Below, piece after piece: positions 1-64,000 of a DNA stretch of 64,000 nt (within the stretch, counting starts at the first letter, position 1; the number at the start of each line of letters is the position of its first letter). The position numbers and the translations under genes are program-made. The notes below the pieces were generated by a model. It was not told the origin of the DNA. It ran no database searches and worked only from the letters and a program-made list of their open reading frames with translations. The DNA is from Chrysophaeum taylorii (Eukaryota > Sar > Pelagophyceae > Pelagomonadales > Pelagomonadaceae): NCBI GenBank assembly GCA_029834535.1, contig JAQMWT010000052.1, forward strand, positions 1 to 64,000. The letters are read 5' to 3'.

Positions 1-299
1 GAGTAATAAACATGTGCATGGGGATCAACAAGGGTGTTAGCTAAACAAAGGGGAAGGAAGGCATAATGAACTAACAAACGAAAGCTAACATAAGAGACAT
101 ACAAAGAGTTACAGGAGGAAACAGAAGCGACACAGGAAACAGAATCGACATTGTGACAGGATGAAACAGAATCGCCCGCATAAAAGTTTGTTGGTGGTTG
201 TAACGCGCGTTGGTCGACTTTGCGCGGTCGGCCCCGTCTGGCTCGACGTAATGGTGCACGTTTCGTACTGTCCGGTAACGGTTGTGTATTGTCCAGTGA

Positions 300-1650
300 C
301 GGTTGAAATATTGTTTCAGGGGTGATCAGTCCCGATAAGGCCGGCTCCTCAGCATCAAAAACAGAAGACAAGGGAGCAACAGCGGAAGATAAACGAGGGT
401 CGTAATAAAATAAGTCAGGAAAACGAGAATCCACAAGAGACGGAGGAAGGGGTTGAGAGGACAGAGACTTACGCAGAGCAAAATTTTCATCAAAAACAAC
501 ATCAATCGAGGTGTGGATGACAGGACCAGTGGCGCGTTGAAGTAATATGCTATATCCAGGGCCTGCAGAGGGATACCCAATGAAGATACCGGTTATAGCT
601 TTGGTAGGCCATTTGTCGCCAGTAAGAATTGCAGCAGGACAGCCCCAAACACGAAGAAAATCAAGACGGGGGAGAGTTTCATGTAGCATTTCATATGGCG
701 TCATATATCCAGGATTAGAGGCATTTGGCATGCGCTCAGAGATGAAGTCAGCCGTTTCCATGGCCCAACGCCAAAAATCAGGTGGACGGTGCGCATGTAC
801 CAAAAGAGTGCGAGTAATATCAGCAGTTGCGCGATGAGAGCGTTCCACAACACCAGAAAAAGCGTGCGCCTGTGAAGTTTTGGACTGAGCTGCAGGAGCA
901 CGTTTGAGAGAGATGTTGTTGCCCAGACAGAAGGTTTCGAATTGGCCCATAAGAGAGCGGTCACGATCGGTGTAGATGAGGGCAATGCGATATCCGAGTG
1001 GGCGAACCACGGTAGACAGAAAAAGTTCGAGTTGACGAGCGTTCGTAAGTGCATCGTGTCGTGGAGCAAAGTAACGTGTGCGGCGGCGCGTATGATCATC
1101 GACAAACGCGAGGATCGCGCGATCTTGATATATGAAGGATGGGACGCCTGCAAACATGAGATCGGCGTGGATAATAAGGTAGGGCGCAACGGCACGTGGA
1201 CGAGACAAAGGCTCGGAGGCAGGAAGCGAAGTGGAAGCGGAAGCATGGGCTTTACGTTGGCCAACATGCGCAGCATGCATTTTACCGAGAGCACAAGCAG
1301 GACAAAAAGAAAGCGACGCGGAGCTCGGGAAAAGCGGTGCGCCAACAGCGAGAGAAGACAATCGGCGGATATAAGAGGGACTGTAGTGACCAAGACGAGC
1401 ATGCCAAAGGTCGAAGGTAAGTTGAGTGCGTTGAGACACAGCGGGAAAGGGTCATGGACACGGGGGCAGGAAGAAAATGCCACGAAAGGTGAAACGAAGT
1501 CCGCGTAGGGCGCAGCGGTCGTATTGCCGTTCCAACAGACGATCAAAAGAAGACCACAGCGACGAAGCAGGGGAATAACGTGATGCGTTTGGCGGTGACG
1601 TAAAATACGTTGCGGATGAGCAGGGCCAACGGCCTGAATGGTGTGACAAT
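300..1650 (-). pseudogene. copia GAG-pre-integrase and integrase
   Basis: After the frameshift the minus strand reads LTFDLWHARLGH, then a C-x2-C zinc-binding part (FCPACALGK). The catalytic core follows with all three acidic residues recognisable: IIHADLMF near 1150-1170, LIYTDRDRSLMGQF near 960-985 and AFSGVVERSHRAT near 835-860. The typical copia C-terminal part comes next (FWRWAMETADFISERMPN, then LRVWGCPAAI). A TGA near 1455 interrupts the reading frame upstream of the core, so this is a pseudogene. The sequence from about 300 to the left edge is a Ser/Pro-rich integrase tail heading toward reverse transcriptase. Confidence 0.85.
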
Positions 1651-1689
1651 CGTAACCAACTTGCTCAAGGGCATGATCCGAAAGAATCC

Positions 1690-2200
1690 GTTTGTCACCA
1701 AGGCCAGGAGAAATGAGGGTATGCGGGAACGCGACATGGATGCCATGAGGGGCGGAAAGAGTGGGTGCAGGAGAAGGAAGACCACGATTGTCAAGAGGAC
1801 CAATTGAAGGGAACGTTAAGTGAGCAGTGCCAGAACCAGAAACAGAGCCAGTGCCGATAGCAGAAGTGATGGAGTGCTGTTGACTGTTGTCAAGGTCAGT
1901 GAAACCAGTGGGAGAGTTAAAAAGGTTGACGTTGGCGCCGGTATCATAGACAACGAGACGAAGGTTGGTGCTGTGAAGGTAGTCGCGCTCACGGGCGGTG
2001 AGCAGAGCGGTAAGGGCATTGGTGGAGGAAAGGACTTGGTGAATGGAGGGGGAGATGGAAAGAAGATGGAAATTGAAAGACGGATAGGTGGGTGCAGAAA
2101 GAGATGGGTCAGGAAGGGAGACAGCGGTCGAAGGCGGGACAGAGGGTGTGGTGGAGGGTGGCAACGCAAGAAGCGGCGGAGAGGATTGAGATGGAGGCAA
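1690..2200 (-). pseudogene. copia aspartic protease region
   Basis: The motif VVYDTGANVNLF near 1921-1953 is the D-T-G-A active-site loop of a retropepsin. It follows a Pro/Ser-rich gag tail and precedes a sequence (GDKRILSDHALEQVGYD) of the kind that links copia protease to GAG-pre-integrase. The frame is open through the protease itself and is lost just downstream, near 1550-1600. Confidence 0.75.
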
Positions 2201-2269
2201 GAGTGGAATGGGGGCGGAAAGATAATTTTGGTAGAAGGGTGGATGGGGCCGAGGTGGGTATTGGACCGA

Positions 2270-3275
2270 GGTGGGTATTGGGGAGTTGACCGACGTGGGT
2301 ATTGATATTGATGCCGAGGGCGGGCGGTGGCTTGTGAGAGCAAATAGCGCTGGCGCTTATGACAATCTTTCTGGTGATGGCCAGGAATACCACAAAAGTG
2401 ACAAAGATCAGTATGGCGTGGGCGCTTGCGATGGAAACCACGGGAAAATGAAGATGAAGGTCGGTTACGGAAAGATGTTCGAAAAGATGGGCGAGGGCTA
2501 GAACGTTGTTGGGAGCGCAAAGCATTAAGGCGATGAAGATATTTATCAGAAGGATGGTTGGTACGACCGTAAAAGTTGCAACGTTCACGATGACGGGGAC
2601 TTTCACGGAACGTAGCATGGACAAGCGCAGACTTGGTCTGAAGATAATCAAAAACTTTACTGTGGAGGCGATCAACGAAACCATCATATGTGCGCAGTTT
2701 AGGATCAAGTGCAACGAGATCCTTAGACAAGATTGAGTCGGGGATTTTCTTTCGTCTGAAGCAATTGCAATGCACTTGAGTCAGGGAAATCTTGATGATG
2801 TCGAGCAACTTGAAGACCAGTGATGAAACTTGTTGTAAGAAAAGACTCAAGTTCATCGATATTGTTGCACACCGAGGAGTGCAATGAAGCAATTGCAGAC
2901 TGAGCGACACGATCTCCATGGCCCATGTAAACATCAGTAATGCGCTTGTAAAAAAAACCGCGTGAAGTTCATATCGCGGTTTTCACGGATATCCGCACGA
3001 TCAGTATCATGCATTGGTAGCGCCATGAAGAGTGCGCTGTACCAGCGTTGCTGCTTGAGACCAAATTCTTCTTCAGAGCAGCCAGAAGCGGAAATGCTAG
3101 TCCAAGTGTCAGTGGTCAAGATAATGCGATCACCGGTGGAAATGATCATGTTTTCCAGGCGCCGGGTCCATTGGTGAAAAAGATGTCGCTCACCACTGAA
3201 AGCATCGAGTTTTTGCGAAAGCTTGCTATCTTTAATTTCGATCGAGGACATGATAAACGATAACGAACCGAACAC
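2270..3275 (-). pseudogene. copia gag with CCHC zinc knuckle (broken)
   Basis: The N-terminal piece (MSSIEIKDSKLSQKLDAFSG, then HQWTRRLENMI) looks like the start of a copia gag (UBN2/DUF4219-type region). It stops near 2934 and resumes in another frame with a basic RNA-binding stretch and a zinc knuckle, CHFCGIPGHHQKDC, which fits CX2CX4HX4C. A Pro-rich linker leads into the protease. The frame change makes this a relic. I infer the role (coat protein, RNA packaging) from the family. Confidence 0.75.
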
Positions 3276-3498
3276 GCAGCAATGAACTGAAGCCGATAAG
3301 GAGTCGCCGTGAAGTCAAGCACAGGTTCGATCGAAACGAACGAGCACCTCTCTACCATGATGTGACAACTGGAATGAGGCGTTAGACTAGCGATAAGAGA
3401 ATGACGTAGGGATACTGGATGATACGTGGTGCAGGGGTAAGTGTAGAATAGCTTCCTCACAGTTCTTGTAGATTCTTGTAGTAGTAGATCTAATAAAT
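3276..3498 (-). repeat. copia leader and candidate 5' LTR end
   Basis: This stretch lies between the copia gag start and the next gene and should contain the element's leader, primer-binding site and 5' LTR. On the minus strand TGTCACATCA followed by TGGTAGAG (about 3350-3371) could be an LTR end ending in CA plus a tRNA-Met-like primer-binding site. No second LTR is in the window to prove this. If correct, the LTR is very short and may run into the first codons of the plus-strand gene. Confidence 0.35.
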
Positions 3499-4353
3499 AT
3501 GCAACGCGACATAACAACGTTGTTGCTGGTTATTATGGTCGAAGCAACAAGAAGCGAGTTGCTGCGAGAGAGGATGATGTTGCCGAGGCGCGCGGAGGGG
3601 CCATTCCCGCGCGTCATCTGGACCGCGTGGTTTAGCGTGGCCGGGCGCGGCCGGCCGCGCGAAGTGGATGCGTGCTTCGAGAGCTGGCGACGTCACAATC
3701 CGAATTACGAGTTCTGGATGCTCGACGACGCGAACATCGAGAGCGTGCTGCCGTGGGGCAGGATGTGGAAAAACGCGACCGCCAAAGTCGGGATCGCGGG
3801 GCGCACGGATTTTTTGCGCGCGTATTTGGTCGCGACGCGCGGCGGAGTTTGGGTCGACAGTCTGGCTTTTTGCCGCGAACCTCTCGATCCGTGGCTCCCC
3901 AAGATTGTGGGGGCTCACGGGTTTTACGCGCCCCGGCAAGCCGCCAAGGACAGGCAGCTCATGTCGTGGTTTTTCGCGGGCAAGCCCGCGACGCCGATCG
4001 CTAAAGGGTTGCTCGAGCTCGCGGCAGACTACCTATTCAGACCCCGGACCGTTGTGCTCGAGACCAAGTTGCCGATCGCCGCGGTCCCGGCGAATCTTGT
4101 GGGAACAAATCGCACCGGGGAGGCGGCCCTCGAGTGGCTGGAGGCCACGCACGAAGCGTGGCCCTACTTTTGGTTCCACTACCTCTTTAACCAAGTGCTC
4201 CAGGAGAACGGGACCCTCGCGGCCCACTGGACGGCCGCGAACCACATCTCCGTCGTGCCCCGCAAAGTCTCCAAGTTTAACATCCACATCGGTCTCGAGG
4301 AGGAGGAGGAGAACAACAACAAAGCTAGGGCGTCCGGAGCCGTTGGAGGTTGA
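3499..4353 (+). CDS. Capsular-polysaccharide-type glycosyltransferase (DXD family)
   Basis: A 284-residue protein that begins FPRVIWTAWF (residues 36-45), continues with a W-R-x2-N-P-x-Y-E-F-W-M-L-D-D stretch, then DFLRAYL (104-110) and GGVWVDS (115-121). This is the layout of the OCH1/capsular-polysaccharide-synthesis glycosyltransferase fold, where the D-x-D-like loop binds a metal-coordinated nucleotide sugar. Donor and acceptor cannot be told from sequence; a Golgi role is likely by family. M1 and M13 are both possible starts. The 3' end overlaps the antiporter gene on the other strand by 29 bp. The start codon lies inside or against a copia LTR candidate, so its promoter may be LTR-derived. 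Confidence 0.75.
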   Translation: MQRDITTLLLVIMVEATRSELLRERMMLPRRAEGPFPRVIWTAWFSVAGRGRPREVDACFESWRRHNPNYEFWMLDDANIESVLPWGRMWKNATAKVGIAGRTDFLRAYLVATRGGVWVDSLAFCREPLDPWLPKIVGAHGFYAPRQAAKDRQLMSWFFAGKPATPIAKGLLELAADYLFRPRTVVLETKLPIAAVPANLVGTNRTGEAALEWLEATHEAWPYFWFHYLFNQVLQENGTLAAHWTAANHISVVPRKVSKFNIHIGLEEEEENNNKARASGAVGG

Positions 4354-6235
4354 CGACGTCCGTCTCCGAGTACGCCTTGTCCCTCCTCGAGGGGGGGGTG
4401 TCGTCGTGGTGGTTGTTGATGATCATTTTGTCGGGCAGCCGGAAAGGAGGAGGAGGCATGACTTGGTTGTCGGAGCGCGACCGGAGGGCGGGCGGCTGGC
4501 GAAGCGCGGCGGGATCTCGGGCGGCGGCGTCGTCTTTTTCTTCTTCTTCTTCTTCTTCTTCTAGGGTGGTGGTGGTGGTGGTGACTTGGAGATCGTCGGG
4601 ATCGTCGGGGAGGTCGAAGGGACGGTGCGGGTCGGTGTGGATCCAGCCGTCGAGCTCGTGGGCGGGCGGGACGCGGAACGTGTCGGTGAGGCACTCGTCC
4701 TCGAGGAATCGTCGCGGGCTCCGCGCGAAGGGGGGCGCGTCGAGGCGCGGTTCGTCGGGGGCCCAGCGCGATATCTTGATTTCCTCGGCGTCTCTGCCCA
4801 GCGCGCATCGCACCTTGGCGTAGACGGCGTTCGCCGAGTCGGCTTGAACGTAAGCTTCGGCCAAGACGTGGGCGCACCCAAAATGGTCGTTGGGGTGCCA
4901 GGACCGGAAGTCGATGACGGGCTCGAGCGCGCGCAACAAGACGCTCGTCTGGTCCCAGTGCGCTTTGCTTCTCGTTTGGACGCAAAAGTGGGGCCGCGGA
5001 TCGCGAGCTGCTTTCGCAATTTTTTGCATTGCCGACGTTTCGCGCTGCTCGAGGGATCTGCGAAGCATGTAGGGGCACACCACGATGGATACCAGCACCG
5101 CCAACACGATCGCGTCGTAGGTCGTGTCGGGCAGCAGGGATCGCGCCGCCGAAACGACAACAAAACTCACCTCGCCCCATTCTCCAAACGCCCACGCGAG
5201 CGGCCAAAAGTCGCTGCCGTAAAAACCGACGGCGAGCTTCCCGACGACGCAGAGCTCGAGGACGAGGGCTTTCAGGAGAACCGATGGGTGCAGAAATTTC
5301 GCGGGCGACGGGATCGCGAACCCGATCGACGCCGCGAAGAAGATCCGCAACAGCCAATGGAGGACGCGTTTTACCTGCTTGTCCCATATGGCGTGGGCGT
5401 TCGTGTCGGAGCAATAGCACAGCCCCGCGAGAAATGCCCCGAGCAGTTCCGAGGATCCAGAGTACCGGCACGCGGGAACCAGAACCAGCGCGGTCGCGAA
5501 AATCATGCCCAACAAAGCGTCGTGCCGCTTGCGTCGCGGGATCGCCGGGAGTACCGTTTTATCGAGGACGCGCGGGACGACGCGCACCGCCAAATACCCG
5601 AACAGGGCAACGAGACCACACAGAATTGCGATGGGAATCGCGTACCACTCCGCGGCGGCATTCTGGGCGAGATTCGAGACGAGCGTCAAAACTACGATGC
5701 CGAGCACCTCGTTCACCGTCGCCGCCGCGATTACCAGTTGGCCCAGAGGCTGGTTCAGCACCCCGCACAACTTGAGGACGTTCAAGGTGATGCCCGTCGA
5801 CATCGTCACCATGGCCCCCGACGTGGCCAGGGCTTCGTTCGTGCTCGCGCCCCACGCCTTGGACGCCGCCAGCGCCAGAGCCATCGGGGCGATCGACCCG
5901 ACCACTCCCACCTTGAGTCCGCGGGTTCCAACGAGCTCGAGCATCTCCAGATCCACGAACAGTCCGGCCTCGAGGATCAACAGCAGCAACCCGACGTCCC
6001 CGACGGCCATCAACGCTTTCGGAAATGGCACAAGATCCAGACCCGGCGGCCCGAACACGACCCCCACGACCACTTCACCCACCAACGACGGGCACCCGCC
6101 GTACGCCGCGCCCTTCCCGGCAAGCCACACGCCCACCATAAACACCACACACCCCAGCATGTCTCCGAAGCGCTGACCGCTCGGGTCATCGCACCCCATC
6201 CGTTGTTCGGCTGACGTCAGTCCTGACACCTTCAA
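4325..6235 (-). CDS. Monovalent cation/H+ antiporter, CPA2-like
   Basis: A 636-residue membrane protein. Residues from about 25 to 415 form some 11-13 hydrophobic segments, with the CPA2 signature VGEVVVGVVFGPPGL near the N-terminus and a TMSTGITLNVL segment in the region where such transporters unwind helices. Later come GSSELLGAFLAGL and GEWGEVSFVV. The family exchanges Na+ or K+ for H+ across the plasma membrane, plastid envelope or an organelle. The last roughly 210 residues are a hydrophilic tail with runs of Thr and of Glu, from simple TC/TTC repeats in the DNA. I see no clear TrkA-N domain. The tail is encoded antisense to the end of the neighbouring glycosyltransferase gene. Confidence 0.85.
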   Translation of the reverse strand: MKVSGLTSAEQRMGCDDPSGQRFGDMLGCVVFMVGVWLAGKGAAYGGCPSLVGEVVVGVVFGPPGLDLVPFPKALMAVGDVGLLLLILEAGLFVDLEMLELVGTRGLKVGVVGSIAPMALALAASKAWGASTNEALATSGAMVTMSTGITLNVLKLCGVLNQPLGQLVIAAATVNEVLGIVVLTLVSNLAQNAAAEWYAIPIAILCGLVALFGYLAVRVVPRVLDKTVLPAIPRRKRHDALLGMIFATALVLVPACRYSGSSELLGAFLAGLCYCSDTNAHAIWDKQVKRVLHWLLRIFFAASIGFAIPSPAKFLHPSVLLKALVLELCVVGKLAVGFYGSDFWPLAWAFGEWGEVSFVVVSAARSLLPDTTYDAIVLAVLVSIVVCPYMLRRSLEQRETSAMQKIAKAARDPRPHFCVQTRSKAHWDQTSVLLRALEPVIDFRSWHPNDHFGCAHVLAEAYVQADSANAVYAKVRCALGRDAEEIKISRWAPDEPRLDAPPFARSPRRFLEDECLTDTFRVPPAHELDGWIHTDPHRPFDLPDDPDDLQVTTTTTTLEEEEEEEEKDDAAARDPAALRQPPALRSRSDNQVMPPPPFRLPDKMIINNHHDDTPPSRRDKAYSETDVVNLQRLRTP

Positions 6236-6302
6236 AGGTGTGGAGGGAGACCCCTACAATAATGTATTATTCTTCGAAGAAGAAGAAGAAGAATCCTATT
6301 AA

Positions 6303-6761
6303 TTAACCACCGCTTGCCGGGTCTTCGGCCCCGCCGATCTCGGCGTAGAGGGCCTGGAGCTTGGCGTTCATTTCCTCGAGGCTCTTCGCCTGGGCGTTTT
6401 TTATCGCCGAGGTGAACTGGTCCGACAGGGTGGCGGCGTCGTACCCATCAAGGGACGCGATCTCGGCCCCCACGGGGGTCTGCTGGCCCGAAATCTTCAT
6501 CGTGATCTTGCCGTCCTCCGACGACGCCTCGACGACCGTCTTCCCGAGCTCGGCCTGTAGCTCAGCAGACTTCTTCGCGATTTGTTGCGCCTTCTTGTAC
6601 TGGTCGACAACCCCAGCCACGCTTGACAACGCACCGCCCTCCTTCTTACCCCCGCCGAACAGCGACCGCGCCGTCACCACTGGTCGATGGGACGCCACAT
6701 GGAACGCCTCCGTAACAACCAACGCCGCCAACACCAACAACTTCCCAACGAGCATCTTCAA
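6303..6761 (-). CDS. Plastid-targeted YbaB/EbfC-family DNA-binding protein
   Basis: A 152-residue protein. Residues 1-20 are a hydrophobic signal peptide ending VTEAFHV, with the A/F junction that marks bipartite plastid targeting in heterokonts and relatives. After a short basic transit region comes a YbaB/EbfC domain (about residues 50-145), with GGGKK, VVDQYKKAQQIAKKSAELQ, then GKITMKISGQQ and a final helix pair. The bacterial family forms dimers that bind nucleoid DNA; plastid versions are presumed nucleoid proteins. It lies 67 bp upstream of the antiporter gene on the same strand. This is the strongest hint that the organism has a secondary red plastid. Confidence 0.85.
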   Translation of the reverse strand: MKMLVGKLLVLAALVVTEAFHVASHRPVVTARSLFGGGKKEGGALSSVAGVVDQYKKAQQIAKKSAELQAELGKTVVEASSEDGKITMKISGQQTPVGAEIASLDGYDAATLSDQFTSAIKNAQAKSLEEMNAKLQALYAEIGGAEDPASGG

Positions 6762-6905
6762 TCGCTCAACGAGGGTTTCGAACTAAGAAAAGTCTGCGCC
6801 TGATTAGGGTATTAGTGAGCTTCCGCAGCAGGGCTGTGAATCCTTGCACATAAAAAGCGAACGGTTAAAATGGCTACGTAACGGCCCTACAAATTTATTA
6901 AAAAG

Positions 6906-7260
6906 AAACAAGTGCAGGCCAGTAAGTTCGCCAGTAAGTTCACCTGGTCCCAATCTCTAACCCCAGTAAGTTCACCTGGTCCCAGTAAGTTCACCTAGTC
7001 CCAATCTCTAACCCCAGTAAGTTCGGCGTAAGCCCACTCGTGCTCACATCCACTCACCCCACTCTCCTTCGAGCTCGTCGCTCTCACCTCCGCCAATCTA
7101 AGCTGCTTTGATCCGCACACGCCGCTAGCCCTTGCGTTCACTCTAAAAACCCCAGTAAGTTCACTTGGTCCCAGTAAGTTCACCTGGTCACTTAGTTCAC
7201 CTAGTCCCAATCTCAAACCTCAGTAAGTTCACGTGGTCCCAGTAAGTTCACCTACCGTGC
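6906..7260. repeat. Subterminal repeat field, unit CCAGTAAGTTCACCTGGTCC
   Basis: Nine copies of AGTAAGTTC plus degenerate ones are embedded in CCAG...CTGG surroundings that can form short hairpins, alternating with CCCAATCTCTAACCCC. A second field is at 48070-48440 and a two-unit copy at 62275-62335. They mark one end of the Helitron-like element. Confidence 0.8.
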
Positions 7261-7916
7261 GCGTGTAGACGCCGGGAGGGGGCTTATCGGTATTGCGCAG
7301 CACGTGTGGGGTAGGGTGGAGTCGTCGACCCAGATGAGTATATCTCCTCGGGGTTGCCGATCGACAGAGAGCCACGTAGAGCTGGACGTGGCAGAAGACG
7401 GGCTTGGGAAAGAGGACGCCGACCTCGCGGGGCGTCTGGCCCTGGCTCTTGGTGATCGTTTGGCGTCGGCGGGCCTTACGGGATACAGGTTGGAGGAGCC
7501 TCGGTGACAACGACACGATCGATCATGTATCTGGTACCGTTGCAGTGGCCGTGCGACGGGTCGAGGTTGCGAAGACATTAAGCTCGCGATCAAAGTCAGC
7601 ATGCCGTTGGTTGTCAGGGAGTTGAAAACTCTACTGTAAAGAGCGAGGCGTCGTCTTCCGACCCAACCTAGTCTGCCTAAAAGAACTCCGACGCCTCGTC
7701 TCCGGGAAAAAAAGGCCGCGGTCATGCGCGCGTTGTCCGCATCGACAACATCGTTTCGACGGCGCGTGAGAATGGCGCGCTGAAAGCGCCGCCGCGGGTC
7801 GTGGAAATAGTCTGCGAGGTCGCCGTAGACGGCTTGGAGGATCACTGTCTGGCTCTCGCGCCTACCTGATCCTTACTCTCGCGCCAACCTGATCCTTACC
7901 CTAAATCGAGGGACAA

Positions 7917-7940
7917 ACAGACAGACAGACAGACAAACAT
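7917..7940. repeat. (GACA)n microsatellite
   Basis: A short CAGA/GACA tract next to the right end of Helitron-like copy 1. A matching tract occurs at the same place in copy 2 (49073-49108), so it belongs to the element. Confidence 0.9.
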
Positions 7941-8103
7941 CTGTCGATTAGTAGTTAGGATGTCAGCACAGAAAATTTTGCTTTCAACGTCGACGACCCG
8001 ATTTCGATAACTAACTTCAACCAAATGCTTCAACAAAAGCAGCGGTTGCCTACGGCGGGCGGGCGTCGTGATACGGTTTGAGATGTTCTTCGCGTCTAAG
8101 TTG

Positions 8104-8565
8104 TCGTTCAGCAGCAGCACCTGGCGGACCCGAAGATGAAGGAGACCTTCGTCCGCAACTGGGTGGACTTCGACCCGTTCAACGCGAGGAAGGACAGGAC
8201 GAAGATGTAGGGGGACTTGTGCGCGGAGTTCGCCAAGGCCACCAACATTGGCGTTACCAAGCCGACGTACGAGAAAAAGATGAAGTGGTTGATCAAGGAG
8301 CGGATCAAGGCTGTCGCCGAGCAGGCGGAGGCGAAGGACACGGGCAACAATGACAACGAGGACGTGAGGGAGTACGAGCGTGTGTGCTGGACGAGGCGGT
8401 CGAACAGCAACGGCAGGCTGAGGAGAATAAAGACCGCTCGGCCGCAGAGCGGAAAGAGAGGGCTGCCGAGCAGGAGAAGATCGAGTCTATCGGGATGATG
8501 ATGACAGTGCACTTGCCTCCCAGAAAAAAATTAAAGTCCCTCCGGACATGATTCCAATCATACTG
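8104..8565 (+). pseudogene. Myb/SANT-like DNA-binding protein relic
   Basis: One frame reads RNWVDFDPFNARKDRTKM, stop, then GDLCAEFAKATNIGVTKPTYEKK, a predicted helical region resembling the Myb/SANT-like domains of transposon accessory proteins. After a frameshift near 8385 it continues into an alanine/glutamate/arginine-rich helix (AVEQQRQAEENKDRSAAERK) that ends with ESIGMMM. An in-frame TAG and a frameshift make it a pseudogene. The assignment to a transposon accessory protein is an inference from the domain-plus-charged-helix layout. Confidence 0.45.
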
Positions 8566-9947
8566 GCCCGGACAAGCCGAAAGCACGACATCGCATAAAG
8601 CGTTGTCGACGCAATGATTTGCTCGAACCTGCATCGGAAGCCGCAACAGCACCTCGTCGTGGTGGACTGCGTCATGATGGTGGAACTGGGTTCGCCTTTG
8701 TTGCGGAGGGTGAGAACATTCTCGCGCGGCCACCAGTCAAGACAATGTTGTCCGAAGCACGCGTGCCGCGTCATTTGGTGCAACGAGTTGCCTTCGGCAT
8801 AGTAGACGGCCGGCAATCGCGACAAACGTGCGCGTTCAGCACAGTGTTCGGGCACACGCGCTCATTCAGCAACTATACCCACGACTTCGCCGCGAGTGAG
8901 TTCCCCCCCGAGATAATGTCGGTGACATTTACACAGATAAAAAGGAGCGAGAAGCCGCAAGGCGAATGTGCCGATTTGAAGACGTGATTAAAGACCACGG
9001 GCAGTGGGCGTTTTTCCGCCCGCTTTGGGAGGGACTTGATCCTGCCGTCCGCAGCGCTTTTCAATTCAACGACGGCAAGTGCGTTTAAGTGCACCTCTTT
9101 CAACAGCAAATTGGTGCTGGGCGTTATCGGCCGCACAATGACCACTCAAGAAGGCGGAAACATTACGGTTGTCACGCTGCTTCTCGTGTCTCCACCGCGG
9201 AACGCGACCGTGTCCGCCTTTCTCAAAACCCATCCGTGTGGCATCGTCGCATGGAAGGAAGGCTTCGGACCCTTCTTTCCCCAAACACCAACCAGTGTGC
9301 TTTCACGAGCGCCTTGCCGCTATTGCCGTTCCACCCACTGTGTCCACGAATCATCAGTGCCAGTCCCTTTTCCACGTGGCTGTGTGGTGCTGAAGTCTGC
9401 TTCGTTTTACGATGTGCCTCCGGTTACCTTCCTCAGACTGTTGTTCCCTGCACATCCCTTCAAGCCAGGGTCCGCGTCTACTTGCGCTGGCTCCCGAAAT
9501 TAGGCCGATTTCCCTCCCCATCGGACGCGCTCCATCGCCACTCCACCGGACGCGCTCCAACGCCACTCCACCTGCGCATGAAACACCGCACCCCTTTGGA
9601 TCATCTATGAATCTGCCCTCAAGCACCGACGAAATGGGCGTTTTTGCCGGGGTTGTTGCCGCCTCGCCACAATATGGATGCGGTCCGGTGTCGGCGCCGG
9701 CGTAATAGACGTCCTCGTCGAGTGAGTTTGGAGGAGCCTCGACGGCGCCGCCGCCGCCGCGAAGAACAGTAGACGAAATAGGGGGCGCGCGTGGCAGTGT
9801 TGAAGAAGAAAGCGAACGCGAGCGGTGCACGCGCCGTGCGTTCGTATGGCATGCTCGCACATTTCGCTTTACGTTCCGAATAGCTCCGACAGGGATTCTA
9901 CCATCGTAGGCAACGACGCCAGAGGAGCACATCTTTAAGTATCATGG
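8566..9947. other. Gene-poor stretch with decayed coding traces
   Basis: Around 8930-9080 on the plus strand a short segment looks coding (DVIKDHGQWAFFRPLWEG, then LDPAVRSAFQFND) but is flanked by stops. A 192-codon open frame on the minus strand at 9354-9932 has no recognisable domain and may be chance in GC-rich DNA. I see no intact gene. Confidence 0.4.
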
Positions 9948-10763
9948 TCAGTTGTGAGACTTACCGTTCTTCCTCTCGGTCGTCGTCGTCGGCCCGAGGG
10001 AGGTAGTCGGCATCATATCATCGTTCTGGGGATAATCCCCATCCCCGCCCAGCGGTTCCTCATTCTCGTCGGTCCACTTTCCAGAGTCTTCGGCGACGTC
10101 ACTGGTACAGCCAGGAGCCTCGCACTGCCATGTCGCAGCTTTTTTGGGACGATACGGTGCGAACAACACATCACCCTCCGCGATGGATCGAAGTGCGACT
10201 GCGCGAACGCGTGTTCCTCCAAAAGATGAAGCGGATGTTCGCAGGTCTTGCGGATCCACGGCGTTGATGAGGTTGAATGGACCCCGAAACGGACGCAGGG
10301 CTTCTTCTGTCCATGTAGTTTCTGTAATTGGAGCATCCGCATCGCGCCGGCCGATTACAACAACATCATACAACTTCATGTCATGGCGAACCCTGAGACC
10401 CACACCGCACGTGTCGTCATAGTACAGAGTACACGATTTCATTCCATCGACCCACTGTCGAAGAAAAGGGAGTGCCTCGCGAAAGCGGCCAAGTCCTCGA
10501 CGTACGCCACATTTCGCAACCTACCGTCGTGGCAATACGACGAACTTGTGCTTTTTGTCATCAACGGCACTGACATACCGCTCTAGAAAAGCGTCGGTCG
10601 GTGAACGCGCGAGCGCCGTTTGTATCGCTTTTGCCGCTTCTCCACTTAGCGGCGATGGGACTGTCTGCTGGCGCGCTGCGCTCGCGTGGCCTTTGACCAG
10701 CCATTCGTAGCTCTTCAGGCACTGCACATCCCTCTTCTGCGAATTCCATGGCCATCCACGCAA
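9948..10763 (-). pseudogene. Broken gene, possibly SET-domain related
   Basis: Two pieces lie in the same frame, separated by one TAG near 10521. The upstream part is an alpha-helical segment (CLKSYEWLVKGHASAARQQT). The downstream part reads GVGLRVRHDMKLYDVVVIG, then FNLINAVDPQD and RVRAVALRSIAEGDVLFAPY. The latter resembles the end of a SET lysine-methyltransferase fold, which normally has an N-H-S-like stretch followed by a 'GEE(L/I)xxDY' strand; here these are changed. It could instead be a transposon-linked protein that uses the downstream ATG at 10442. The SET reading is weak. Confidence 0.35.
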
Positions 10764-11602
10764 CCTGGCACTTGAAATGCACAGAGTGTGCTGCGGTCGT
10801 CGATGTTTTTATTTGTTGTGACGCCTTGGATGGTCCGCCGCTTCTTATTGACCATTATGCTCTTCTCGAGGGGAAACTACGTAACTAACCCAGAGTTAGT
10901 TACTCTGATTGACCACTCTGAGCTGCCCCTCTTCCACGCCCGCTCCGCCTTTAACCTTTGAGTTTACTCTTAAACCCAGATTTAGTTTCATCAGCGGACG
11001 TTCGCTAACCTTCGAGTTTACTCCTATACCCAGAGTTAGTTACCTAATTTTTTTGAGGAGAGTATGTGAGTTAGTTAACTAACTAATAAGTGCTAGTTAA
11101 CGGAGAAGCCACCATGTTCTCGCGTCAAACGACATGAACGCTGTCTTAGATAGTTTCTAAAATTTCAACCAAAAGCCCTGCCGCGCCGGCCCTAATTCAA
11201 ACTCAGGGTAGTGTTTTGTCCTGCTTCAGGAACACTGGTTTCGCCGGCTACCAACCTGGTCGTCGTCGTCGTCGTCGTCAGCATCGCCCTGTTCTGCCGT
11301 GTCTGCTGTCAGGTGCATCATGACTCCAACCAGCTGGATATTTTTTTGAGAGTAAGCGATCGGCGCCTCCATCGCCAGGGCCGGTGCCGCGCTCGTGCGC
11401 GTTTGAATTTGTGCGAAATCCCTCCGTCATCGAGAAATCTGCGACCACGCGGACCTTGGCAGAGGTGGCCGGGTCATTTTTCTTCAGTCGTTCCGCGCGT
11501 GGGAACTCGCCTCCGCCCAACCAACCACGAATGCTGTCACGTCTAGGCGCCGGCTTGTTCCCCAGGGTTGCTAACGACGGGCCTATCAACTACCACGTCG
11601 AT

Positions 11603-11641
<39 letters not shown>

Positions 11642-12500
11642 TGGAGCCTCCCCGAGTCGCTTCTTCTTCGAAAGGAAGCTTCATCGACGTGGGCTGCTGC
11701 TTTATCGACGTTGGTGAGCTCTGATCGATGATCTCTCTTGGCCCATCGAGCACGCCCCAAACGTTTGAGTGGCCGCGACGACCGATGGCGGCCAACGTCG
11801 GGGGGTGATTCGATCGAGTGACGCAGTGGTCCCCAAGAAAATCAAGCCAACGACGCCTACCCCCATACCTTTGTCAACGAGAGGGGCCGAATAAAGTGCG
11901 CAGCTGATACTTTAGAGCTAAAAACAGGAGTCGGCGTCATTCGACTCGCTACCACCCGCGGTTGCTCATCAAAGGAAGCTGGGAATGCGCCTCCAAGCAA
12001 TGTCGTGCTCGTGTCTCTACGTCAACTTCACCGTGTTCTTCATTACACTGTCTTCTTTGAAATCATTGCGCCGCCCGAGACATGCCCAAGCCATCTACCA
12101 TCCATTGAACTGGAACATAAGCCGCACTCGCTCACACTACCTTTCACACTTTTTGATTGTTAGTACCACGTCTTCACGTATGGTTTTTGAGCCTGCGGAC
12201 AAGCCTACGACTTAAAACGTAAGTTGTTAGCACACATCATTCTAGATTTCCTTCGAACCCCGCGTTGATTTTATCATGCCGGACAATGATTCGCCTCAAT
12301 TTCGATGACTATGTGCTACAGAGTGATATTTGCGCACTGGAGTATATCACTCTCGTCACGAGTAAAAATCCAGCACTTTTGTCAACAATCTACGTCTTCG
12401 CTCATCTGGTGTATTTGCGGTCACCAGCAACATGACTTGGCGACGGTTTATGCATTTTACTCTACCGACTTGGACCATCTCTTTCTTTTTCTGTTTTAAG
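10764..12500. other. Intergenic, with Helitron-like repeat debris
   Basis: At about 10860-11110 are repeated units such as CTAACCTTTGAGTTTACTC and ACCCAGAGTTAGTTAC, related to sequence inside the Helitron-like fragments (7090-7150, 48250-48310) and at 32740-32815. There is a TCG run near 11262-11280 and a GACA microsatellite at 11603-11641. I find no supported gene. Confidence 0.5.
11603..11641. repeat. (GACA)n microsatellite
   Basis: Eight or nine perfect GACA units, the same repeat as at the ends of the two Helitron-like copies. Confidence 0.95.
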
Positions 12501-12539
12501 GTTTCTAGGAACGTGACGAAGGGGAGGAGAGGATGACCT

Positions 12540-12884
12540 ACTCTGGTCTAAGCACCATCTCATATTGTAGCTTTCCTCTGGTGAGATTAGGTGAAGATGG
12601 TTGATAAAGGCCGGGAGAGATTCAAATAATAATACTGTAGGGAAACGGTGGCGTAACATGCGCACAAGCGTATCATCAGACTCAACAACAACTTTTACAT
12701 TGATATCTAAGCCTAGGTCAAGTGGCTTGAGACAGGAACGCTTGGGGTTGATAAACCAGAACTGAGTAACATGACAGAAGGTTTGCGAAGATTAGGCTCT
12801 TGTGAGAGAAACACTGGGCGAGAAAGCCATTCATGTTAATGGCGGAGTGTTTTGTTGGACAAACTTGTTCTGTTTCCGAAGATT
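12540..12884 (-). pseudogene. Cytosine-C5 methyltransferase N-terminal fragment, copy A
   Basis: Motif I (VMLLSSGLST, near 12748-12777) is followed, after a frameshift, by LGLDINVKVVVESDDTLVRM (about 12645-12715) and LRHRFPTVLLFESL. This corresponds to motif I, the acidic cofactor-binding motif II (VxxVESD) and the R-H-x-F-P helix of C5-type DNA methyltransferases. The fragment ends near 12540 by truncation of the element. It preserves uninterrupted sequence at the place where copy B carries a 153-bp insertion. Confidence 0.65.
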
Positions 12885-13816
12885 AAGGACCATAGGACGA
12901 ATCCACGGGCGATCTGGTAAAACTCTCTTGAGGAGGTAGTTGTAATATGCCAGTAGATCCCTGTTTTCATGGTATCGCTTGAGCGGAAATGCGAGGGAGC
13001 GTAGTTCGAGTTGCTTGTCGCGAGCGATGTTGTAGGTGAGACTGGGGAGAGCAGGTAAATTAGCTGCTACGTAGTGTATGGGAATACTCACATCTTTGTC
13101 TATGCGGCTTGTGACAGCGCTGAGCTTTGGCTCAGATCGATCATTGAACACAGTGGTCAGATTCGTCTGGTTCCACTCGAGCATGCTCAGGATAGCGAGA
13201 TGTCGATTGTGCACTGGCTGAAGACATAAAGCGAAGTCAATCTTGACGTAGCCAACTTGTGGATGATCTGGTAGGGGGACATTTATATTACGTGTTAGCA
13301 TTATATGTGAGGCACGTTGTTGTCCAGTGGCAGTTCGTATGATAATCGGCGCGCGTATTTGGAATCCAGTGGAATAATATGGTTTGGTATTGCAAAATCG
13401 TATGTGGACATCTATGATATGGTAGCACAAGAGCCAAAATATAAAAAGGGACCATGTTGGGGGACACAGTTTACCTTCATATATTTCGTTAGAAGAGCAT
13501 TTTCCGAATGCGGGCAAGTAGTGGAGAGGCTGGCATGAAGAAATTCTCCAGAAATAACAGATGAGTTGGAATGATAATCGGTTGAACAGGTGGTGATGGT
13601 TCGTCAGCCTCATCAGCCATGCCGTGCTTCTCATCACATGATGATAGCGAGGTCTGATCGACATCCCTAGTGGTTTCGGCTTGTGGTGGTTGGTTGATGG
13701 CTGATTGGACCTGTGAAGATAGCGAGGACAGTAACGCTGGTGGTAAAGCCGAGATGGCGGAAGCAGTAAAGAAGTTAGGCACAATATCGGAGGGATTACC
13801 CTGTGTGTTGGAGGCA
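12885..13816 (-). pseudogene. Conserved segment between gag and methyltransferase, copy A
   Basis: After a Pro/Ser-rich linker (about 13500-13870 in one frame) the frame ending at 12831 holds a folded-looking block: GYVKIDFALCLQPVHNRHL, then DKDVSIPIHYV, LPALPSL, LELRSLAFPLKRYHENRD and LNLRKQNKF. The last 85 or so residues are strongly conserved in copy B (55550-55810). The first part has the beta-rich look of a retropepsin, but no D-S/T-G triad is visible. I do not recognise the conserved block; it may be an N-terminal domain of the methyltransferase. Confidence 0.5.
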
Positions 13817-15531
13817 TCCTTGGTATCTGTAGTAGGAGGAGTTGCCTTTGGGGTGGGAGCCAGTAGCAACGGTATGATGTTGTGGCTCCACGTAGTTTAA
13901 CGACTTTTCGGTCGAGGATAGATGAACGTCTACATCATAAATGATGTCTTCTGCGAACATGAGTTGTTCGTTTAGGCGAAGTAAGTCACTATTGTCCTCA
14001 GTAGATGTCGTTGACAGAATATCAGCGGATTGCAATAGAGTCTCAAATAACTTGGTGATGTTCTGTTGTAGCTGAGCCGTGGTATCATTATCTGTCACAT
14101 GCTTCGTAAGTTCACTACACTGCTCTTGCAGCTTATTTAAGGTGTGCTTCGTTCGATCTAATAATTTCATGTTAGATCGAGAGGACCTGTCAAAAGTGCG
14201 GGGGTAAATTGGGCGATCATGGGACTGTCCAGCAGTTTTCTTCGTGACATATGAATCACCAGAACGATAATAGGATAGGTCGCTGCGAGAGAAAGGCTGG
14301 CGAGCATCGTTAGAGTTACGCAAGCGTCTAGCGTTAAACGTGGAAGATGTTCCAGATTGAGCAGAAGTAATGGACGCGAGTGTGTTTGCAGTTTGAGTCA
14401 GACTTTTGTCTGATAAATCCAACGTGTTCGTAAGTAGTAATTTTGGCTTTGGTTGAGGTGTTAATCCTTCGACGTAGGGTTGCCAAGAAACAGGGCGTTC
14501 TAAGCGTCTTTTGTTCGACCCATTTGATACTACATTATATAAGTCTAATGCGTATTCTAAGATATAGCTAGGGTTGGTAGGGTGACACAATCGTTCAGCG
14601 TCTGGCACAGGCCGAGATGAAGATCGAGTTTCATACATATAACACCAATCTACCCAACCACGATCGTAACGATTGTTGCTGGTATTATCGGCATAATGCC
14701 GATGTATCTCTTCATAAATTTTTCTACAAAGAGTACCAAAGTCGAATTGAAGATCAGTCTCTTCCTGGTTAAGTTGGTAAGAGATTTGCCTAAATGCTAG
14801 GGCAGCTTCAATAAAGACATGGACATACCAGTTAGGATTATAAACAACAGAGTTGAACTGCAAGTAGGACACATCAGTAGTCGTAACAGACTCGTAGTGA
14901 CTAAAGGCAATGAGCATAATGGCTCGAGCCTTGTTGGGTAAATAACTTTTGTTATACACCTCATTGATGGCGGGCCAGGCCGCAAGTGCTGGTTTTCCAA
15001 CACTTTCAAGATTGAAGTAAGTATGCAAGAATGTAGCAAACGTGTTCTGATAAGTGTGCCAGTCAGCAGCAGTTAACGAAAACATAGTAACAGGGGCATG
15101 AACACGGGTGTCAAAAGCTAATGCTTTCGGGTGCGCGCGATTTAAGATTCGTTCATCTTCTAAGAAACGAGGATTGATTTCAGGGGGTAATGCCTCGACT
15201 TTATAGTCGTAACAGACAGTAGCTAGCTGAACTACTTCTGCGTCAGGCAAGTTGGGGAAAGCTTCATTGGTGAAGTGCCATTCCTGATACTCAGGGGGCA
15301 ATTCATCAACAGCTAAACGGAGATCAGCAGCCCTATCGGTCTTCCATTCCAGGAAGGCGCGATCGAGAATTTGATTCCGGAGGATAGTATGTCCGCACCT
15401 GTGATCGTCTTGGGTGCGGCTCGTGCTGCGTGTTCTGCCGTAGCAGGTGACGGGGAACCAGGGGGTTCAGTCACGCAGTTGACACTGTCTAGACATTCTA
15501 AGGGGGTCTGTCTATCGGTATCTATGTACAC
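13817..15531 (-). pseudogene. gag-like protein of the methyltransferase retroelement, copy A
   Basis: The start (AARAAPKTITGADIL, near 15460) matches the start of gag in copy B (MAERAARAAPKAVTDADIL). A long open frame then reads PPEYQEWHFTNEAFPNLPDAEV and continues for about 500 residues, ending in a Ser/Thr/Pro-rich tail with STEKSLNY at 13892-13913. Several blocks (RAIMLIAF, ADNTSNNRYDRGWVDWC, FNARRLRNSNDARQPFS) are conserved in copy B, which supports past selection on the protein. A frame break near 15310 separates the first 50 or so residues. There is no zinc knuckle. Gag identity is inferred from position after the LTR. Confidence 0.65.
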
Positions 15532-15929
15532 TCATGCGTTATCGATGGAAAGATGTCTATTTGACAACTGTGCAAGCTGTGAGTCCAGAGTAGTGTCGCT
15601 AAGCGTAGTCACTCATGGCAGCTGGTTTGTTTGGGGGCTCTCAAGGAGCTTGTTAGGTGCATTGCCATGGAATGTACGAGTGGACGTACCCAAAATACTC
15701 CACTGGACCGGCGCTGTAACAGTCCAAAACCCATAGGCTACGTGCACGTTTTAACACATGGCTTCTCAGGGACCCGCCTGGGCCCATAACCTGCAGAGCA
15801 TTTAGCATGCAGTGGTAAGTCACCTGGGAAACCATCCCGTCTCATCATGAACGTCTGGAAGTTATTTAATTCGGGGAATAAAAAATGTATGTTCCCTATA
15901 TCCTCCTCAGAACACGACAGGCGGCATCT

Positions 15930-16120
15930 AGAACCATACGAGAAAGGCTAAGTGTATAGTGCGACATACCTCGGGACGCGCTAGACCATGATGATGAGCT
16001 TGAGCACAACAAATCAGAGGACTAATTGACTGCGTAAAAAAGGAAGAAGAAGGGTAAGGAAGAGATCACGTTCTCAACGGACAGATCTAAGGGTAAGAGG
16101 CAGCAGATTTTTCTCTGCAG
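15930..16120 (-). repeat. 5' LTR-like end of copy A
   Basis: On the minus strand it begins TGCAGAGAAAAATCTGCT, just as the repeats at 52300 and 62079 do, and shares with them AGTCAATTAGTCCTCTGAT and GGTCTAGCGCG. The TG start is consistent with an LTR edge. The other edge is not well defined. Confidence 0.7.
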
Positions 16121-16353
16121 TTGTTATGATGATTGATTGGCTGTTGGTTTGTCTAATATTTTGTATAGGCGTTTTTTATTTAAAAATGGCTTCTATACAA
16201 TATCAATATAAAACGAAAAAAAACGATATTATAGTTTTAGCAATATAATATAGCGCTGTTGAATAAGTAGTAGCAGTATAGTACGCTACCCCCTCACTCA
16301 CGAGAGTCGCACGTATCATCCATCCATCATCAGCAGCAAAAACCCTCCTCATC
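16121..16353. promoter_or_regulatory. Upstream region of the GTPase gene
   Basis: AT-rich 230 bp between the LTR edge of copy A and the GTPase start. No TATA box or initiator stands out clearly. The promoter must lie here or in the LTR. Confidence 0.3.
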
Positions 16354-17796
16354 ATGCTTCGTCGAGCTTTGGGTGTAGCGGTGCGGCGTAGTAGCAGCGG
16401 CGGGTGGCGGAACGAGGCGACGCGGGCGTCGGTGCTGGAGGAGTGCAGCGCGCTGCACGTATCTGTGGTGGCCCCGAGCAACGAGGCGCTGCGCGGTCCG
16501 CTCGCCCAGAGCGAGCACCAGCTATTCCAGACGGTGTTGCCGTTCGTGCTGTTGTTGGGTAATCATTCGTCGGGTAAGTCGAGCTTCGCGAACCTCGCGC
16601 TGGGCCGGCAGATCCAGACCGCGGGCGTGGCGCCGACGGACGACTCGTTTACGATCATCGCACCCGGTCCGGCGGATTACGACCGGGACGGTCCGGCGGT
16701 GGTAAGCGACCCCGACCTCGGGTTCGAGGGGCTCCGGGGGTTCGGTCCGAACCTCGTCCAGCACACGCAGCTGAAGATCCGGTCGGGGCTGAACACGACG
16801 AGCTTCATGGTTGTGGACTCTCCGGGCATGATAGACTCGCCCGGCGCCGCGACGTGGGACCGAGGGTACGACTTCCAAGGCGCGGTCCGGTGGCTCGCCG
16901 AGCGCGCCGACGTCATCTTGCTGTTCTTCGACCCCGACAAGCCGGGGACTACGGGGGAGACCCTGAGCGTCCTGACGCACGCCCTCGCCGGCACCGACCA
17001 CAAGCTCCACATCATCCTCAACAAGGCCGACAGGTTCGAGAGGATCCACGATTTTGCCCGAGCCTACGGCGCGCTCTGCTGGAATCTGTCCAAGGTCATC
17101 CCGCGGAAGGACCTCCCGCGCATCTATACGATGTGCGTGCCGCAACCGCAGCGGGGAAAGGGTATCGGGGGCATGGAGGACCTCGACAGGTCGCGCGAGG
17201 AAGTTTTAGCGCAGGTTTTCGACGCCCCGTCGCGTCGACTCGATAACGCGATCACGCGCCTCCGGGATTCGGCGGTCACCTTGCTGATGCATGCCAAGGT
17301 CTCGGGGGCAGCTCGCCGCCGCGCGATCTGGCGCCGGGCGGCTGTCTTCGCGACCTCGGGGGCCGGGTTGTTGGCCGTCGCCGCGATCACGACGGCCGCG
17401 CCCTTTCTGGCCGTTCCGGCCGTCGGGGTGTTGGTGGTGGCGGGCACCCACGTTCTCCACGACCGCCACGTCTCCCAGCAGCTCCGGGACCAGACCTCGG
17501 ACCGCGGTCTCGAGGATATCTACCGGTCGACGCACCCCCACCACGACGACGACGCGACCGCCACCTGGGAGCGCCGGGTCAAGCACCACCTCAAGCGCGT
17601 GCTTGCGGACGTCGATTTCGACGCCTCGAGGCTCCCGCGACACCCCCACGTCCTCCTCCAAAATCTCAAGCGAGTTATCGACGTCGACGTCCCCGCCCTT
17701 CGCCGCCAGTCTGCCCCCGTCGACTTTCAGCAGGTCAGACACGCCGGGACAACCCGGTTCCCGCCGGGCAGCACCGGTGCTGCTGGGAAACTCTAA
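16354..17796 (+). CDS. EHD/dynamin-type GTPase
   Basis: A 480-residue protein with a complete G domain: P-loop GNHSSGKSS (69-77), switch I Thr near 95, DSPGM (155-159) and NKAD (223-226), plus the EHD-like LLFFDPDKPGTTGETL. Dynamin-superfamily GTPases of this class remodel membranes. The Arg-rich N-terminus (LRRALGVAVRRSSSGGWRN) could be a mitochondrial presequence. A hydrophobic stretch at residues 329-367 could form one or two membrane helices, which classical EHD proteins lack, so a mitofusin-like anchored arrangement is possible. No C-terminal EH domain is present. The first ATG was chosen because upstream sequence is AT-rich and non-coding. Confidence 0.85.
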   Translation: MLRRALGVAVRRSSSGGWRNEATRASVLEECSALHVSVVAPSNEALRGPLAQSEHQLFQTVLPFVLLLGNHSSGKSSFANLALGRQIQTAGVAPTDDSFTIIAPGPADYDRDGPAVVSDPDLGFEGLRGFGPNLVQHTQLKIRSGLNTTSFMVVDSPGMIDSPGAATWDRGYDFQGAVRWLAERADVILLFFDPDKPGTTGETLSVLTHALAGTDHKLHIILNKADRFERIHDFARAYGALCWNLSKVIPRKDLPRIYTMCVPQPQRGKGIGGMEDLDRSREEVLAQVFDAPSRRLDNAITRLRDSAVTLLMHAKVSGAARRRAIWRRAAVFATSGAGLLAVAAITTAAPFLAVPAVGVLVVAGTHVLHDRHVSQQLRDQTSDRGLEDIYRSTHPHHDDDATATWERRVKHHLKRVLADVDFDASRLPRHPHVLLQNLKRVIDVDVPALRRQSAPVDFQQVRHAGTTRFPPGSTGAAGKL

Positions 17797-19985
17797 TCAC
17801 ACTTACTTCTACGCTCGTAAATATCGATCGACGTAGAGGCAGCCTCGACGCTCCGCTGCGCCTCGATGCTGTCGTCATTCACCGGTAGACGAGGGTTGGT
17901 CGAGCCGAAGCTCCGCCCCAATACGTCGTCGTCGTCCTGTTGTATCTCGCCGCCGCGCACCCGAGCTTCAGGTTCCACCCAGTTCTAGTAGATCACGTCG
18001 TCGTCGTCGTCGGAATCAACAACGGTCTACGTGGTCCGGGGTAGTAAAGTGCAACGCCCATCAGAGTCCTGATTCTCGACCTCCGCCGGGGCAGTTGAGC
18101 CAGCCCAAAGTCGCGATGGAGACACGGCGACGCGACGGGTTTCCACCACGCATCGTGCCTTTCTCGTCCAAAGCGCTGCTACTGCTGCTGCTGCTGCTGC
18201 TGCGGCACGCGCAGCCCTCAGCCTCGACGAGTAGAAGCGGGTCGTCTTCGAACGTGGCTGCTTCTAGTTAAGGCGCTAATCAACATATCTGAATACACCC
18301 CAGCGCACTCGTCGGTCCAGTCGTCCCTGCGACGCCCAATTCCACCACCACACTTTATGGATGTCTTTGTCGCCTCGTGATCTCCGCGAGATCGACGCCT
18401 CGCCGTTTTAAGGTCGTCGCCCCAGCGACGGCCGGAGCTCCCTCCCTTCGTCTCCGGCGTTTTGATTTGCGGCAGCCAGGACATCATAGGAATGAAGTGA
18501 GCCCGACCTAGAAACTCCACTCGGAGGATGAATCAAACGTGAGGTGACAATATTTTCGACACAGTCTCTCGCGGAGCGTCGAACCCACATCTTCGAGGAC
18601 ATCCGGAGCCAAGCTCGCTAGGCGATTGACGAACCGCCAAATTGCATTCTCGCAAAAAAACCATCGAGCTTGCTCTTTTTCGGTCAGCGAGTCCATCGAT
18701 ATCACTTTCCTCCTCGCCAACAACTGGGTTTTTCTGTTGTCGCGTAGCGAAGGACTTTGAACGAGCTCGAGGATCGCCACTCAGCATATGAGATTTTGTT
18801 TTAGTGCTGAAAAAACAACGTTTGCGGCGAGGAGAGGTGCTTCAGCTCGCCCGATTGTTGTTAGGGAGCAATCGCTTCATTCGAGATCTCCCACGCGAGG
18901 GCATGATGTCATTCGCTCCTTCCTCGGGGGCGTGCTTCAGGCTTGATATTTGTGCGCCACAGTCAGCGCACGCGTAGTGCGAAGAGTCTCCGCGACGCGC
19001 ACAGACAGAGTCGACGCGTGCTAACCGGAGCAGTCGGCGGCAACCGGAATGGTAGTCTACGGGGTCTGCGTTTTAGTGCGCGCACGGTGGTAATGTTTCG
19101 CGAGGAGCAGGAGGGCCTTGTCTCTAATGGAGCGCGCGTTTGAAAAAGTGTGAACACTGCCCACAACATCCGCATTGGTGGTTGTATGTGTAAGTTCATC
19201 TTCACGGCGTGGCACGGCTTGTCTTACAGACCACCACCGAGCCTCGTTTTGAATCGAAGCCCAATAGGGTGTGTGTCAAGCTCGAAAAAAGCGACCGATG
19301 GGACCACCACCCCAGCGACTTTTTGAGTTGACATTGCCTCTTGAGCCCACCACCGCTCTCTGGTTGACTGCGTCTTCGTCGTTGATCTCGTGCAACCTTC
19401 GTCAGCTTGTCGTCGTATCTGCCATTTTCAAGAGTTAATAATTCAAGACCTCCTCTCTCTTTGGACACAACGGTCCAGACAGCAGCCCTGTCGACGTGCA
19501 AAAAAGCGAAACCAAGAAGCACAACAACGTAGATCAAGAGTCGAAAAATCCCGAATTATCTATCACACCAGACAGCTCTCTCCCGGATGGTCATGATCAC
19601 CATCATGATGCTGCCAAGACATGCACAAGGGCTTCTTCTTCTCTCTTCGGGCACAACGGCCCAGGAAGCAGTCTTGCCGAAGGAACACCAAGCCACCTCG
19701 TTCCCACGAAGTTAAGTAGGCAAAAAAAATGGAAAGTGGGGTTTTTCGCTCGCGTGTTGATGATCATCCACATCGAAGAAGGGGGTCAGTCTGCCGGCCT
19801 TCCGAGAGGCAGCAATCATCATCATCATCATCATCATCAAGGTAGTGACATTGTTGCCGAGCACACTACCTACTGCCGAGCGGGCTCTAAGTTCGGTTCG
19901 ATTTGGCGTCGATTCTAGAACGAACGCGCCACTAGGTCCGGAAAGAAGTAAGGAAGAACCCCCCCCACCTTGAACCCTTCTTTCT
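17797..19985. other. Intergenic with simple repeats
   Basis: Contains a CTG run at about 18180-18203, a GTC run near 17998-18012 and an ATC run at 19814-19842. Short minus-strand frames at 18218-18780 (for example KEQARWFFCENAIWRFVNRL) look mildly coding but have no start or partner that I can support. Otherwise I see nothing definite. Confidence 0.4.
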
Positions 19986-21278
19986 GTGTGTGGGTCGACG
20001 AACTATAGCATCGCCGTCGTACTCGGAATTAATTACATATACCGCCCATCCACGTTCGAAGCCGAGAGTAGTAAAGTGGAGACACACACGCGGATACGTC
20101 AGATGGAAAAAACTCGACGTGGCGGTAACTCCCTCCTGACCGCTGAGGCTTCCCCCGCTTCTCAATGCTTAGACTCGTCGTTCAACGGAACCTTTTGCTT
20201 AAAGAATATCGCTCCAGCAAAAAGAGATAATATCTTTAGAATTGTATACTACCCTATGGCCCCCGTGATTCCGCGGAGCTTCCGCGCGGTCGCCGAGTGG
20301 CGCGTCGATGGCCGTTTGATGATGGGTCCTTTGGAATTGGAGCAGAATAATGGGGCGGAAACCGGGATTCACCGGATTCGGTACCGAACGCGACACGCGC
20401 CCGTCGAGTTCGTTGGGACAACTTACGAATGGAACGAATGGCGTCGAGTCGAGACAGCGAAGGGTGCCTTCCTGGAGATAGCAGGGCTTTGCTACCCCGT
20501 GACGGGCGAATACAGGGACATGTTCGCGTGGGTCGGTCTGGCGGCTCCCGCAGGGGGATGCGGACCGGCGTGCGTCGCGTGGCGGGTGCCCGAGCTGACG
20601 GTCGAGGTAAGGGATAACTGGCGACCACTGCGCTACAACGTGAGCGGGACAGAGTACTTGTTTCGCGAGTTTTCGAACGGATCGGATGTCGACTTTTTTT
20701 CGAGCGAGCGCTGCACGGACCCGCCGATTTGCGAAGTCGGCCAAAGCTGGGAGATTATGTACCGAGTTCACGCGACGAACGACGGCGACGTTGGCGACCG
20801 CAATCTCGGGGATCTCCGGGGTGATGCCTTTTTTTTGTGCGATATGGTGCTGGAGAACCAAACGCTGCACGTGGACGCCGTCTCGAGATGGTTTGTGGAG
20901 ACCTCGCGTCTACGAGGACAGTACCAGAACTGCGTCGACGGGAGGTGCCTCGGCGTCAACGATTGGTACGTTGGTCGGACGGCTGCGATGGGTCTGAGCC
21001 ACGGAGAGGAGGTGGGGCAGTGCGCCTCGAACAATCTCACCGGGACATGGTTTTCCCTCCCGAATAGAGGCCGCTGTTCTTCGCTGCCCGACGCGCGCGT
21101 TGGCATCGACTGCACGTGGCGCGCGACAAGGCTCAAAACGATAAGTACGGCCTGCTTGCTCGACACGGGTCGCCTCCGCGAAGCCTGCGAGCTCGACGCG
21201 CGGCCGCCCTTCACGGCCGCCGAGGCCCTCCTCCACGCCGCGTTCATCGACGACGACGACGACGACCCTCCCGCTTAA
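19986..21278 (+). CDS. Cys-rich protein of unknown function
   Basis: An open frame of 430 codons. From about residue 60 on, Cys residues are spaced as in extracellular proteins (CLDSSFNGTFC, GGCGPAC, CTDPPIC, CVDGRCLGVNDWYVG), and N-x-S/T sequons (NGT, NVS, NGS, NQT, NLT) are frequent. The first 60 residues are less convincing; M40 (MEKTRRGG) is an alternative start, and the hydrophobic YSIAVVLGINYIY near the N-terminus could be a signal anchor. It ends in an acidic D-run. I do not recognise a family. Its stop overlaps the stop of the next gene in a TTAA palindrome. Confidence 0.6.
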   Translation: MCGSTNYSIAVVLGINYIYRPSTFEAESSKVETHTRIRQMEKTRRGGNSLLTAEASPASQCLDSSFNGTFCLKNIAPAKRDNIFRIVYYPMAPVIPRSFRAVAEWRVDGRLMMGPLELEQNNGAETGIHRIRYRTRHAPVEFVGTTYEWNEWRRVETAKGAFLEIAGLCYPVTGEYRDMFAWVGLAAPAGGCGPACVAWRVPELTVEVRDNWRPLRYNVSGTEYLFREFSNGSDVDFFSSERCTDPPICEVGQSWEIMYRVHATNDGDVGDRNLGDLRGDAFFLCDMVLENQTLHVDAVSRWFVETSRLRGQYQNCVDGRCLGVNDWYVGRTAAMGLSHGEEVGQCASNNLTGTWFSLPNRGRCSSLPDARVGIDCTWRATRLKTISTACLLDTGRLREACELDARPPFTAAEALLHAAFIDDDDDDPPA

Positions 21279-21877
21279 GAAATATTAATCGACCGCACCT
21301 TGGACCAAGCGTCCTGCCCCGGCCACGTCGTCTGTTCGAAACGGCTGTTGCCTTCCTCTACCCCGCGGACGCCTGGCGGCGGTTTCGGTGGAATTGAGTT
21401 TGCCTCTCCTCCTTTTCTACGAGGAGGAGGCCGTTTCGTTGCACAAACCACGGGGATTTCATCCTCCTCCTCCTCCTCCTCATCGTGGCCGGACGCCTCG
21501 AACAACAGATACTGGCGAATGTCCTCGGAGGGCCGGCCGGTGACCGGATCGAGGGCATCGAAGAAGCGGTCGAAGACGACAATAGGGTCCAGCTCCAGGA
21601 CGTCGACAGCGCAGTGTCGCTCCGAAAGCTCGAGCCCGCGCCATCCGAGCCGGTCATAGATCTCGCGGCGCGACTCGTCGGTCAGCACGCACAGCGCGAC
21701 GCACAGCGTCTTGAACCGCCTGTCCTCCGGGGCCATGGCGATTGATTTCCGATGGAACAGTGCGTAGCATCGCGCTCGCTGAAACTTACGCGGCACTCCG
21801 AGACTCGCGTACAGATCGATGCGTTTCCGCCGACCGCCTAAGCTCCGGAGCCGAACGGCTCGCCGGTGCTTGGACAT
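21275..21877 (-). CDS. J-like domain protein lacking HPD
   Basis: A 200-residue protein. Residues 20-80 (DLYASLGVPRKFQ, ALFHRKSIAMAPE, LCVALCVLTDESRREIYDRLGW) follow a DnaJ J domain: the DLY.LGV start, a basic helix II, and the L-D-ES-RR-x-YDRLG end. The His-Pro-Asp loop that stimulates Hsp70 ATPase is absent (HRKS instead). It is therefore a J-like protein, possibly a structural adaptor. The C-terminal half is acidic then Pro-rich and probably disordered. Convergent with the preceding gene, with a 4-bp stop overlap. Confidence 0.6.
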   Translation of the reverse strand: MSKHRRAVRLRSLGGRRKRIDLYASLGVPRKFQRARCYALFHRKSIAMAPEDRRFKTLCVALCVLTDESRREIYDRLGWRGLELSERHCAVDVLELDPIVVFDRFFDALDPVTGRPSEDIRQYLLFEASGHDEEEEEEDEIPVVCATKRPPPRRKGGEANSIPPKPPPGVRGVEEGNSRFEQTTWPGQDAWSKVRSINIS

Positions 21878-23724
21878 CGTCGGGAGAGGGTTTAAGGGAA
21901 GGAGTGAAGGCAGGCGGGGTTCTTGCTTTCATTGTCGCTCGTTTCTTCCACTCCAGACATTCATTCGGAGGAGCGCCTCGGCCCTCTCGCATACTTCCTT
22001 GACAGTCGCCGTCGACGTGCTGTTCCGCGTGCTACGCGGTGATCGCCTCCGCCACCCGAGTGACTAAGGTCCCCGACATGCTCTATGGAGATACTTCAAG
22101 GTCGGTCTCACCGCCCTCGGATTGTCTCCGTCGTGCCGTCGCCTCGAGCCCGCCGCCAGTGCGTTGATGCTCCTGGCCTCTGATCGGGGTACCGACCGAC
22201 CAACTCGCGCGGACGCGCATTCCCCATGATGCCGTACTCTTCGATGCGCGGCCCGCAGTCCGCCTTCTCCCGACGAAGAGTAAATCGCCGGTGGTCGCCC
22301 GACGGACGGTGCGTGCCATTTACTTCGCCGCATCTACGCTCAGCAGACGTCGCCGACCTTGGTTGCTTCGAGCTCTGATTCGACCTCTCGCAGCTGTAGT
22401 CAAGAAACATGGTCCGCGTCGAAGCCAGAGAGAGCGCCGCGACAGCAATAAGCCGCTCGCACCACGACGAGAGCGATCGACGATGACGTAATGAAGTGAC
22501 GACGACCGAGCAAACGAGCAAGCTGAGCGAGGACGCGCGCTCGAAGACAGTAAGGCGACCAACGACGTGAGGAAGAGTGCGAGCCACGCGCGCAGCAGCG
22601 GCGAAAATCGAAGCGGATTCGTAAGCCGAGCAGCTCGCCGCCAATTCCCGGAACGCCTGCCTGCTGGAGGTTGCTGCGTGCCGTCGAGCTTGGCAACGAT
22701 GTTCGTCGCCCTTCGACATCATCGAGCGGTGACTCTAGACGGCGCGCCTCAAACGTAAAGCGCGTCGCCGTGATCTCAGCAATGCACGAAGAAACGCTCG
22801 ACGACACGAGAATGGTCCGCAGCCTTTAGAAAGAGAGACGGACCACCGGCGCCGATATACGGTTTCGTGTCGATCGAGATCAGGAAAATATGAAGTGTCG
22901 ACATTAGTGCGCCGATCGTCCGTCAACTAAGTCGCCTCGAACCCGAGCGCGGTCCCTTCCGACCGCATAGCATACCAAGGGCATGCGTTGGCCTTGAGGA
23001 TCTCAAGGTGGTGCTTAGGAGCACGTTGCTGCGTTCGAGAGGGGGGGGACACTCGAGAATATCGCGGTGGAGTGAGATCACGTCCCTTGGTTGTTTCCAC
23101 GGGCACTCGAGTTGAGACCCTACCCGAGCAGCCCGACTCGAGGGGGCGACGTCGAACGCGCGATACTGGGGGTGTTGCTGGAGGTCGATACAGCTCGAGT
23201 TTATGTTCAGGTAGCACATAACGCAGCGTGGTCGCCAGTCGTAGCCAAGAGACCTTGAATCTCAGCAGGTCGTATGCGTGGATGTCGACACAGACCTCGT
23301 AGTCGTCGAAGACCGAGGAGTTTTCTTCGACAGCGCGAGTTGGAAAGAAAAAAAGCATTTCCGGGAGAGCGCGAGTAGAGCGGAAGCTCCGTCGAGTAAC
23401 AGGAAGAGCTGGCTCCTAGTCTCGCAGCGCGGTGCGCTTTGTCGAACGCCGCTGTCGAGCACCATATATGTCCGAGCCTTCGTGTCATTGTAAATTGTCG
23501 AGAGGAGACATACATAAGTTTTATCGGCTGCTGTGGGCACCATATATTTTCATCATATACTCCAGGACCGCCCTTCTTGAAATGAAATGAAATGAAATGA
23601 TGGACGTACTAGGGTTGGCGTAGTTAGGAGACGGCGGGGCCAGGCAGGCGTGACACCCATCCAGGTGGCGCGAGATATTGAGTGTTCTAGTAGGTTTCGC
23701 GTTGCGAAGAAAGGAATCGCCTTA
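21878..23724. other. Intergenic, GC-rich, no supported gene
   Basis: Long but uncharacteristic open frames occur on both strands at 22.1-22.8 kb. On the minus strand at 23.2-23.5 kb a segment spread over two frames (VFDDYEVCVDIHAYDLLRF, preceded by SQLFLLLDGASALLALSRK) looks like a decayed coding region of unknown identity. A GAAAT run (about 23579-23598) lies before the kinase gene's 3' end. Confidence 0.4.
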
Positions 23725-24957
23725 TTAGGGTGGAGAGTCGAGGATGGGTTTGAGGTGGTCGAGGAGCTTAGCCTGGAAGGCGTTGAAAGCCAGGATGTCG
23801 CCCTTGCCGCGGAGGATGCGGATGACCGCAGCATCAGCAGGCGTGGGGGGATTTGTTTTGGTGTCGTTGTCGTCTGTGGTTTTTGGGGTGATGAGGGCGG
23901 TGAGGGAGACGAGGCCGTTGGGCGTGACGAGGCTGGCCTCGAGGGAAAAGTCGTCGGGCTGGTTGACGGCGCAGTCGAGGTCGTGGAGGTGTCGCGCGAG
24001 TTGTGCCGCCGCGTCGGTCGGGGATTTAGAGGTTTGGAACTCTAGGACGCGGCTCGAGGCGACCTTTTTGGCGGGCGCGGGGGCGTCGACGGCATCAGCC
24101 GATTCTCTCTGATAAGAAGCGTTTTTTTTGTGGTCGTCGGCGGATAACCACGGATCGTCTTTGACGTCGAGGAGAGTAGCACGAAGATTGGGGTCGGCGA
24201 CGAGAATTTTGTCGATGAGGGCGACGACCTGTTTCGAAAAGAAATCGGGGTAGGCGTAGTCGGCGGCCTTGATTTTGGCGAAGAGCGCCGACATCGTCTG
24301 CTCGTCGAACGGAAGAAAACCCGCGAGAAGGACATACAAAATAACTCCGATCGACCAGCAGTCGGCGATGCGGCCGTCGTAGCCCTCGTTCTGGAGGACC
24401 TCGGGGGCGACGTAATTTGGTGTGCCGCAGGTCGTGTGGAGCATCTGACTTCTGCTCGCTCCTTGGTCGCCGTCGTAGAGCGCCGAGAGGCCAAAATCGC
24501 TAATCTTGAGGACCACGTGTTCGTCGAGAAGAAGATTTTCGGGTTTCAAGTCGCGGTGCGCGACACCCTGCGAGTGGCAATAGCTCACGCCGTCCACGAG
24601 CTGCCGGAAGTAACGCTTGGCCTCGGGCTCGGCGAGCCTACCGGACTTGACGATGAGGTCGAAGAGTTCGCCACCGGTCACGAGTTCTAATACGATAAAT
24701 ATTTTCGTCCGGCTTGCCAGCACCTCTTTGAGCTTGACGACGTTTGGATGCTCCAGTTGTTTCATGATCGATATCTCTTTTTTTATCTGAGCCCCCATCG
24801 ACTGCTTCTGAATGCGTTCCTTGTCGAGGACCTTTATTGCTACTTGCTCGCCGGTTTCGGTGTTGACAGCGTGTTTTACCTTCCCAAACGTCCCTTCGCC
24901 GAGGGTCCTCCCGATCTCGTACTTGCCGACAGTCTTCTTTGCAGCAGCAGCCATCAC
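23725..24957 (-). CDS. SNF1/CIPK-like Ser/Thr protein kinase
   Basis: A 410-residue protein with a complete kinase domain (13-270): G-loop LGEGTFGKV, Lys42 (VAIKVLDK), HRDLKPEN (134-141), DFG (154-156), activation segment [16 protein letters not shown] (173-188). The activation segment is the exact style of plant and algal CIPK/SnRK kinases. The C-terminal region ends with [17 protein letters not shown], very like the KA1-type end of CIPKs, but I do not see the N-A-F/FISL motif that binds CBL calcium sensors. It may be an SnRK or CIPK relative controlled differently. Two alternative Mets lie at the start. It is divergent from ALG8 with 47 bp between the two ATGs. Confidence 0.9.
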
Positions 24958-25004
24958 TTGGCGGCGGCGTTAAAGAACTAGGGTTTAGCCCGAGTTATTA
25001 ATTC
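24958..25004. promoter_or_regulatory. 47-bp divergent spacer between kinase and ALG8
   Basis: The kinase start codon and the ALG8 start codon are 47 bp apart on opposite strands. A stop codon (TAA at 24999) in the ALG8 frame directly before its ATG rules out an upstream extension. Both promoters must overlap or extend into the partner's coding sequence. The spacer contains TTATTAATTC but no clear TATA box. Confidence 0.6.
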
Positions 25005-26348
25005 ATGGACCTCTGCCTCAAGGTGCTCCTCGCACCCGCATACAGGTCGACGGACTTTGACGTCCACAAGAACTGGCTCGAGATCACGTCGTCGCGACCT
25101 CCGCACCAATGGTACGACGATGTCCCCGGCCAGTCCGAGTGGACCTTGGACTATCCCCCGGCATTCGCCTTGGTGGAAGCTGTGCTTGCGAAGATCTTTG
25201 CCTTGACAACAACTAACGACGTGTTGTTCCAGCGGGGATCGGTGATTTTCCTCCAAGCTCTGACGCTGCGGCCGCTCCTCTCCTTCAACGCCGCGCTCAT
25301 CATGGTCGACAACATCCACTTCCAGTACAACGGATTTTTTTTGGGCGTGCTCGCGTTTTCGCTCGACGCCCTCGACCGCGGAAATTATATATTAGCGGCC
25401 TTTTGGTTTTCGCTCCTTCTCACCCTCAAGCACCTCTTCCTGACGCTCGCACCCTTTTTCACGATCCATATTTTGGTCCGGTACGTCCGCGGATCTCCTC
25501 GGAGGTTCGCGAAGGTCGCGGTCGCGACGCTCGCGACGGTTTGTCTCGGCCTCGCTCCGACCTTGCTTCCGGCTGCGGTGGAGGGGGTGTTTTTCGACAC
25601 ACTTCTCAAACTCAAGGCCCGCCTCTTTCCGTTTGACTCGAGGGGCCTCGTCCACTCCTACTGGGCTCCCAATTTTTGGGCGTTGTACGCGTTTCTCGAC
25701 CGTTTGGTCCTTCGCGCCGCCGGCGGCGGCGGCGGCGGCGGAAACGTCGTCGGTTCGACCCGCGGCCGCGTCGACGCCGAAGCGGGGGGCATGGCGGCCC
25801 TCCCGCAGCCGACCCCCCTCGTCTGCGCGATTCTAACCCTAATCGCCATGGCGCCCGCCCTCGCCGCCTCTCGTGCTGGTGACCCCTTGAAAGCCGCCTT
25901 CCACTGCGCGCTCTCCGCCTTCATCTTCGGCTGGCACGTCCACGAAAAGTTTGCCCTCGTCGCGCTCCTTCCCCTTGCCATGAGGATCCCCGACCGCCCG
26001 CTCTGCCGCCACTTCTCCCGCCTTTGCGCCTTTGCCGTCTTGCCCCTCATGCCCCAGACCGAGTTCGTCACCGCGATCCTCCTGATCGCCCTCGAAGAGG
26101 CCTACCACTTCCCTCTTTTGTTTAACTTCTCCTTTCTCGAGCGCCTCCACGTCTCCGCCCTCCTCGCCCTCGTCTTTCTCCACCGCCTCGCCTGGCCCTT
26201 CCTCCTTCCCGCGCAATTCGCCGCGAAATTCGAGTTTCTCCCCCTCATGCTCATTTCCGTCTACGGCGCCCTATCCTTCGCCGCCATCTGGCTCCACTCC
26301 TGCCGGAGCTTCCTCCTCCTTCAAAAGAATATTTTATTTCCCTCTTAA
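25005..26348 (+). CDS. ALG8: ALG8, dolichyl-P-glucose alpha-1,3-glucosyltransferase
   Basis: A 447-residue polytopic ER membrane protein of the ALG6/ALG8 family, which adds glucose to the lipid-linked N-glycan precursor in the ER lumen. Family landmarks in order: STDFDVHKNWLEIT, SEWTLDYPPAFA, LFQRGSVIF, DNIHFQYNGFFLG, LLTLKHLFLTLAP, RLFPFDSRGLVHSYWAPNFWALY split around a Phe-Asp insertion, and FGWHVHEKFAL. The D-N-I-H-F-Q-Y-N-G wording fits ALG8 better than ALG6. A poly-Gly run (about residues 240-247) is an expanded GGC repeat in a loop. The second glucose is added by ALG8; its presence implies a glucosylated N-glycan precursor. Confidence 0.9.
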   Translation: MDLCLKVLLAPAYRSTDFDVHKNWLEITSSRPPHQWYDDVPGQSEWTLDYPPAFALVEAVLAKIFALTTTNDVLFQRGSVIFLQALTLRPLLSFNAALIMVDNIHFQYNGFFLGVLAFSLDALDRGNYILAAFWFSLLLTLKHLFLTLAPFFTIHILVRYVRGSPRRFAKVAVATLATVCLGLAPTLLPAAVEGVFFDTLLKLKARLFPFDSRGLVHSYWAPNFWALYAFLDRLVLRAAGGGGGGGNVVGSTRGRVDAEAGGMAALPQPTPLVCAILTLIAMAPALAASRAGDPLKAAFHCALSAFIFGWHVHEKFALVALLPLAMRIPDRPLCRHFSRLCAFAVLPLMPQTEFVTAILLIALEEAYHFPLLFNFSFLERLHVSALLALVFLHRLAWPFLLPAQFAAKFEFLPLMLISVYGALSFAAIWLHSCRSFLLLQKNILFPS

Positions 26349-27086
26349 TAAATGTCTGTCTATAAGCTGCAAAACCGCCGAACGTCGTCGTCGCAACGGT
26401 TGATTGATTGACGAGGCGTCATGGTTTTCTTACCCCAGCATGATGATGACATCATCATCATCATCATCGTCATCGTCCTCCTCGTCGTCGTCGTCGTCGT
26501 CGTCGGATGCCACCGCGCGCGCGGGGAAGGCATATCTCTCTTCGAGAAGGCCGCCGCGAAGACTGACCATCTACGCTGTGGTGGTGGAGAGCCTCTTATT
26601 ATCTAGCTGCAAAGGACGCCTTGGAGCATATGGCGCGAAAATCAAGGCGCTCGACGCGGCGCGAGGATGCCGCGGGAGACATCGTCCGCGCTGGCCAATC
26701 GAAAACTCTGAGCGGCTTGCGCCACGGCAAGGACCAGCAGAGCGGCAAGCCGCTTCGCCACCCAGCGTGCAGGAAATGAGCATCACGCGAGGGAGGACCG
26801 CGCAAATCGGCGCGCGAGCACTGCGATTTCCACGCAACCGACCGGATAAACAATCGAATGGATCCGCAGCTGTACAATATTGCCAGCAGCGCCCAGCGGC
26901 AATGAATGGGGCCGACAAGGACGCTGTTATCAAGATAGAAGCGACAACAGCCCCCTATCGTCGTCGTCGTCTGAAGCCTTCTTCTGCTCGGAGCAACCGG
27001 TATGGTCGAGAGCTTTTGATGAAGGCAATCAAAGAAACTCGCGGGACGTAGGACACGTAGCGTCGGTCGTTGAAGAGATACATATC
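26349..27086. other. Intergenic with ATC/TCG simple repeats
   Basis: A run of ATC/GTC triplets at about 26443-26507 and a CGT run near 26958-26968. The open frame across it (26404-27051) is driven by the triplet repeat and I do not support it as a gene. TAATAAAT directly follows the ALG8 stop, as after the tRNA methyltransferase gene at 48062, and may be a polyadenylation signal. Confidence 0.45.
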
Positions 27087-27671
27087 ATGCGCGAATCCTG
27101 GGCTCTCGAAGCACTCGAAGCGCTGCGCGCGGGTGACACAAAGCGCGTCGTCGACGCCATCAAGGGCCACGCCGAGACGGTGACGAAGAACGGGGGCTTC
27201 GGTGGCTTCCGCTTCGTGGCATCGGCCTACATCGACGGCGAGTCAATACTTCATCTCGCCGTGCGCCGCAAAGACCTGCGAACGGTCAAGGCCCTCGTAT
27301 CCCTCGTCGACGTCGGCCTCCGCAACGCCGAAGACAAGACGGCGCGGGACCTCAACCCCAAAGTCTTCGATTTGGCGTATCCCGTCAACGACTGGTCCCC
27401 ACAGGCGATGCTGGCGTGGGCGCGCTCCGCCTCGCCACATATCGAACGCCGGGAAGCCTGGCTTAAGGTCTTTCACATGTCAAAAAGACTCCCCCTTGAT
27501 ATTCACTCTTGGGTCCAAGACCACTTGACCGACCTCACCAAAGCTGGCTTGGAAGCCCAAGCCCTCCGCACCGAATCCATTCAGTGGCAGTTCGCTCTGG
27601 ACAAACTCCGAGCGGACGAGAAGCATCTCAGAAAACTAGCGGCCAAGGCCGGCTATTCCGCGTCCTCGTGA
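27087..27671 (+). CDS. Small ankyrin-repeat protein
   Basis: A 194-residue protein from the ATG in ATCATGCGCGAATCC. It reads ESWALEALEALRAGDTKRV, then after a Gly-Phe-rich loop ESILHLAVRRKDLRTVKALV and GLRNAEDKTARDL. This is about two ankyrin repeats (I/LHLA...V..L, then .N..D..T..DL). The C-terminal third is a charged helix. The frame is open further upstream to 26880, but that part is low-complexity and Ser/Arg-rich like the intergenic DNA, so I prefer the internal start. Function unknown; ankyrin repeats bind proteins. Confidence 0.65.
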   Translation: MRESWALEALEALRAGDTKRVVDAIKGHAETVTKNGGFGGFRFVASAYIDGESILHLAVRRKDLRTVKALVSLVDVGLRNAEDKTARDLNPKVFDLAYPVNDWSPQAMLAWARSASPHIERREAWLKVFHMSKRLPLDIHSWVQDHLTDLTKAGLEAQALRTESIQWQFALDKLRADEKHLRKLAAKAGYSASS

Positions 27672-27769
27672 CTTCCCCTCACTGCTCCACTTTTGTTTGA
27701 CCACGGGGGGAGTGGGCACCGCGCTTATATATATGTAAATGTGAGGACGCACGCACTCGCTCGCGTCGG

Positions 27770-27800
<31 letters not shown>

Positions 27801-29594
27801 GACAATCGCTACAGATAGAAAGAAAATCTGAAATAGGGTTAGTACCCCCTGTTATAGGGTTAGTTCACTTAACTTTGCCACCTTTGATTTTAAGAAAACG
27901 CTGTGTTATTTATTCACACCGGCTGTCCTCGATTAAGAGACAGATTCGAGGACAGACTAGCACTGTTCTTTCTCACACTCTGCTGAAGGGTAACACAGGC
28001 GTGATTACTGTTCTCTAATCGCATTGGCAAACGGAACCTTCGGAGCTCGATTCATGAGCAGCCCGGCGACCGCCGTTGTCGCGGTGTTTTTTCGAACAGC
28101 TTGGCGCGCTTTTTGTTCATTGATGGTGGTAGTATTTCTTGTTGACACGAGCGACGGGTCGCCTACCAGCTCGCCGCTGTTTCACATCATTTTCGTAGTC
28201 GCCGGCTTAAGTCGATCCGTCTTAAAGCTTGGGCGCTTCGGACAACCGTCAAAACAAAATCTCGAGTAGGCTGGTCTTGCGCATCATATTATCAAACGAA
28301 AACGACTCGCGCTCAAGCCACGCCTGCGTCTGTTTCGATTGAGTCGCAAAAGTATCGCTCTTCTTCTTCTTCTTCTTCTTCTTCTTCTTCAAGTGGCGGA
28401 CGATGTCGGCGTAATGACCACCATCTCACTGCGTTCTAAGTGCGGCGGGTTCGCTCTGCGCTTGATTGAGAGGCGCGACGCGAATTATCGCGGCCGTTTC
28501 CTGATCTTTTGAAGCAGAGATGATAAGCGCTGATCGGCGGTCTCGATAAGAAGGTGGCCGTTTCGAATCGCACCGTCAACAGAGAGAGGCCGCGTTCACA
28601 GACGTGGTTGCCGTGCTCGATGAGAAGGCGCACAGAGAAGTGAGGCGTCGCCACCGGGTGTTTTTATTCGGACCGAGACGCGCACTTGCTTGCGATTTAG
28701 AGCTGCGGCGAGGCGCTCTTGGCTGCGGCACCACCGCCTTCGAGAGCAACAACCTGACCACAACCTGGCGAAAAATGCTCGCGATCCTAAGCTGCTTGCT
28801 TTGAAGCGAGGTTCGTCTCGCTCGTCATCGCGGTCGAATCACCTTGATGGTGATGGTAAGCAAAGATGTCATGCCCCCGGCCGGGCGCATCTCGAGCAGC
28901 ATCACGAAGGTACGGGAGCTCGTGTGCTAAAAAGAGGCGTCGTGGCGGCGGTCGATCACCGAAAAGAGCATAGATCTCGGCGTTGATTGATTTTTTCACC
29001 TCGTGGGCTGGGCTGGTTTGGGCTCGTAATATTGCAGCATTCTGATGATGTTTGCTCGAGTTGGTCGGTCGTATTGCTCATCCCTGGTAGGAGCAATGTG
29101 AGAAGTATACATTTACCGTTCGCAAAGAGCAGCCGATCAGGTCAACAGCGGATGCCCCTGGTATTTTTCTGCGGGAGCGCGTAGGGTTTCCCGGCCGGCT
29201 GCGAGACGGCCGGCGAGGTGACGTAGACGTTTCGATTAGATTTGTGGAGCTCGGGAGCGCAGTGCCAGTGCTCGGCGAGATTGCTGGCGCAGGGGTCTTG
29301 AGTTTCGTAGCCACTTTGTACGAAGAAGAAGAAACCAACGCGGTTTTCAGCGCCTTCCTCGTTCATAAAGATCGGCGCGGGCTCCATGCGGTCGAGAAGG
29401 TCCCATTTGGGGTTGACGATTGGTGTCTTGAAGATTTCGACGTCCCAGCTGCCATCGGCAAAGCTCTACCGAGGTCCTGTTGCACCGATCCTCAATTTTG
29501 CTGCACCGTTCGGCGAAAAATCCAGTCGGCGGTCGTGAAAAGCAACACAAATCCGTTGTTGACTCCTAAACCCTCGTCGTGGTAGAATAGGATT
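27672..29594. other. Intergenic with TTG and CTT repeats
   Basis: A (GTT)n tract at 27766-27800 and a (TTC)n tract at 28360-28390. CCCTGTTATAGGGTTAG at 27848 forms an inverted pair of AGGGTTAG-like words. The plus-strand frame at 29244-29585 (SFVATLYEEEETNAVFSAFL, then CCTDPQFCC) might be a relic or a missed exon, but no family is evident. No other gene seen. Confidence 0.4.
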
Positions 29595-30404
29595 ATGTTG
29601 TCGGCACAGAAACGAGCTCTCCAAGCGGCGCTGACGCAGGACGTCGTGTCCCTCCAGAACCAGGAATTGGAATTCTTTTACAACAATTTTTCGTCGATCA
29701 ACACGATGGCTGCCGTCATCGGCGGGTTCGCGTTCAGTGGTCTCGTCATTGGGACGTCGTACTCGGGCTACCTCGAGAAGGCGAACGTTGCATCGCGTTA
29801 CGTCGTGATCCAGTGTTTCTACTTGAGCGCGTCGCTGTCGATTGGGTTCTGCATGATCACGTGCATCATGTGCACGGCTCTGAACGTGAGAGGCCCGGGG
29901 CTCGCTCTTAGGGGTCCCGAGGGGTCGTTGAAGCGAGCGGTCGACCTCATGCGATTGTACCAGCGATCGGTGAATATCTCTCTCACGCTCGGGCTCGTGT
30001 TTTTCCACCTGACGGCGATGACCTACTCGTGGCTGATGCTCGAGAAGATCCTGACAACAATGTTGGTGACTTTCATCTTGGTCGTTTTCCTCGCGATGAT
30101 GCTTTGGTACGTTCGGTCTATTCTCTCCGACTTTCGGATCCCCGCCGACTCGATAATTGCGGGTGGCATGGACGAGGGGGAGCTGCTGTCGGTCGCGACC
30201 GCCACGGGCGTCGGCTACCAGCAAAAGCCCTCGGACAAAAAACCGCAGGACGTGCCGCGATACAAGGCCCAGGCAAAGGACGCCGCCGAAGCCCAGCCCA
30301 TGCTTTCATCATCGAAGGAAAAGGAAGAGGAGGCGGCGGCGGAGACCCCCTCCGCCGCCGCCAACCGCTCGATGACCGACGTTCTCTTGGGGCGGTATTC
30401 CTAG
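29595..30404 (+). CDS. Four-TM membrane protein, ORAI-like layout
   Basis: A 269-residue protein with four hydrophobic segments (about 37-60, 68-97, 130-150, 154-178) and a cytosolic, charged, Ala/Glu-rich C-terminus. A conserved-looking loop with RGPEGS, then KRAVDLMRLYQRSV, separates TM2 and TM3. The layout of four TMs with a short second intracellular loop is reminiscent of ORAI store-operated Ca2+ channel subunits, but I cannot point to the diagnostic TM1 glutamate with certainty (FYNNFSSINTMAAVIGGFAF precedes it). The identification is tentative. The C-terminus overlaps the neighbouring coiled-coil gene at a CTAG stop palindrome. Confidence 0.6.
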   Translation: MLSAQKRALQAALTQDVVSLQNQELEFFYNNFSSINTMAAVIGGFAFSGLVIGTSYSGYLEKANVASRYVVIQCFYLSASLSIGFCMITCIMCTALNVRGPGLALRGPEGSLKRAVDLMRLYQRSVNISLTLGLVFFHLTAMTYSWLMLEKILTTMLVTFILVVFLAMMLWYVRSILSDFRIPADSIIAGGMDEGELLSVATATGVGYQQKPSDKKPQDVPRYKAQAKDAAEAQPMLSSSKEKEEEAAAETPSAAANRSMTDVLLGRYS

Positions 30405-30505
30405 CTGTTATTATTATTACTCCTAATCTTGGCCGTGCGCGGCGACCCCCGGATGCGCATCGGAATGTGATGTGGTTGCTGCAGCTCCTCCTCCGCAAAA
30501 AGTTT

Positions 30506-30536
<31 letters not shown>

Positions 30537-31891
30537 GTGACTGTGGGCCGGCGCAGCGCCTGGAGGACCACCTTGTTCGCGTGGTTTGAGGGGGCGACGG
30601 TCGCGTTCTTTATCTTGTGGTACCGGTCGGCCAATTTGCAGAGGTTTGCCTTGAGCTTGGCGACCGCCGTCTGCTGGAGCCTGTAGTCCTTCTCGCGCTT
30701 GTCGACGAGCGCCTGGAGCCTCTCGATTTCGGCGCGCTGGGTTTCGTCGCGCTGCTTGGCGTCGGCGACTTGTCGCGCGCACCGGTTTTGGAGGCGTTCG
30801 AGGGCGATGCGCAATGACTGGATGTGGGCCTCGAACTTTTGGGAGTCGAAGGAAGGCGTCGGCGACCGCGGCGTTGGGTGCCGATGGTGCTGGTCTTCTT
30901 TGAGTCGCTGCACCTCGGCCCGAAGCTCGGTTTCCCGTTTCTGACACTGAGCACGTTCCGATTCGGCTCTTCGCCGCTGTTCGACGGCCACCTTGAGCTC
31001 CGCCTCGAGGTTGGTCGGCGGCGGCTTTCGCATTGTATCGCCTCGTCGCTGCGCCGTCTCCAATATCCGCCTTTCGTCCCTCGCGTCGCTCAGCGATTTT
31101 TCAAGTTCGGCCACGCGGAGCCTCAGCACGGCCTTCTCGTCGTCGCGGTGCTCGACCAATCGTCTCTTGAGAGCCTCGTTCTCGCGCTCGCATGCGCGCA
31201 GCTTCTTGTGCGCGAGCTCAATCTGCTTGGCCGCGACCGCGTCGTGGAACGGCGACACCAGCCGCTGCCGCTTTGGCTTAGCTGCCGCCGGCTTGCGCGG
31301 CGTGTCGAGCGACTTCTGCAGCACGTCCCGAAACGTCGTCAGCTGCCGCCGGAGCTGCGCGTTGGTCGCCTGCAGCCGCTCCACCGCGAACTCCTCCTTC
31401 GCCTCTGCGTCGGAGGAAGATGCGGAGGTGCCTTCGTCGTCGTTCTTCTCCTTGTCGTCGTCGTCGTTCTGCGTGCTGGGACGTCTCGCATGTTGCGACG
31501 GCCTTTCGGAGGAAGGAGGTCTCGGGTTTTCTCGGTACGACGACGGAAGTCCCTCGGGAAGTGGCAGAGCTTTCCGCTTGAACTTGGGCGGTCGCGGCTT
31601 GCGTTTCGGAGCCTCTTCGCCGCTATCGACGACGACGACATCATCCTTTCGCACCTCCACAAACCAGCCCTCCTCGACATTCGCCAACTCTAGAGGTGCG
31701 ATTCCTTCTACAGTCTCTTCTTTTTCGATATCTTCCTTTTCGACAATCGTCGCTTCTTCGATTGGTTGCTCTGCCACCTCAACGCTCTGAGATCCCTCCT
31801 CCTCGTCGTCGAACTCGTCCTCATATTCGTAGTCCTCCTCCAGCGAAGGTCTCGTGATAGAGCCCAAGAGGTCCTCATCGTAATCATCCAT
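30401..31891 (-). CDS. Coiled-coil protein of unknown function
   Basis: A 496-residue protein. Residues 1-70 are extremely acidic (DEDLLGS, EEDYEYEDEFDDEEEG), followed by a Pro/Arg-rich region, then from about 165 to 440 long heptad-bearing helices (VERLQATNAQLRRQLTTF, LAHKKLRACERENEALKRRL, VAELEKSLSDARDERRIL). A poly-Asp run near the C-terminus comes from a GTC triplet repeat (about 30508-30535). Possibly a cytoskeletal, basal-body or tethering protein; no family is assignable. The plus-strand frames opposite it are shadows of the biased sequence. Confidence 0.7.
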
Positions 31892-32846
31892 GATGATATG
31901 TATCTTTTTCGGGTCAATTTTATTTTATTTTATTTTATGACACACAGATCCTTGCGAACATAATGAATGAATGAATGAATGAATCCTGCGCCTTGCGCCA
32001 GTCCTCCTGGCGTGGGTTGGCACCTGATCGCCAAAACAACCGCCGGTTTGAAGCGTGGGACGAGCCGCAGAAGAGAGTTGGCGAGGACCTCGATTCTCGG
32101 TCAACTCGCGGTCTACGCGTCGCGACAAGCAGCCTGATGATCACTCTCCGCCGACTCACCTCGACTGGACACAATGTGATTCTGATCCCGTCGGGATTAG
32201 CCTATGCACTTGGCTTGCCAATGGCGAGCTACTTATAGTTGCACCACTAGACGCCCTCGCGCCATCTGCTTTTCGAGAAAGCACGCTTATCACGTCAACA
32301 CCGAAACGCGGCTTTGCGTCTGGATCGCCCTCGAAGTCTTTGGGTGCTAAGGGCCGCAATCGCCGCACCGGCCAGTACGTGCGTCGTCGAGGGGACAACA
32401 CAACGACGGTGTCGAATGGTGCGGCACCAAAACTTTGTGATCCATTGGCTGATATTCACTTTGAAGCGCACGGGCTCTTCCTTTTCTTCGGGAGAAGCCA
32501 CGAAGCGTAGTTTCAGAGCCGCCGTCGGGTCGAAAGAAGCGAGCCGAGAAGGAACTGTAACTGGTATCTGGTTGGCACTTATGCGGTGCGAACGGTGCTG
32601 CTCACGCCTCTATTTAGGAAGGTAACGGCAACCCTGGTGGACAAGTGTGGTAGTGCCCCTACGTCTCTCGGCTGCCGTGTCCCTGGCGGCGCCCGGACGG
32701 TTAGGCTAGCCCTTTACACCCACTCGCCCCACTCGACGCTCTCACCCCCGCCAATCTAAGCTGCTTTGATCAGCAGCAGCGCACGTTCGCTAACCTTTGA
32801 GTTTAGTCCTAAACCCTCGACAACAAGGGTCAGGTGTAAAAGGAAA
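31892..32846. other. Intergenic with pentamer and tetramer repeats
   Basis: (TTTTA)n at 31917-31938 and (AATG)n at 31960-31984. Open frames at 32055-32625 have no recognisable domain. At 32740-32815 sits CGCCAATCTAAGCTGCTTTGATC followed by CTAACCTTTGAGTTTAG, a piece of the Helitron-like element also found at 7085-7150 and 48250-48310. It ends about 30 bp before the next gene. Confidence 0.45.
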
Positions 32847-33143
32847 ATGGGCTTGCGAGAGTTGGTAGAGGTGCCCGCTGTGCAAGGAGCGAGCGGTGCG
32901 ATCGTTGGGCTATCACTCCTAGTGGTGATCGGGCTCAAGTGCCGAAGAGGCAGGCGGCACACGTACGAGCGCGTGAGCCACGAACTGGACGCGGAGGAAC
33001 GCGATTTCAAAAAAGCGTAAGGAGCGTTCGCGACAACGTGACAGCGTCGCAGGTTGGAGGGAGACGTCAACTTCTCCGACGACGAGACGGCGCAGCTCGA
33101 AATGATCGAAAAGTACCGCTCATCGCTCCTCTCCGAAGTTTAG
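32847..33143 (+). CDS. Small single-pass membrane protein with a 36-nt intron
   Basis: Exon 1 (32847-33016) encodes VQGASGAIVGLSLLVVIGLK, a transmembrane helix followed by a basic cluster and an acidic segment (SHELDAEERDFKKA). A GTAAGG donor at 33017 and a CGCAG acceptor ending at 33052 define a 36-nt intron with phase 2. Splicing joins to LEGDVNFSDDETAQLEMIEK and ends LLSEV at 33143, giving 86 residues. Support for splicing: exon 2 continues in a coherent charged frame, and its stop overlaps the stop of the convergent gene by exactly 4 bp, as in two other pairs here. An upstream in-frame ATG at 32766 lies in transposon debris. Function unknown. Confidence 0.6.
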
Positions 33144-35947
33144 GTACACACTAAGGTCCACCAGCTTTCGGGGGGTGGAGGCACCTGGAGGGGGACCGCC
33201 TCGTACTCGATGATGGGCGAAAGGTGCCGGAGGTGGTACTCGATACGTCGCTTCTGTCGGGGGTGCGGGATAGGGCCCCGCTTGCTCGCGAACAGCGGGG
33301 GAAGCCCCGCGCGCTGTTCGATCTGAAGCCCAACGGCTCGGACGGTAGCTTCGAGCGTCGTCCGCTGAGCCTCGTGGCGCGCACGCAGCGAGACGACTCG
33401 GGCGGCGAGGGGCTCCTCGGTTTTCACCACCTTTCGTCTCGGAGCCGCTTCTCTCTCCACCTCGGCTCGGGCCTCGTGGAGGGGTCGTTCGAGCGCCGCT
33501 CGGACTTGCTCGAGTTCGACGCGCGCCGCGCGTGCCTGGGCCTGCGCCTCCGCGACCTCGTGGCTTCGCACCAACGCGAGCTCGTAGTTGTGATGCTCGA
33601 GCTCGGCGTGAGCTGACTCGAGCTGGCATCGCGTCCCGCGAAGCTCCGCCCGTATGCAAGCGAGTGCCGTGCGGTTCGCACCCTGGGCCTTTACGAGTTC
33701 GCCTCGCATTTCAGCCAACTCATCAGCTTGGAGCTCCGCATCCGTTTTCTGGTTGCGAAGTGTCGAGAGCTCGGCGCGCGCGTCCTCGAGCTCGCCTCTA
33801 ACCTCAATCAGCTCGGCTCGTGCGTCCTCGAGCTCAGATTTTTGGCCGGGAAGCAGCTGCTCCTGCGCTTCGAGGCCTGCGTTGAGCTTCGTGTTGTCGC
33901 GGAGTAGTGCGATCTCGGCGCGCGCGTCCTCGAGCTCGCCTCTAACCTCAATCAGCTCGGCTCGTGCATCCTCGAGCTCAGATTTTTGGCCGGGAAGCAG
34001 CTGCTCCTGCGCCTCGAGGCCTGCGTTGAGCTTCGTGTTGTCGCGGAGTAGTGCGAGCTCGGCGCGCGCGTCCTCGAGCTCGCCTCTAACCTCAATCAGC
34101 TCGGCTCGTGCATCCTCGAGCTCAGATTTTTGGCCGGGAAGCAGCTGCTCCTGCGCCTCGAGGCCTGCGTTGAGCTTCGTGTTGTCGCGGAGTAGTGCGA
34201 GCTCGGCGCGCGCGTCCTCGAGCTCGCCTCTAACCTCAATCAGCTCGGCTCGTGCATCCTCGAGCTCAGATTTTTGGCCGGGAAGCAGCTGCTCCTGCGC
34301 CTCGAGGCCTGCGTTGAGCTTCGTGTTGTCGCGGAGTAGTGCGAGCTCGGCGCGCGCGTCCTCGAGCTCGCCTCTAACCTCAATCAGCTCGGCTCGTGCA
34401 TCCTCGAGCTCAGATTTTTGGCCGGGAAGCAGCTGCTCCTGCGCCTCGAGGCCTGCGTTGAGCTTCGTGTTGTCGCGGAGTAGTGCGAGCTCGGCGCGCG
34501 CGTCCTCGAGCTCGCCTCTAACCTCAATCAGCTCGGCTCGTGCTTCCTCGAGCTCCGATCGAAGCAGCTCTTGCGCCTCGAGGCCCGCTTCGAGCTTCGT
34601 GTTATCGCGGAGCAGAGCGAGCTCGGCGCACGCGTCCTCGAGTTCGCCCTTTACTTCAACCAGCTCAGCTCGTACGTCCTCGAGATCCGATGCGTTCCCT
34701 CGGAGCATCGCGAGCTCTTGCTCCTTGAAGACCGCATTGAGTTGCTCGTGTTCGCGGTAAATCGCGAGCTCGGCGCGCGCCTTCTGGAGCTCGTCATCGA
34801 GCTCGGAGTGCGAAGACTCCCGGTCGCGGAGCGTGACACGTGCCTTCTGGAGCTCGCCGCGCACCTCGGTAAGTTCTGCTTGGAGTTTTGACGCAGTGCC
34901 TCGGAGGTCCTCGAGCTCGGCGCGATCGCAGGTTTCGGCGCTCTCGGGCTTCAAGGCGGTGGGGTCCTTTGGATCGCGGAGCATTGCAAGTTCGGCACGC
35001 GCCTCTTCTTCGAGCTCGCCGCGCATCTTCGTCATTTGTGCGTCGTCGGGCTCAGATCCGCGCTCCTCTCCCACTTCCTCTCGACGACGACGACGACGAC
35101 GGAGCAGCGTTTCCAGCTCCGCGCGCTGGAGCTCGGCGCGCATCTCAACGAACGCAGCATCCTGATCGCAGAGCGCCTCCTCGAGGTTGCCCATCGGCTC
35201 AGCGTTGGATTCTTCGTGATCGACGGCACGCGTCTTCTCGAGGTCTTCACCAGCCGCGGGTATCTCGCCACCCAGCTCGTCGCGCTCGCGGTAAATCGCG
35301 AGCTCGGCGCGCGCCTGCTGGAGCTCGCCGCGCATTTCGAGGAGCTCCTTCTGCGCGAAGGCGAGGTTCTCAAGCTTGGCACGCGCCTGTCCCAGGTCGG
35401 ATCGGACCCCGTTGAGGTCGTGGCGGAGTCTAGACTCGTCGCGTTTGGCGCGGCCGAGGTCGTCGACCGCGGCGCGGAGTTCCGCTTCGCGCTTGGCGGC
35501 CTTCTCCTTGAGCTTTGAGGCGCGTTTGAGCGCTTCTCGCGCGATGCCCTTGGCCTTGTCGACCTCGAGCTGGGCGATGGCAAGCTTTCGCTTGACGACG
35601 GAATGGGCGCGACCGCGCTCTGCCGCCTCATTTTTGAGCGAGCTCAGGCGGTCCTCGTACGCCGCGCGCACAGCCGCCACCTTCGTCCCGGCCTCCAACT
35701 TGGCCGCCGAGGCCTTGTGGTGCGCTTCGGCCTCAACCAACGCCTTCTCGAGGCCCTCGAGCGGCGAGGCGGTGTGGGCTTCCTCGAGCTCGGCAACCTG
35801 CTCCGTCAACTCCTGGACGCGCCGCGCGAGCTTTACCCTCTCGGCCTCGACACACTCGAGCTCCATCTCGTACTTGGCCCGCACCGCCGGGAACACGACG
35901 GCGACGCCTTCTTCTTCTTCTTCTTCTTTGGCTTCGTCGCGCATCAT
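33140..35947 (-). CDS. Large coiled-coil protein with 48-residue tandem repeats
   Basis: A 935-residue protein that is almost entirely coiled coil, rich in Glu, Arg, Ala and Leu. The centre consists of near-identical 48-residue units (LLPGQKSELEDARAELIEVR, then GELEDARAELALLRDNTKLN and AGLEAQEQ), about five perfect units with degenerate flanks. The C-terminal 100 residues are basic and less repetitive (PHPRQKRRIEYHLRHLSPII). Such proteins act as scaffolds or tethers (golgin-, rootletin- or tropomyosin-like), but none is recognisable. The long Ser/Ala-rich plus-strand frame opposite is a by-product of the repeats. Confidence 0.75.
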   Translation of the reverse strand: MMRDEAKEEEEEEGVAVVFPAVRAKYEMELECVEAERVKLARRVQELTEQVAELEEAHTASPLEGLEKALVEAEAHHKASAAKLEAGTKVAAVRAAYEDRLSSLKNEAAERGRAHSVVKRKLAIAQLEVDKAKGIAREALKRASKLKEKAAKREAELRAAVDDLGRAKRDESRLRHDLNGVRSDLGQARAKLENLAFAQKELLEMRGELQQARAELAIYRERDELGGEIPAAGEDLEKTRAVDHEESNAEPMGNLEEALCDQDAAFVEMRAELQRAELETLLRRRRRRREEVGEERGSEPDDAQMTKMRGELEEEARAELAMLRDPKDPTALKPESAETCDRAELEDLRGTASKLQAELTEVRGELQKARVTLRDRESSHSELDDELQKARAELAIYREHEQLNAVFKEQELAMLRGNASDLEDVRAELVEVKGELEDACAELALLRDNTKLEAGLEAQELLRSELEEARAELIEVRGELEDARAELALLRDNTKLNAGLEAQEQLLPGQKSELEDARAELIEVRGELEDARAELALLRDNTKLNAGLEAQEQLLPGQKSELEDARAELIEVRGELEDARAELALLRDNTKLNAGLEAQEQLLPGQKSELEDARAELIEVRGELEDARAELALLRDNTKLNAGLEAQEQLLPGQKSELEDARAELIEVRGELEDARAEIALLRDNTKLNAGLEAQEQLLPGQKSELEDARAELIEVRGELEDARAELSTLRNQKTDAELQADELAEMRGELVKAQGANRTALACIRAELRGTRCQLESAHAELEHHNYELALVRSHEVAEAQAQARAARVELEQVRAALERPLHEARAEVEREAAPRRKVVKTEEPLAARVVSLRARHEAQRTTLEATVRAVGLQIEQRAGLPPLFASKRGPIPHPRQKRRIEYHLRHLSPIIEYEAVPLQVPPPPESWWTLVCT
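33783..34546. repeat. 144-bp tandem repeat, about five units
   Basis: The word GAGCTCAGATTTTTGGCC recurs at 33830, 33974, 34118 and at the same 144-bp step twice more. Units differ by only a few bases, so expansion is recent. The period is an exact multiple of 3 and the coiled-coil frame is kept. Confidence 0.9.
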
Positions 35948-35987
35948 GTTTTAGAAGCAGGGACAACAACGCTTGGTATCCTGACCG

Positions 35988-36755
35988 TTACGACCGTTGA
36001 CGGCAGTCGTCGACGAGGGTTTTAGCGCAGCAGGAATACAGGGTGTCGTTCCAAAAGGCCGGGGGGCACCCATGGTCGATAAGGGCGCGGCGCACGAAAT
36101 CCCGGGCTATGGCGTCGTGGGGCTGCGCGAACAGGAGAGCCACAGGACGACCACGCTCACCAAACCTCTCCGGGAGGTCGGCGCTGCTGGTGACGAGGCG
36201 CGCCGCCTGATGGGAGTTGAGGCGAGGTCGCGCGAGCCACTCTACCACGCCTCGGACGTTGGGGTCCGTCAACGCGACCACCGCGAACCTGTCCCTTCGT
36301 TCTGGGCGGTCGAAATGCGCGAGCATCTCTTCCTGGCGCGCCGCTAGGCCGCAAACATGTCCGACGAGCTGCGCAGCCGTCATCGTATAATTTTTCCTCA
36401 GTCTCTTGTGGTCGTACAACGATACAAGATATTCGAATAATGGCCTAGTGTTCAGGGCGAATCGCGCCGTCGAAAATGCCTGCTCGAGCCACCGCCAATC
36501 CGCAAAGTCACCCGCGTCCATGAACGCGTCGAAATTGGTGAAGACCTCGCTGCTCGCGTCGTGCTGCTGCGTTTCCCGGGCCCAGCTCTTCTGGAGGCAG
36601 TGCAGATGGCACGACCGGTACGACAAGTTTTTCAGCATCGCCTCCAACGTGTGCGTCCCCGTGTGCCCGGGACCTACGCAGAATATCTTGTCGCGTTTCT
36701 TTGCGGCGCCTTGTGCTGCGGCAACCAACATCGCAATCGAAACACTTCTTACCAT
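35988..36755 (-). CDS. Sulfotransferase-like secretory protein
   Basis: A 255-residue protein. Residues 1-17 (MVRSVSIAMLVAAAQGA) form a signal peptide or anchor. KIFCVGPGHTGTHTLEAML (23-41) matches the 5'-phosphosulfate-binding loop of Golgi-type sulfotransferases, where G-x-x-x-T-G/S-T-x-L holds PAPS. Downstream RFALNTRPLFEYLVSLYDHK resembles the 'R-x-P' region of the 3'-phosphate site in an altered form. Four Cys near the ends (CHLHC, YSCC) suggest a lumenal domain. The substrate cannot be inferred. Confidence 0.65.
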   Translation of the reverse strand: MVRSVSIAMLVAAAQGAAKKRDKIFCVGPGHTGTHTLEAMLKNLSYRSCHLHCLQKSWARETQQHDASSEVFTNFDAFMDAGDFADWRWLEQAFSTARFALNTRPLFEYLVSLYDHKRLRKNYTMTAAQLVGHVCGLAARQEEMLAHFDRPERRDRFAVVALTDPNVRGVVEWLARPRLNSHQAARLVTSSADLPERFGERGRPVALLFAQPHDAIARDFVRRALIDHGCPPAFWNDTLYSCCAKTLVDDCRQRS

Positions 36756-39562
36756 CTCAAATAGGGGGGTGGGTGTACTTTTGCCACTGAGAGTTTGATA
36801 CTCGTGAGAATAATAATAACAACACCAAAGCAGGTGTCTCGTCGACCACGGTCACGACAGAGGCCCTCAGCCAACGAGCTTCGTCGTGTAGAGACGGTTC
36901 TGAGCAACGGCGTCGACGAACTTCGAAGGCAGGCGGCCGCATTCCGCTTCGTCGTGGCCCCCTGCGACTCGAGCGAGGGAGCCAGGTGATATCGGCGAAA
37001 GCAATCATCATTCGAGCCTCCCGACGGATTCAAGGCAAAAACCTTATTATCAGAGTACTTAAGCACGGGAAAAAATATCGCGCCACGACGACCAAGGTGC
37101 CGCCGCAAGGTTTTGCGTGACCAATTCTTCAAGCCGGCGTCCCGATCAAGAACGCCGTGCTTCATAGCGAAGACAGCATGAGCTTCAGAACTTTCTTGAG
37201 ATTGAGCTGGCGGTCTTCGAAGCTCTTTCTACATCCTCGGTCAGAGTTTGAACACCTCGATGATATTGGGTCCTCCTCCAGAAGGCGTGAAGGAGGAGGC
37301 GCGAGGCCGATGATCACAAACGACAGTCGTTGTCGTGGCGAGGCCGCCTAGATTGAGGTCGATCTTGAAGCGCAAGATTCAGAACAAATGCGAGAAACGG
37401 AGAATTGTGTGGACCGCATTCATGTTGGCTATGGCGACACCCAGTTGCAGCATTCGCGGTGGTTTGGTTTTTTTTGGCGCCTCTTCAACAAAGTCGCCGA
37501 CAAAGAAGAAGAGCAAGAAACTCTACTAACCTGCCTGCTCCGGAATAGTCAGAATATGGTGGTGGTCAAACTGTCTCAAGGTCGACCGGATGGTTGTCAG
37601 TACTGCAAAGTCTCAGCGCGTAAGCTCGTGGCGTCGCTCGGAAAGTGATCTCGGGATCGGCTATTCTTGGTCAAGGAGGTGAGGAGGGTGCTTTGCTGGA
37701 AGTAGGCCGCGCCCGTCCGTCGCGCAGTTCTGCCACGTTTTCAAATTCCTTCCTTCCTCCGAGGCGCCAGCTCAATATGGCCCGTACTCGAGTGGGGAGA
37801 AGGTGCTGTCAAAGGACTGGGACCTGAATCGTCCGAAGCGCTCGCAACTTATTCCTCCAACCCGATGGTCTTCCACTTGGTGTCGTCGCGGTCGGCAACT
37901 TCGTGGCTCAGCGCAGGTCTGAAGTCACCCCCCGGAAATAAATCCAGAGTTGTCCGACAAAAGCGGGAGAAGCCGGCCAGCGTCTGTTCTGCAGCGTCCT
38001 GGGGGTTTCTAATCCCTCTGTGGACGGACCTCGGGGAGGTCCTGGCGACGACGGAGACTTGTGTTAATGCCGGCGCGGCGACGGGTGAAGTCCATCCGAG
38101 CTGCCGCTTGACTCGAAAGGCCTCGAGCAAAGCAAAGTGCTTACCGAGCTCGACGGGGTGCAACGCGACGGCCCGTTCCTCGACTACGTGCCACTTCCAG
38201 CTCTCGCGAAAAACGCCCGCCACCGGCATTCATTCACCTTTTGTCGACGTGACTCGAATGTCGGTCGGGGAAGAAGTCACGCCGATGCAGCTGTTGCGGC
38301 ATGTCTGAAGAACGGGGGGAAGCCATCCTTGCGATCCAGACACTCGCTTCTGTCGTGTCGCGTCGGTCAAATCCACGGCGGTTTGACGAAGCTCCGCGCT
38401 GGCCGCCGCCGAAACACAACCGCGGTATGATGGCCGGCCTGCTGCGCGCTAGACTGATACGGCGACGCTGACCGTGAGGCCGCCACTGGCGTTGCGCTCC
38501 CGTCGCCGGCTCGAGAGCCAAATTTGCGTTGCCGGTGCGCGCCACATAGACAAGCCACGGTGGTCAACGGTCCCCACCCGCGGATTCTTCGCGGTCCTCT
38601 CTCCAGAGAACGAGGGAGCGCGGCGCGCGTGCGCTTTGAGCCGGTCAGTGGTCGTTCTTAGTGCTCTCTACGCGTCGACCTCGGGGTGAACGGTCTCGGC
38701 TTCTCCGCGGTGCGCACTAAAAGGCGTCGGTATGCGATAAGCTTGTCGTAATTCGACCCGCGCAAACGCTCGATGCACTCGTTCTTACAGCTTTTGCTGA
38801 CGCACGACGCCAGCTCACCCCCAACCGCGTAGGGTAACAGCCGCCTCCGTTTCAGCTCCCCGCGGAAATAAAGTCGGCTGGTCTTTGTCACCGAAACAAC
38901 CTTGTCCACGATCGACCTCATATCGAGCCCGGGCGCAAACCCACCTCGAAAAAAGAGCTTGGTTATAAGCCATTGGGCACCCTTGATGTCTCCGCCGCAC
39001 GTCGACGTCCCAGCGCAGCAGCCACGACGCCTCATAGCACCGACAGGCCACGGTCACCAATAAGTCCGGGTCACGGCCCATGACAACGAAGTGGTTGAGG
39101 TCTCATGGCTTGTTCTTCTGCTCATCAAGATCGCGCTGGGAGCACACGCGCACATTTGGCTGGCTGGCTGGCCGTTGTCGAAGCTGCAGCACCGAGGTCG
39201 CATCCATGTTGTTGACCTCGGTACTCTCTTGTCTCAGGGACGAATCTGGAGGACAAGCGTCGCGCGAACGTGTTGGGCGCGGGAACTTTCCTCGACCCCG
39301 CGTCCTATGACCCTGACACGGCGCTGGTCGGATTGACGCAAAATCACAGAGACTCAACATCTCTGAGGGTAAGTAAGGCTTCTCGCACGAATTTCATAAC
39401 TTCTTCAACTTTCCGAATTTGATTCCGGGAGTCATCAAACCTTTATTCATTCATCTCGTGCTTCAGAAATCGCCGGGTTGAAAGAGCCTTACCCTCACCT
39501 CAACCACGTCACACTATAGCTTAGATATATATACTTTCCTCTAGCTTTGTAGAAAATCTGAG
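36756..39562. other. Gene-poor stretch with decayed coding traces
   Basis: Minus strand at about 37000-37165 reads KNWSRKTLRRHLGRRGAIFF, and at 38700-39080 reads LFFRGGFAPGLDMRSIVDKV and VSKSCKNECIERLRGSNYDK. These look like remains of genes, the latter with a frameshift near 39000, but no family is evident. Plus-strand frames at 37388-37648 and 37865-38308 are not convincing. I support no intact gene. Confidence 0.4.
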
Positions 39563-39587
39563 TCAACTTGACGTCATAAGGCTTGGA

Positions 39588-39602
39588 GAGAGAGAGAGAG
39601 AG
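39588..39602. repeat. (GA)n microsatellite
   Basis: Short GAGAGAGAGAGAGAG tract following AT-rich sequence. Confidence 0.9.
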
Positions 39603-39890
39603 ATTCTGACGTTGCAGAGCATATATTTCCAAAATCAGGATCAGCACCAGAGTCTGGTCCTATTCCCTGCTTCTCCGGAGGACTGCAGCGCCGAGCGCAG
39701 TCGTGCGACGAGGTGGGAACACGTCGCCGACCCTCTCGCCTTGGGCTACGACGCGCGCCGGGGCACATCGAGACCAGCGGCACTCGTTTGAAACAAGCCG
39801 CCGTCGTCGGAAAATCCGTCCAACCCTAGCTCGGCACGTTTGAGGCCGCCCTGCCCGAACGCCGAGGGCCTTTAAGGAATACTCAAAGCC

Positions 39891-42178
39891 ATGTCGTCGG
39901 GAGCTTCTCCCAAGCCTGTCGGCGGCGGTATTCCGTATAGGCTGCCCATCGTGACCCCCCACGCCTGCTCAAGCACGTTCCGTGCCGCGTTCGTTCGCTC
40001 TCGACAGAAAGGACCCGCTGGTGAAAGCAGTACTGGCCATCGGCACGCGCCGGCAAGTCTGGTTGGATTGGCGCCTAATGAAGGCCCTTCTCGCACGCGA
40101 CCGGTCGAAGAACCTCCGAGACGCACGAGGATCGACTCCGTGAATTCTCCGCTTGGACCGCGCCTGAAATCTAGCGAATACATCGACAACGCGAATGGTG
40201 TCTACCGGCGCCACTACTTTCTGAGCAAGGAGTGGCGCTGTGCCTACGTCATCTTGCTGGAGGGAGAGACGCTGCCTTGGCCGACCGACCGAATTCCGTT
40301 TCCGGAGGCTATACGAACGAGACGTTCCGGGCCGCCGATAGGCGAAAACGAGCCCGCAGCCCTTCGCGCGAGCGAGCCAGCGCTTGCGATTCTGCCGGCT
40401 CCGGCGCCCGCCCCGGCAGCCCCGGTCGTGCAGAGCACCGACACTGGCCGGGCTCGAAGCCCGTCGCCGACGCCGTCGTCCGGGAGCAAGCGACGCGTCC
40501 AACAGGCGCCGAAGCCACGCCACGCCACCTCGCAAGAAGGGTCGAACGAGTGGTCAGGAAGATGACGGCGAATACCGCGACAGCGGCGAGATGAACGCGG
40601 AGTTGAGTTCGGAGGAGGTGCAAAAGCAGCTCCGTGATTATGAAGCTGTGGTGAAGCTGCAACGCAGGACAGTCAACCGCCTGTATTGCGAGCCGGACGA
40701 GAAAGAGGAAAAGATCACTGCCCAGCAAGAAGAAATCCGTCGCGTACAGGCAACCGAACTTGATGCTGTTCGACTTTGCGCGTACCAAAGCACCGGTGGT
40801 GATGAAGAAGATGATGATGCGGCGGAACTGACTCCCCAACGTCGATGATTAGAGCTTCTCCGACCACTACTTATGGCAGCGCGCGGCGAAAAGACGAGGA
40901 CGACGTCGGCGACGCGACCTCCTCGCCGACTTCGCATCGAGACTCCCGTCGCACGAGCGTTCGGCTTTGATGACGATGTTGCCGGATGAAGCAGCCAAAA
41001 GAGCGATTTGTTGGGCGGTGCAGTCGCAAGTTTCAATAATTCAAAGCAAAAACTTCCTTCCGCCATGGTGTTGATTGACGCTCTCGAGGCCTTTTTTGGA
41101 TGAAGAGGGCTTGATCAAGGGCGATGTCGGTGTTGCATCCACACTCGAGCATCTGAAAATTCCGGGTGGTGGCGTCGAGGACGGTGAGTCGGCACTGTAT
41201 CAAGTCATGGCGGCGTGTCTCTTCTCGAAAAGCTCCGTCGACGTGCTGCGATATGCTCGAGAGAAAAACTTGTTAAAGGCGAACCGTTCCGGACCAACCA
41301 CCGAATTGCTGAGTCTGAGACTCCCTGGCCAACGAAAAAGGGGGCTTTCTACTTTTATCCTCCTTTGTCTGGATCCGAGCTCCAAGAATGGGTTGAGGAC
41401 CGAGAGCGCCGAATGGAGTCGCGAATCCTCGTCTTAGCGAGCAACGCGGTTCAAACTTCTACTAGCTCAAAACGGATTCTGCCATTAACGTCGTTGACAA
41501 CTCTGAGCCTCGGTTGGATTGGCGGGTTGACGCAGTACGGCTTGGACAGTGCCAGTCGCACGGGCCTCCTCGCCGCGTCGCGTACGAAGAAGGATGCCAC
41601 GCTTGACGCGTAATTGCTGCCCGCTACGAGGACGCACGACATGCCAAGTTGAAGTACAACCCGGACGGGCAATGTGCCTTCAGACGATTATGCTTCTCAC
41701 GGACAACTACGTCAAATTGCAATGGCAGGCATTCCTAAAGTACGTGGAGGAGTTCAAAAACCAGTCCATCACCACGAGCAACCTCCAGTCCAGATGAAGC
41801 CAGGCGCGCCAGTTTTGAGGACGGACCGAGCGCGCCCACCCGCTTACCCGCCGACGTTTTACAAGAACAAGGTCCTCCTCCTCTTCTGGAACAACCGCGA
41901 AGAACTTGTCCCTATACCGGCGTGCTGCCGGACTACGACAAGATTGAGTTTGTGACCCGCGAAGAAATTCCAAGCGGCGGCTCGCCTCGCTACTGCTCGG
42001 TCACCAAGGGTGTCGTGCAAACGACGAGTCCCAGAGCCCGGCTTGAGTATACAAGTTTCTTTATGGGCAGGGTGTTCGGTCTGACGTGGCACCGAGGAGA
42101 GAGAGGGGCAGGGTCTAGTTTTAAGGTGATGTTTTCTACAAAGCAGTAGTACTATACTTTCAGCGCTTCAAATTAACG
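39891..42178 (+). pseudogene. Decayed coding region(s) of unknown identity
   Basis: Plus-strand pieces in shifting frames: SEYIDNANGVYRRHYFLSKE near 40170, a charged helix (QRRTVNRLYCEPDEKEEK, then ITAQQEEIRRVQ) near 40650-40760, KKGAFYFYPPLSGSELQEWV near 41330-41390 and LTDNYVKLQWQAFLKYVEEF near 41690-41750. They look like a formerly coding stretch, perhaps an old mobile element, broken by several frameshifts. I cannot name it. Confidence 0.3.
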
Positions 42179-42249
42179 ATGATCCTTATGCAAATTCGGA
42201 CCACGTCACGCGACGTCTTAGATACATTCAAAAGAGCGCTACATTGCGA

Positions 42250-42862
42250 TGCGTCCAGTGACCGAGTTTTGCTAATCGGACGCGGTGGTCAGAGCTTTGG
42301 ACATCTCGGCCGGTGGCGGGCCGAGCTTGAGGCGGTCGCACAGCGCATCAAAACGCTGGGTCTTCAACGTGGGCTTGCTGCTGCGGCCTTTGAAGTCGAT
42401 CCGGGCGAGGTACATGTACAGTTCTATGGTGGTGAGCTTGCGAAGCGAGTCTTAGGTGTGTTGCTTCAGCTCTTCCAGAGCGCGCGCGATCTCGTCCTTC
42501 TTTTGCTGCGCCTCGCGTACCCTGGTGGCGTCGTCCTTGGGCCACTCTGCACTGGCGAGGCGCCGCTCGAAAATATTCTTGTTGATGCCCGGAACGCGCG
42601 CGAGCCCGACAGCAACCTCGTCGACGTGCACGTGCTCGTCTACCTCGCTTCTCTCGAAGGCGGCGATTATGTCAGTGCAATGTTTCACGACGAAGGCTTT
42701 AATGGCGTCGAGCTCGACGCCGGAAGCTTGGTATTCGAGCGCGTGTTCCCGATGTTGGCGGATCTTGGGCTTGCTGTGTTTGCGGTGGTTGATGCCGAGG
42801 ATTGAATGTAGGAGAGCTCGGCGACGCCAGCGACCCCGCGTCGCTCGTGAGCCCATTTTCAT
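42250..42862 (-). pseudogene. Unknown decayed gene, possibly transposon-derived
   Basis: Minus-strand reading gives a helical segment (KAFVVKHCTDIIAAFERSEV), WPKDDATRVREAQQKKDEI, and after a stop LTTIELYMYLARIDFKGRSS followed by LKTQRFDALCDRL. The last part resembles a SAP-type helix-extended loop-helix (elr.yL...g.K..l..Rl). The frame is interrupted and no family is assignable. Confidence 0.3.
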
Positions 42863-42892
42863 AAGGCTCGTCGGTTGGTGGGTGTGTCGAGG

Positions 42893-43286
42893 ACTGCTAA
42901 CTAACTAACTAACTAACTTCAGACCTCTCCCGAGCATGGGAGCCAGGCCGGACCGGCAGGGGCCGGTACGGAATCACAGAGGAAAATCACGCAGTTGGGG
43001 CAGGGCGACGGACGAGGACGGGCTTGTTGATGGTGGACCGCCAATGCGCGCGGTCTTGTGCGAGGTCGTGCAAAAGCGTCGCAGGCCGCAGACATGTTGG
43101 TCCACGAGCAATCGACCTGTCCGTCGCGTTCTGCCCAACCGAGCGAACCCCATCCAAGCGCGGACTTTCCGGGTGCTAACCGGCCAGCCCGGGAGGCGAG
43201 CAGGCACCGTCTCACTCCGGGGCGGCCGGGGCCGCCGCAGGGAGCAAGCGTGTTAGGCGTCGTTCTCCATCGCAACCAACGGTTAG
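42893..43286 (-). repeat. SINE-like retroposon with (TTAG)n tail, copy 1
   Basis: On the minus strand it starts ATCGCTAACCG, runs about 390 bp and ends GGTCTGAAGTTAGTTAGTTAG. A full-length relative is at 62460-62845, and two 5'-shortened copies with the same 3' end and tail are at 54133-54208 and 55920-56072. A common 3' end, variable 5' truncation and a simple-repeat tail are the hallmark of target-primed reverse transcription. It contains a strong GC hairpin (CCGGACCGGC...GCCGG) near the tail. No clear Pol III A/B boxes, so it may be the 3' end of a LINE. Confidence 0.7.
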
Positions 43287-44787
43287 CGATCGCAGCACCA
43301 AGCAACCGAGTCATCGACGCGGAGACGAAACTTCGGCGGCATCGTCAAGCACACACAGCAACAAAAGGACGAGCCTGTGTACGGGATCGAGTTGCCGGGG
43401 TGTGTGCCGATGACTTGGTTTTGCTGGGTCCCGTATGCAGGTATCGGGGAGCGACGGTGTGCTCCAATTTAAACGTGCCGATTGAGAGTTTCGTCGCTCA
43501 CAATCAAGAGCCGTGTCAATAGATTTCCGCCCCACCGCGTCGCGCTTCTTGCTCAGGGAGGCCTCTGGCGAGTGCGACTAAGGTGCGCTGGGACCGATGG
43601 GACCTGAGAAGTATGCACGTCTCCATACGCTTCTAGTGTTGGCCGGAGGACGACGATACTTTGTTTTTGGTATAGATATGCTCGCACGACGATGTCTAAT
43701 AAAGCCCCTGGAGAATTTCTTTTCAGGTTCGCTCTCCGTGACAGTCAATCCTAAAGTAGCGGAAGTGAAATGGGCACTTACGGAGAAGCCGACCCCTTTT
43801 TGCCGCTACGCTCTCCTCCCTGAGGGTGACCGCTCGACGGAACTATCCTTCGAGCTACGGCGCTCAATTTACTGCACCGTGCATACGAGTGTGCGGCGGT
43901 GGAAGTTCCGCATTCACCACGATGACTGCGCCCTGGACGCCGCTCCCGTCGCCGTCTTCTTCCGCCGCACCCGGAGAGGTTACATGAGTGCGCCAAAACG
44001 GTTCGTCTTTGTGAGTCCCCGCGGTATAGAGTCCCTCTCGCAGGTGGAGTGGTCCAAGGCGGCACCACTCGAATCCATCCGCCGCCGCATCCGCGTGCTC
44101 CCTCACCGACGAGCCTACTTTCGCCAAAATACTACATGCGTCGCTGGCCGTCCCATTCTTCTATTGGAATCAGCAAGAGAGTTTACGCGCGCAGGTCCGA
44201 CGCGGTGGCTCGGGTTTTTTTTAAGCGAATCTGGGAGGTTTGCGAGGGCGATCGCTTCGATATCCGAGCTGAAGCACACCACACGCACATCATCATACTC
44301 GGTCGCGCTTTGAAGCACACTACGCGCACATCATCACACTCGGTCGACGCGAGCAGCCTGCCTCGTCAGTGAGAGTCACACAGCCAGCCACGGCATTCAT
44401 TTAGAACAACAATCGCAGTTCGTCGTCATCAAGCTCTAAGACATCGATGACGTTGTCGACTCTAGTCGGGAGATGTCTGGTGAGACGTCGACGTGCGCCA
44501 CGGCGCAATATTCCAAGCCGACCGAGGCGACGCCACGCACACAGAGGCTCATGAGCGCGCCAAATCAATCTGTGTTCCACATTGACGTTCAGGGGACGCG
44601 TGCAGACCATCTTCTCCTGATCTTTCTTGTTTTGCCCTTTTGCGCAAATTGACCTTCAACCACTTTAATGATCAATACAATCTACCGTATTCAAATCGCA
44701 GTTCACGACATCAACATGTTCACCCGAATTGGGTTGAACACAACGGATCCATTATTTTTGGGCGTGTGAGAGTAAGGATTTTTATGT
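43287..44787. other. Gene-poor stretch
   Basis: A 238-codon plus-strand frame at 43597-44313 (MGPEKYARLHTLLVLAGGRR) has no recognisable domain and the minus strand is equally open. GAAGCACACYACRCGCACATC occurs twice, at 44270 and 44311. A minus-strand frame at 44401-44610 is Arg-rich and uncharacterised. No gene is supported. Confidence 0.35.
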
Positions 44788-45267
44788 ATGTTCCGGGGGA
44801 ACGTATCCGGACCGAGAAGGGTAATGAACCGGCTTCCGAAGATCGGGAAGAAGAAGGCGGCAAAGCTGCGAATGCAGGGGATTCTGACGGTCGAGGACCT
44901 GGCGATGGCCAAGGTTTGTACGAGCCTGGCCATCGCGTGCACAGGAAACACTAGACCCGCGGGAGCTCTCCGGACCTTCAAGACCTGGCGCGACGACGCT
45001 CTCAACCTCCTGAACATCCGCGACGACGCACGAGACGACAAGGTCGACGCGCAGTCCCCCCTCGAGGAGCTGCCCGTCGAGGAGCCACCCGACGCTTTTC
45101 ACCTTACCGAAGACGCCGAGTTAAAAACCTACCTCGGCGTGGAGGGCGTCAACTTCGAGGCCATCTCCCACGAAGACCGCTCCGACGACGGAGCCTGCCT
45201 CGACGCCTTCCTAGACATCTTTTCGTCCGAGACCTGGCTCGCGCGCCTTAGTGAATTATCTACTTAG
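44788..45267 (+). CDS. Helix-hairpin-helix domain protein
   Basis: A frame of 159 codons; M13 (MNRLPKIGKKKAAKLRM) is a likely alternative start. NRLPKIGKKKAAKLRMQGIL, followed by TVEDLAMAK, is a helix-hairpin-helix of the type that binds DNA backbone or mediates protein contacts. The rest is acidic (DDARDDKVDAQSPLEELPVE) with a hydrophobic C-terminal helix (CLDAFLDIFSSETWLARL). Function unknown. The 3' end overlaps the convergent membrane-protein gene by 8 bp. Confidence 0.55.
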   Translation: MFRGNVSGPRRVMNRLPKIGKKKAAKLRMQGILTVEDLAMAKVCTSLAIACTGNTRPAGALRTFKTWRDDALNLLNIRDDARDDKVDAQSPLEELPVEEPPDAFHLTEDAELKTYLGVEGVNFEAISHEDRSDDGACLDAFLDIFSSETWLARLSELST

Positions 45268-45541
45268 TGCGCAGCGGTTTTTTTTGTCGCTTGGGTCGAA
45301 AGTACCGGTTCATGCCGACAGAGAGCGCGATGCCGGCGGTCGCCGCGAGCGCCCGGAAGAACAACACGTACCGCTCTACCAGAACCGCGCTGTAGAGCCA
45401 AAGCGCGCACCCGACAAACGCGAGACTCAAGAGGGCGAGCAGCGCGGCGTCAACCTCGCCGAACATGGCCCCGAGGCTCATGCACACCGTGACCGACGTG
45501 TGGACCACGAAGGCCACCTTTGTCAAGGCAACCAAGTCCAT
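45260..45541 (-). CDS. Small multi-pass membrane protein
   Basis: A 93-residue protein with about three hydrophobic helices (residues 5-28, 33-52, 58-77) and a basic C-terminus (RYFRPKRQKKPLRTK). The coding preference, the short basic cytosolic tail and the tight convergent overlap with the HhH gene support it as real. No family is recognised. Confidence 0.55.
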   Translation of the reverse strand: MDLVALTKVAFVVHTSVTVCMSLGAMFGEVDAALLALLSLAFVGCALWLYSAVLVERYVLFFRALAATAGIALSVGMNRYFRPKRQKKPLRTK

Positions 45542-45704
45542 CGTCTCTCTGCAGATCGCTCCTTACCCGCGCTCACGTGGCAAATTTTTGTATTTCAACG
45601 GCACTTCAGGTTGTCCATTCTTATCCTCGCTCGAAGAGAAGACGCGTGTCGGTGTCATGCGACCGTAACGTTGACAGCATGGTCGTATTCGTGTTACGTA
45701 GACA

Positions 45705-46330
45705 TCAGCCAAGTTTGCTTCTATTCCCAGTCAACTTGACTGGATGATGACAAGTCTGCCACGCGCTGATGGAAGCGTAAGAGTGCAGGCGATCTGCCAG
45801 CAATAATATCGGTGGCAGCAGGTACGAATTGATTGACAGACACGGCTTTGGGTTTTCCATATTGTTCGTCATGATCTCATTCACTGAAGGTAAATTATTC
45901 CGAGTGGCAGGCACAAAGGGACCGCGCAAAACACGTCCGCGCCTTGTTCCGGGTTTTCCGTTTTTTTTTATCCGGGCAAGAAACACGGGATCATCCAGGG
46001 AACGACACTGATTCTCATCATGGCGCAGTTTCTGAGATTGTTGCGCTCATCCTTGTGCCAGGGATGGTACATGGATGACACACACCGGTAGTGCGGCGAA
46101 GCTCGACCAATGGCACGCTCTGTGTGATTGTTTTGAGGGTGCAGAGAGTCGTTAGGAATCGGATGTTGGCTTGACGAACAAAAGTCCTGAAGAGTCGTAG
46201 GTAGTTCAGTGCCATTACCTATGTCCTGGAAGGTAGCCATCCACGACAATCTTGGTCACAAATGCGTCCGTTCGTCCATCCGTCCGATATGGAGTAGTTA
46301 TACTCTTTTATGTGACACGGCAAATAAATG
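45705..46330 (-). pseudogene. Copia integrase relic
   Basis: Minus strand reads GNGTELPTTLQDFCSSS (compare D-N-G-T-E-F), then PQNNHTERAIG, which contains the third catalytic acidic residue, and further on KNGKPGTRRGRV and RNNLPSVNEIMTNN from the copia integrase C-terminal region. Several frame breaks. No LTRs or other domains adjoin, so it is an isolated fragment. Confidence 0.6.
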
Positions 46331-47378
46331 ACGGCAATAAAAAAGAGAGTGTGAGAACGGAGCGTACATCACGAGTAGATAGGTACGCTCATCAGAGGAG
46401 GCCAGCTATTCTATTCTACACCCCGAGTGCGCGACACTCACCTATTTGGTTTGGTTTTGTTGACACGACAGTCCGTGGCGTTTTGCTTCGTAGTGTTATA
46501 TTACCTTCTGGCACGTGCAACATTCTGCCACAAGATCGTTGGCTGACGAGGCGAGACCGGGCTACCAATACGGTCCCAGGGTCGGTTTGGCGGTGGCATC
46601 GCCCCCCACATGACCTCAACTTTGGACCTGAGCTCATCGCGACGATCATGGGTAGCGCGGCTGTTAAATACGCAGCTGGACGAGGACTTTGGTTCGGAGA
46701 ACCTTGCCCAACACGGTGTGCGCCTTGAATCGCGACAACGACAATTGAGGCTCTTTGCGACGGGCGTCCTTGTAGCTGGACAAGTTCAATCCGCAGGCGA
46801 TCGCCAGCGGCCTTCGCAACTTCTAGATGCGCACCTCCACTCTTCGCGACGATCGCCGTGCCTGCTTCGCACCTGGACGAGCTTAAGCCGTGTCCGAACT
46901 CCGCTGACACGCTTTTGCGACAGCAGGCGTCGAGGCGGTTTTCCCAGACAGTTATGTCGCGAGAACTTATCAGTCTACAGAACATTTGCAACGCAGCGTG
47001 GCCACGCGGGACGGCGGGCATCTGGGCCTGGCGGATCGTTCGGTAAAGGGTCCACGTGTTCAGTATTGGAGGGCGTTTGTTTCTGACACGGCATGAAAAC
47101 GCATGCGTCGACTGAAGAACATAAAGGACCCTGAAAAAAATTTTCGCTTGGATAGCTTGCGTAAATCGCTGTCGCAGATCTCTCTTTGTCCTCGATGATC
47201 GTCGTCCCTTCTAGCAGATCCACTTTGCGCTTTTCTTATCCAATCGCTTTTTATGAAATAAGGGGGGTCGAAAAGAAAATGGGTCGCGCTTCGAGTCCCG
47301 ACGAGAGACGTGCAACATAACACCTTCGCTAACCCTTCCTTATTATTTAATCATAAAGCCCTCCTACTCTCAGCGAGT
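46331..47378. other. Intergenic, no supported gene
   Basis: A 201-codon minus-strand frame at 46416-47021 shows no domain. TTCATTCCGTCCATCCGTCC-type T/C-rich DNA lies at the left. The tRNA methyltransferase frame is open back to 47310, but the conserved protein starts at 47379. Confidence 0.35.
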
Positions 47379-48065
47379 ATGGGTGAGTATCCGCAGAAGA
47401 AGTACTTTCGGAGCCGCGCGCACTGCAACCCCCTCGCGAACAACGACTCGTTCGAGTACCCGCGACGACCCAATCGGCTGGAGGTGAGGGTGTTGGATGT
47501 GGGGTGCGGTTACGGAGGTCTCGCGGTGAAGTTGGGGGAATTGAGCGATAAAGAAGTCCTCGCGCTGGAGATTCGTCTCAAGGTGTGCGAGTTTGTGCGA
47601 CGGCGGATCGAAGCCCTTCGGCGCGAAGGCAAGTGCCAGAAGGTGTCGTGCCTGCGATACAACGCTATGGTCTATCTTCCGAATCTGATAGCCAAAGGAC
47701 AGCTCGAGAAGTTGTTTTTTTGCTTCCCAGATCCTCATTTCAAAGCGAAGAATCATCGGCGTCGCATCATCTCGACGGCTCTCCTGGCGGAGTATGCCTA
47801 CGTTCTGCAGGAAGATGGCTTGTTGTACTGCGTAACGGACGTTTTCGAGCTGCACGAGTGGCACTTGGAGAAGCTCGGCGCGCATCCCCTCTTTGCGCGT
47901 TTTCATCTTGCGGAGGACGACCCCTACGTCGACGCGATGCTCCATGACACCGAAGAGGCCATCAAAGTCCAGCGCAACGACGGCGACAAATTTTGGGCCG
48001 TCTTCCGCCGGAAGCGTAGGAGCGAAATTGACTTTGCTCCTGACATTTTCCGACCTCCCGCTTAA
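47379..48065 (+). CDS. TRM8: tRNA (guanine-N7)-methyltransferase catalytic subunit
   Basis: A 228-residue protein from MGEYPQKKYFRSRAHCNPLA, matching METTL1/Trm8, which makes m7G46 in tRNA with SAM together with the WDR4/Trm82 partner. Landmarks: VLDVGCGYGGL (SAM loop), ALEIRLKVCEFV, LRYNAMVYLPN, FFCFPDPHFKAKNHRRRIIS (catalytic F-P-D-P-(H/W)-F/P-K), LLAEYAYVL and TDVFELHEW. Between YPRRPN and VRVLDVG the protein is about 30 residues shorter than usual: the M-D-W-S-x-x-F/Y-P segment is missing, with no intron to supply it. The stop is followed by TAATAAAT. Confidence 0.9.
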   Translation: MGEYPQKKYFRSRAHCNPLANNDSFEYPRRPNRLEVRVLDVGCGYGGLAVKLGELSDKEVLALEIRLKVCEFVRRRIEALRREGKCQKVSCLRYNAMVYLPNLIAKGQLEKLFFCFPDPHFKAKNHRRRIISTALLAEYAYVLQEDGLLYCVTDVFELHEWHLEKLGAHPLFARFHLAEDDPYVDAMLHDTEEAIKVQRNDGDKFWAVFRRKRRSEIDFAPDIFRPPA

Positions 48066-48069
48066 TAAA

Positions 48070-49073
48070 TAACAAGTGCAGGCCAGTAAGTTCACCTAGT
48101 CCCAATCTCTAACCCCAGCATTTTCACCCCATTAAGTTCACCTAGTCCCAATCTCTAACCCCAGTAAATTCGGCGTAAACCCAATCTCTATAGTTCGGCG
48201 TAAACCCACTCGTGCTCACATCCATTCTCCTTTGAACTCGTCGCCGTCACCCCCGCCAATCTAAGCTGCTTTTATCCGCACACGCCGCTAACCTTTGAGT
48301 TTACTCTAAAAACCCCAGTAAGTTCACTTGGTCTCAGTAAGTTCGCCTGGTCACTAATTTCACCTAGTCCCAATCTCTAACCTCCGTAAGTTCACCTGGT
48401 TCCAGTAAGTTCACCTGGTCCCAGTAAGTTCACTTACAGTGCGCGTGTAGACGCCGGGAGGGGGCTTATCGGTATTGCGCAGCACGTGTGGGGTAGGGTG
48501 GAGTCGTCGACTCAGAAGAGGATATCCTCGGGGTTGCCGATCGACAGAGAGCCACGTAGAGCTGGACGTGGCAGAAGACGGGCTTCGCCAAGAGGACGCC
48601 GACCTTGCGGGGCGTCTGGCCCTGGCTCTTGGTGATCGTTTGGCGTCGGCGGGCCTTACGGGATACAGGTTGGAGGAGCCTCGGTGACAACGACACGATC
48701 GATCATGTATCTGGTACCGTTGCAGTGGCCGTGCGACGGGTCGAGGTTGCGAAGACTTTAAGCTCGCGATCAAAGTCAGTATGCCGTTGGTTGTCAGTGA
48801 GTTCAAAACTCGACTCTTGAGAGCGAGGCGTCGTCTTCCGACCCAACCTAGTCGGCCGAAAAGAACTCCGACGCCTCGTCTCCGGGAAAAAAAGGCCGCG
48901 GTCATGCGCGCGTTGTCAGCATCGACAACATCGTTTCGACGGGGCGTGAGAATGGCGCGCTGAAAGAGCCGCCGCGGGTCGTGGAAATAGTCTGCGAGGT
49001 CGCCGTAGACGGCTTGGAGGATCAATGTGTGGCTCGCGGGCCCACATGATCCTTACCCTAAATCGAGGGACAA

Positions 49074-49108
<35 letters not shown>

Positions 49109-49132
49109 AACATCTGTCGATTAGTAGTTAGG
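48070..49132 (-). mobile_element. Helitron-like fragment with Pif1-type helicase remnant, copy 2
   Basis: Near-identical to 6906-7958 over its whole length and in the same orientation, with the same two end points. Helicase pieces on the minus strand: LFQRAILTPRRNDVVDADN, the NGTRYMID stretch, TITKSQGQT and PVFCHVQLYVALCR, in disrupted frames. The AGTAAGTTC repeat field is at 48070-48440 and the GACA tract at 49073-49108. It begins only 4 bp after the tRNA methyltransferase stop, so it may supply that gene's 3' UTR. Confidence 0.8.
49073..49108. repeat. (GACA)n microsatellite
   Basis: GACA units at the right end of Helitron-like copy 2, longer than in copy 1. Confidence 0.9.
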
Positions 49133-50773
49133 ACTGTCTTATCCGAAACGATGCGACCTAGGGCTCGGCCCACGTGGCGGGATCTTTCTACTTGAAGGTG
49201 GATATCTCTCTTTAGACGTACCAGGGAGTATGTTGGCCTCGTGATGTGATCCACCACCGAAGTGAGTGATACCTGCACTCTCTCTCGAAGAAGAAGAAGA
49301 AGAAGACAAAAGCGCACTATTGAGAGATCCGACTTAGGCATCATCGCGACGCGTGGGCCGTCGAATAGTAGTCAGTCTATCAATCACACCCACCTCCGAC
49401 GTGTGGCCTCTGCGCGACGATAATCGACGCGGCTTCTCGCCGTCGTCGCCTCTGCGTGGATATTGCCGACCAATAGTGCGACGGCCAAAGGCACTAGTTG
49501 TTCCCAGACGAAGAAGTATTTTGATGACCCCTTATGTCGTTGTTTGATTCCTTGGAGCCTAGGTGGATCTACTCTGCACGATGCATACGCCATGGGCTCC
49601 AAATACAAAATCCGGCAACATGTGATATTGGTCGTGCGGGCGTTTAGACTGCGCCTTTTGCGCTCTAGGGCCACCTCGGGGAAGACCAGACGTTGGGAAC
49701 GCAGCTATGCGATGTCGACGTCCTCGTCGCGCCCTCCTCCTCCTCGCGTACGTTGACCTCGGACACGACGCGCCAGGAAGCCGGCTTCGTACCGTCGAAG
49801 AAGGTAGCGCAGTTCGCGCGGAGCCACCCGCTGATTTCAACAGTCGTCGTCGTCGTCACAGGAAACGAAGATCTGACACGGCCCGAGATTCTCGCGACCG
49901 TCCTCGTGGCCTCCAAGGCCTTAGTCGTTCGTACGGCGCTCGAGGGCCATCTCGACGGACGCGGCGACGCTACTACGATAACATCGCCGCCTCCCGGCGC
50001 CTCGTGCCGACCGCGACGAGCCGCCTCCGGATCATTGACATCAGTCGGAGAACAGAGCCGCGCGCGCGAGGATCGTGGACCGTCGAAGGACAGCTTCGCC
50101 GACCCAGACTGCATCTCGAGGGCGTATGTGGCGATATCGGCGTCGTCCTCCTCGGCAGTTGCGACGAGTTGTGGATTCTACTCGCGGAAAGGCTCGCGGT
50201 AGCTCGAGAACAGTCCGCAGCGCTCCTCGACGCTCGATTCATGAAACCAAATCGATCGGCAATCGCCTCGCCAGCCGCGCTCTGGTCGGAGATCTCGAAC
50301 GCGTCCAGTTCTTCGTCTCGCCGGCCCGTTTGACGCTGCGTAGACCTCCTCTCTCGGAGTGCCGGTCGCGAACGAAGCGCTAGGACCGGTGCGAAATGGC
50401 GACCCCGCCGAGACCTCGGGAATTTCCGAAGGCGCAACCCGCGAGGCGACCAGTTTCATACACCCCGAACTTCGAGTCTCGCGGCGCCCGGCTACCTTGC
50501 AAAACAGCTTCCGCAGTACCCACACTTCGGCGTTCTGCTGGCCGCGATCACCCACCTCCTCCTTGGCCTGGACGCGGCCCTCCGCAGCCGCGAGCTAGAT
50601 CTCCATTAACTTCGCCCGCCGGACGCGATTCTCCGCGTCGCCTAACACGATCAAGCCCGACGGCGACGGTCTGGGTGATCGTTGTAGTGGACAACCTCAA
50701 CGAAGGGGTAGGTTTGGAGCGTCGCAAGATATTGTGTTGCCAGCCAGCTGGTTGTAGTTGAAGGGATTGAAGG
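49133..50773. other. Intergenic, GC-rich, no supported gene
   Basis: All frames of 49.6-50.4 kb are fairly open on both strands with Arg/Ser/Ala-rich products, as expected from base composition. One plus-strand frame near 50030-50230 (RRPRLHLEGVCGDIGVVLLG) looks slightly more protein-like but has no family match I recognise. A GAA run is at 49290-49303. Confidence 0.35.
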
Positions 50774-51646
50774 ATGTGGGTGGTGTTAATGTTTGTGGGT
50801 GTCGCTGGCTGGCAGCCGCATGCGCCGCGCGTGGGACTGGTGCCGCGGAAGGCCGCCGACGTGCCCGTGACGGAGTACATCGTAAACGAGTACGAGGAAG
50901 AAGAGGATGCTCGGGTGCTGCCTTTGCCGCCGTCGCTCGCGCTGGCGATCGCTCCGAACGCCCTGCTCGTCGGCGCGCTCGTCGGGTGGCAGGACGAGAT
51001 GGTGCAGAAGTTGGTCCTGGGGGCCCTCGCCTGCCGCGCTCTGACCCTCTGCGCGACAGCGCTCGCGCGCGGCATCGACGATTACGCGATCTTATCGTCC
51101 GGGCCTCGAGCGCTCGTCGCCGCGCTCACACCCCCACCCCCCAAGCCCCCTCTCCTCCTCGGCGCGCTTTCGACGGCCCCTCGTGGCACCTTTTTGCTCT
51201 CGACCATCGAGCTGACGGCTTCGAAAAACCGCGCGTCTATCGTCGCCGGATTGCTTAAGGATTACTACGAAAGCGTTTCGGACCAGTTCCCACCGGGAAG
51301 CCTCAGCATCGCCCAATCCAAGAGCCATTTCGTCGTCACCGCGCGATTCCCCGCCGACAAGCTCGACCTCTCCAAGGCGTTGCGCGACCACCAGTCCACC
51401 GACGCGTTCCAATCCATGACCGAGCTCGCGAGGCCCTACTTGGCGATGCCGATGGCCCTCTGCCTCGTGAACGAAGTCGACGGCCACCTCGGCAACATTC
51501 GCCATCCCTTCGGGCCCGGTGGCGAGGGCGGCCGCGACGACGCGATCTACTCTTCGCCCGCCAACCTCGACGGCTCCCAGGTTGGCTCCAGCCTCGGAGT
51601 TGAAGCTGCCCGCACGGTCGACCTTGACGTCGACCTCTCCACTTGA
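50774..51646 (+). CDS. Signal-peptide protein of unknown function
   Basis: A 290-residue protein. Residues 1-12 (MWVVLMFVGVAG) form a short hydrophobic leader followed by WQPHAP; an aromatic residue right after the cleavage site would fit plastid targeting with W in place of F, but this is speculative. Two hydrophobic segments lie at about 52-70 and 80-97. From 110 on there is a soluble domain (LLLGALSTAPRGTFLLSTIE, DYYESVSDQFPPGSLSIAQS, KSHFVVTARFPADKLDLSKA), and the tail is Gly/Asp-rich. I do not recognise it. Confidence 0.6.
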   Translation: MWVVLMFVGVAGWQPHAPRVGLVPRKAADVPVTEYIVNEYEEEEDARVLPLPPSLALAIAPNALLVGALVGWQDEMVQKLVLGALACRALTLCATALARGIDDYAILSSGPRALVAALTPPPPKPPLLLGALSTAPRGTFLLSTIELTASKNRASIVAGLLKDYYESVSDQFPPGSLSIAQSKSHFVVTARFPADKLDLSKALRDHQSTDAFQSMTELARPYLAMPMALCLVNEVDGHLGNIRHPFGPGGEGGRDDAIYSSPANLDGSQVGSSLGVEAARTVDLDVDLST

Positions 51647-52297
51647 ATTGTAGTAAGACCGATGATTTTTTTTTCGCCGCTTCGGCGAGTATCCTTCTCG
51701 AAACAAACGATCCATGTAGGGCCCTTGGGGCCGGCCGCTTGACTGCACATCTGCGAACGACGGCCTTTTTTTTATCCTTGTGGACCAAAGCCGCCGCCGC
51801 CGCCGCCGCCGCCGATAGTTGCGGCCGCGCACCCCCTCACTCCTCCTACGCAGCAAGGTCAGCGTCGCAAGGATGTCACGATGCCATCCTGCTTGCAAGG
51901 CATCCGTGGTGCTGCGTATTGGTATTAACATTTCAATTATAACCCGCAGGCCGCAAGCGCTCTAAATATTAGATATTATCCGGCCAGCGTGCTTAATTAT
52001 TGCCAGCCCAACCGCCGAAACAAACACGAGGGCACGAACCTAACTACCTAGCAAGAAGACGGCTTATAGAACACCTCCACCATCGTCATGTTTCATCTCT
52101 CCGCCTTCTTGGCGATGATTGGATCATACTCGATTTTTCGAGCGACCAGCGCACGGCCTCAAGAGTTTCGTCGTCGTTGTCCGCCCCAACATTTTGAATA
52201 GGTTGGTGTGTGACGCGGCTCGCTACTTACCCTTCGATAGGTGGGATATGGCTCGGCCCAGCTTGCGTCGATCGATAGACGACCACCTTCGCGATTA
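51647..52297. other. Intergenic before the LTR element
   Basis: Contains a GCC run at about 51788-51813 and AT-rich DNA. No gene seen. The sequence ends at the TG edge of the copy B LTR. Confidence 0.5.
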
Positions 52298-52495
52298 CTG
52301 CAGAGAAAAAAATCTGCTAACTCCTACCCTTATTCCGTCCGTTGAGAACGCGATCTCTTCCTTGCTCTTCTCCTTCCTTTCTACACAGTCAATTAGTCCT
52401 CTGATCTGTGCTCACGCTCATCATCGTATGGTCTAGCGCGCCCCGCAGGTACGTGGTAATTACATGTTACACTGATGTGTTGCTATGTATCGTCT
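52298..52495 (+). repeat. 5' LTR-like repeat of copy B
   Basis: Begins TGCAGAGAAA after a flanking AC and matches 62079-62257 and the right end of copy A. It contains AGTCAATTAGTCCTCTGATC and TACATGTTACACTGATGTG. Similarity between the two repeats of copy B stops after TGTATCGT. Confidence 0.75.
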
Positions 52496-53141
52496 GTCGT
52501 GTGCCGAGGCTAGGGGGACCACTGCCTGGGTTCCCTGAAACCTACCTTTGCCTCAGACTCACGCGGTGAGACGGGATGGTCTCTCAGTGATCTAACCACT
52601 GCCTAGCGGAATACTCTGCAGGTTATGGGCCCAGCGGGGTCCTGAGGGATCATGTGTTGCATGCACGTTTACCATTGGGTTTTGGATCGTTACCGCGCCG
52701 ATCTAGCCTCGCCATGCAACACAATTGTTTGTATACGCTATAACATGGGTTAGTACATGGCTACATCGCACACGTTAAGACTGCGTACCCCCTGTGTGCT
52801 TGTTTATAGTATCGTATTGTCGTGAAAGTGTCAGTGTGTGTGTAGTCTGTACAAGTCCTGTATTGGTTGCACGCGCGCTTGGAATATTTTGGGTATGTCC
52901 ACCTTTTGGATGCTCCACGATAGTACACAACATGCCGCTCTCTGAGCACCCCCTTACCAACTGCCTGTTCAGTGTATGCCCCTTTAACACTGGCAGGAAC
53001 CACAGTTTGCACAGTTGCCACATAGGCGCTTCCATTGTTTACCTGATGAGTGTACATAGACACCGCTAGACAGACCCCCTTAGAATGTCTAGCTGTGTCA
53101 ACTCTTTTATGACTGAACTATAAGTTCACGTCACCGGCTTC
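52496..53141 (+). other. Leader of copy B between LTR and gag
   Basis: Non-coding but conserved with copy A in several blocks (for example CTCTGCAGGTTATGGGCCCA and AGACAGACCCCCTTAGAATG). Conservation of an untranslated leader suggests packaging or promoter function. Confidence 0.6.
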
Positions 53142-55470
53142 ATGGCGGAACGAGCAGCAAGAGCCGCACCCAAGGCAGTCACTGATGCGGATATTTTGAA
53201 ATTAGAAGCTCCTGTTGTTGAGTACCTCAATGATGGGAACCGATTTCAAATCCAAAGCCGCAAGGTCTCACTTCAAGTGAGACATACTAGGCAATTACTG
53301 CGTTTACACCACGCAGGAGCCCTCTTCGAGTTCGACTCGTACGAGGCTTATACGAGGTCCTGCCCTGACTACGAAGTCAAGCGCAATAGGATTCTCGACC
53401 GGGTCTTCCGGGCCTGGCAACACGCCAGAGTGGAGGAATTCAACCTCCCAGATGTTGAAGATTTGCCTCCTGAATATCAGAGCTGGCACTTCACATCTGA
53501 GGCGTTCCCTAACTTACCTGACCTTGAAGTTGCACAGTTGGCCACTGTCTGCTATAATAATGAGGTCAAAGCCCTTCGCCTGAACGGGAGCTCGATCGCC
53601 AGCATCCTCGTGAACTTGCCTTTGAAGCAAGAATTAACGCTCCAGTGTCCACCTTTGCCCTTTCACATGCCGATTGGCAAACATACCAATCTACCTATGC
53701 CACCTTTTTATATACCTTCTTTAACCACGAAAGTGTGGGTAAACCCGCTCTTGCGGCCTGGCCAGCCATTACCGAGGTATACAATCGGCATTACCACCCT
53801 AATAAAACTCGAGCTATCATGCTCATTGCCTTTAACCTCTACGAAACAGTCTCTAGTAATGACGTTTCGTATCTAAAACAGTAACTACACGCTGTTGTGT
53901 ATAATTGGTGTGTACATGTTGTTCATTAAATGTGTGCATTTTTTCAAGCACCTCCTGTTTCAAATCAACTGTTGGACACCCACGTTTTCAAACTTGACCT
54001 CACGCGGAACTCTTTCCCACATATGTTTCCGACCGAAATGTCGTTGAACTATGGGCCAGAACGTTTTACTGAGTCTGGACCCAGTGCTATTCTTCCTACT
54101 GATGCCAATGGCCGGCGTTCCTTATGCACAGGCCCGTGATTCCGGACTGGCTCCTGTCGGTCCGGCCTGGCTCCCAACCTCGGGAGAGGTCTGAAGTTAG
54201 TTAGTTATACTGCCGAGTCGGTAAACTTTACTGAAGCTACCCTTGCCCAGCTTTCTCAGGAGCAGCTAAAATGAACTATCCTCTGACAACACAAGCAACA
54301 ATCGCTACGATAGAGGATGGGTCGACTGGTGCCTCATCTACGAGACACGCACTTCCACTAGAGCACAACCCGAAACTAACAGGCAATGTCATCTTTCTGA
54401 CTCTTCAGCTATTCTTGAGTACGCACTGGACCTCTACAACTCAGTGTCCAATACTACAAGCGATAAAAGACGTCTTGAACCGCCAGTCTCTTGGATCCCT
54501 TACGTAGAAGGATTGTCCACACATCAAAAACCCAAATTACTGCTAACCCAACTGCTGGACTCTACAGACACTGAACTGGCGCACACAGCACATGTATTTG
54601 CGTCACTTACCAATTCAGCCAATGGACAACAGTCGAAACCCGCGTTTAACGCACGACGCCTACGTAACTCAAAAGACGCTAGCCAGCCCTTCTCTTCCAA
54701 TGATCTTAGCTACTACCGGTCTGGTGACTCCTATGTCACCAGAGCTCGCAGTCCTGATCAATCTAACGATCGACCTGTGTATGCTCGCACCTTTGACAGA
54801 CCTTCTCGATCGGATATGAAATTGTTAGATCGCACTAAGCATACTATGCATGCTCTCAAAGATCAATTCCGCGAACTTTCCAAATATGCCAACCAAAGGG
54901 CCACTACGTCTCAGCTGCAAGATAAGATTACATAGCTATTTGAAACGCTGTTGCAATCTGCCGATATTATTGCCACTACGTCTAACCCAGACGATAATAC
55001 AGACTTGCTCCGCTTAAATGATCAACTTTCCTATGCCGAAGATATCGTTCGGAATGTTGATATACATCTGCTTTCGACCGCAACGTCGTTAAACTATGGG
55101 GGAGACCAACCTACTGTGTCTGCACCCAACTCCTCTACCCCATCGAACACAAGTGGCATCAGCTCTTCACCGTCCACTGCTAACGCGGAATCAGTCAATT
55201 TTACTGCTGAATTGTCACCTGAGCAGCTGACTGAGCTCTCGTCACATGCCACTGCAGCTATGTGCCGTAAGAGCTCCGATCAAGCAGCGACCAATACCAC
55301 ATTATCGAGTAACCCACAAAACCTCTCACCATTCGATCTTAACAACGATCTCGGCAAGGACAACGGCGAACCTACCGCGCCTGTCGTCCCCATTACCTTT
55401 TTTACAAGTTGTGGTCACCTCAAAACTACTTCCTCAAACCAGTGCAGGGTCGACACTTGTTTATCCTAAG
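53142..55470 (+). pseudogene. gag-like protein of copy B (broken)
   Basis: Starts MAERAARAAPKAVTDADILK and runs in one frame to about 53560 (QVRHTRQLLRLHHAGALFEF, PPEYQSWHFTSEAFPNLPDL), then shifts frame. At about 54031-54270 an extra segment interrupts it: a second copy of the TEMSLNY linker plus a SINE-like piece. After that the homology to copy A resumes (DNTSNNRYDRGWVDW, FNARRLRNSKDASQPFSSND) through to STATSLNY (55076-55097) and a Ser/Thr/Pro-rich linker. No zinc knuckle. Confidence 0.65.
54133..54208 (+). repeat. SINE-like retroposon, 5'-truncated copy
   Basis: About 76 bp ending GGTCTGAAGTTAGTTAGTTA, the shared 3' end of the (TTAG)n-tailed family. It is inserted within the duplicated linker of gag in copy B. 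Confidence 0.7.
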
Positions 55471-55549
55471 TGCCCCCGAGCGGAACAAGGCTCAGCTAAC
55501 TGTCACTCTCAATGACTGTGAACAACCAAACATGTCGCACCTCACTAGC

Positions 55550-55815
55550 TTACTTGATAAAGACGTGCACGTGCCCATTCACTACGTAGACCACGACCTC
55601 CCGGCACTACCGTGTCTACCCTACACACTTGCACGCGACAGGAACCTTGAGCTACGTTCACTATCCTTTCCGCTGAAGAGGTACAACGAAAACCGGGACC
55701 TTTGTCACTATTACAATTACTTGGCCACCAAGCTCAAAACTCGACGGTGGCTGCGCACTCTACTTCTCAACCTTCGGAAGCAGAATGAATATGTTGTGAA
55801 CAATACTCCACCAAT
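55550..55815 (+). pseudogene. Conserved block before the methyltransferase, copy B
   Basis: DKDVHVPIHYVDHDLPALPC, then LELRSLSFPLKRYNENRD and LLLNLRKQNEYV, aligned over some 85 residues with copy A. It is better conserved than the rest of the element. Unknown; by position it may be an N-terminal domain of the methyltransferase. Confidence 0.55.
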
Positions 55816-55869
55816 ACTCCACTTCTCGCGTGACTGCGCACTCGCCCAGCATTCTTATCGACTACCAAC

Positions 55870-57445
55870 AATGGTTCTCGCAAACCACCGGTCATGCTAT
55901 TATGTTCTGGATTGTCAACTAGCTAACTAACTAACTAACTTCAGACCTCTCCCGAGCATGGGAGCCAGGCCGGACCGGCAGGAGCCGGTGCGGAATCACA
56001 GAGGAAAATCACGCAGTTGGGGCCGAGGCGAGGGACGAGGACGGACTTGTTGATGGTGGACCGTCACTGCGCTTTTCTGTCACAAGCCTCACATGACTTG
56101 GGCTTAAACATCGATGTTGTGATTGCTGTTGAGTCCGACGAAGCTCTTGTGCGCATGTGACGATTCCCAAATGCTATTACCTTTCAATCTCTTCCTTCTT
56201 TCCTCAATCATCTCCATACCATTTCTGAAGAAGAAACACGGATCCTAAGTTGTGACATCGTTGAGCTTACACCCTATATTATCAGCAAATCATCTGCATG
56301 CTACCATCCTTCGTGTCTATGTCCTTCCTTTTGACTTACGGCCACTGCTGCGACCGAAGCCTCGTTAAACTACCCGCCAACGGCACCTACTGCCTCGGCA
56401 CAAGTTACAACTCCGTGCAGCAATCGCTATCTGCTCAAGAACACCAAAAAACATCAGGCTTGGTCAGTTTGCTCGACGACTCCATCTTTGACAGTATGTT
56501 TTCTGTCATCAAACTACGGAAACCTAGTCCTACTTGCGGAGATGACACCCCCTCACAAGTGTATCCTCAGGGATCACATCTCCGTGGCTAACCTCATTCA
56601 CGCCACACTGGACTACACCGCTGACGTAGTCGACCGCTTCCCTACCTATCTGTGCGGCGATTACCAATCTCGGGAACGATGGATCTGCATTGCTCGCAGG
56701 TACAACACTGGACCCGCGGACATCCTGTCCTGGCCGAACCAGTACCCGAAGCGTTCCTTGGACATAGCAGACGACATTAATTCGGTGCCTAAAACCCTCT
56801 GGCTCTCCAAGACTCTATCTCAAGGCTGGGTTCGCACTTACCCAGATCCACCACTGGTTCAATCTCCCAAGACGTTTCCTTTGTACTCTCGCACTGATTC
56901 CGTTCGGTTAAGCTTCTAAGAGCCTGAGAAGAACCTACTCTTTCTCAGGCTTCATTCACAGCAGGCTTTCGAACAACATACCACAAAACGCACTCGGAGT
57001 TTTCCTATCATCACCTTGGTTTCAAGAGATCCTCTAACCAACCACTACCTGGATCTTCAAATCCTATCCGCCTCAAGGCATTCGTCACTCTATACAATTT
57101 TGTTCACCAGAATCACGCCGAACAACCCTAGGTTATTTCTTAAAACTTCCTCATCTACCTTCAAGATCCACACCCTTACCCGTGGACACCACTCTGACGG
57201 CAACTTACTAGTTGAGAACAAAGCGAGCGAATATCAGGCTTCCATTGACGCATATGGATCTACTTACACCCTAACCGCCAGCAATAACCCAGCCGATAAG
57301 ACGCTCTATCTCGACTCGTTTCAGGGATATTTATGGCTAGTGCAAGCCTACCACCCCCCTGTCAACACAGCCCACGGTACGCTTCCTGCCATCCGCAATC
57401 TGCTCCATCAGTGCGCCCTTGTCATGCCCAACTGTGTTGTTTATA
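55870..57445 (+). pseudogene. Cytosine-C5 DNA methyltransferase (decayed)
   Basis: Recognisable family motifs in the right order: motif I VMLLCSGLS (55891-55917), motif II GLNIDVVIAVESDEALVRM (56101-56157), DIVELTP near 56262 at the place of motif IV, DDSIFDSMFSVIKLRKP near 56475, motif VIII DYQSRERWICIARR (56659-56700), motif IX YTLTASNNPADKTLYLD (57262-57312) and motif X IRNLLHQCALVMPNC (about 57390-57435). The catalytic Pro-Cys is not intact. A SINE-like insertion (55920-56072), a stop after motif II and frameshifts inactivate it. The 'LGLDID...ESDEAL' wording is closest in style to DNMT3-type enzymes, but assignment to a subfamily needs alignment. C5 methyltransferases methylate cytosine in DNA with SAM. 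Confidence 0.72.
55920..56072 (-). repeat. SINE-like retroposon inside the methyltransferase
   Basis: 153 bp in minus orientation with its (TTAG)n tail at the left end (GCTAACTAACTAACTAACTTC). Copy A has uninterrupted sequence at the same place, so this is an insertion between motifs I and II. Confidence 0.8.
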
Positions 57446-59200
57446 ACCAACCCTCCGATCGACTATTACCAAGTCAGAGACTTTGCCTTGGAAGATTACC
57501 ATCTCCTTCATGCCCGATATATTGGCTACTTACGCGGCAGTGACCGCAAGCTTGGATCCTAAATCCATTCCATGCTAGCTTCACTGCCTACCATACGGGG
57601 ATATGCAAGTATGATCTTGCTGGACCCGCTCAATAACAAACTCCGTTACCCTACTCGCTCTTATCAGAGCCAACACTCATACCCGTTCCCAGGCAACCTT
57701 CTTACTTGCACTGAGGAAAGACTTATGCTGCGACCTTCTCAGCTATGCGTTGCCTGCAGGCACTTACCATACTCTGTACATACACATCCACCGTATAGTT
57801 GTTGATATGAAGTCACTTGTGTTGGACCCCTCCTTTCAACACGGTATTGCCACTTTGAAGAAGACCCATGTGTCTACCTTCCTAACTCGTGAACTATCTC
57901 TTTCCAGTCACAGTTTAGACACTATCTCTCGGGCAGCTGCATTCATGACTTACATCACCAACCGCAGCTGGACCGAAATGTCGTTAAACTACCATTCTTC
58001 AGGAAATCCACTTGAAGAAGCACTCTCTACAAGCATAACTACTGCGGATGGTGACTCCAACGACGACGCTGACGCTCCCTTCTTAGATGCCCCCACGGAG
58101 CTCAAATTCAACGTTCGTAGGAAGCGACATATCCCTGTCAAGGCAAATCCTCGTAAATCGCTCGCCCATGGCATAGTTGAATACCAAAATGCCAAACAAA
58201 GAGCTAGCCGCTTCCACAACATACACCACTGCCCTGACGTCATTGCTCTCCCTGGTTTCTCAGCATCCGATATTCCCTACAGAGATACGTGCATAGATGC
58301 ATTTGCCACAACAACAAACGTCACCGTAACGACCAAGAGAACGAGACCAAGCCCAACTTTGAACAGACCCACCGGCTAGGTGAAGTCTGGGCTTGCGATG
58401 GTGGCTACGTCACTGTTCCTTCCGAATGAAGCGGCTTCACCCACGTTATTGCCTTCAAAGAACTGCTATCAAAGTTCCTACTAGCCTATTCTACGCACAC
58501 TACCAACGCGACCGAATTCACGCAAGCTAGATTACTTACATGCCTTTTGCAAGACACAACTCAATGTGCATCTACGCACAGTATACTCCGACGCGTTCCG
58601 GCCGTACTTCAACCAATATATCATTACTCCCTATCGGGTAGATAAAGACATCAACCATTGTTGCTCTCCCGCCTTCTCTTCACCAAGTTTTAACTACGAA
58701 GTCGAACAAAGTATAGGTTATATTGTTTCTGCCTCTTCAACTCGCCTCCGTAACCTTCTCAATGCTCATTATCGTGGTGTCAGGATCGTGGAACCTGCAA
58801 TCCACTTTCCGCGGGCTGCAGCCCTCACCATTCATCATAAAACATTCTCCCCAATGCCTCGTCCGAACACATTCACCATGCCATCATCAGTCCACAACAT
58901 TTTTTTTTATATAATCAGCTAACAACACCTCAACATGATCAGCTCAAAATCTTTGGCAGTGAGTGCTTCCTCCTACTTGAGCCTCACGAGCACCACAAAC
59001 ACGAACCGTCTCGCCGGCGCTATCTATACCTGTGCTGCGCTCACTCCCAAAACCCGCTTCTCTCACCTCACGTTGACCATCAAGCTGATGTTGTCCTTAA
59101 TCCCGAAAATAGCCAGCTCCGTGTTTCCTCCAAGCTGACCTTCACCTATATGATCCAACGCTCCACCCTGGATCCTGAACATACTCTTCCACCTGATGCT
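57446..59200 (+). pseudogene. Copia-type pre-integrase and integrase, copy B
   Basis: After the methyltransferase come short frames of unknown role (LEDYHLLHARYIGYL near 57500; FQHGIATLKKTHVSTFLTRE near 57840). The integrase region follows: HHCPDVIALPGFSASDIPYR, then GEVWACDGGYV (first catalytic Asp) and SGFTHVIAFKELLSKFLLAY, with TNATEF at about 58510. Further on KIFGSECFLLLEPHEHHKHE and SRRRYLYL match the copia integrase C-terminal stretch. Frames are broken repeatedly. The aspartic protease was not found. Confidence 0.55.
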
Positions 59201-59659
59201 CCGCCTGTGTCCTTCGACGTTAGCCCTCATCGAGACGAGGACCCCGATGATGCGTTGCAGAGGGGGGTTCATACTCAGAGGGGACACTCACCTGCCCCTG
59301 CTCCGTCTGCTTCTCCAGCTCCGTCGCAGACTCCGCCTCCATTCTCTTTTTCCCCCACAGCAGCTTGACGACCCGCTGACGACAATACTCCTGCTGACGC
59401 TCCTATTACGCCACCGCCCTCAAGACAACCTTCAACTTGTCTCGGGTACTAAGCGCCCCGACCGGCGCAAAGCCTCCTCCAAGACTTCTGTCAATCTGAA
59501 TTTACCGCCGGCGACCGAAAGTGTCGTTAAACTACCTGCCAGCAGCATCCACTGCCCTGGCACCAGCTACTGCTTCTCCCTCAGACCTTGAAATCTTATC
59601 ACCCCATGTGACTCGGCTTGCACAGCAGGTTAAGACGCTCCATATGTCACGTGACCTTC

Positions 59660-60142
59660 TCACCTGACGCCTTTTATTCCTTGACTACTATCGTCTCGTA
59701 ATCTACCCTCGAAGCTGAGTTCAGTACACTACGTATTTGTGTTGACGAAGCAGTCTGGCTCCGCAAACTCCTCTTCGAGCTCTCGTTTTTGGTTAATCCA
59801 ACATTCTACATTATCACGCAAGCTGATCCTCCCTCCGATTTTTATGCAGACAACAATCCTATTGCCGAGAACATGCGCTTCATCAGAAGCCTATCTCTCT
59901 TGTCTGACAACGCTGCTGCCGTGCACAACCCCTATAATCCCAACGGCTCGTCGTGCAGCAAAGCCCTTTCTACACGATGGTTCAAAACTCGCGTGTGTGT
60001 CGCATTACAGAATATTCGCGCCCATCATGTCCCTGGCAAGTTAAATGTAGCTTATGGTTTTACAACGCCACTTTCAGCCGACTTTGCTACGTTTCGCTCT
60101 CTTCTAGGTATGCCGCGTGTTACTGACTTAGTCCAATACTAG
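59660..60142 (+). pseudogene. Copia-type RNase H, copy B
   Basis: STLEAEFSTLRICVDEAVWL, then RKLLFELSF is the conserved start of copia RNase H (S-T-A-E-A-E-Y...EAIWLRRLL). It continues DFYADNNPIAENM and SLLSDNAAAVHN, the latter like the catalytic D-N-x-x-A strand, and finally HHVPGKLNVAYGFTTPLSAD (compare V-P-T-x-x-x-x-A-D). The frame is largely open from 59789 to 60142. RNase H degrades RNA during reverse transcription; reverse transcriptase itself is missing upstream. Confidence 0.65.
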
Positions 60143-62078
60143 ACTTAACCCCTAACTCTGGTGACCGCAATGTCGCTAAACTAGTCCTTCTGTTTATCAC
60201 CAATACCTCTTTCTTTCCCTGATAAGATCACTGATTCTCCTTCAGTCAGCATGGTGAACAGTACTACTCTCGCAGACACTCCACGTACTCAGCAACACTG
60301 GATCTGCTATCTAAATTTCCAATCTAACTTTCCGATCTCAAGCTCGCAGTTTGACATTTGGACTTTACCAACCAACCCAGCAACATACGATCCATATCCC
60401 TGTACACTCCCCTTTTGCATGTCTTCATCATCATCGGATAAAGATTACAGTATCATGTGAGTATTTCATCTTGATCCTAACACCATGACCAATAGCTTAC
60501 TACCGTGGCTACATTACCAACACCCAGTTGTCATGGTCACATGCAGTTTAATCTCCATTTGTACCCGTGCATCGCGTGCATGTAGACTCCTCTGATCACT
60601 ACACTTTACGGACTCACTGAACTCTCGTTGCTCTTCGAGTTGACAAAATACGCATGCCACGCTTTGACTTAGCTGCCTTCGCGCTCTCATTTCAACGTTT
60701 AACATCATGAACGAGTATTGCGGGTGACCTACCTACCTTCATCTGCGTGAGTCAGCATCTTGCAAAGCTACGGTTCGTCTTGTTCAGTGCACACTACTTA
60801 TGTATTATGTACACCATTATCGATCATGATCTACCTAACATACGACCATCCGAATACCACTGTTCGCCCTGTATAACTAACTATATGCATTGGCGGCTTC
60901 TTAGTACTTCTGATGCTTTGACATCTGATGACGCTATCACCAAACATCACAACAACAATTAATTCACTCGGCGCCCACTGCACACTATCAATCTTAAAGA
61001 GTCCACTTCACATTGGGTATCCTTACCGCCCAACATTACTTCCTAATGGCTAAATGCTCAGTGCTGGATAACGTATGGCTTACGGACACCACCCCAGTGG
61101 TACCGTATCGTCCACACTCATGGTCTACTATGTGCATGAGATGAACACCTTACTGTTTCACGATTACACCTCAGCTCGCTATACATTACCGACAATATCC
61201 GACTATGTGTCAGATCACGCTTCTTTGTTTCCTTCATGGTCTCAGATAGGATTCTTACAACACCCTCCTTGAGTCCAGGGTACATCGACATACTCATACT
61301 GGTCTTCAGTCTTCATTCTCTTTATCATCACGCCATATGTCTTCCTGGGCTTATCCTCTACCCATATAACGTCCAGGTTAGCAAGCTGCTGATGATTCTA
61401 CGACTGAACATGATATGCAATGTGTTTCTTCATGTGACCTCTGTAGTTTCACTTCTTTTTTGCTGTTCACTAACAGTTCACAAGTTTTTTTTTGTTTGGC
61501 GGCTCTCACTATGAGGACTACAACCTCTACCTTACTTACAAGTTTCATCTCTTTGACGTTGCATTATAATAAAACAACGACGCTGCATGGAACATGATGC
61601 TGATACTCAGGTTGAAGTCTTCCATCCTCGTCCTTAAACATCATCGACTTATGTCACAACACAACTCTGCCCGGAGCGTTAACCGCTACCCAACTCACAC
61701 GCTTAACGTGTTGATGTCTCTGCTCTCTGCTATATGTGAGATATAATGCTTCCGCGAAGAGCATCAATCATCCTTCTGAACCTGAAGATGATGACATTCC
61801 CGCCATATGTGAAGTGCAAAGGGGAACAAGCAATCTCCTCACCGTTATCATTAACTTCTGCCTCACACTCACATTCACTTCCATCTTTCAAAGTCTCCCG
61901 TGATAAAGGCATTCAGAGTGTTATCACCAAGTCCAAGCCGTGACACCTGTCTGCTGATGAACCTGTTGTGCCACTTAATATGACCTCGGAAGTGCACTTC
62001 TTGTTTATCCTGATCTCGTCCTCCATCACATGTCTCAAGAGATGTCATGTTCCTCAACCACAAGACATCTCGATTTGG
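60143..62078 (+). other. 3' region of copy B, non-coding
   Basis: About 1.9 kb of AT-rich, stop-filled sequence between RNase H and the right LTR. The sixth copy of the TEMSLNY-coding sequence is at 60163-60184, right after the RNase H stop. Short frames (for example 60251-60460, 60747-60962) show no domain. Confidence 0.5.
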
Positions 62079-62257
62079 TGCAGAGAAATCTGCTAACTCC
62101 GACCCTTATTGAGAACACGATCTCTTCCTTACCCTTTTCCGTCCTTTCTACACAGTCAATTAGTCCTCTGATCTGTGCTCGCGCTCATCATCATGGTCTA
62201 GCGCGTCCCGTAGGTACGTAGTAATTACATGTTACACTGATGTGTTGCTGTGTATCG
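62079..62257 (+). repeat. 3' LTR-like repeat of copy B
   Basis: Begins TGCAGAGAAATCTGCTAAC and matches 52298-52495 with several indels. It stops at TGTATCGT against the Helitron-like terminus, which may have truncated it. Confidence 0.75.
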
Positions 62258-62274
62258 TGCGGTAGCCCGGACCA

Positions 62275-62335
62275 GGTGAACTTACTGGGGTTAGAGATTG
62301 GGACTAGGTGAACTTACTGGCCTGCACTTGTCTTG
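62275..62335 (-). repeat. Helitron-like terminus, copy 3
   Basis: In inverted orientation, the exact edge sequence of the Helitron-like copies: on the minus strand ACAAGTGCAGGCCAGTAAG followed by CCCAATCTCTAACCCC and one more AGTAAGTTCACCTGG unit. It carries no helicase sequence. Confidence 0.75.
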
Positions 62336-62459
62336 AACAAACGCACTCTGGACAGGGCCTCCGATCGCCCCGAACGCGAACGTCCGAGCCCCGACTCGGC
62401 ACTGTCGATGCATAACGTCCGCCCCGAATTTCCGTTAAAAGTCGCTGTCGTTAGCCTAA

Positions 62460-62845
62460 ATCGCTAACCGTCAGGTTGTGATGGATTACGGCGCCTAACA
62501 CGCTTGCTCCCTGCGGCGGCCCCTGCCGTCCCGAAGTGAGACGGTGCCTGCTCACCTCCCGGGCTGGCCGGTTAGCACCCGGAAAGTCCGGGCCGGGATG
62601 GGGTTCGCTCGGTTGGGCAGAACGCGACGGACAGGTCGATTGTTCGTGGACCAATACGTCCGCGGCCTGCGACGCTCTTGCACGACCTCGCACAAGACCG
62701 CGCGCAGTGGCGGTCCGCCATCAACAAGTCCTCGTCCCTCGCCTCTGCCCCAACTGCGTGATTTTCCTCCGTGATACCGGACCGGCTCGTGTCCGGCCTG
62801 GCTCCCATGGTCTCGGTTGAGGTCTGAAGTTAGTTAGTTAGTTGA
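62460..62845 (+). repeat. SINE-like retroposon with (TTAG)n tail, copy 2
   Basis: Plus-strand, full-length relative of 42893-43286. Starts ATCGCTAACCG and ends GAGGTCTGAAGTTAGTTAGTTAG. The open frame across it in both copies is not conserved well enough to call a protein. Confidence 0.7.
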
Positions 62846-63082
62846 ACTACCATTACTCGTCAAAAGACCCGTTACCGAATTAACGTTCGTGTAGGAGCAC
62901 AAATTGTCATTCCAATCAATTCCCAAAAAAATCAACAAGCGGCGCGCTCGAGAAACGTACGAATCTTTGCCACAGTTGTCACTGTGGCCGAGAAACTGAA
63001 GGTGAACACTGTGCGTACCCAAGCATAGGATGGTCTCGAATCATGTAGAGAGCGACCAGGCATAGAAGGTGACGAAACTGGT

Positions 63083-64000
63083 ATGACGTCGAGCAAGCCG
63101 CGATGGTCCCGTCCCTGGAGCGAGGAAGTGACCTGGCAGGCGCAGGCACGCGAAACGGCCGCGGCGCTCAACGAGGAAGTTTTCCTAACGTGGCTTGACG
63201 GAGATGGCGCAGAAAGTGCCAAGCTGTCGTTTAAAATGGTCTGGAGCCGCTCGGCGTTCGTTGCGAACTGGCTCCTCGGGGACGTCGGTCTCGCGCCGGG
63301 TGATCGCGCCATGCTCGTGTACGCTCCGGGTCCCGAGTTCTTCGTCGCCTTTGTCGCGTGTCTTCGCGCTGGCGTCTTGGCCGTGCCAAATTACCCTCCC
63401 GACCCCTCCAGCCTTGGACGTGGCCTCAGGAAGCTGGATCTCGTACGCACCACCTGCGGCGCCGAGGTGGGCCTCACCGACAGCATCGTGCGCAAGTTGC
63501 GCGCGGCGACGAGCATTTGGCACGCGTGGCCCGCGATACGCTGGTACAACACGGACGGCCAGGGCGCCGACTCGCCTGCACAACTGTTTTTTCATCGGCT
63601 GATGAGCTCGGAGCAGCAGCAGCAGCCGGATGACCCGATGCTACGAGTCTCGCGCAGCTTGAACTCGAAGAAGAAGAACGACCAGGGAGCCGCCGCGCAG
63701 TCGTTTGTTTTGCACGACGATGTAGCGCGTCGATCGCTCGCGCGCGTTGACGGTGGGGACGGGGACCAACAAGAGAACATCGGCGGCGGCGGCGGCGGCG
63801 GCGGACGCCTCGACCAAGCCACGGATGACTCGATCGCCTTTCTTCAATTTACGTCGGGCTCGACGGGGTGCGCTATCGAGGAGTCGTCAAAAAATCGATT
63901 TGACATGCCCCGCAGGGACCCCAAGGGCGTCATGATTTCGCATCGCAACATCTGGCACAACGTCAACAATATCTACATCCCTGGCCAGCACAACTTTCTC
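63083..64000 (+). CDS. Fatty acyl-AMP ligase-like enzyme, 5' part, with a 48-nt intron
   Basis: Starts MTSSKPRWSRPWSEEVTWQA and is cut by the right window edge. GLAPGDRAMLVYAPGPEFFV, then ACLRAGVLAVPNYPPDP matches the N-terminal region of FAAL/acyl-CoA synthetase-type adenylating enzymes. The ATP-binding motif is AFLQFTSGSTG split by an intron from DPKGVMISHRNIWHNVN. A GTGCGC donor at 63868 and a CGCAG acceptor ending at 63915 give a 48-nt, phase-2 intron and restore the S-T-G-D-P-K-G signature exactly. Poly-Gln and poly-Gly runs interrupt the domain between. These enzymes activate fatty acids, often for polyketide or lipopeptide synthesis; downstream domains are not visible. Confidence 0.85.
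   Translation, partial: MTSSKPRWSRPWSEEVTWQAQARETAAALNEEVFLTWLDGDGAESAKLSFKMVWSRSAFVANWLLGDVGLAPGDRAMLVYAPGPEFFVAFVACLRAGVLAVPNYPPDPSSLGRGLRKLDLVRTTCGAEVGLTDSIVRKLRAATSIWHAWPAIRWYNTDGQGADSPAQLFFHRLMSSEQQQQPDDPMLRVSRSLNSKKKNDQGAAAQSFVLHDDVARRSLARVDGGDGDQQENIGGGGGGGGRLDQATDDSIAFLQFTSGSTGCAIEESSKNRFDMPRRDPKGVMISHRNIWHNVNNIYIPGQHNFL

Follow-up and report, generated by a model that had tools for sequence, protein, structure and literature searches.

Cytosine methylation is a tool with which hosts silence mobile DNA, and an element that carries a methylation writer of its own turns this arms race around, in the sense that such a parasite may mark its own DNA. According to the relevant passages of de Mendoza 2018 (PMC5890265), DNA methyltransferases (DNMTs) occur in LINE, DIRS and Gypsy elements, and it is proposed there that the retrotranscribed DNA is self-methylated. 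For instance, KnitGypsy-Dnmt3 of Klebsormidium nitens shows a Ka/Ks below 0.2, copies of SymbioDIRS-Dnmt3 are shown to methylate CG de novo, SymbioLINE-Dnmt is CG-depleted, and the abundant Copia elements of Symbiodinium are described, in the same passages, as being without any DNMT domain. Those earlier cases stem from dinoflagellates and a charophyte, whereas the case described here concerns a copia element in a stramenopile.

The organism is Chrysophaeum taylorii, which as a pelagophyte belongs to the stramenopiles. Its published assembly is given as 71 Mbp in 702 contigs, and the main text of the genome paper (PMC10366177), according to which native Nanopore or PacBio reads were made, contains neither 'transpos' nor 'repeat'. 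The genome that we searched comprises 70.8 Mb in 697 contigs, and the window, i.e. the whole stretch of 64,000 nucleotides that was analysed, lies on contig C52. It holds two decayed copies of a family of Ty1/copia LTR retrotransposons (family C) with a methyltransferase-like (MTase) domain in Gag-Pol, between the protease and the integrase; the order in the family is gag, protease, MTase, HxDG domain, integrase, reverse transcriptase and RNase H.

Two decayed copies in the window

The features of both copies, in part delineated with the open reading frames of a relative on contig C42 (L041), are the following.

52299-62258, plus strand: LTR element 1, 9,960 bp, decayed, bounded by direct repeats
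52299..52493, plus strand: 5' LTR of element 1, starts with TG, 86.7% identity to 62079-62258
53142..54494, plus strand: gag-like region, frame-broken; tblastn with the L041 gag ORF gives 61-70% identity in three pieces
54498..55702, plus strand: ORF2/protease region, frame-broken; tblastn with L041 ORF2 gives 48% and 58% identity
55834..57447, plus strand: C5-methyltransferase-like (MTase) region, running into the HxDG region (together pol residues 1-463, tblastn)
55885..55920, plus strand: first half of motif I, a motif-like stretch that agrees with LLCSGLST of relatives
55919..56072, plus strand: 154-bp repeat splitting motif I, 94% identity to 42897-43049
56074..56157, plus strand: remainder of motif I and motif II, a motif-like stretch
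56404..56418, plus strand: motif IV with the catalytic-type Pro-Cys; P100 and C101 invariant in the 12 rows of alignment A1
56524..56559, plus strand: motif VI (Glu); E142 the same in all 12 rows of A1
56656..56700, plus strand: motif VIII (QxRxR); Q184, R186 and R188 invariant in A1
57181..57201, plus strand: HHSDG motif, a motif-like stretch, in the domain between MTase and integrase
58379-58417, 58575-58610 and 58698-58724, plus strand: integrase catalytic stretches D, D and E, by eye
58841..59368, plus strand: ORF with SH3_retrovirus domain (Pfam E 1.2e-4, 22.3 bits, under the cut-off of 27)
59681..60127, plus strand: RNase H region; tblastn 67% to a 196-aa L041 frame, RNase H by eye
62079..62258, plus strand: 3' LTR of element 1, pairing with 52299-52493 at 86.7%
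12489..12826, minus strand: element 2, first part of the MTase region with motifs I and II; tblastn with pol residues 2-30 (83%) and 38-113 (70%), in two frames
12948..15495, minus strand: element 2, gag and ORF2, 67-91% to their L041 counterparts by tblastn
15964..16119, minus strand: LTR-like sequence of element 2, 79.6% identity to 62079-62219

A sequence-only reading of the window had placed the C5 methyltransferase motifs I, II, VIII, IX and X, in that order, between gag and a copia integrase, inside a 10-kb sequence bounded by direct repeats. The bounding repeats are indeed there. Of the motifs, I, II and VIII were recovered, IX and X could be placed only tentatively, and two that had gone unlisted, namely IV and VI, were found in between, motif I itself being split by the 154-bp repeat. 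When compared with the L041 frames by tblastn, the pol gene of element 1 is represented by residues 1-1129 at 55834-59434, in broken frames, and its first 463 residues match those of L041 with 42% identity (E 0.0 as printed), so that the match of the MTase region lies beyond chance. Residues 1130-1691 of the L041 pol match nothing in the window (tblastn, E 1e-4), i.e. the reverse transcriptase is missing, and the gap in which it would be expected extends from 59434 to 59681. With its broken frames and without a reverse transcriptase, this copy is dead.

Element 2 (16119-12489, minus strand) is a truncated relative of element 1, which ends at 12489, after motif II. As had been read from the sequence, it carries motifs I and II after gag; more precisely, the stretch 12826-12489 (minus strand), following gag and ORF2, matches the polyprotein in portions of its initial 113 residues.

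A significant match of the window copy to the methyltransferase profile PF00145, by which the earlier reading was to stand or fall, did not materialise: none of ten protein pieces from the window (nine ORFs and a 73-aa piece of 12555-12773) is matched by PF00145 in Pfam at E values up to 1, and relatives within the same family do no better than approach it. The case for a methyltransferase consequently rests on relatives.

The window contains further repeats. A sequence of about 150 bp is present, whole or in part, at four places (55919-56072, 42897-43049, 62702-62843 (inverted) and 54136-54207 (inverted)), and a direct repeat pair (7059-7641 and 48222-48821) lies 41 kb apart with 90-96% identity in three blocks. 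Another copia-type element, with gag_pre-integrs and SH3_retrovirus domains, occupies 3-2982 (minus strand); no methyltransferase match was found in the two of its frames that were scanned. Finally, 144-bp tandem repeats that are up to 100% identical are found at 33608-34793, within a coiled-coil-like frame of 936 aa on the minus strand.

A fixed and constrained part of the element

Used as a query against the genome, the 73-aa piece of element 2 yielded 589 first-look candidates, of which 150 were scored, all with E < 1e-22 and most with 86-96% identity over residues 18-68. Twelve further copies of family C were fetched from the 150, which gives 13 together with L041; alignment A1 comprises 12 of these 13, the copy in pieces (L047) being left out. 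L041 has frames of 401, 504 and 1,691 codons, and its longest frame encodes, in this order, the MTase motifs, the HHSDG region, an integrase core (rve, residues 784-866, E 0.0076, under cut-off), SH3_retrovirus (residues 968-1007, 5.6e-4, under cut-off) and a reverse transcriptase of the RVT_2 type (residues 1431-1651, Pfam 7.7e-42, 144 bits against a cut-off of 31.6). The integrase thus precedes the reverse transcriptase, which is the Ty1/copia order. The assignment to Ty1/copia draws on the RVT_2-type reverse transcriptase and the integrase order of L041 and on the LTR pair of element 1, as an LTR pair was not found within the 9.9 kb fetched for L041. The protease was assigned by eye in ORF2 of L041 (DSCAT), and Pfam gave no match for a protease in L041, nor any for its RNase H frame.

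The place of the domain within the element is nearly constant. At least 47 of the 150 scored MTase places are followed on the same strand, at 3.1-6.2 kb and mostly near 4.17 kb, by one of 150 scored RVT_2 matches; within this range of distances, none of the 150 MTase places has such a match upstream or on the opposite strand. Conversely, with a second MTase query and a reverse transcriptase query from the family (the union giving 192 MTase places), at least 76 of 150 copia reverse transcriptase places are preceded on the same strand by an MTase place at a distance of 2.5-7 kb, as compared to none on the wrong side and one on the wrong strand. These counts are lower bounds, for 150 places were scored each time from 589, 732, 1,391 and 1,670 candidates. 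The other 74 reverse transcriptase places are without an MTase place among the matches listed, which may reflect a lack of scoring, contig ends or true absence; 16 plus-strand reverse transcriptase places lie within the first 4.3 kb of a contig. The near-constant spacing, with no match on the wrong side or strand, implies that the MTase is a fixed part of many copies rather than a late passenger. Taken together, the L041 frame and this spacing bear out the initial proposal: in a copia-type lineage of a heterokont, a C5-methyltransferase-like domain sits between gag/protease on one side and the integrase on the other.

The sequence of the domain is conserved as well. The stretch from motif IV to VIII is free of stops in 140 of 150 scored matches (732 first-look candidates), which are 91-100% identical. 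In the case of the MTase core, the median dN/dS is 0.146 (range 0.096-0.365; 54 pairs of 11 of the 13 copies, L044 and L047 being out) at a median dS of 0.30, and in the case of the region following the MTase it is 0.227, with values up to 0.78 (9 copies). The copies were chosen for their long frames, a choice that favours constraint, although we do not think that it explains values so far below 1. The MTase core is under purifying selection.

Methyltransferase families and the nature of the domain

The search of the genome with PF00145 returned at least 124 matches (123 scored of 474 candidates), and 40 loci from the list (L001-L040) were inspected. One of these is DNMT2 (L001) and another (L002, C621:15462-18998) is the host DNMT5, matching the chain of a solved DNMT5 structure (7r76) at 3e-143; this chain was titled DNA repair protein Rad8 by its depositors. 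The next 18 loci (L003-L020) all show a single MTase sequence family, B, which passes the Pfam profile PF00145 (2.4e-8; L012 with 34.2 bits, cut-off 22). A DGGAS protease-like motif precedes the MTase in five of them (L006, L007, L012, L017 and L018), an HLDG region follows it wherever the frame reaches that far, and an integrase-like core was seen by eye in L054, downstream of L017. With L054 and L055, these loci form what looks like a second copia-like family with long frames, an assignment that rests on the integrase-like stretch after the MTase, as the reverse transcriptase was not reached. The median dN/dS of family B is 0.126 (8 copies; 9 of the 18 loci were entered and 8 passed the end markers).

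The third family, A, was recognised by eye, in two subfamilies, in the 18 loci inspected for it among the 20 loci L021-L040 (L022-L025 and L027-L040). It belongs to Ty3/gypsy elements, in which RVT_1, RNase H, H2C2 and rve follow the MTase (L028; partly in L023, L024, L031 and others). Family A passes the PF00145 gathering threshold (L037, 37.6 bits), positions 260-321 of the profile (motifs IX and X) being matched in L036, and its profile aligns with that of DNMT2 at 1.3e-10, a value reached by none of 100 shuffles. The dN/dS of 0.073 and 0.231 in its two subfamilies (7 and 4 copies; a long frame was present in 13 of the 20 loci, of which 11 entered the count) indicates purifying selection.

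For family C the similarity to methyltransferases is more remote. In the 12 members of A1, PF00145 was unlisted for 11 at E values up to 10 and gave E 0.022 for one. When residues 1-520 of the 1,691-aa frame served as a protein query, nothing was retrieved at E 0.001, and a 534-aa piece retrieved a single protist transcript (P0121, 40% identity), which PF00145 matches at 4.4e-4 and 20.2 bits, below the gathering cut-off of 22; since that score is not reached in family C, we call its domain methyltransferase-like. P0121 also matches phrog_116 (3e-8) and phrog_363 (7.4e-5), both named DNA methyltransferase, and phrog_116, which also ranks first among PHROGs for the host DNMT5 and for family B, is matched by 9 of the 12 members at E values up to 1 (best 0.0054). 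NCBIfam gave nothing for P0121 or L050. Aligned as profiles, family C (with P0121) and family B match at E 9.3e-5 and probability 58.9, with none of 100 shuffles as good; the match is weak when P0121 is left out (E 0.02, probability 2.3). The match to a canonical DNMT2 profile (96 sequences, after a length filter, of 120 listed, these being the best 120 of 936) is weak as well (E 0.0043, probability 8.0, one of 100 shuffles as good).

The A1 profile found nothing in the PDB at E 10, the A2 profile found no methyltransferase and one chance match, and P0121 found mostly chance ankyrin designs and one cytosine methyltransferase (3g7u) at E 0.49; a viral collection gave no confirmed relative of A1 or A2. 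A first predicted fold of the domain failed (pLDDT 34.6). A second fold reached a pLDDT of 63.0 with an alignment that included 39 of the 120 DNMT2 rows, so that its match to C5 methyltransferases is circular in part; Foldseek assigned it low TM-scores, the top match reaching 0.32 by query length.

At the level of motifs, none of the 12 rows of A1 departs from Pro-Cys in motif IV, Glu in motif VI or QxRxR in motif VIII; these motifs follow the canonical C5 order and stand in register with family B and DNMT2 in the profile alignments. The usual C5 methyltransferase has Gly-Gly in motif I; family C lacks it and is divergent there. Motif X is suggested by the DNMT2 alignment and by the guided fold and is tentative, and motif IX is proposed by eye, the alignment setting the motif IX of DNMT2 opposite a later stretch; no profile match covers either in family C. 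The case for homology of the domain comes from the PHROG match of P0121, the profile alignment with the Pfam-passing family B and the register of the motifs, and we consider it very probable that a homologous MTase domain is a functional part of the element.

Three other readings can be weighed against this body of evidence. That the likeness of the motifs is due to chance, or that the domain is a late passenger in an element without a methyltransferase, would be in line with the window pieces not matching PF00145, but is hardly credible given the spacing that is fixed over many copies, the single open frame, the selection, the PHROG matches and the shuffle-controlled profile link to family B. 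Alternatively, the domain could be a pseudoenzyme that has kept the fold but works within Pol as a structural or nucleic-acid-binding component, e.g. in the choice of integration sites; the divergent motif I and the scores below the Pfam cut-off agree with this, yet mere binding would not require the residues of motifs IV, VI and VIII that are invariant in all 12 rows, and we regard the idea as improbable. The third reading, an RNA methyltransferase that acts, like DNMT2, on the genomic RNA of the element or on its tRNA primer in the particle, derives some plausibility from the fact that C5-type methyltransferases include the tRNA enzyme DNMT2 (by the names of database matches), from the region after motif VIII, which in family C matches no known target-recognition domain, and from a passage of de Mendoza 2018 (PMC5890265) that leaves RNA methylation open for SymbioLINE. 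Nothing links family C to DNMT2 in particular, however, in view of the weak profile match mentioned above, and the PHROG families matched by P0121 are named DNA methyltransferase (their E-values are not comparable with those of the DNMT2 profile method); an RNA substrate seems rather unlikely to us.

A conserved domain with the motif HHSDG sits between the methyltransferase and the integrase in L041-L053 and in the window, and HLDG is found by eye at a similar place in family B. Scans of 12 members gave only weak single Pfam matches for this HxDG domain at E values up to 10. The program hhalign did not align HHSDG with HLDG, and its alignment of the post-MTase regions of B and C covered just 54 columns elsewhere (E 0.0066 and probability 5.8, without a shuffle control). 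A 2OG-oxygenase was considered for this domain; none of the 12 family C members gave such a Pfam match, and inspection by eye revealed no second metal-binding His shared by families B and C.

One shared capture for the gypsy (A) and copia (B, C) enzymes was considered and found to be without profile support, 10 of 40 shuffles being as good for A-B and 5 of 40 for A-C. This is absence of evidence and not proof of separate origin; at least two captures would be the simplest reading. A more far-reaching scheme would have copia and gypsy LTR elements each independently capturing a C5 methyltransferase that is kept under selection, a writer of their own being nearly required in a DNMT5 host, and would see in the copia HxDG domain a second, oxygenase-like enzyme that acts on the methylated base, which would turn Pol into a two-step DNA-modification cassette. 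We mention it as a long shot.

Possible role and comparison with known systems

As the enzyme is part of Pol, it would be packaged in the virus-like particle along with integrase and reverse transcriptase, where it may methylate cytosines in the cDNA of the element itself, either before integration or as it takes place. DNMT5 maintains methylation in other species, according to passages of PMC9998398, and in a DNMT5 host methylation introduced into the cDNA could persist once the copy is integrated. A new copy would thus arrive carrying a mark that the host DNMT5 pathway keeps, and such a pre-marked copy might be spared from being sensed as unmarked DNA and have its expression tuned. The explanation as a whole, i.e. 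an MTase in the copia Gag-Pol that is packaged and methylates its own cDNA, appears probable to us; that self-methylation of cDNA is the job of the domain is, taken for itself, a tentative proposal to which we give slightly less than even chances. Alternatively, the domain might slow the element or serve the host, in that self-methylation feeds new copies into silencing and limits damage, by which the lineage persists. De Mendoza 2018 lists this as one possibility (in passages of PMC5890265) and DNMT5 is present in the host, but the numbers of candidate places (589, 732 and 1,391, with 150 scored of each) and the 94-100% identity of the scored reverse transcriptase places to L041 suggest recent spread and not restraint, and we consider this alternative unlikely, if somewhat less so than a pseudoenzyme or an RNA substrate.

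The composition of the elements provides weak and not specific evidence of methylation. CpG is at 0.76-0.91 in family C and the window elements versus 1.28 in the window between elements, and TpG+CpA is at 1.15-1.19 versus 0.89. There is no depletion of CpG in the gypsy family (1.21), and family B has 1.00. In the copia stretch 1-3000, where no MTase was seen, CpG is 1.11 and TpG+CpA 1.23.

Retroelement-borne methyltransferases are already known from LINE, DIRS and Gypsy elements, judging from the passages cited, and what appears to be new is the combination of copia and stramenopile. In titles and abstract beginnings of the open-licence literature, no description was found of a stramenopile copia element with a C5 methyltransferase. 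A paper of 2025 (Mol Biol Evol, msaf176; PMC12344493) mentions a DNMT3 'LTR Copia' in one sentence and cites the 2018 paper for streptophytes and dinoflagellates; the 2018 passages cited name Gypsy, DIRS and LINE, for which reason 'LTR Copia' may be a slip, and the relevant passages of msaf176 give no architecture and no stramenopile case. The CoDi elements of diatoms (Maumus et al. 2009, PMC2806351) are likewise copia-type elements of a stramenopile host; judging from a literature search, the word 'methyltransferase' is absent from that paper. Sola1 of Ectocarpus is, in passages of PMC12477816, a stramenopile mobile element with a DNA methyltransferase as well; it differs in being a DNA transposon with a separate ParB-methyltransferase accessory gene, the predicted enzyme being an N4-cytosine or N6-adenine one.

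The systems of the 2018 study are closer, as far as its passages describe them. As in these, a methyltransferase (methyltransferase-like in the case of family C) is encoded here within the ORF of a retroelement and evolves under purifying selection. SymbioLINE-Dnmt and SymbioDIRS-Dnmt3 of Symbiodinium share with the present elements the conserved DNMT domains within retroelements and the hypothesis of self-methylation, and differ from them in class (LINE and DIRS, not copia). KnitGypsy-Dnmt3 resembles the present elements in being an LTR retrotransposon with a cytosine methyltransferase within the Pol ORF that is under purifying selection, and family A, in which Ty3/gypsy elements have their MTase ahead of the reverse transcriptase, belongs to this type. 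In contrast, family C is copia where KnitGypsy-Dnmt3 is Gypsy, with a DNMT class that is not assigned where the latter is of the DNMT3 type, and it does not reside in a charophyte host. With many near-identical copies and MTase-bearing gypsy elements next to them in a 71-Mb genome, the question why transposons methylate DNA can be asked here copy by copy, in native long reads.
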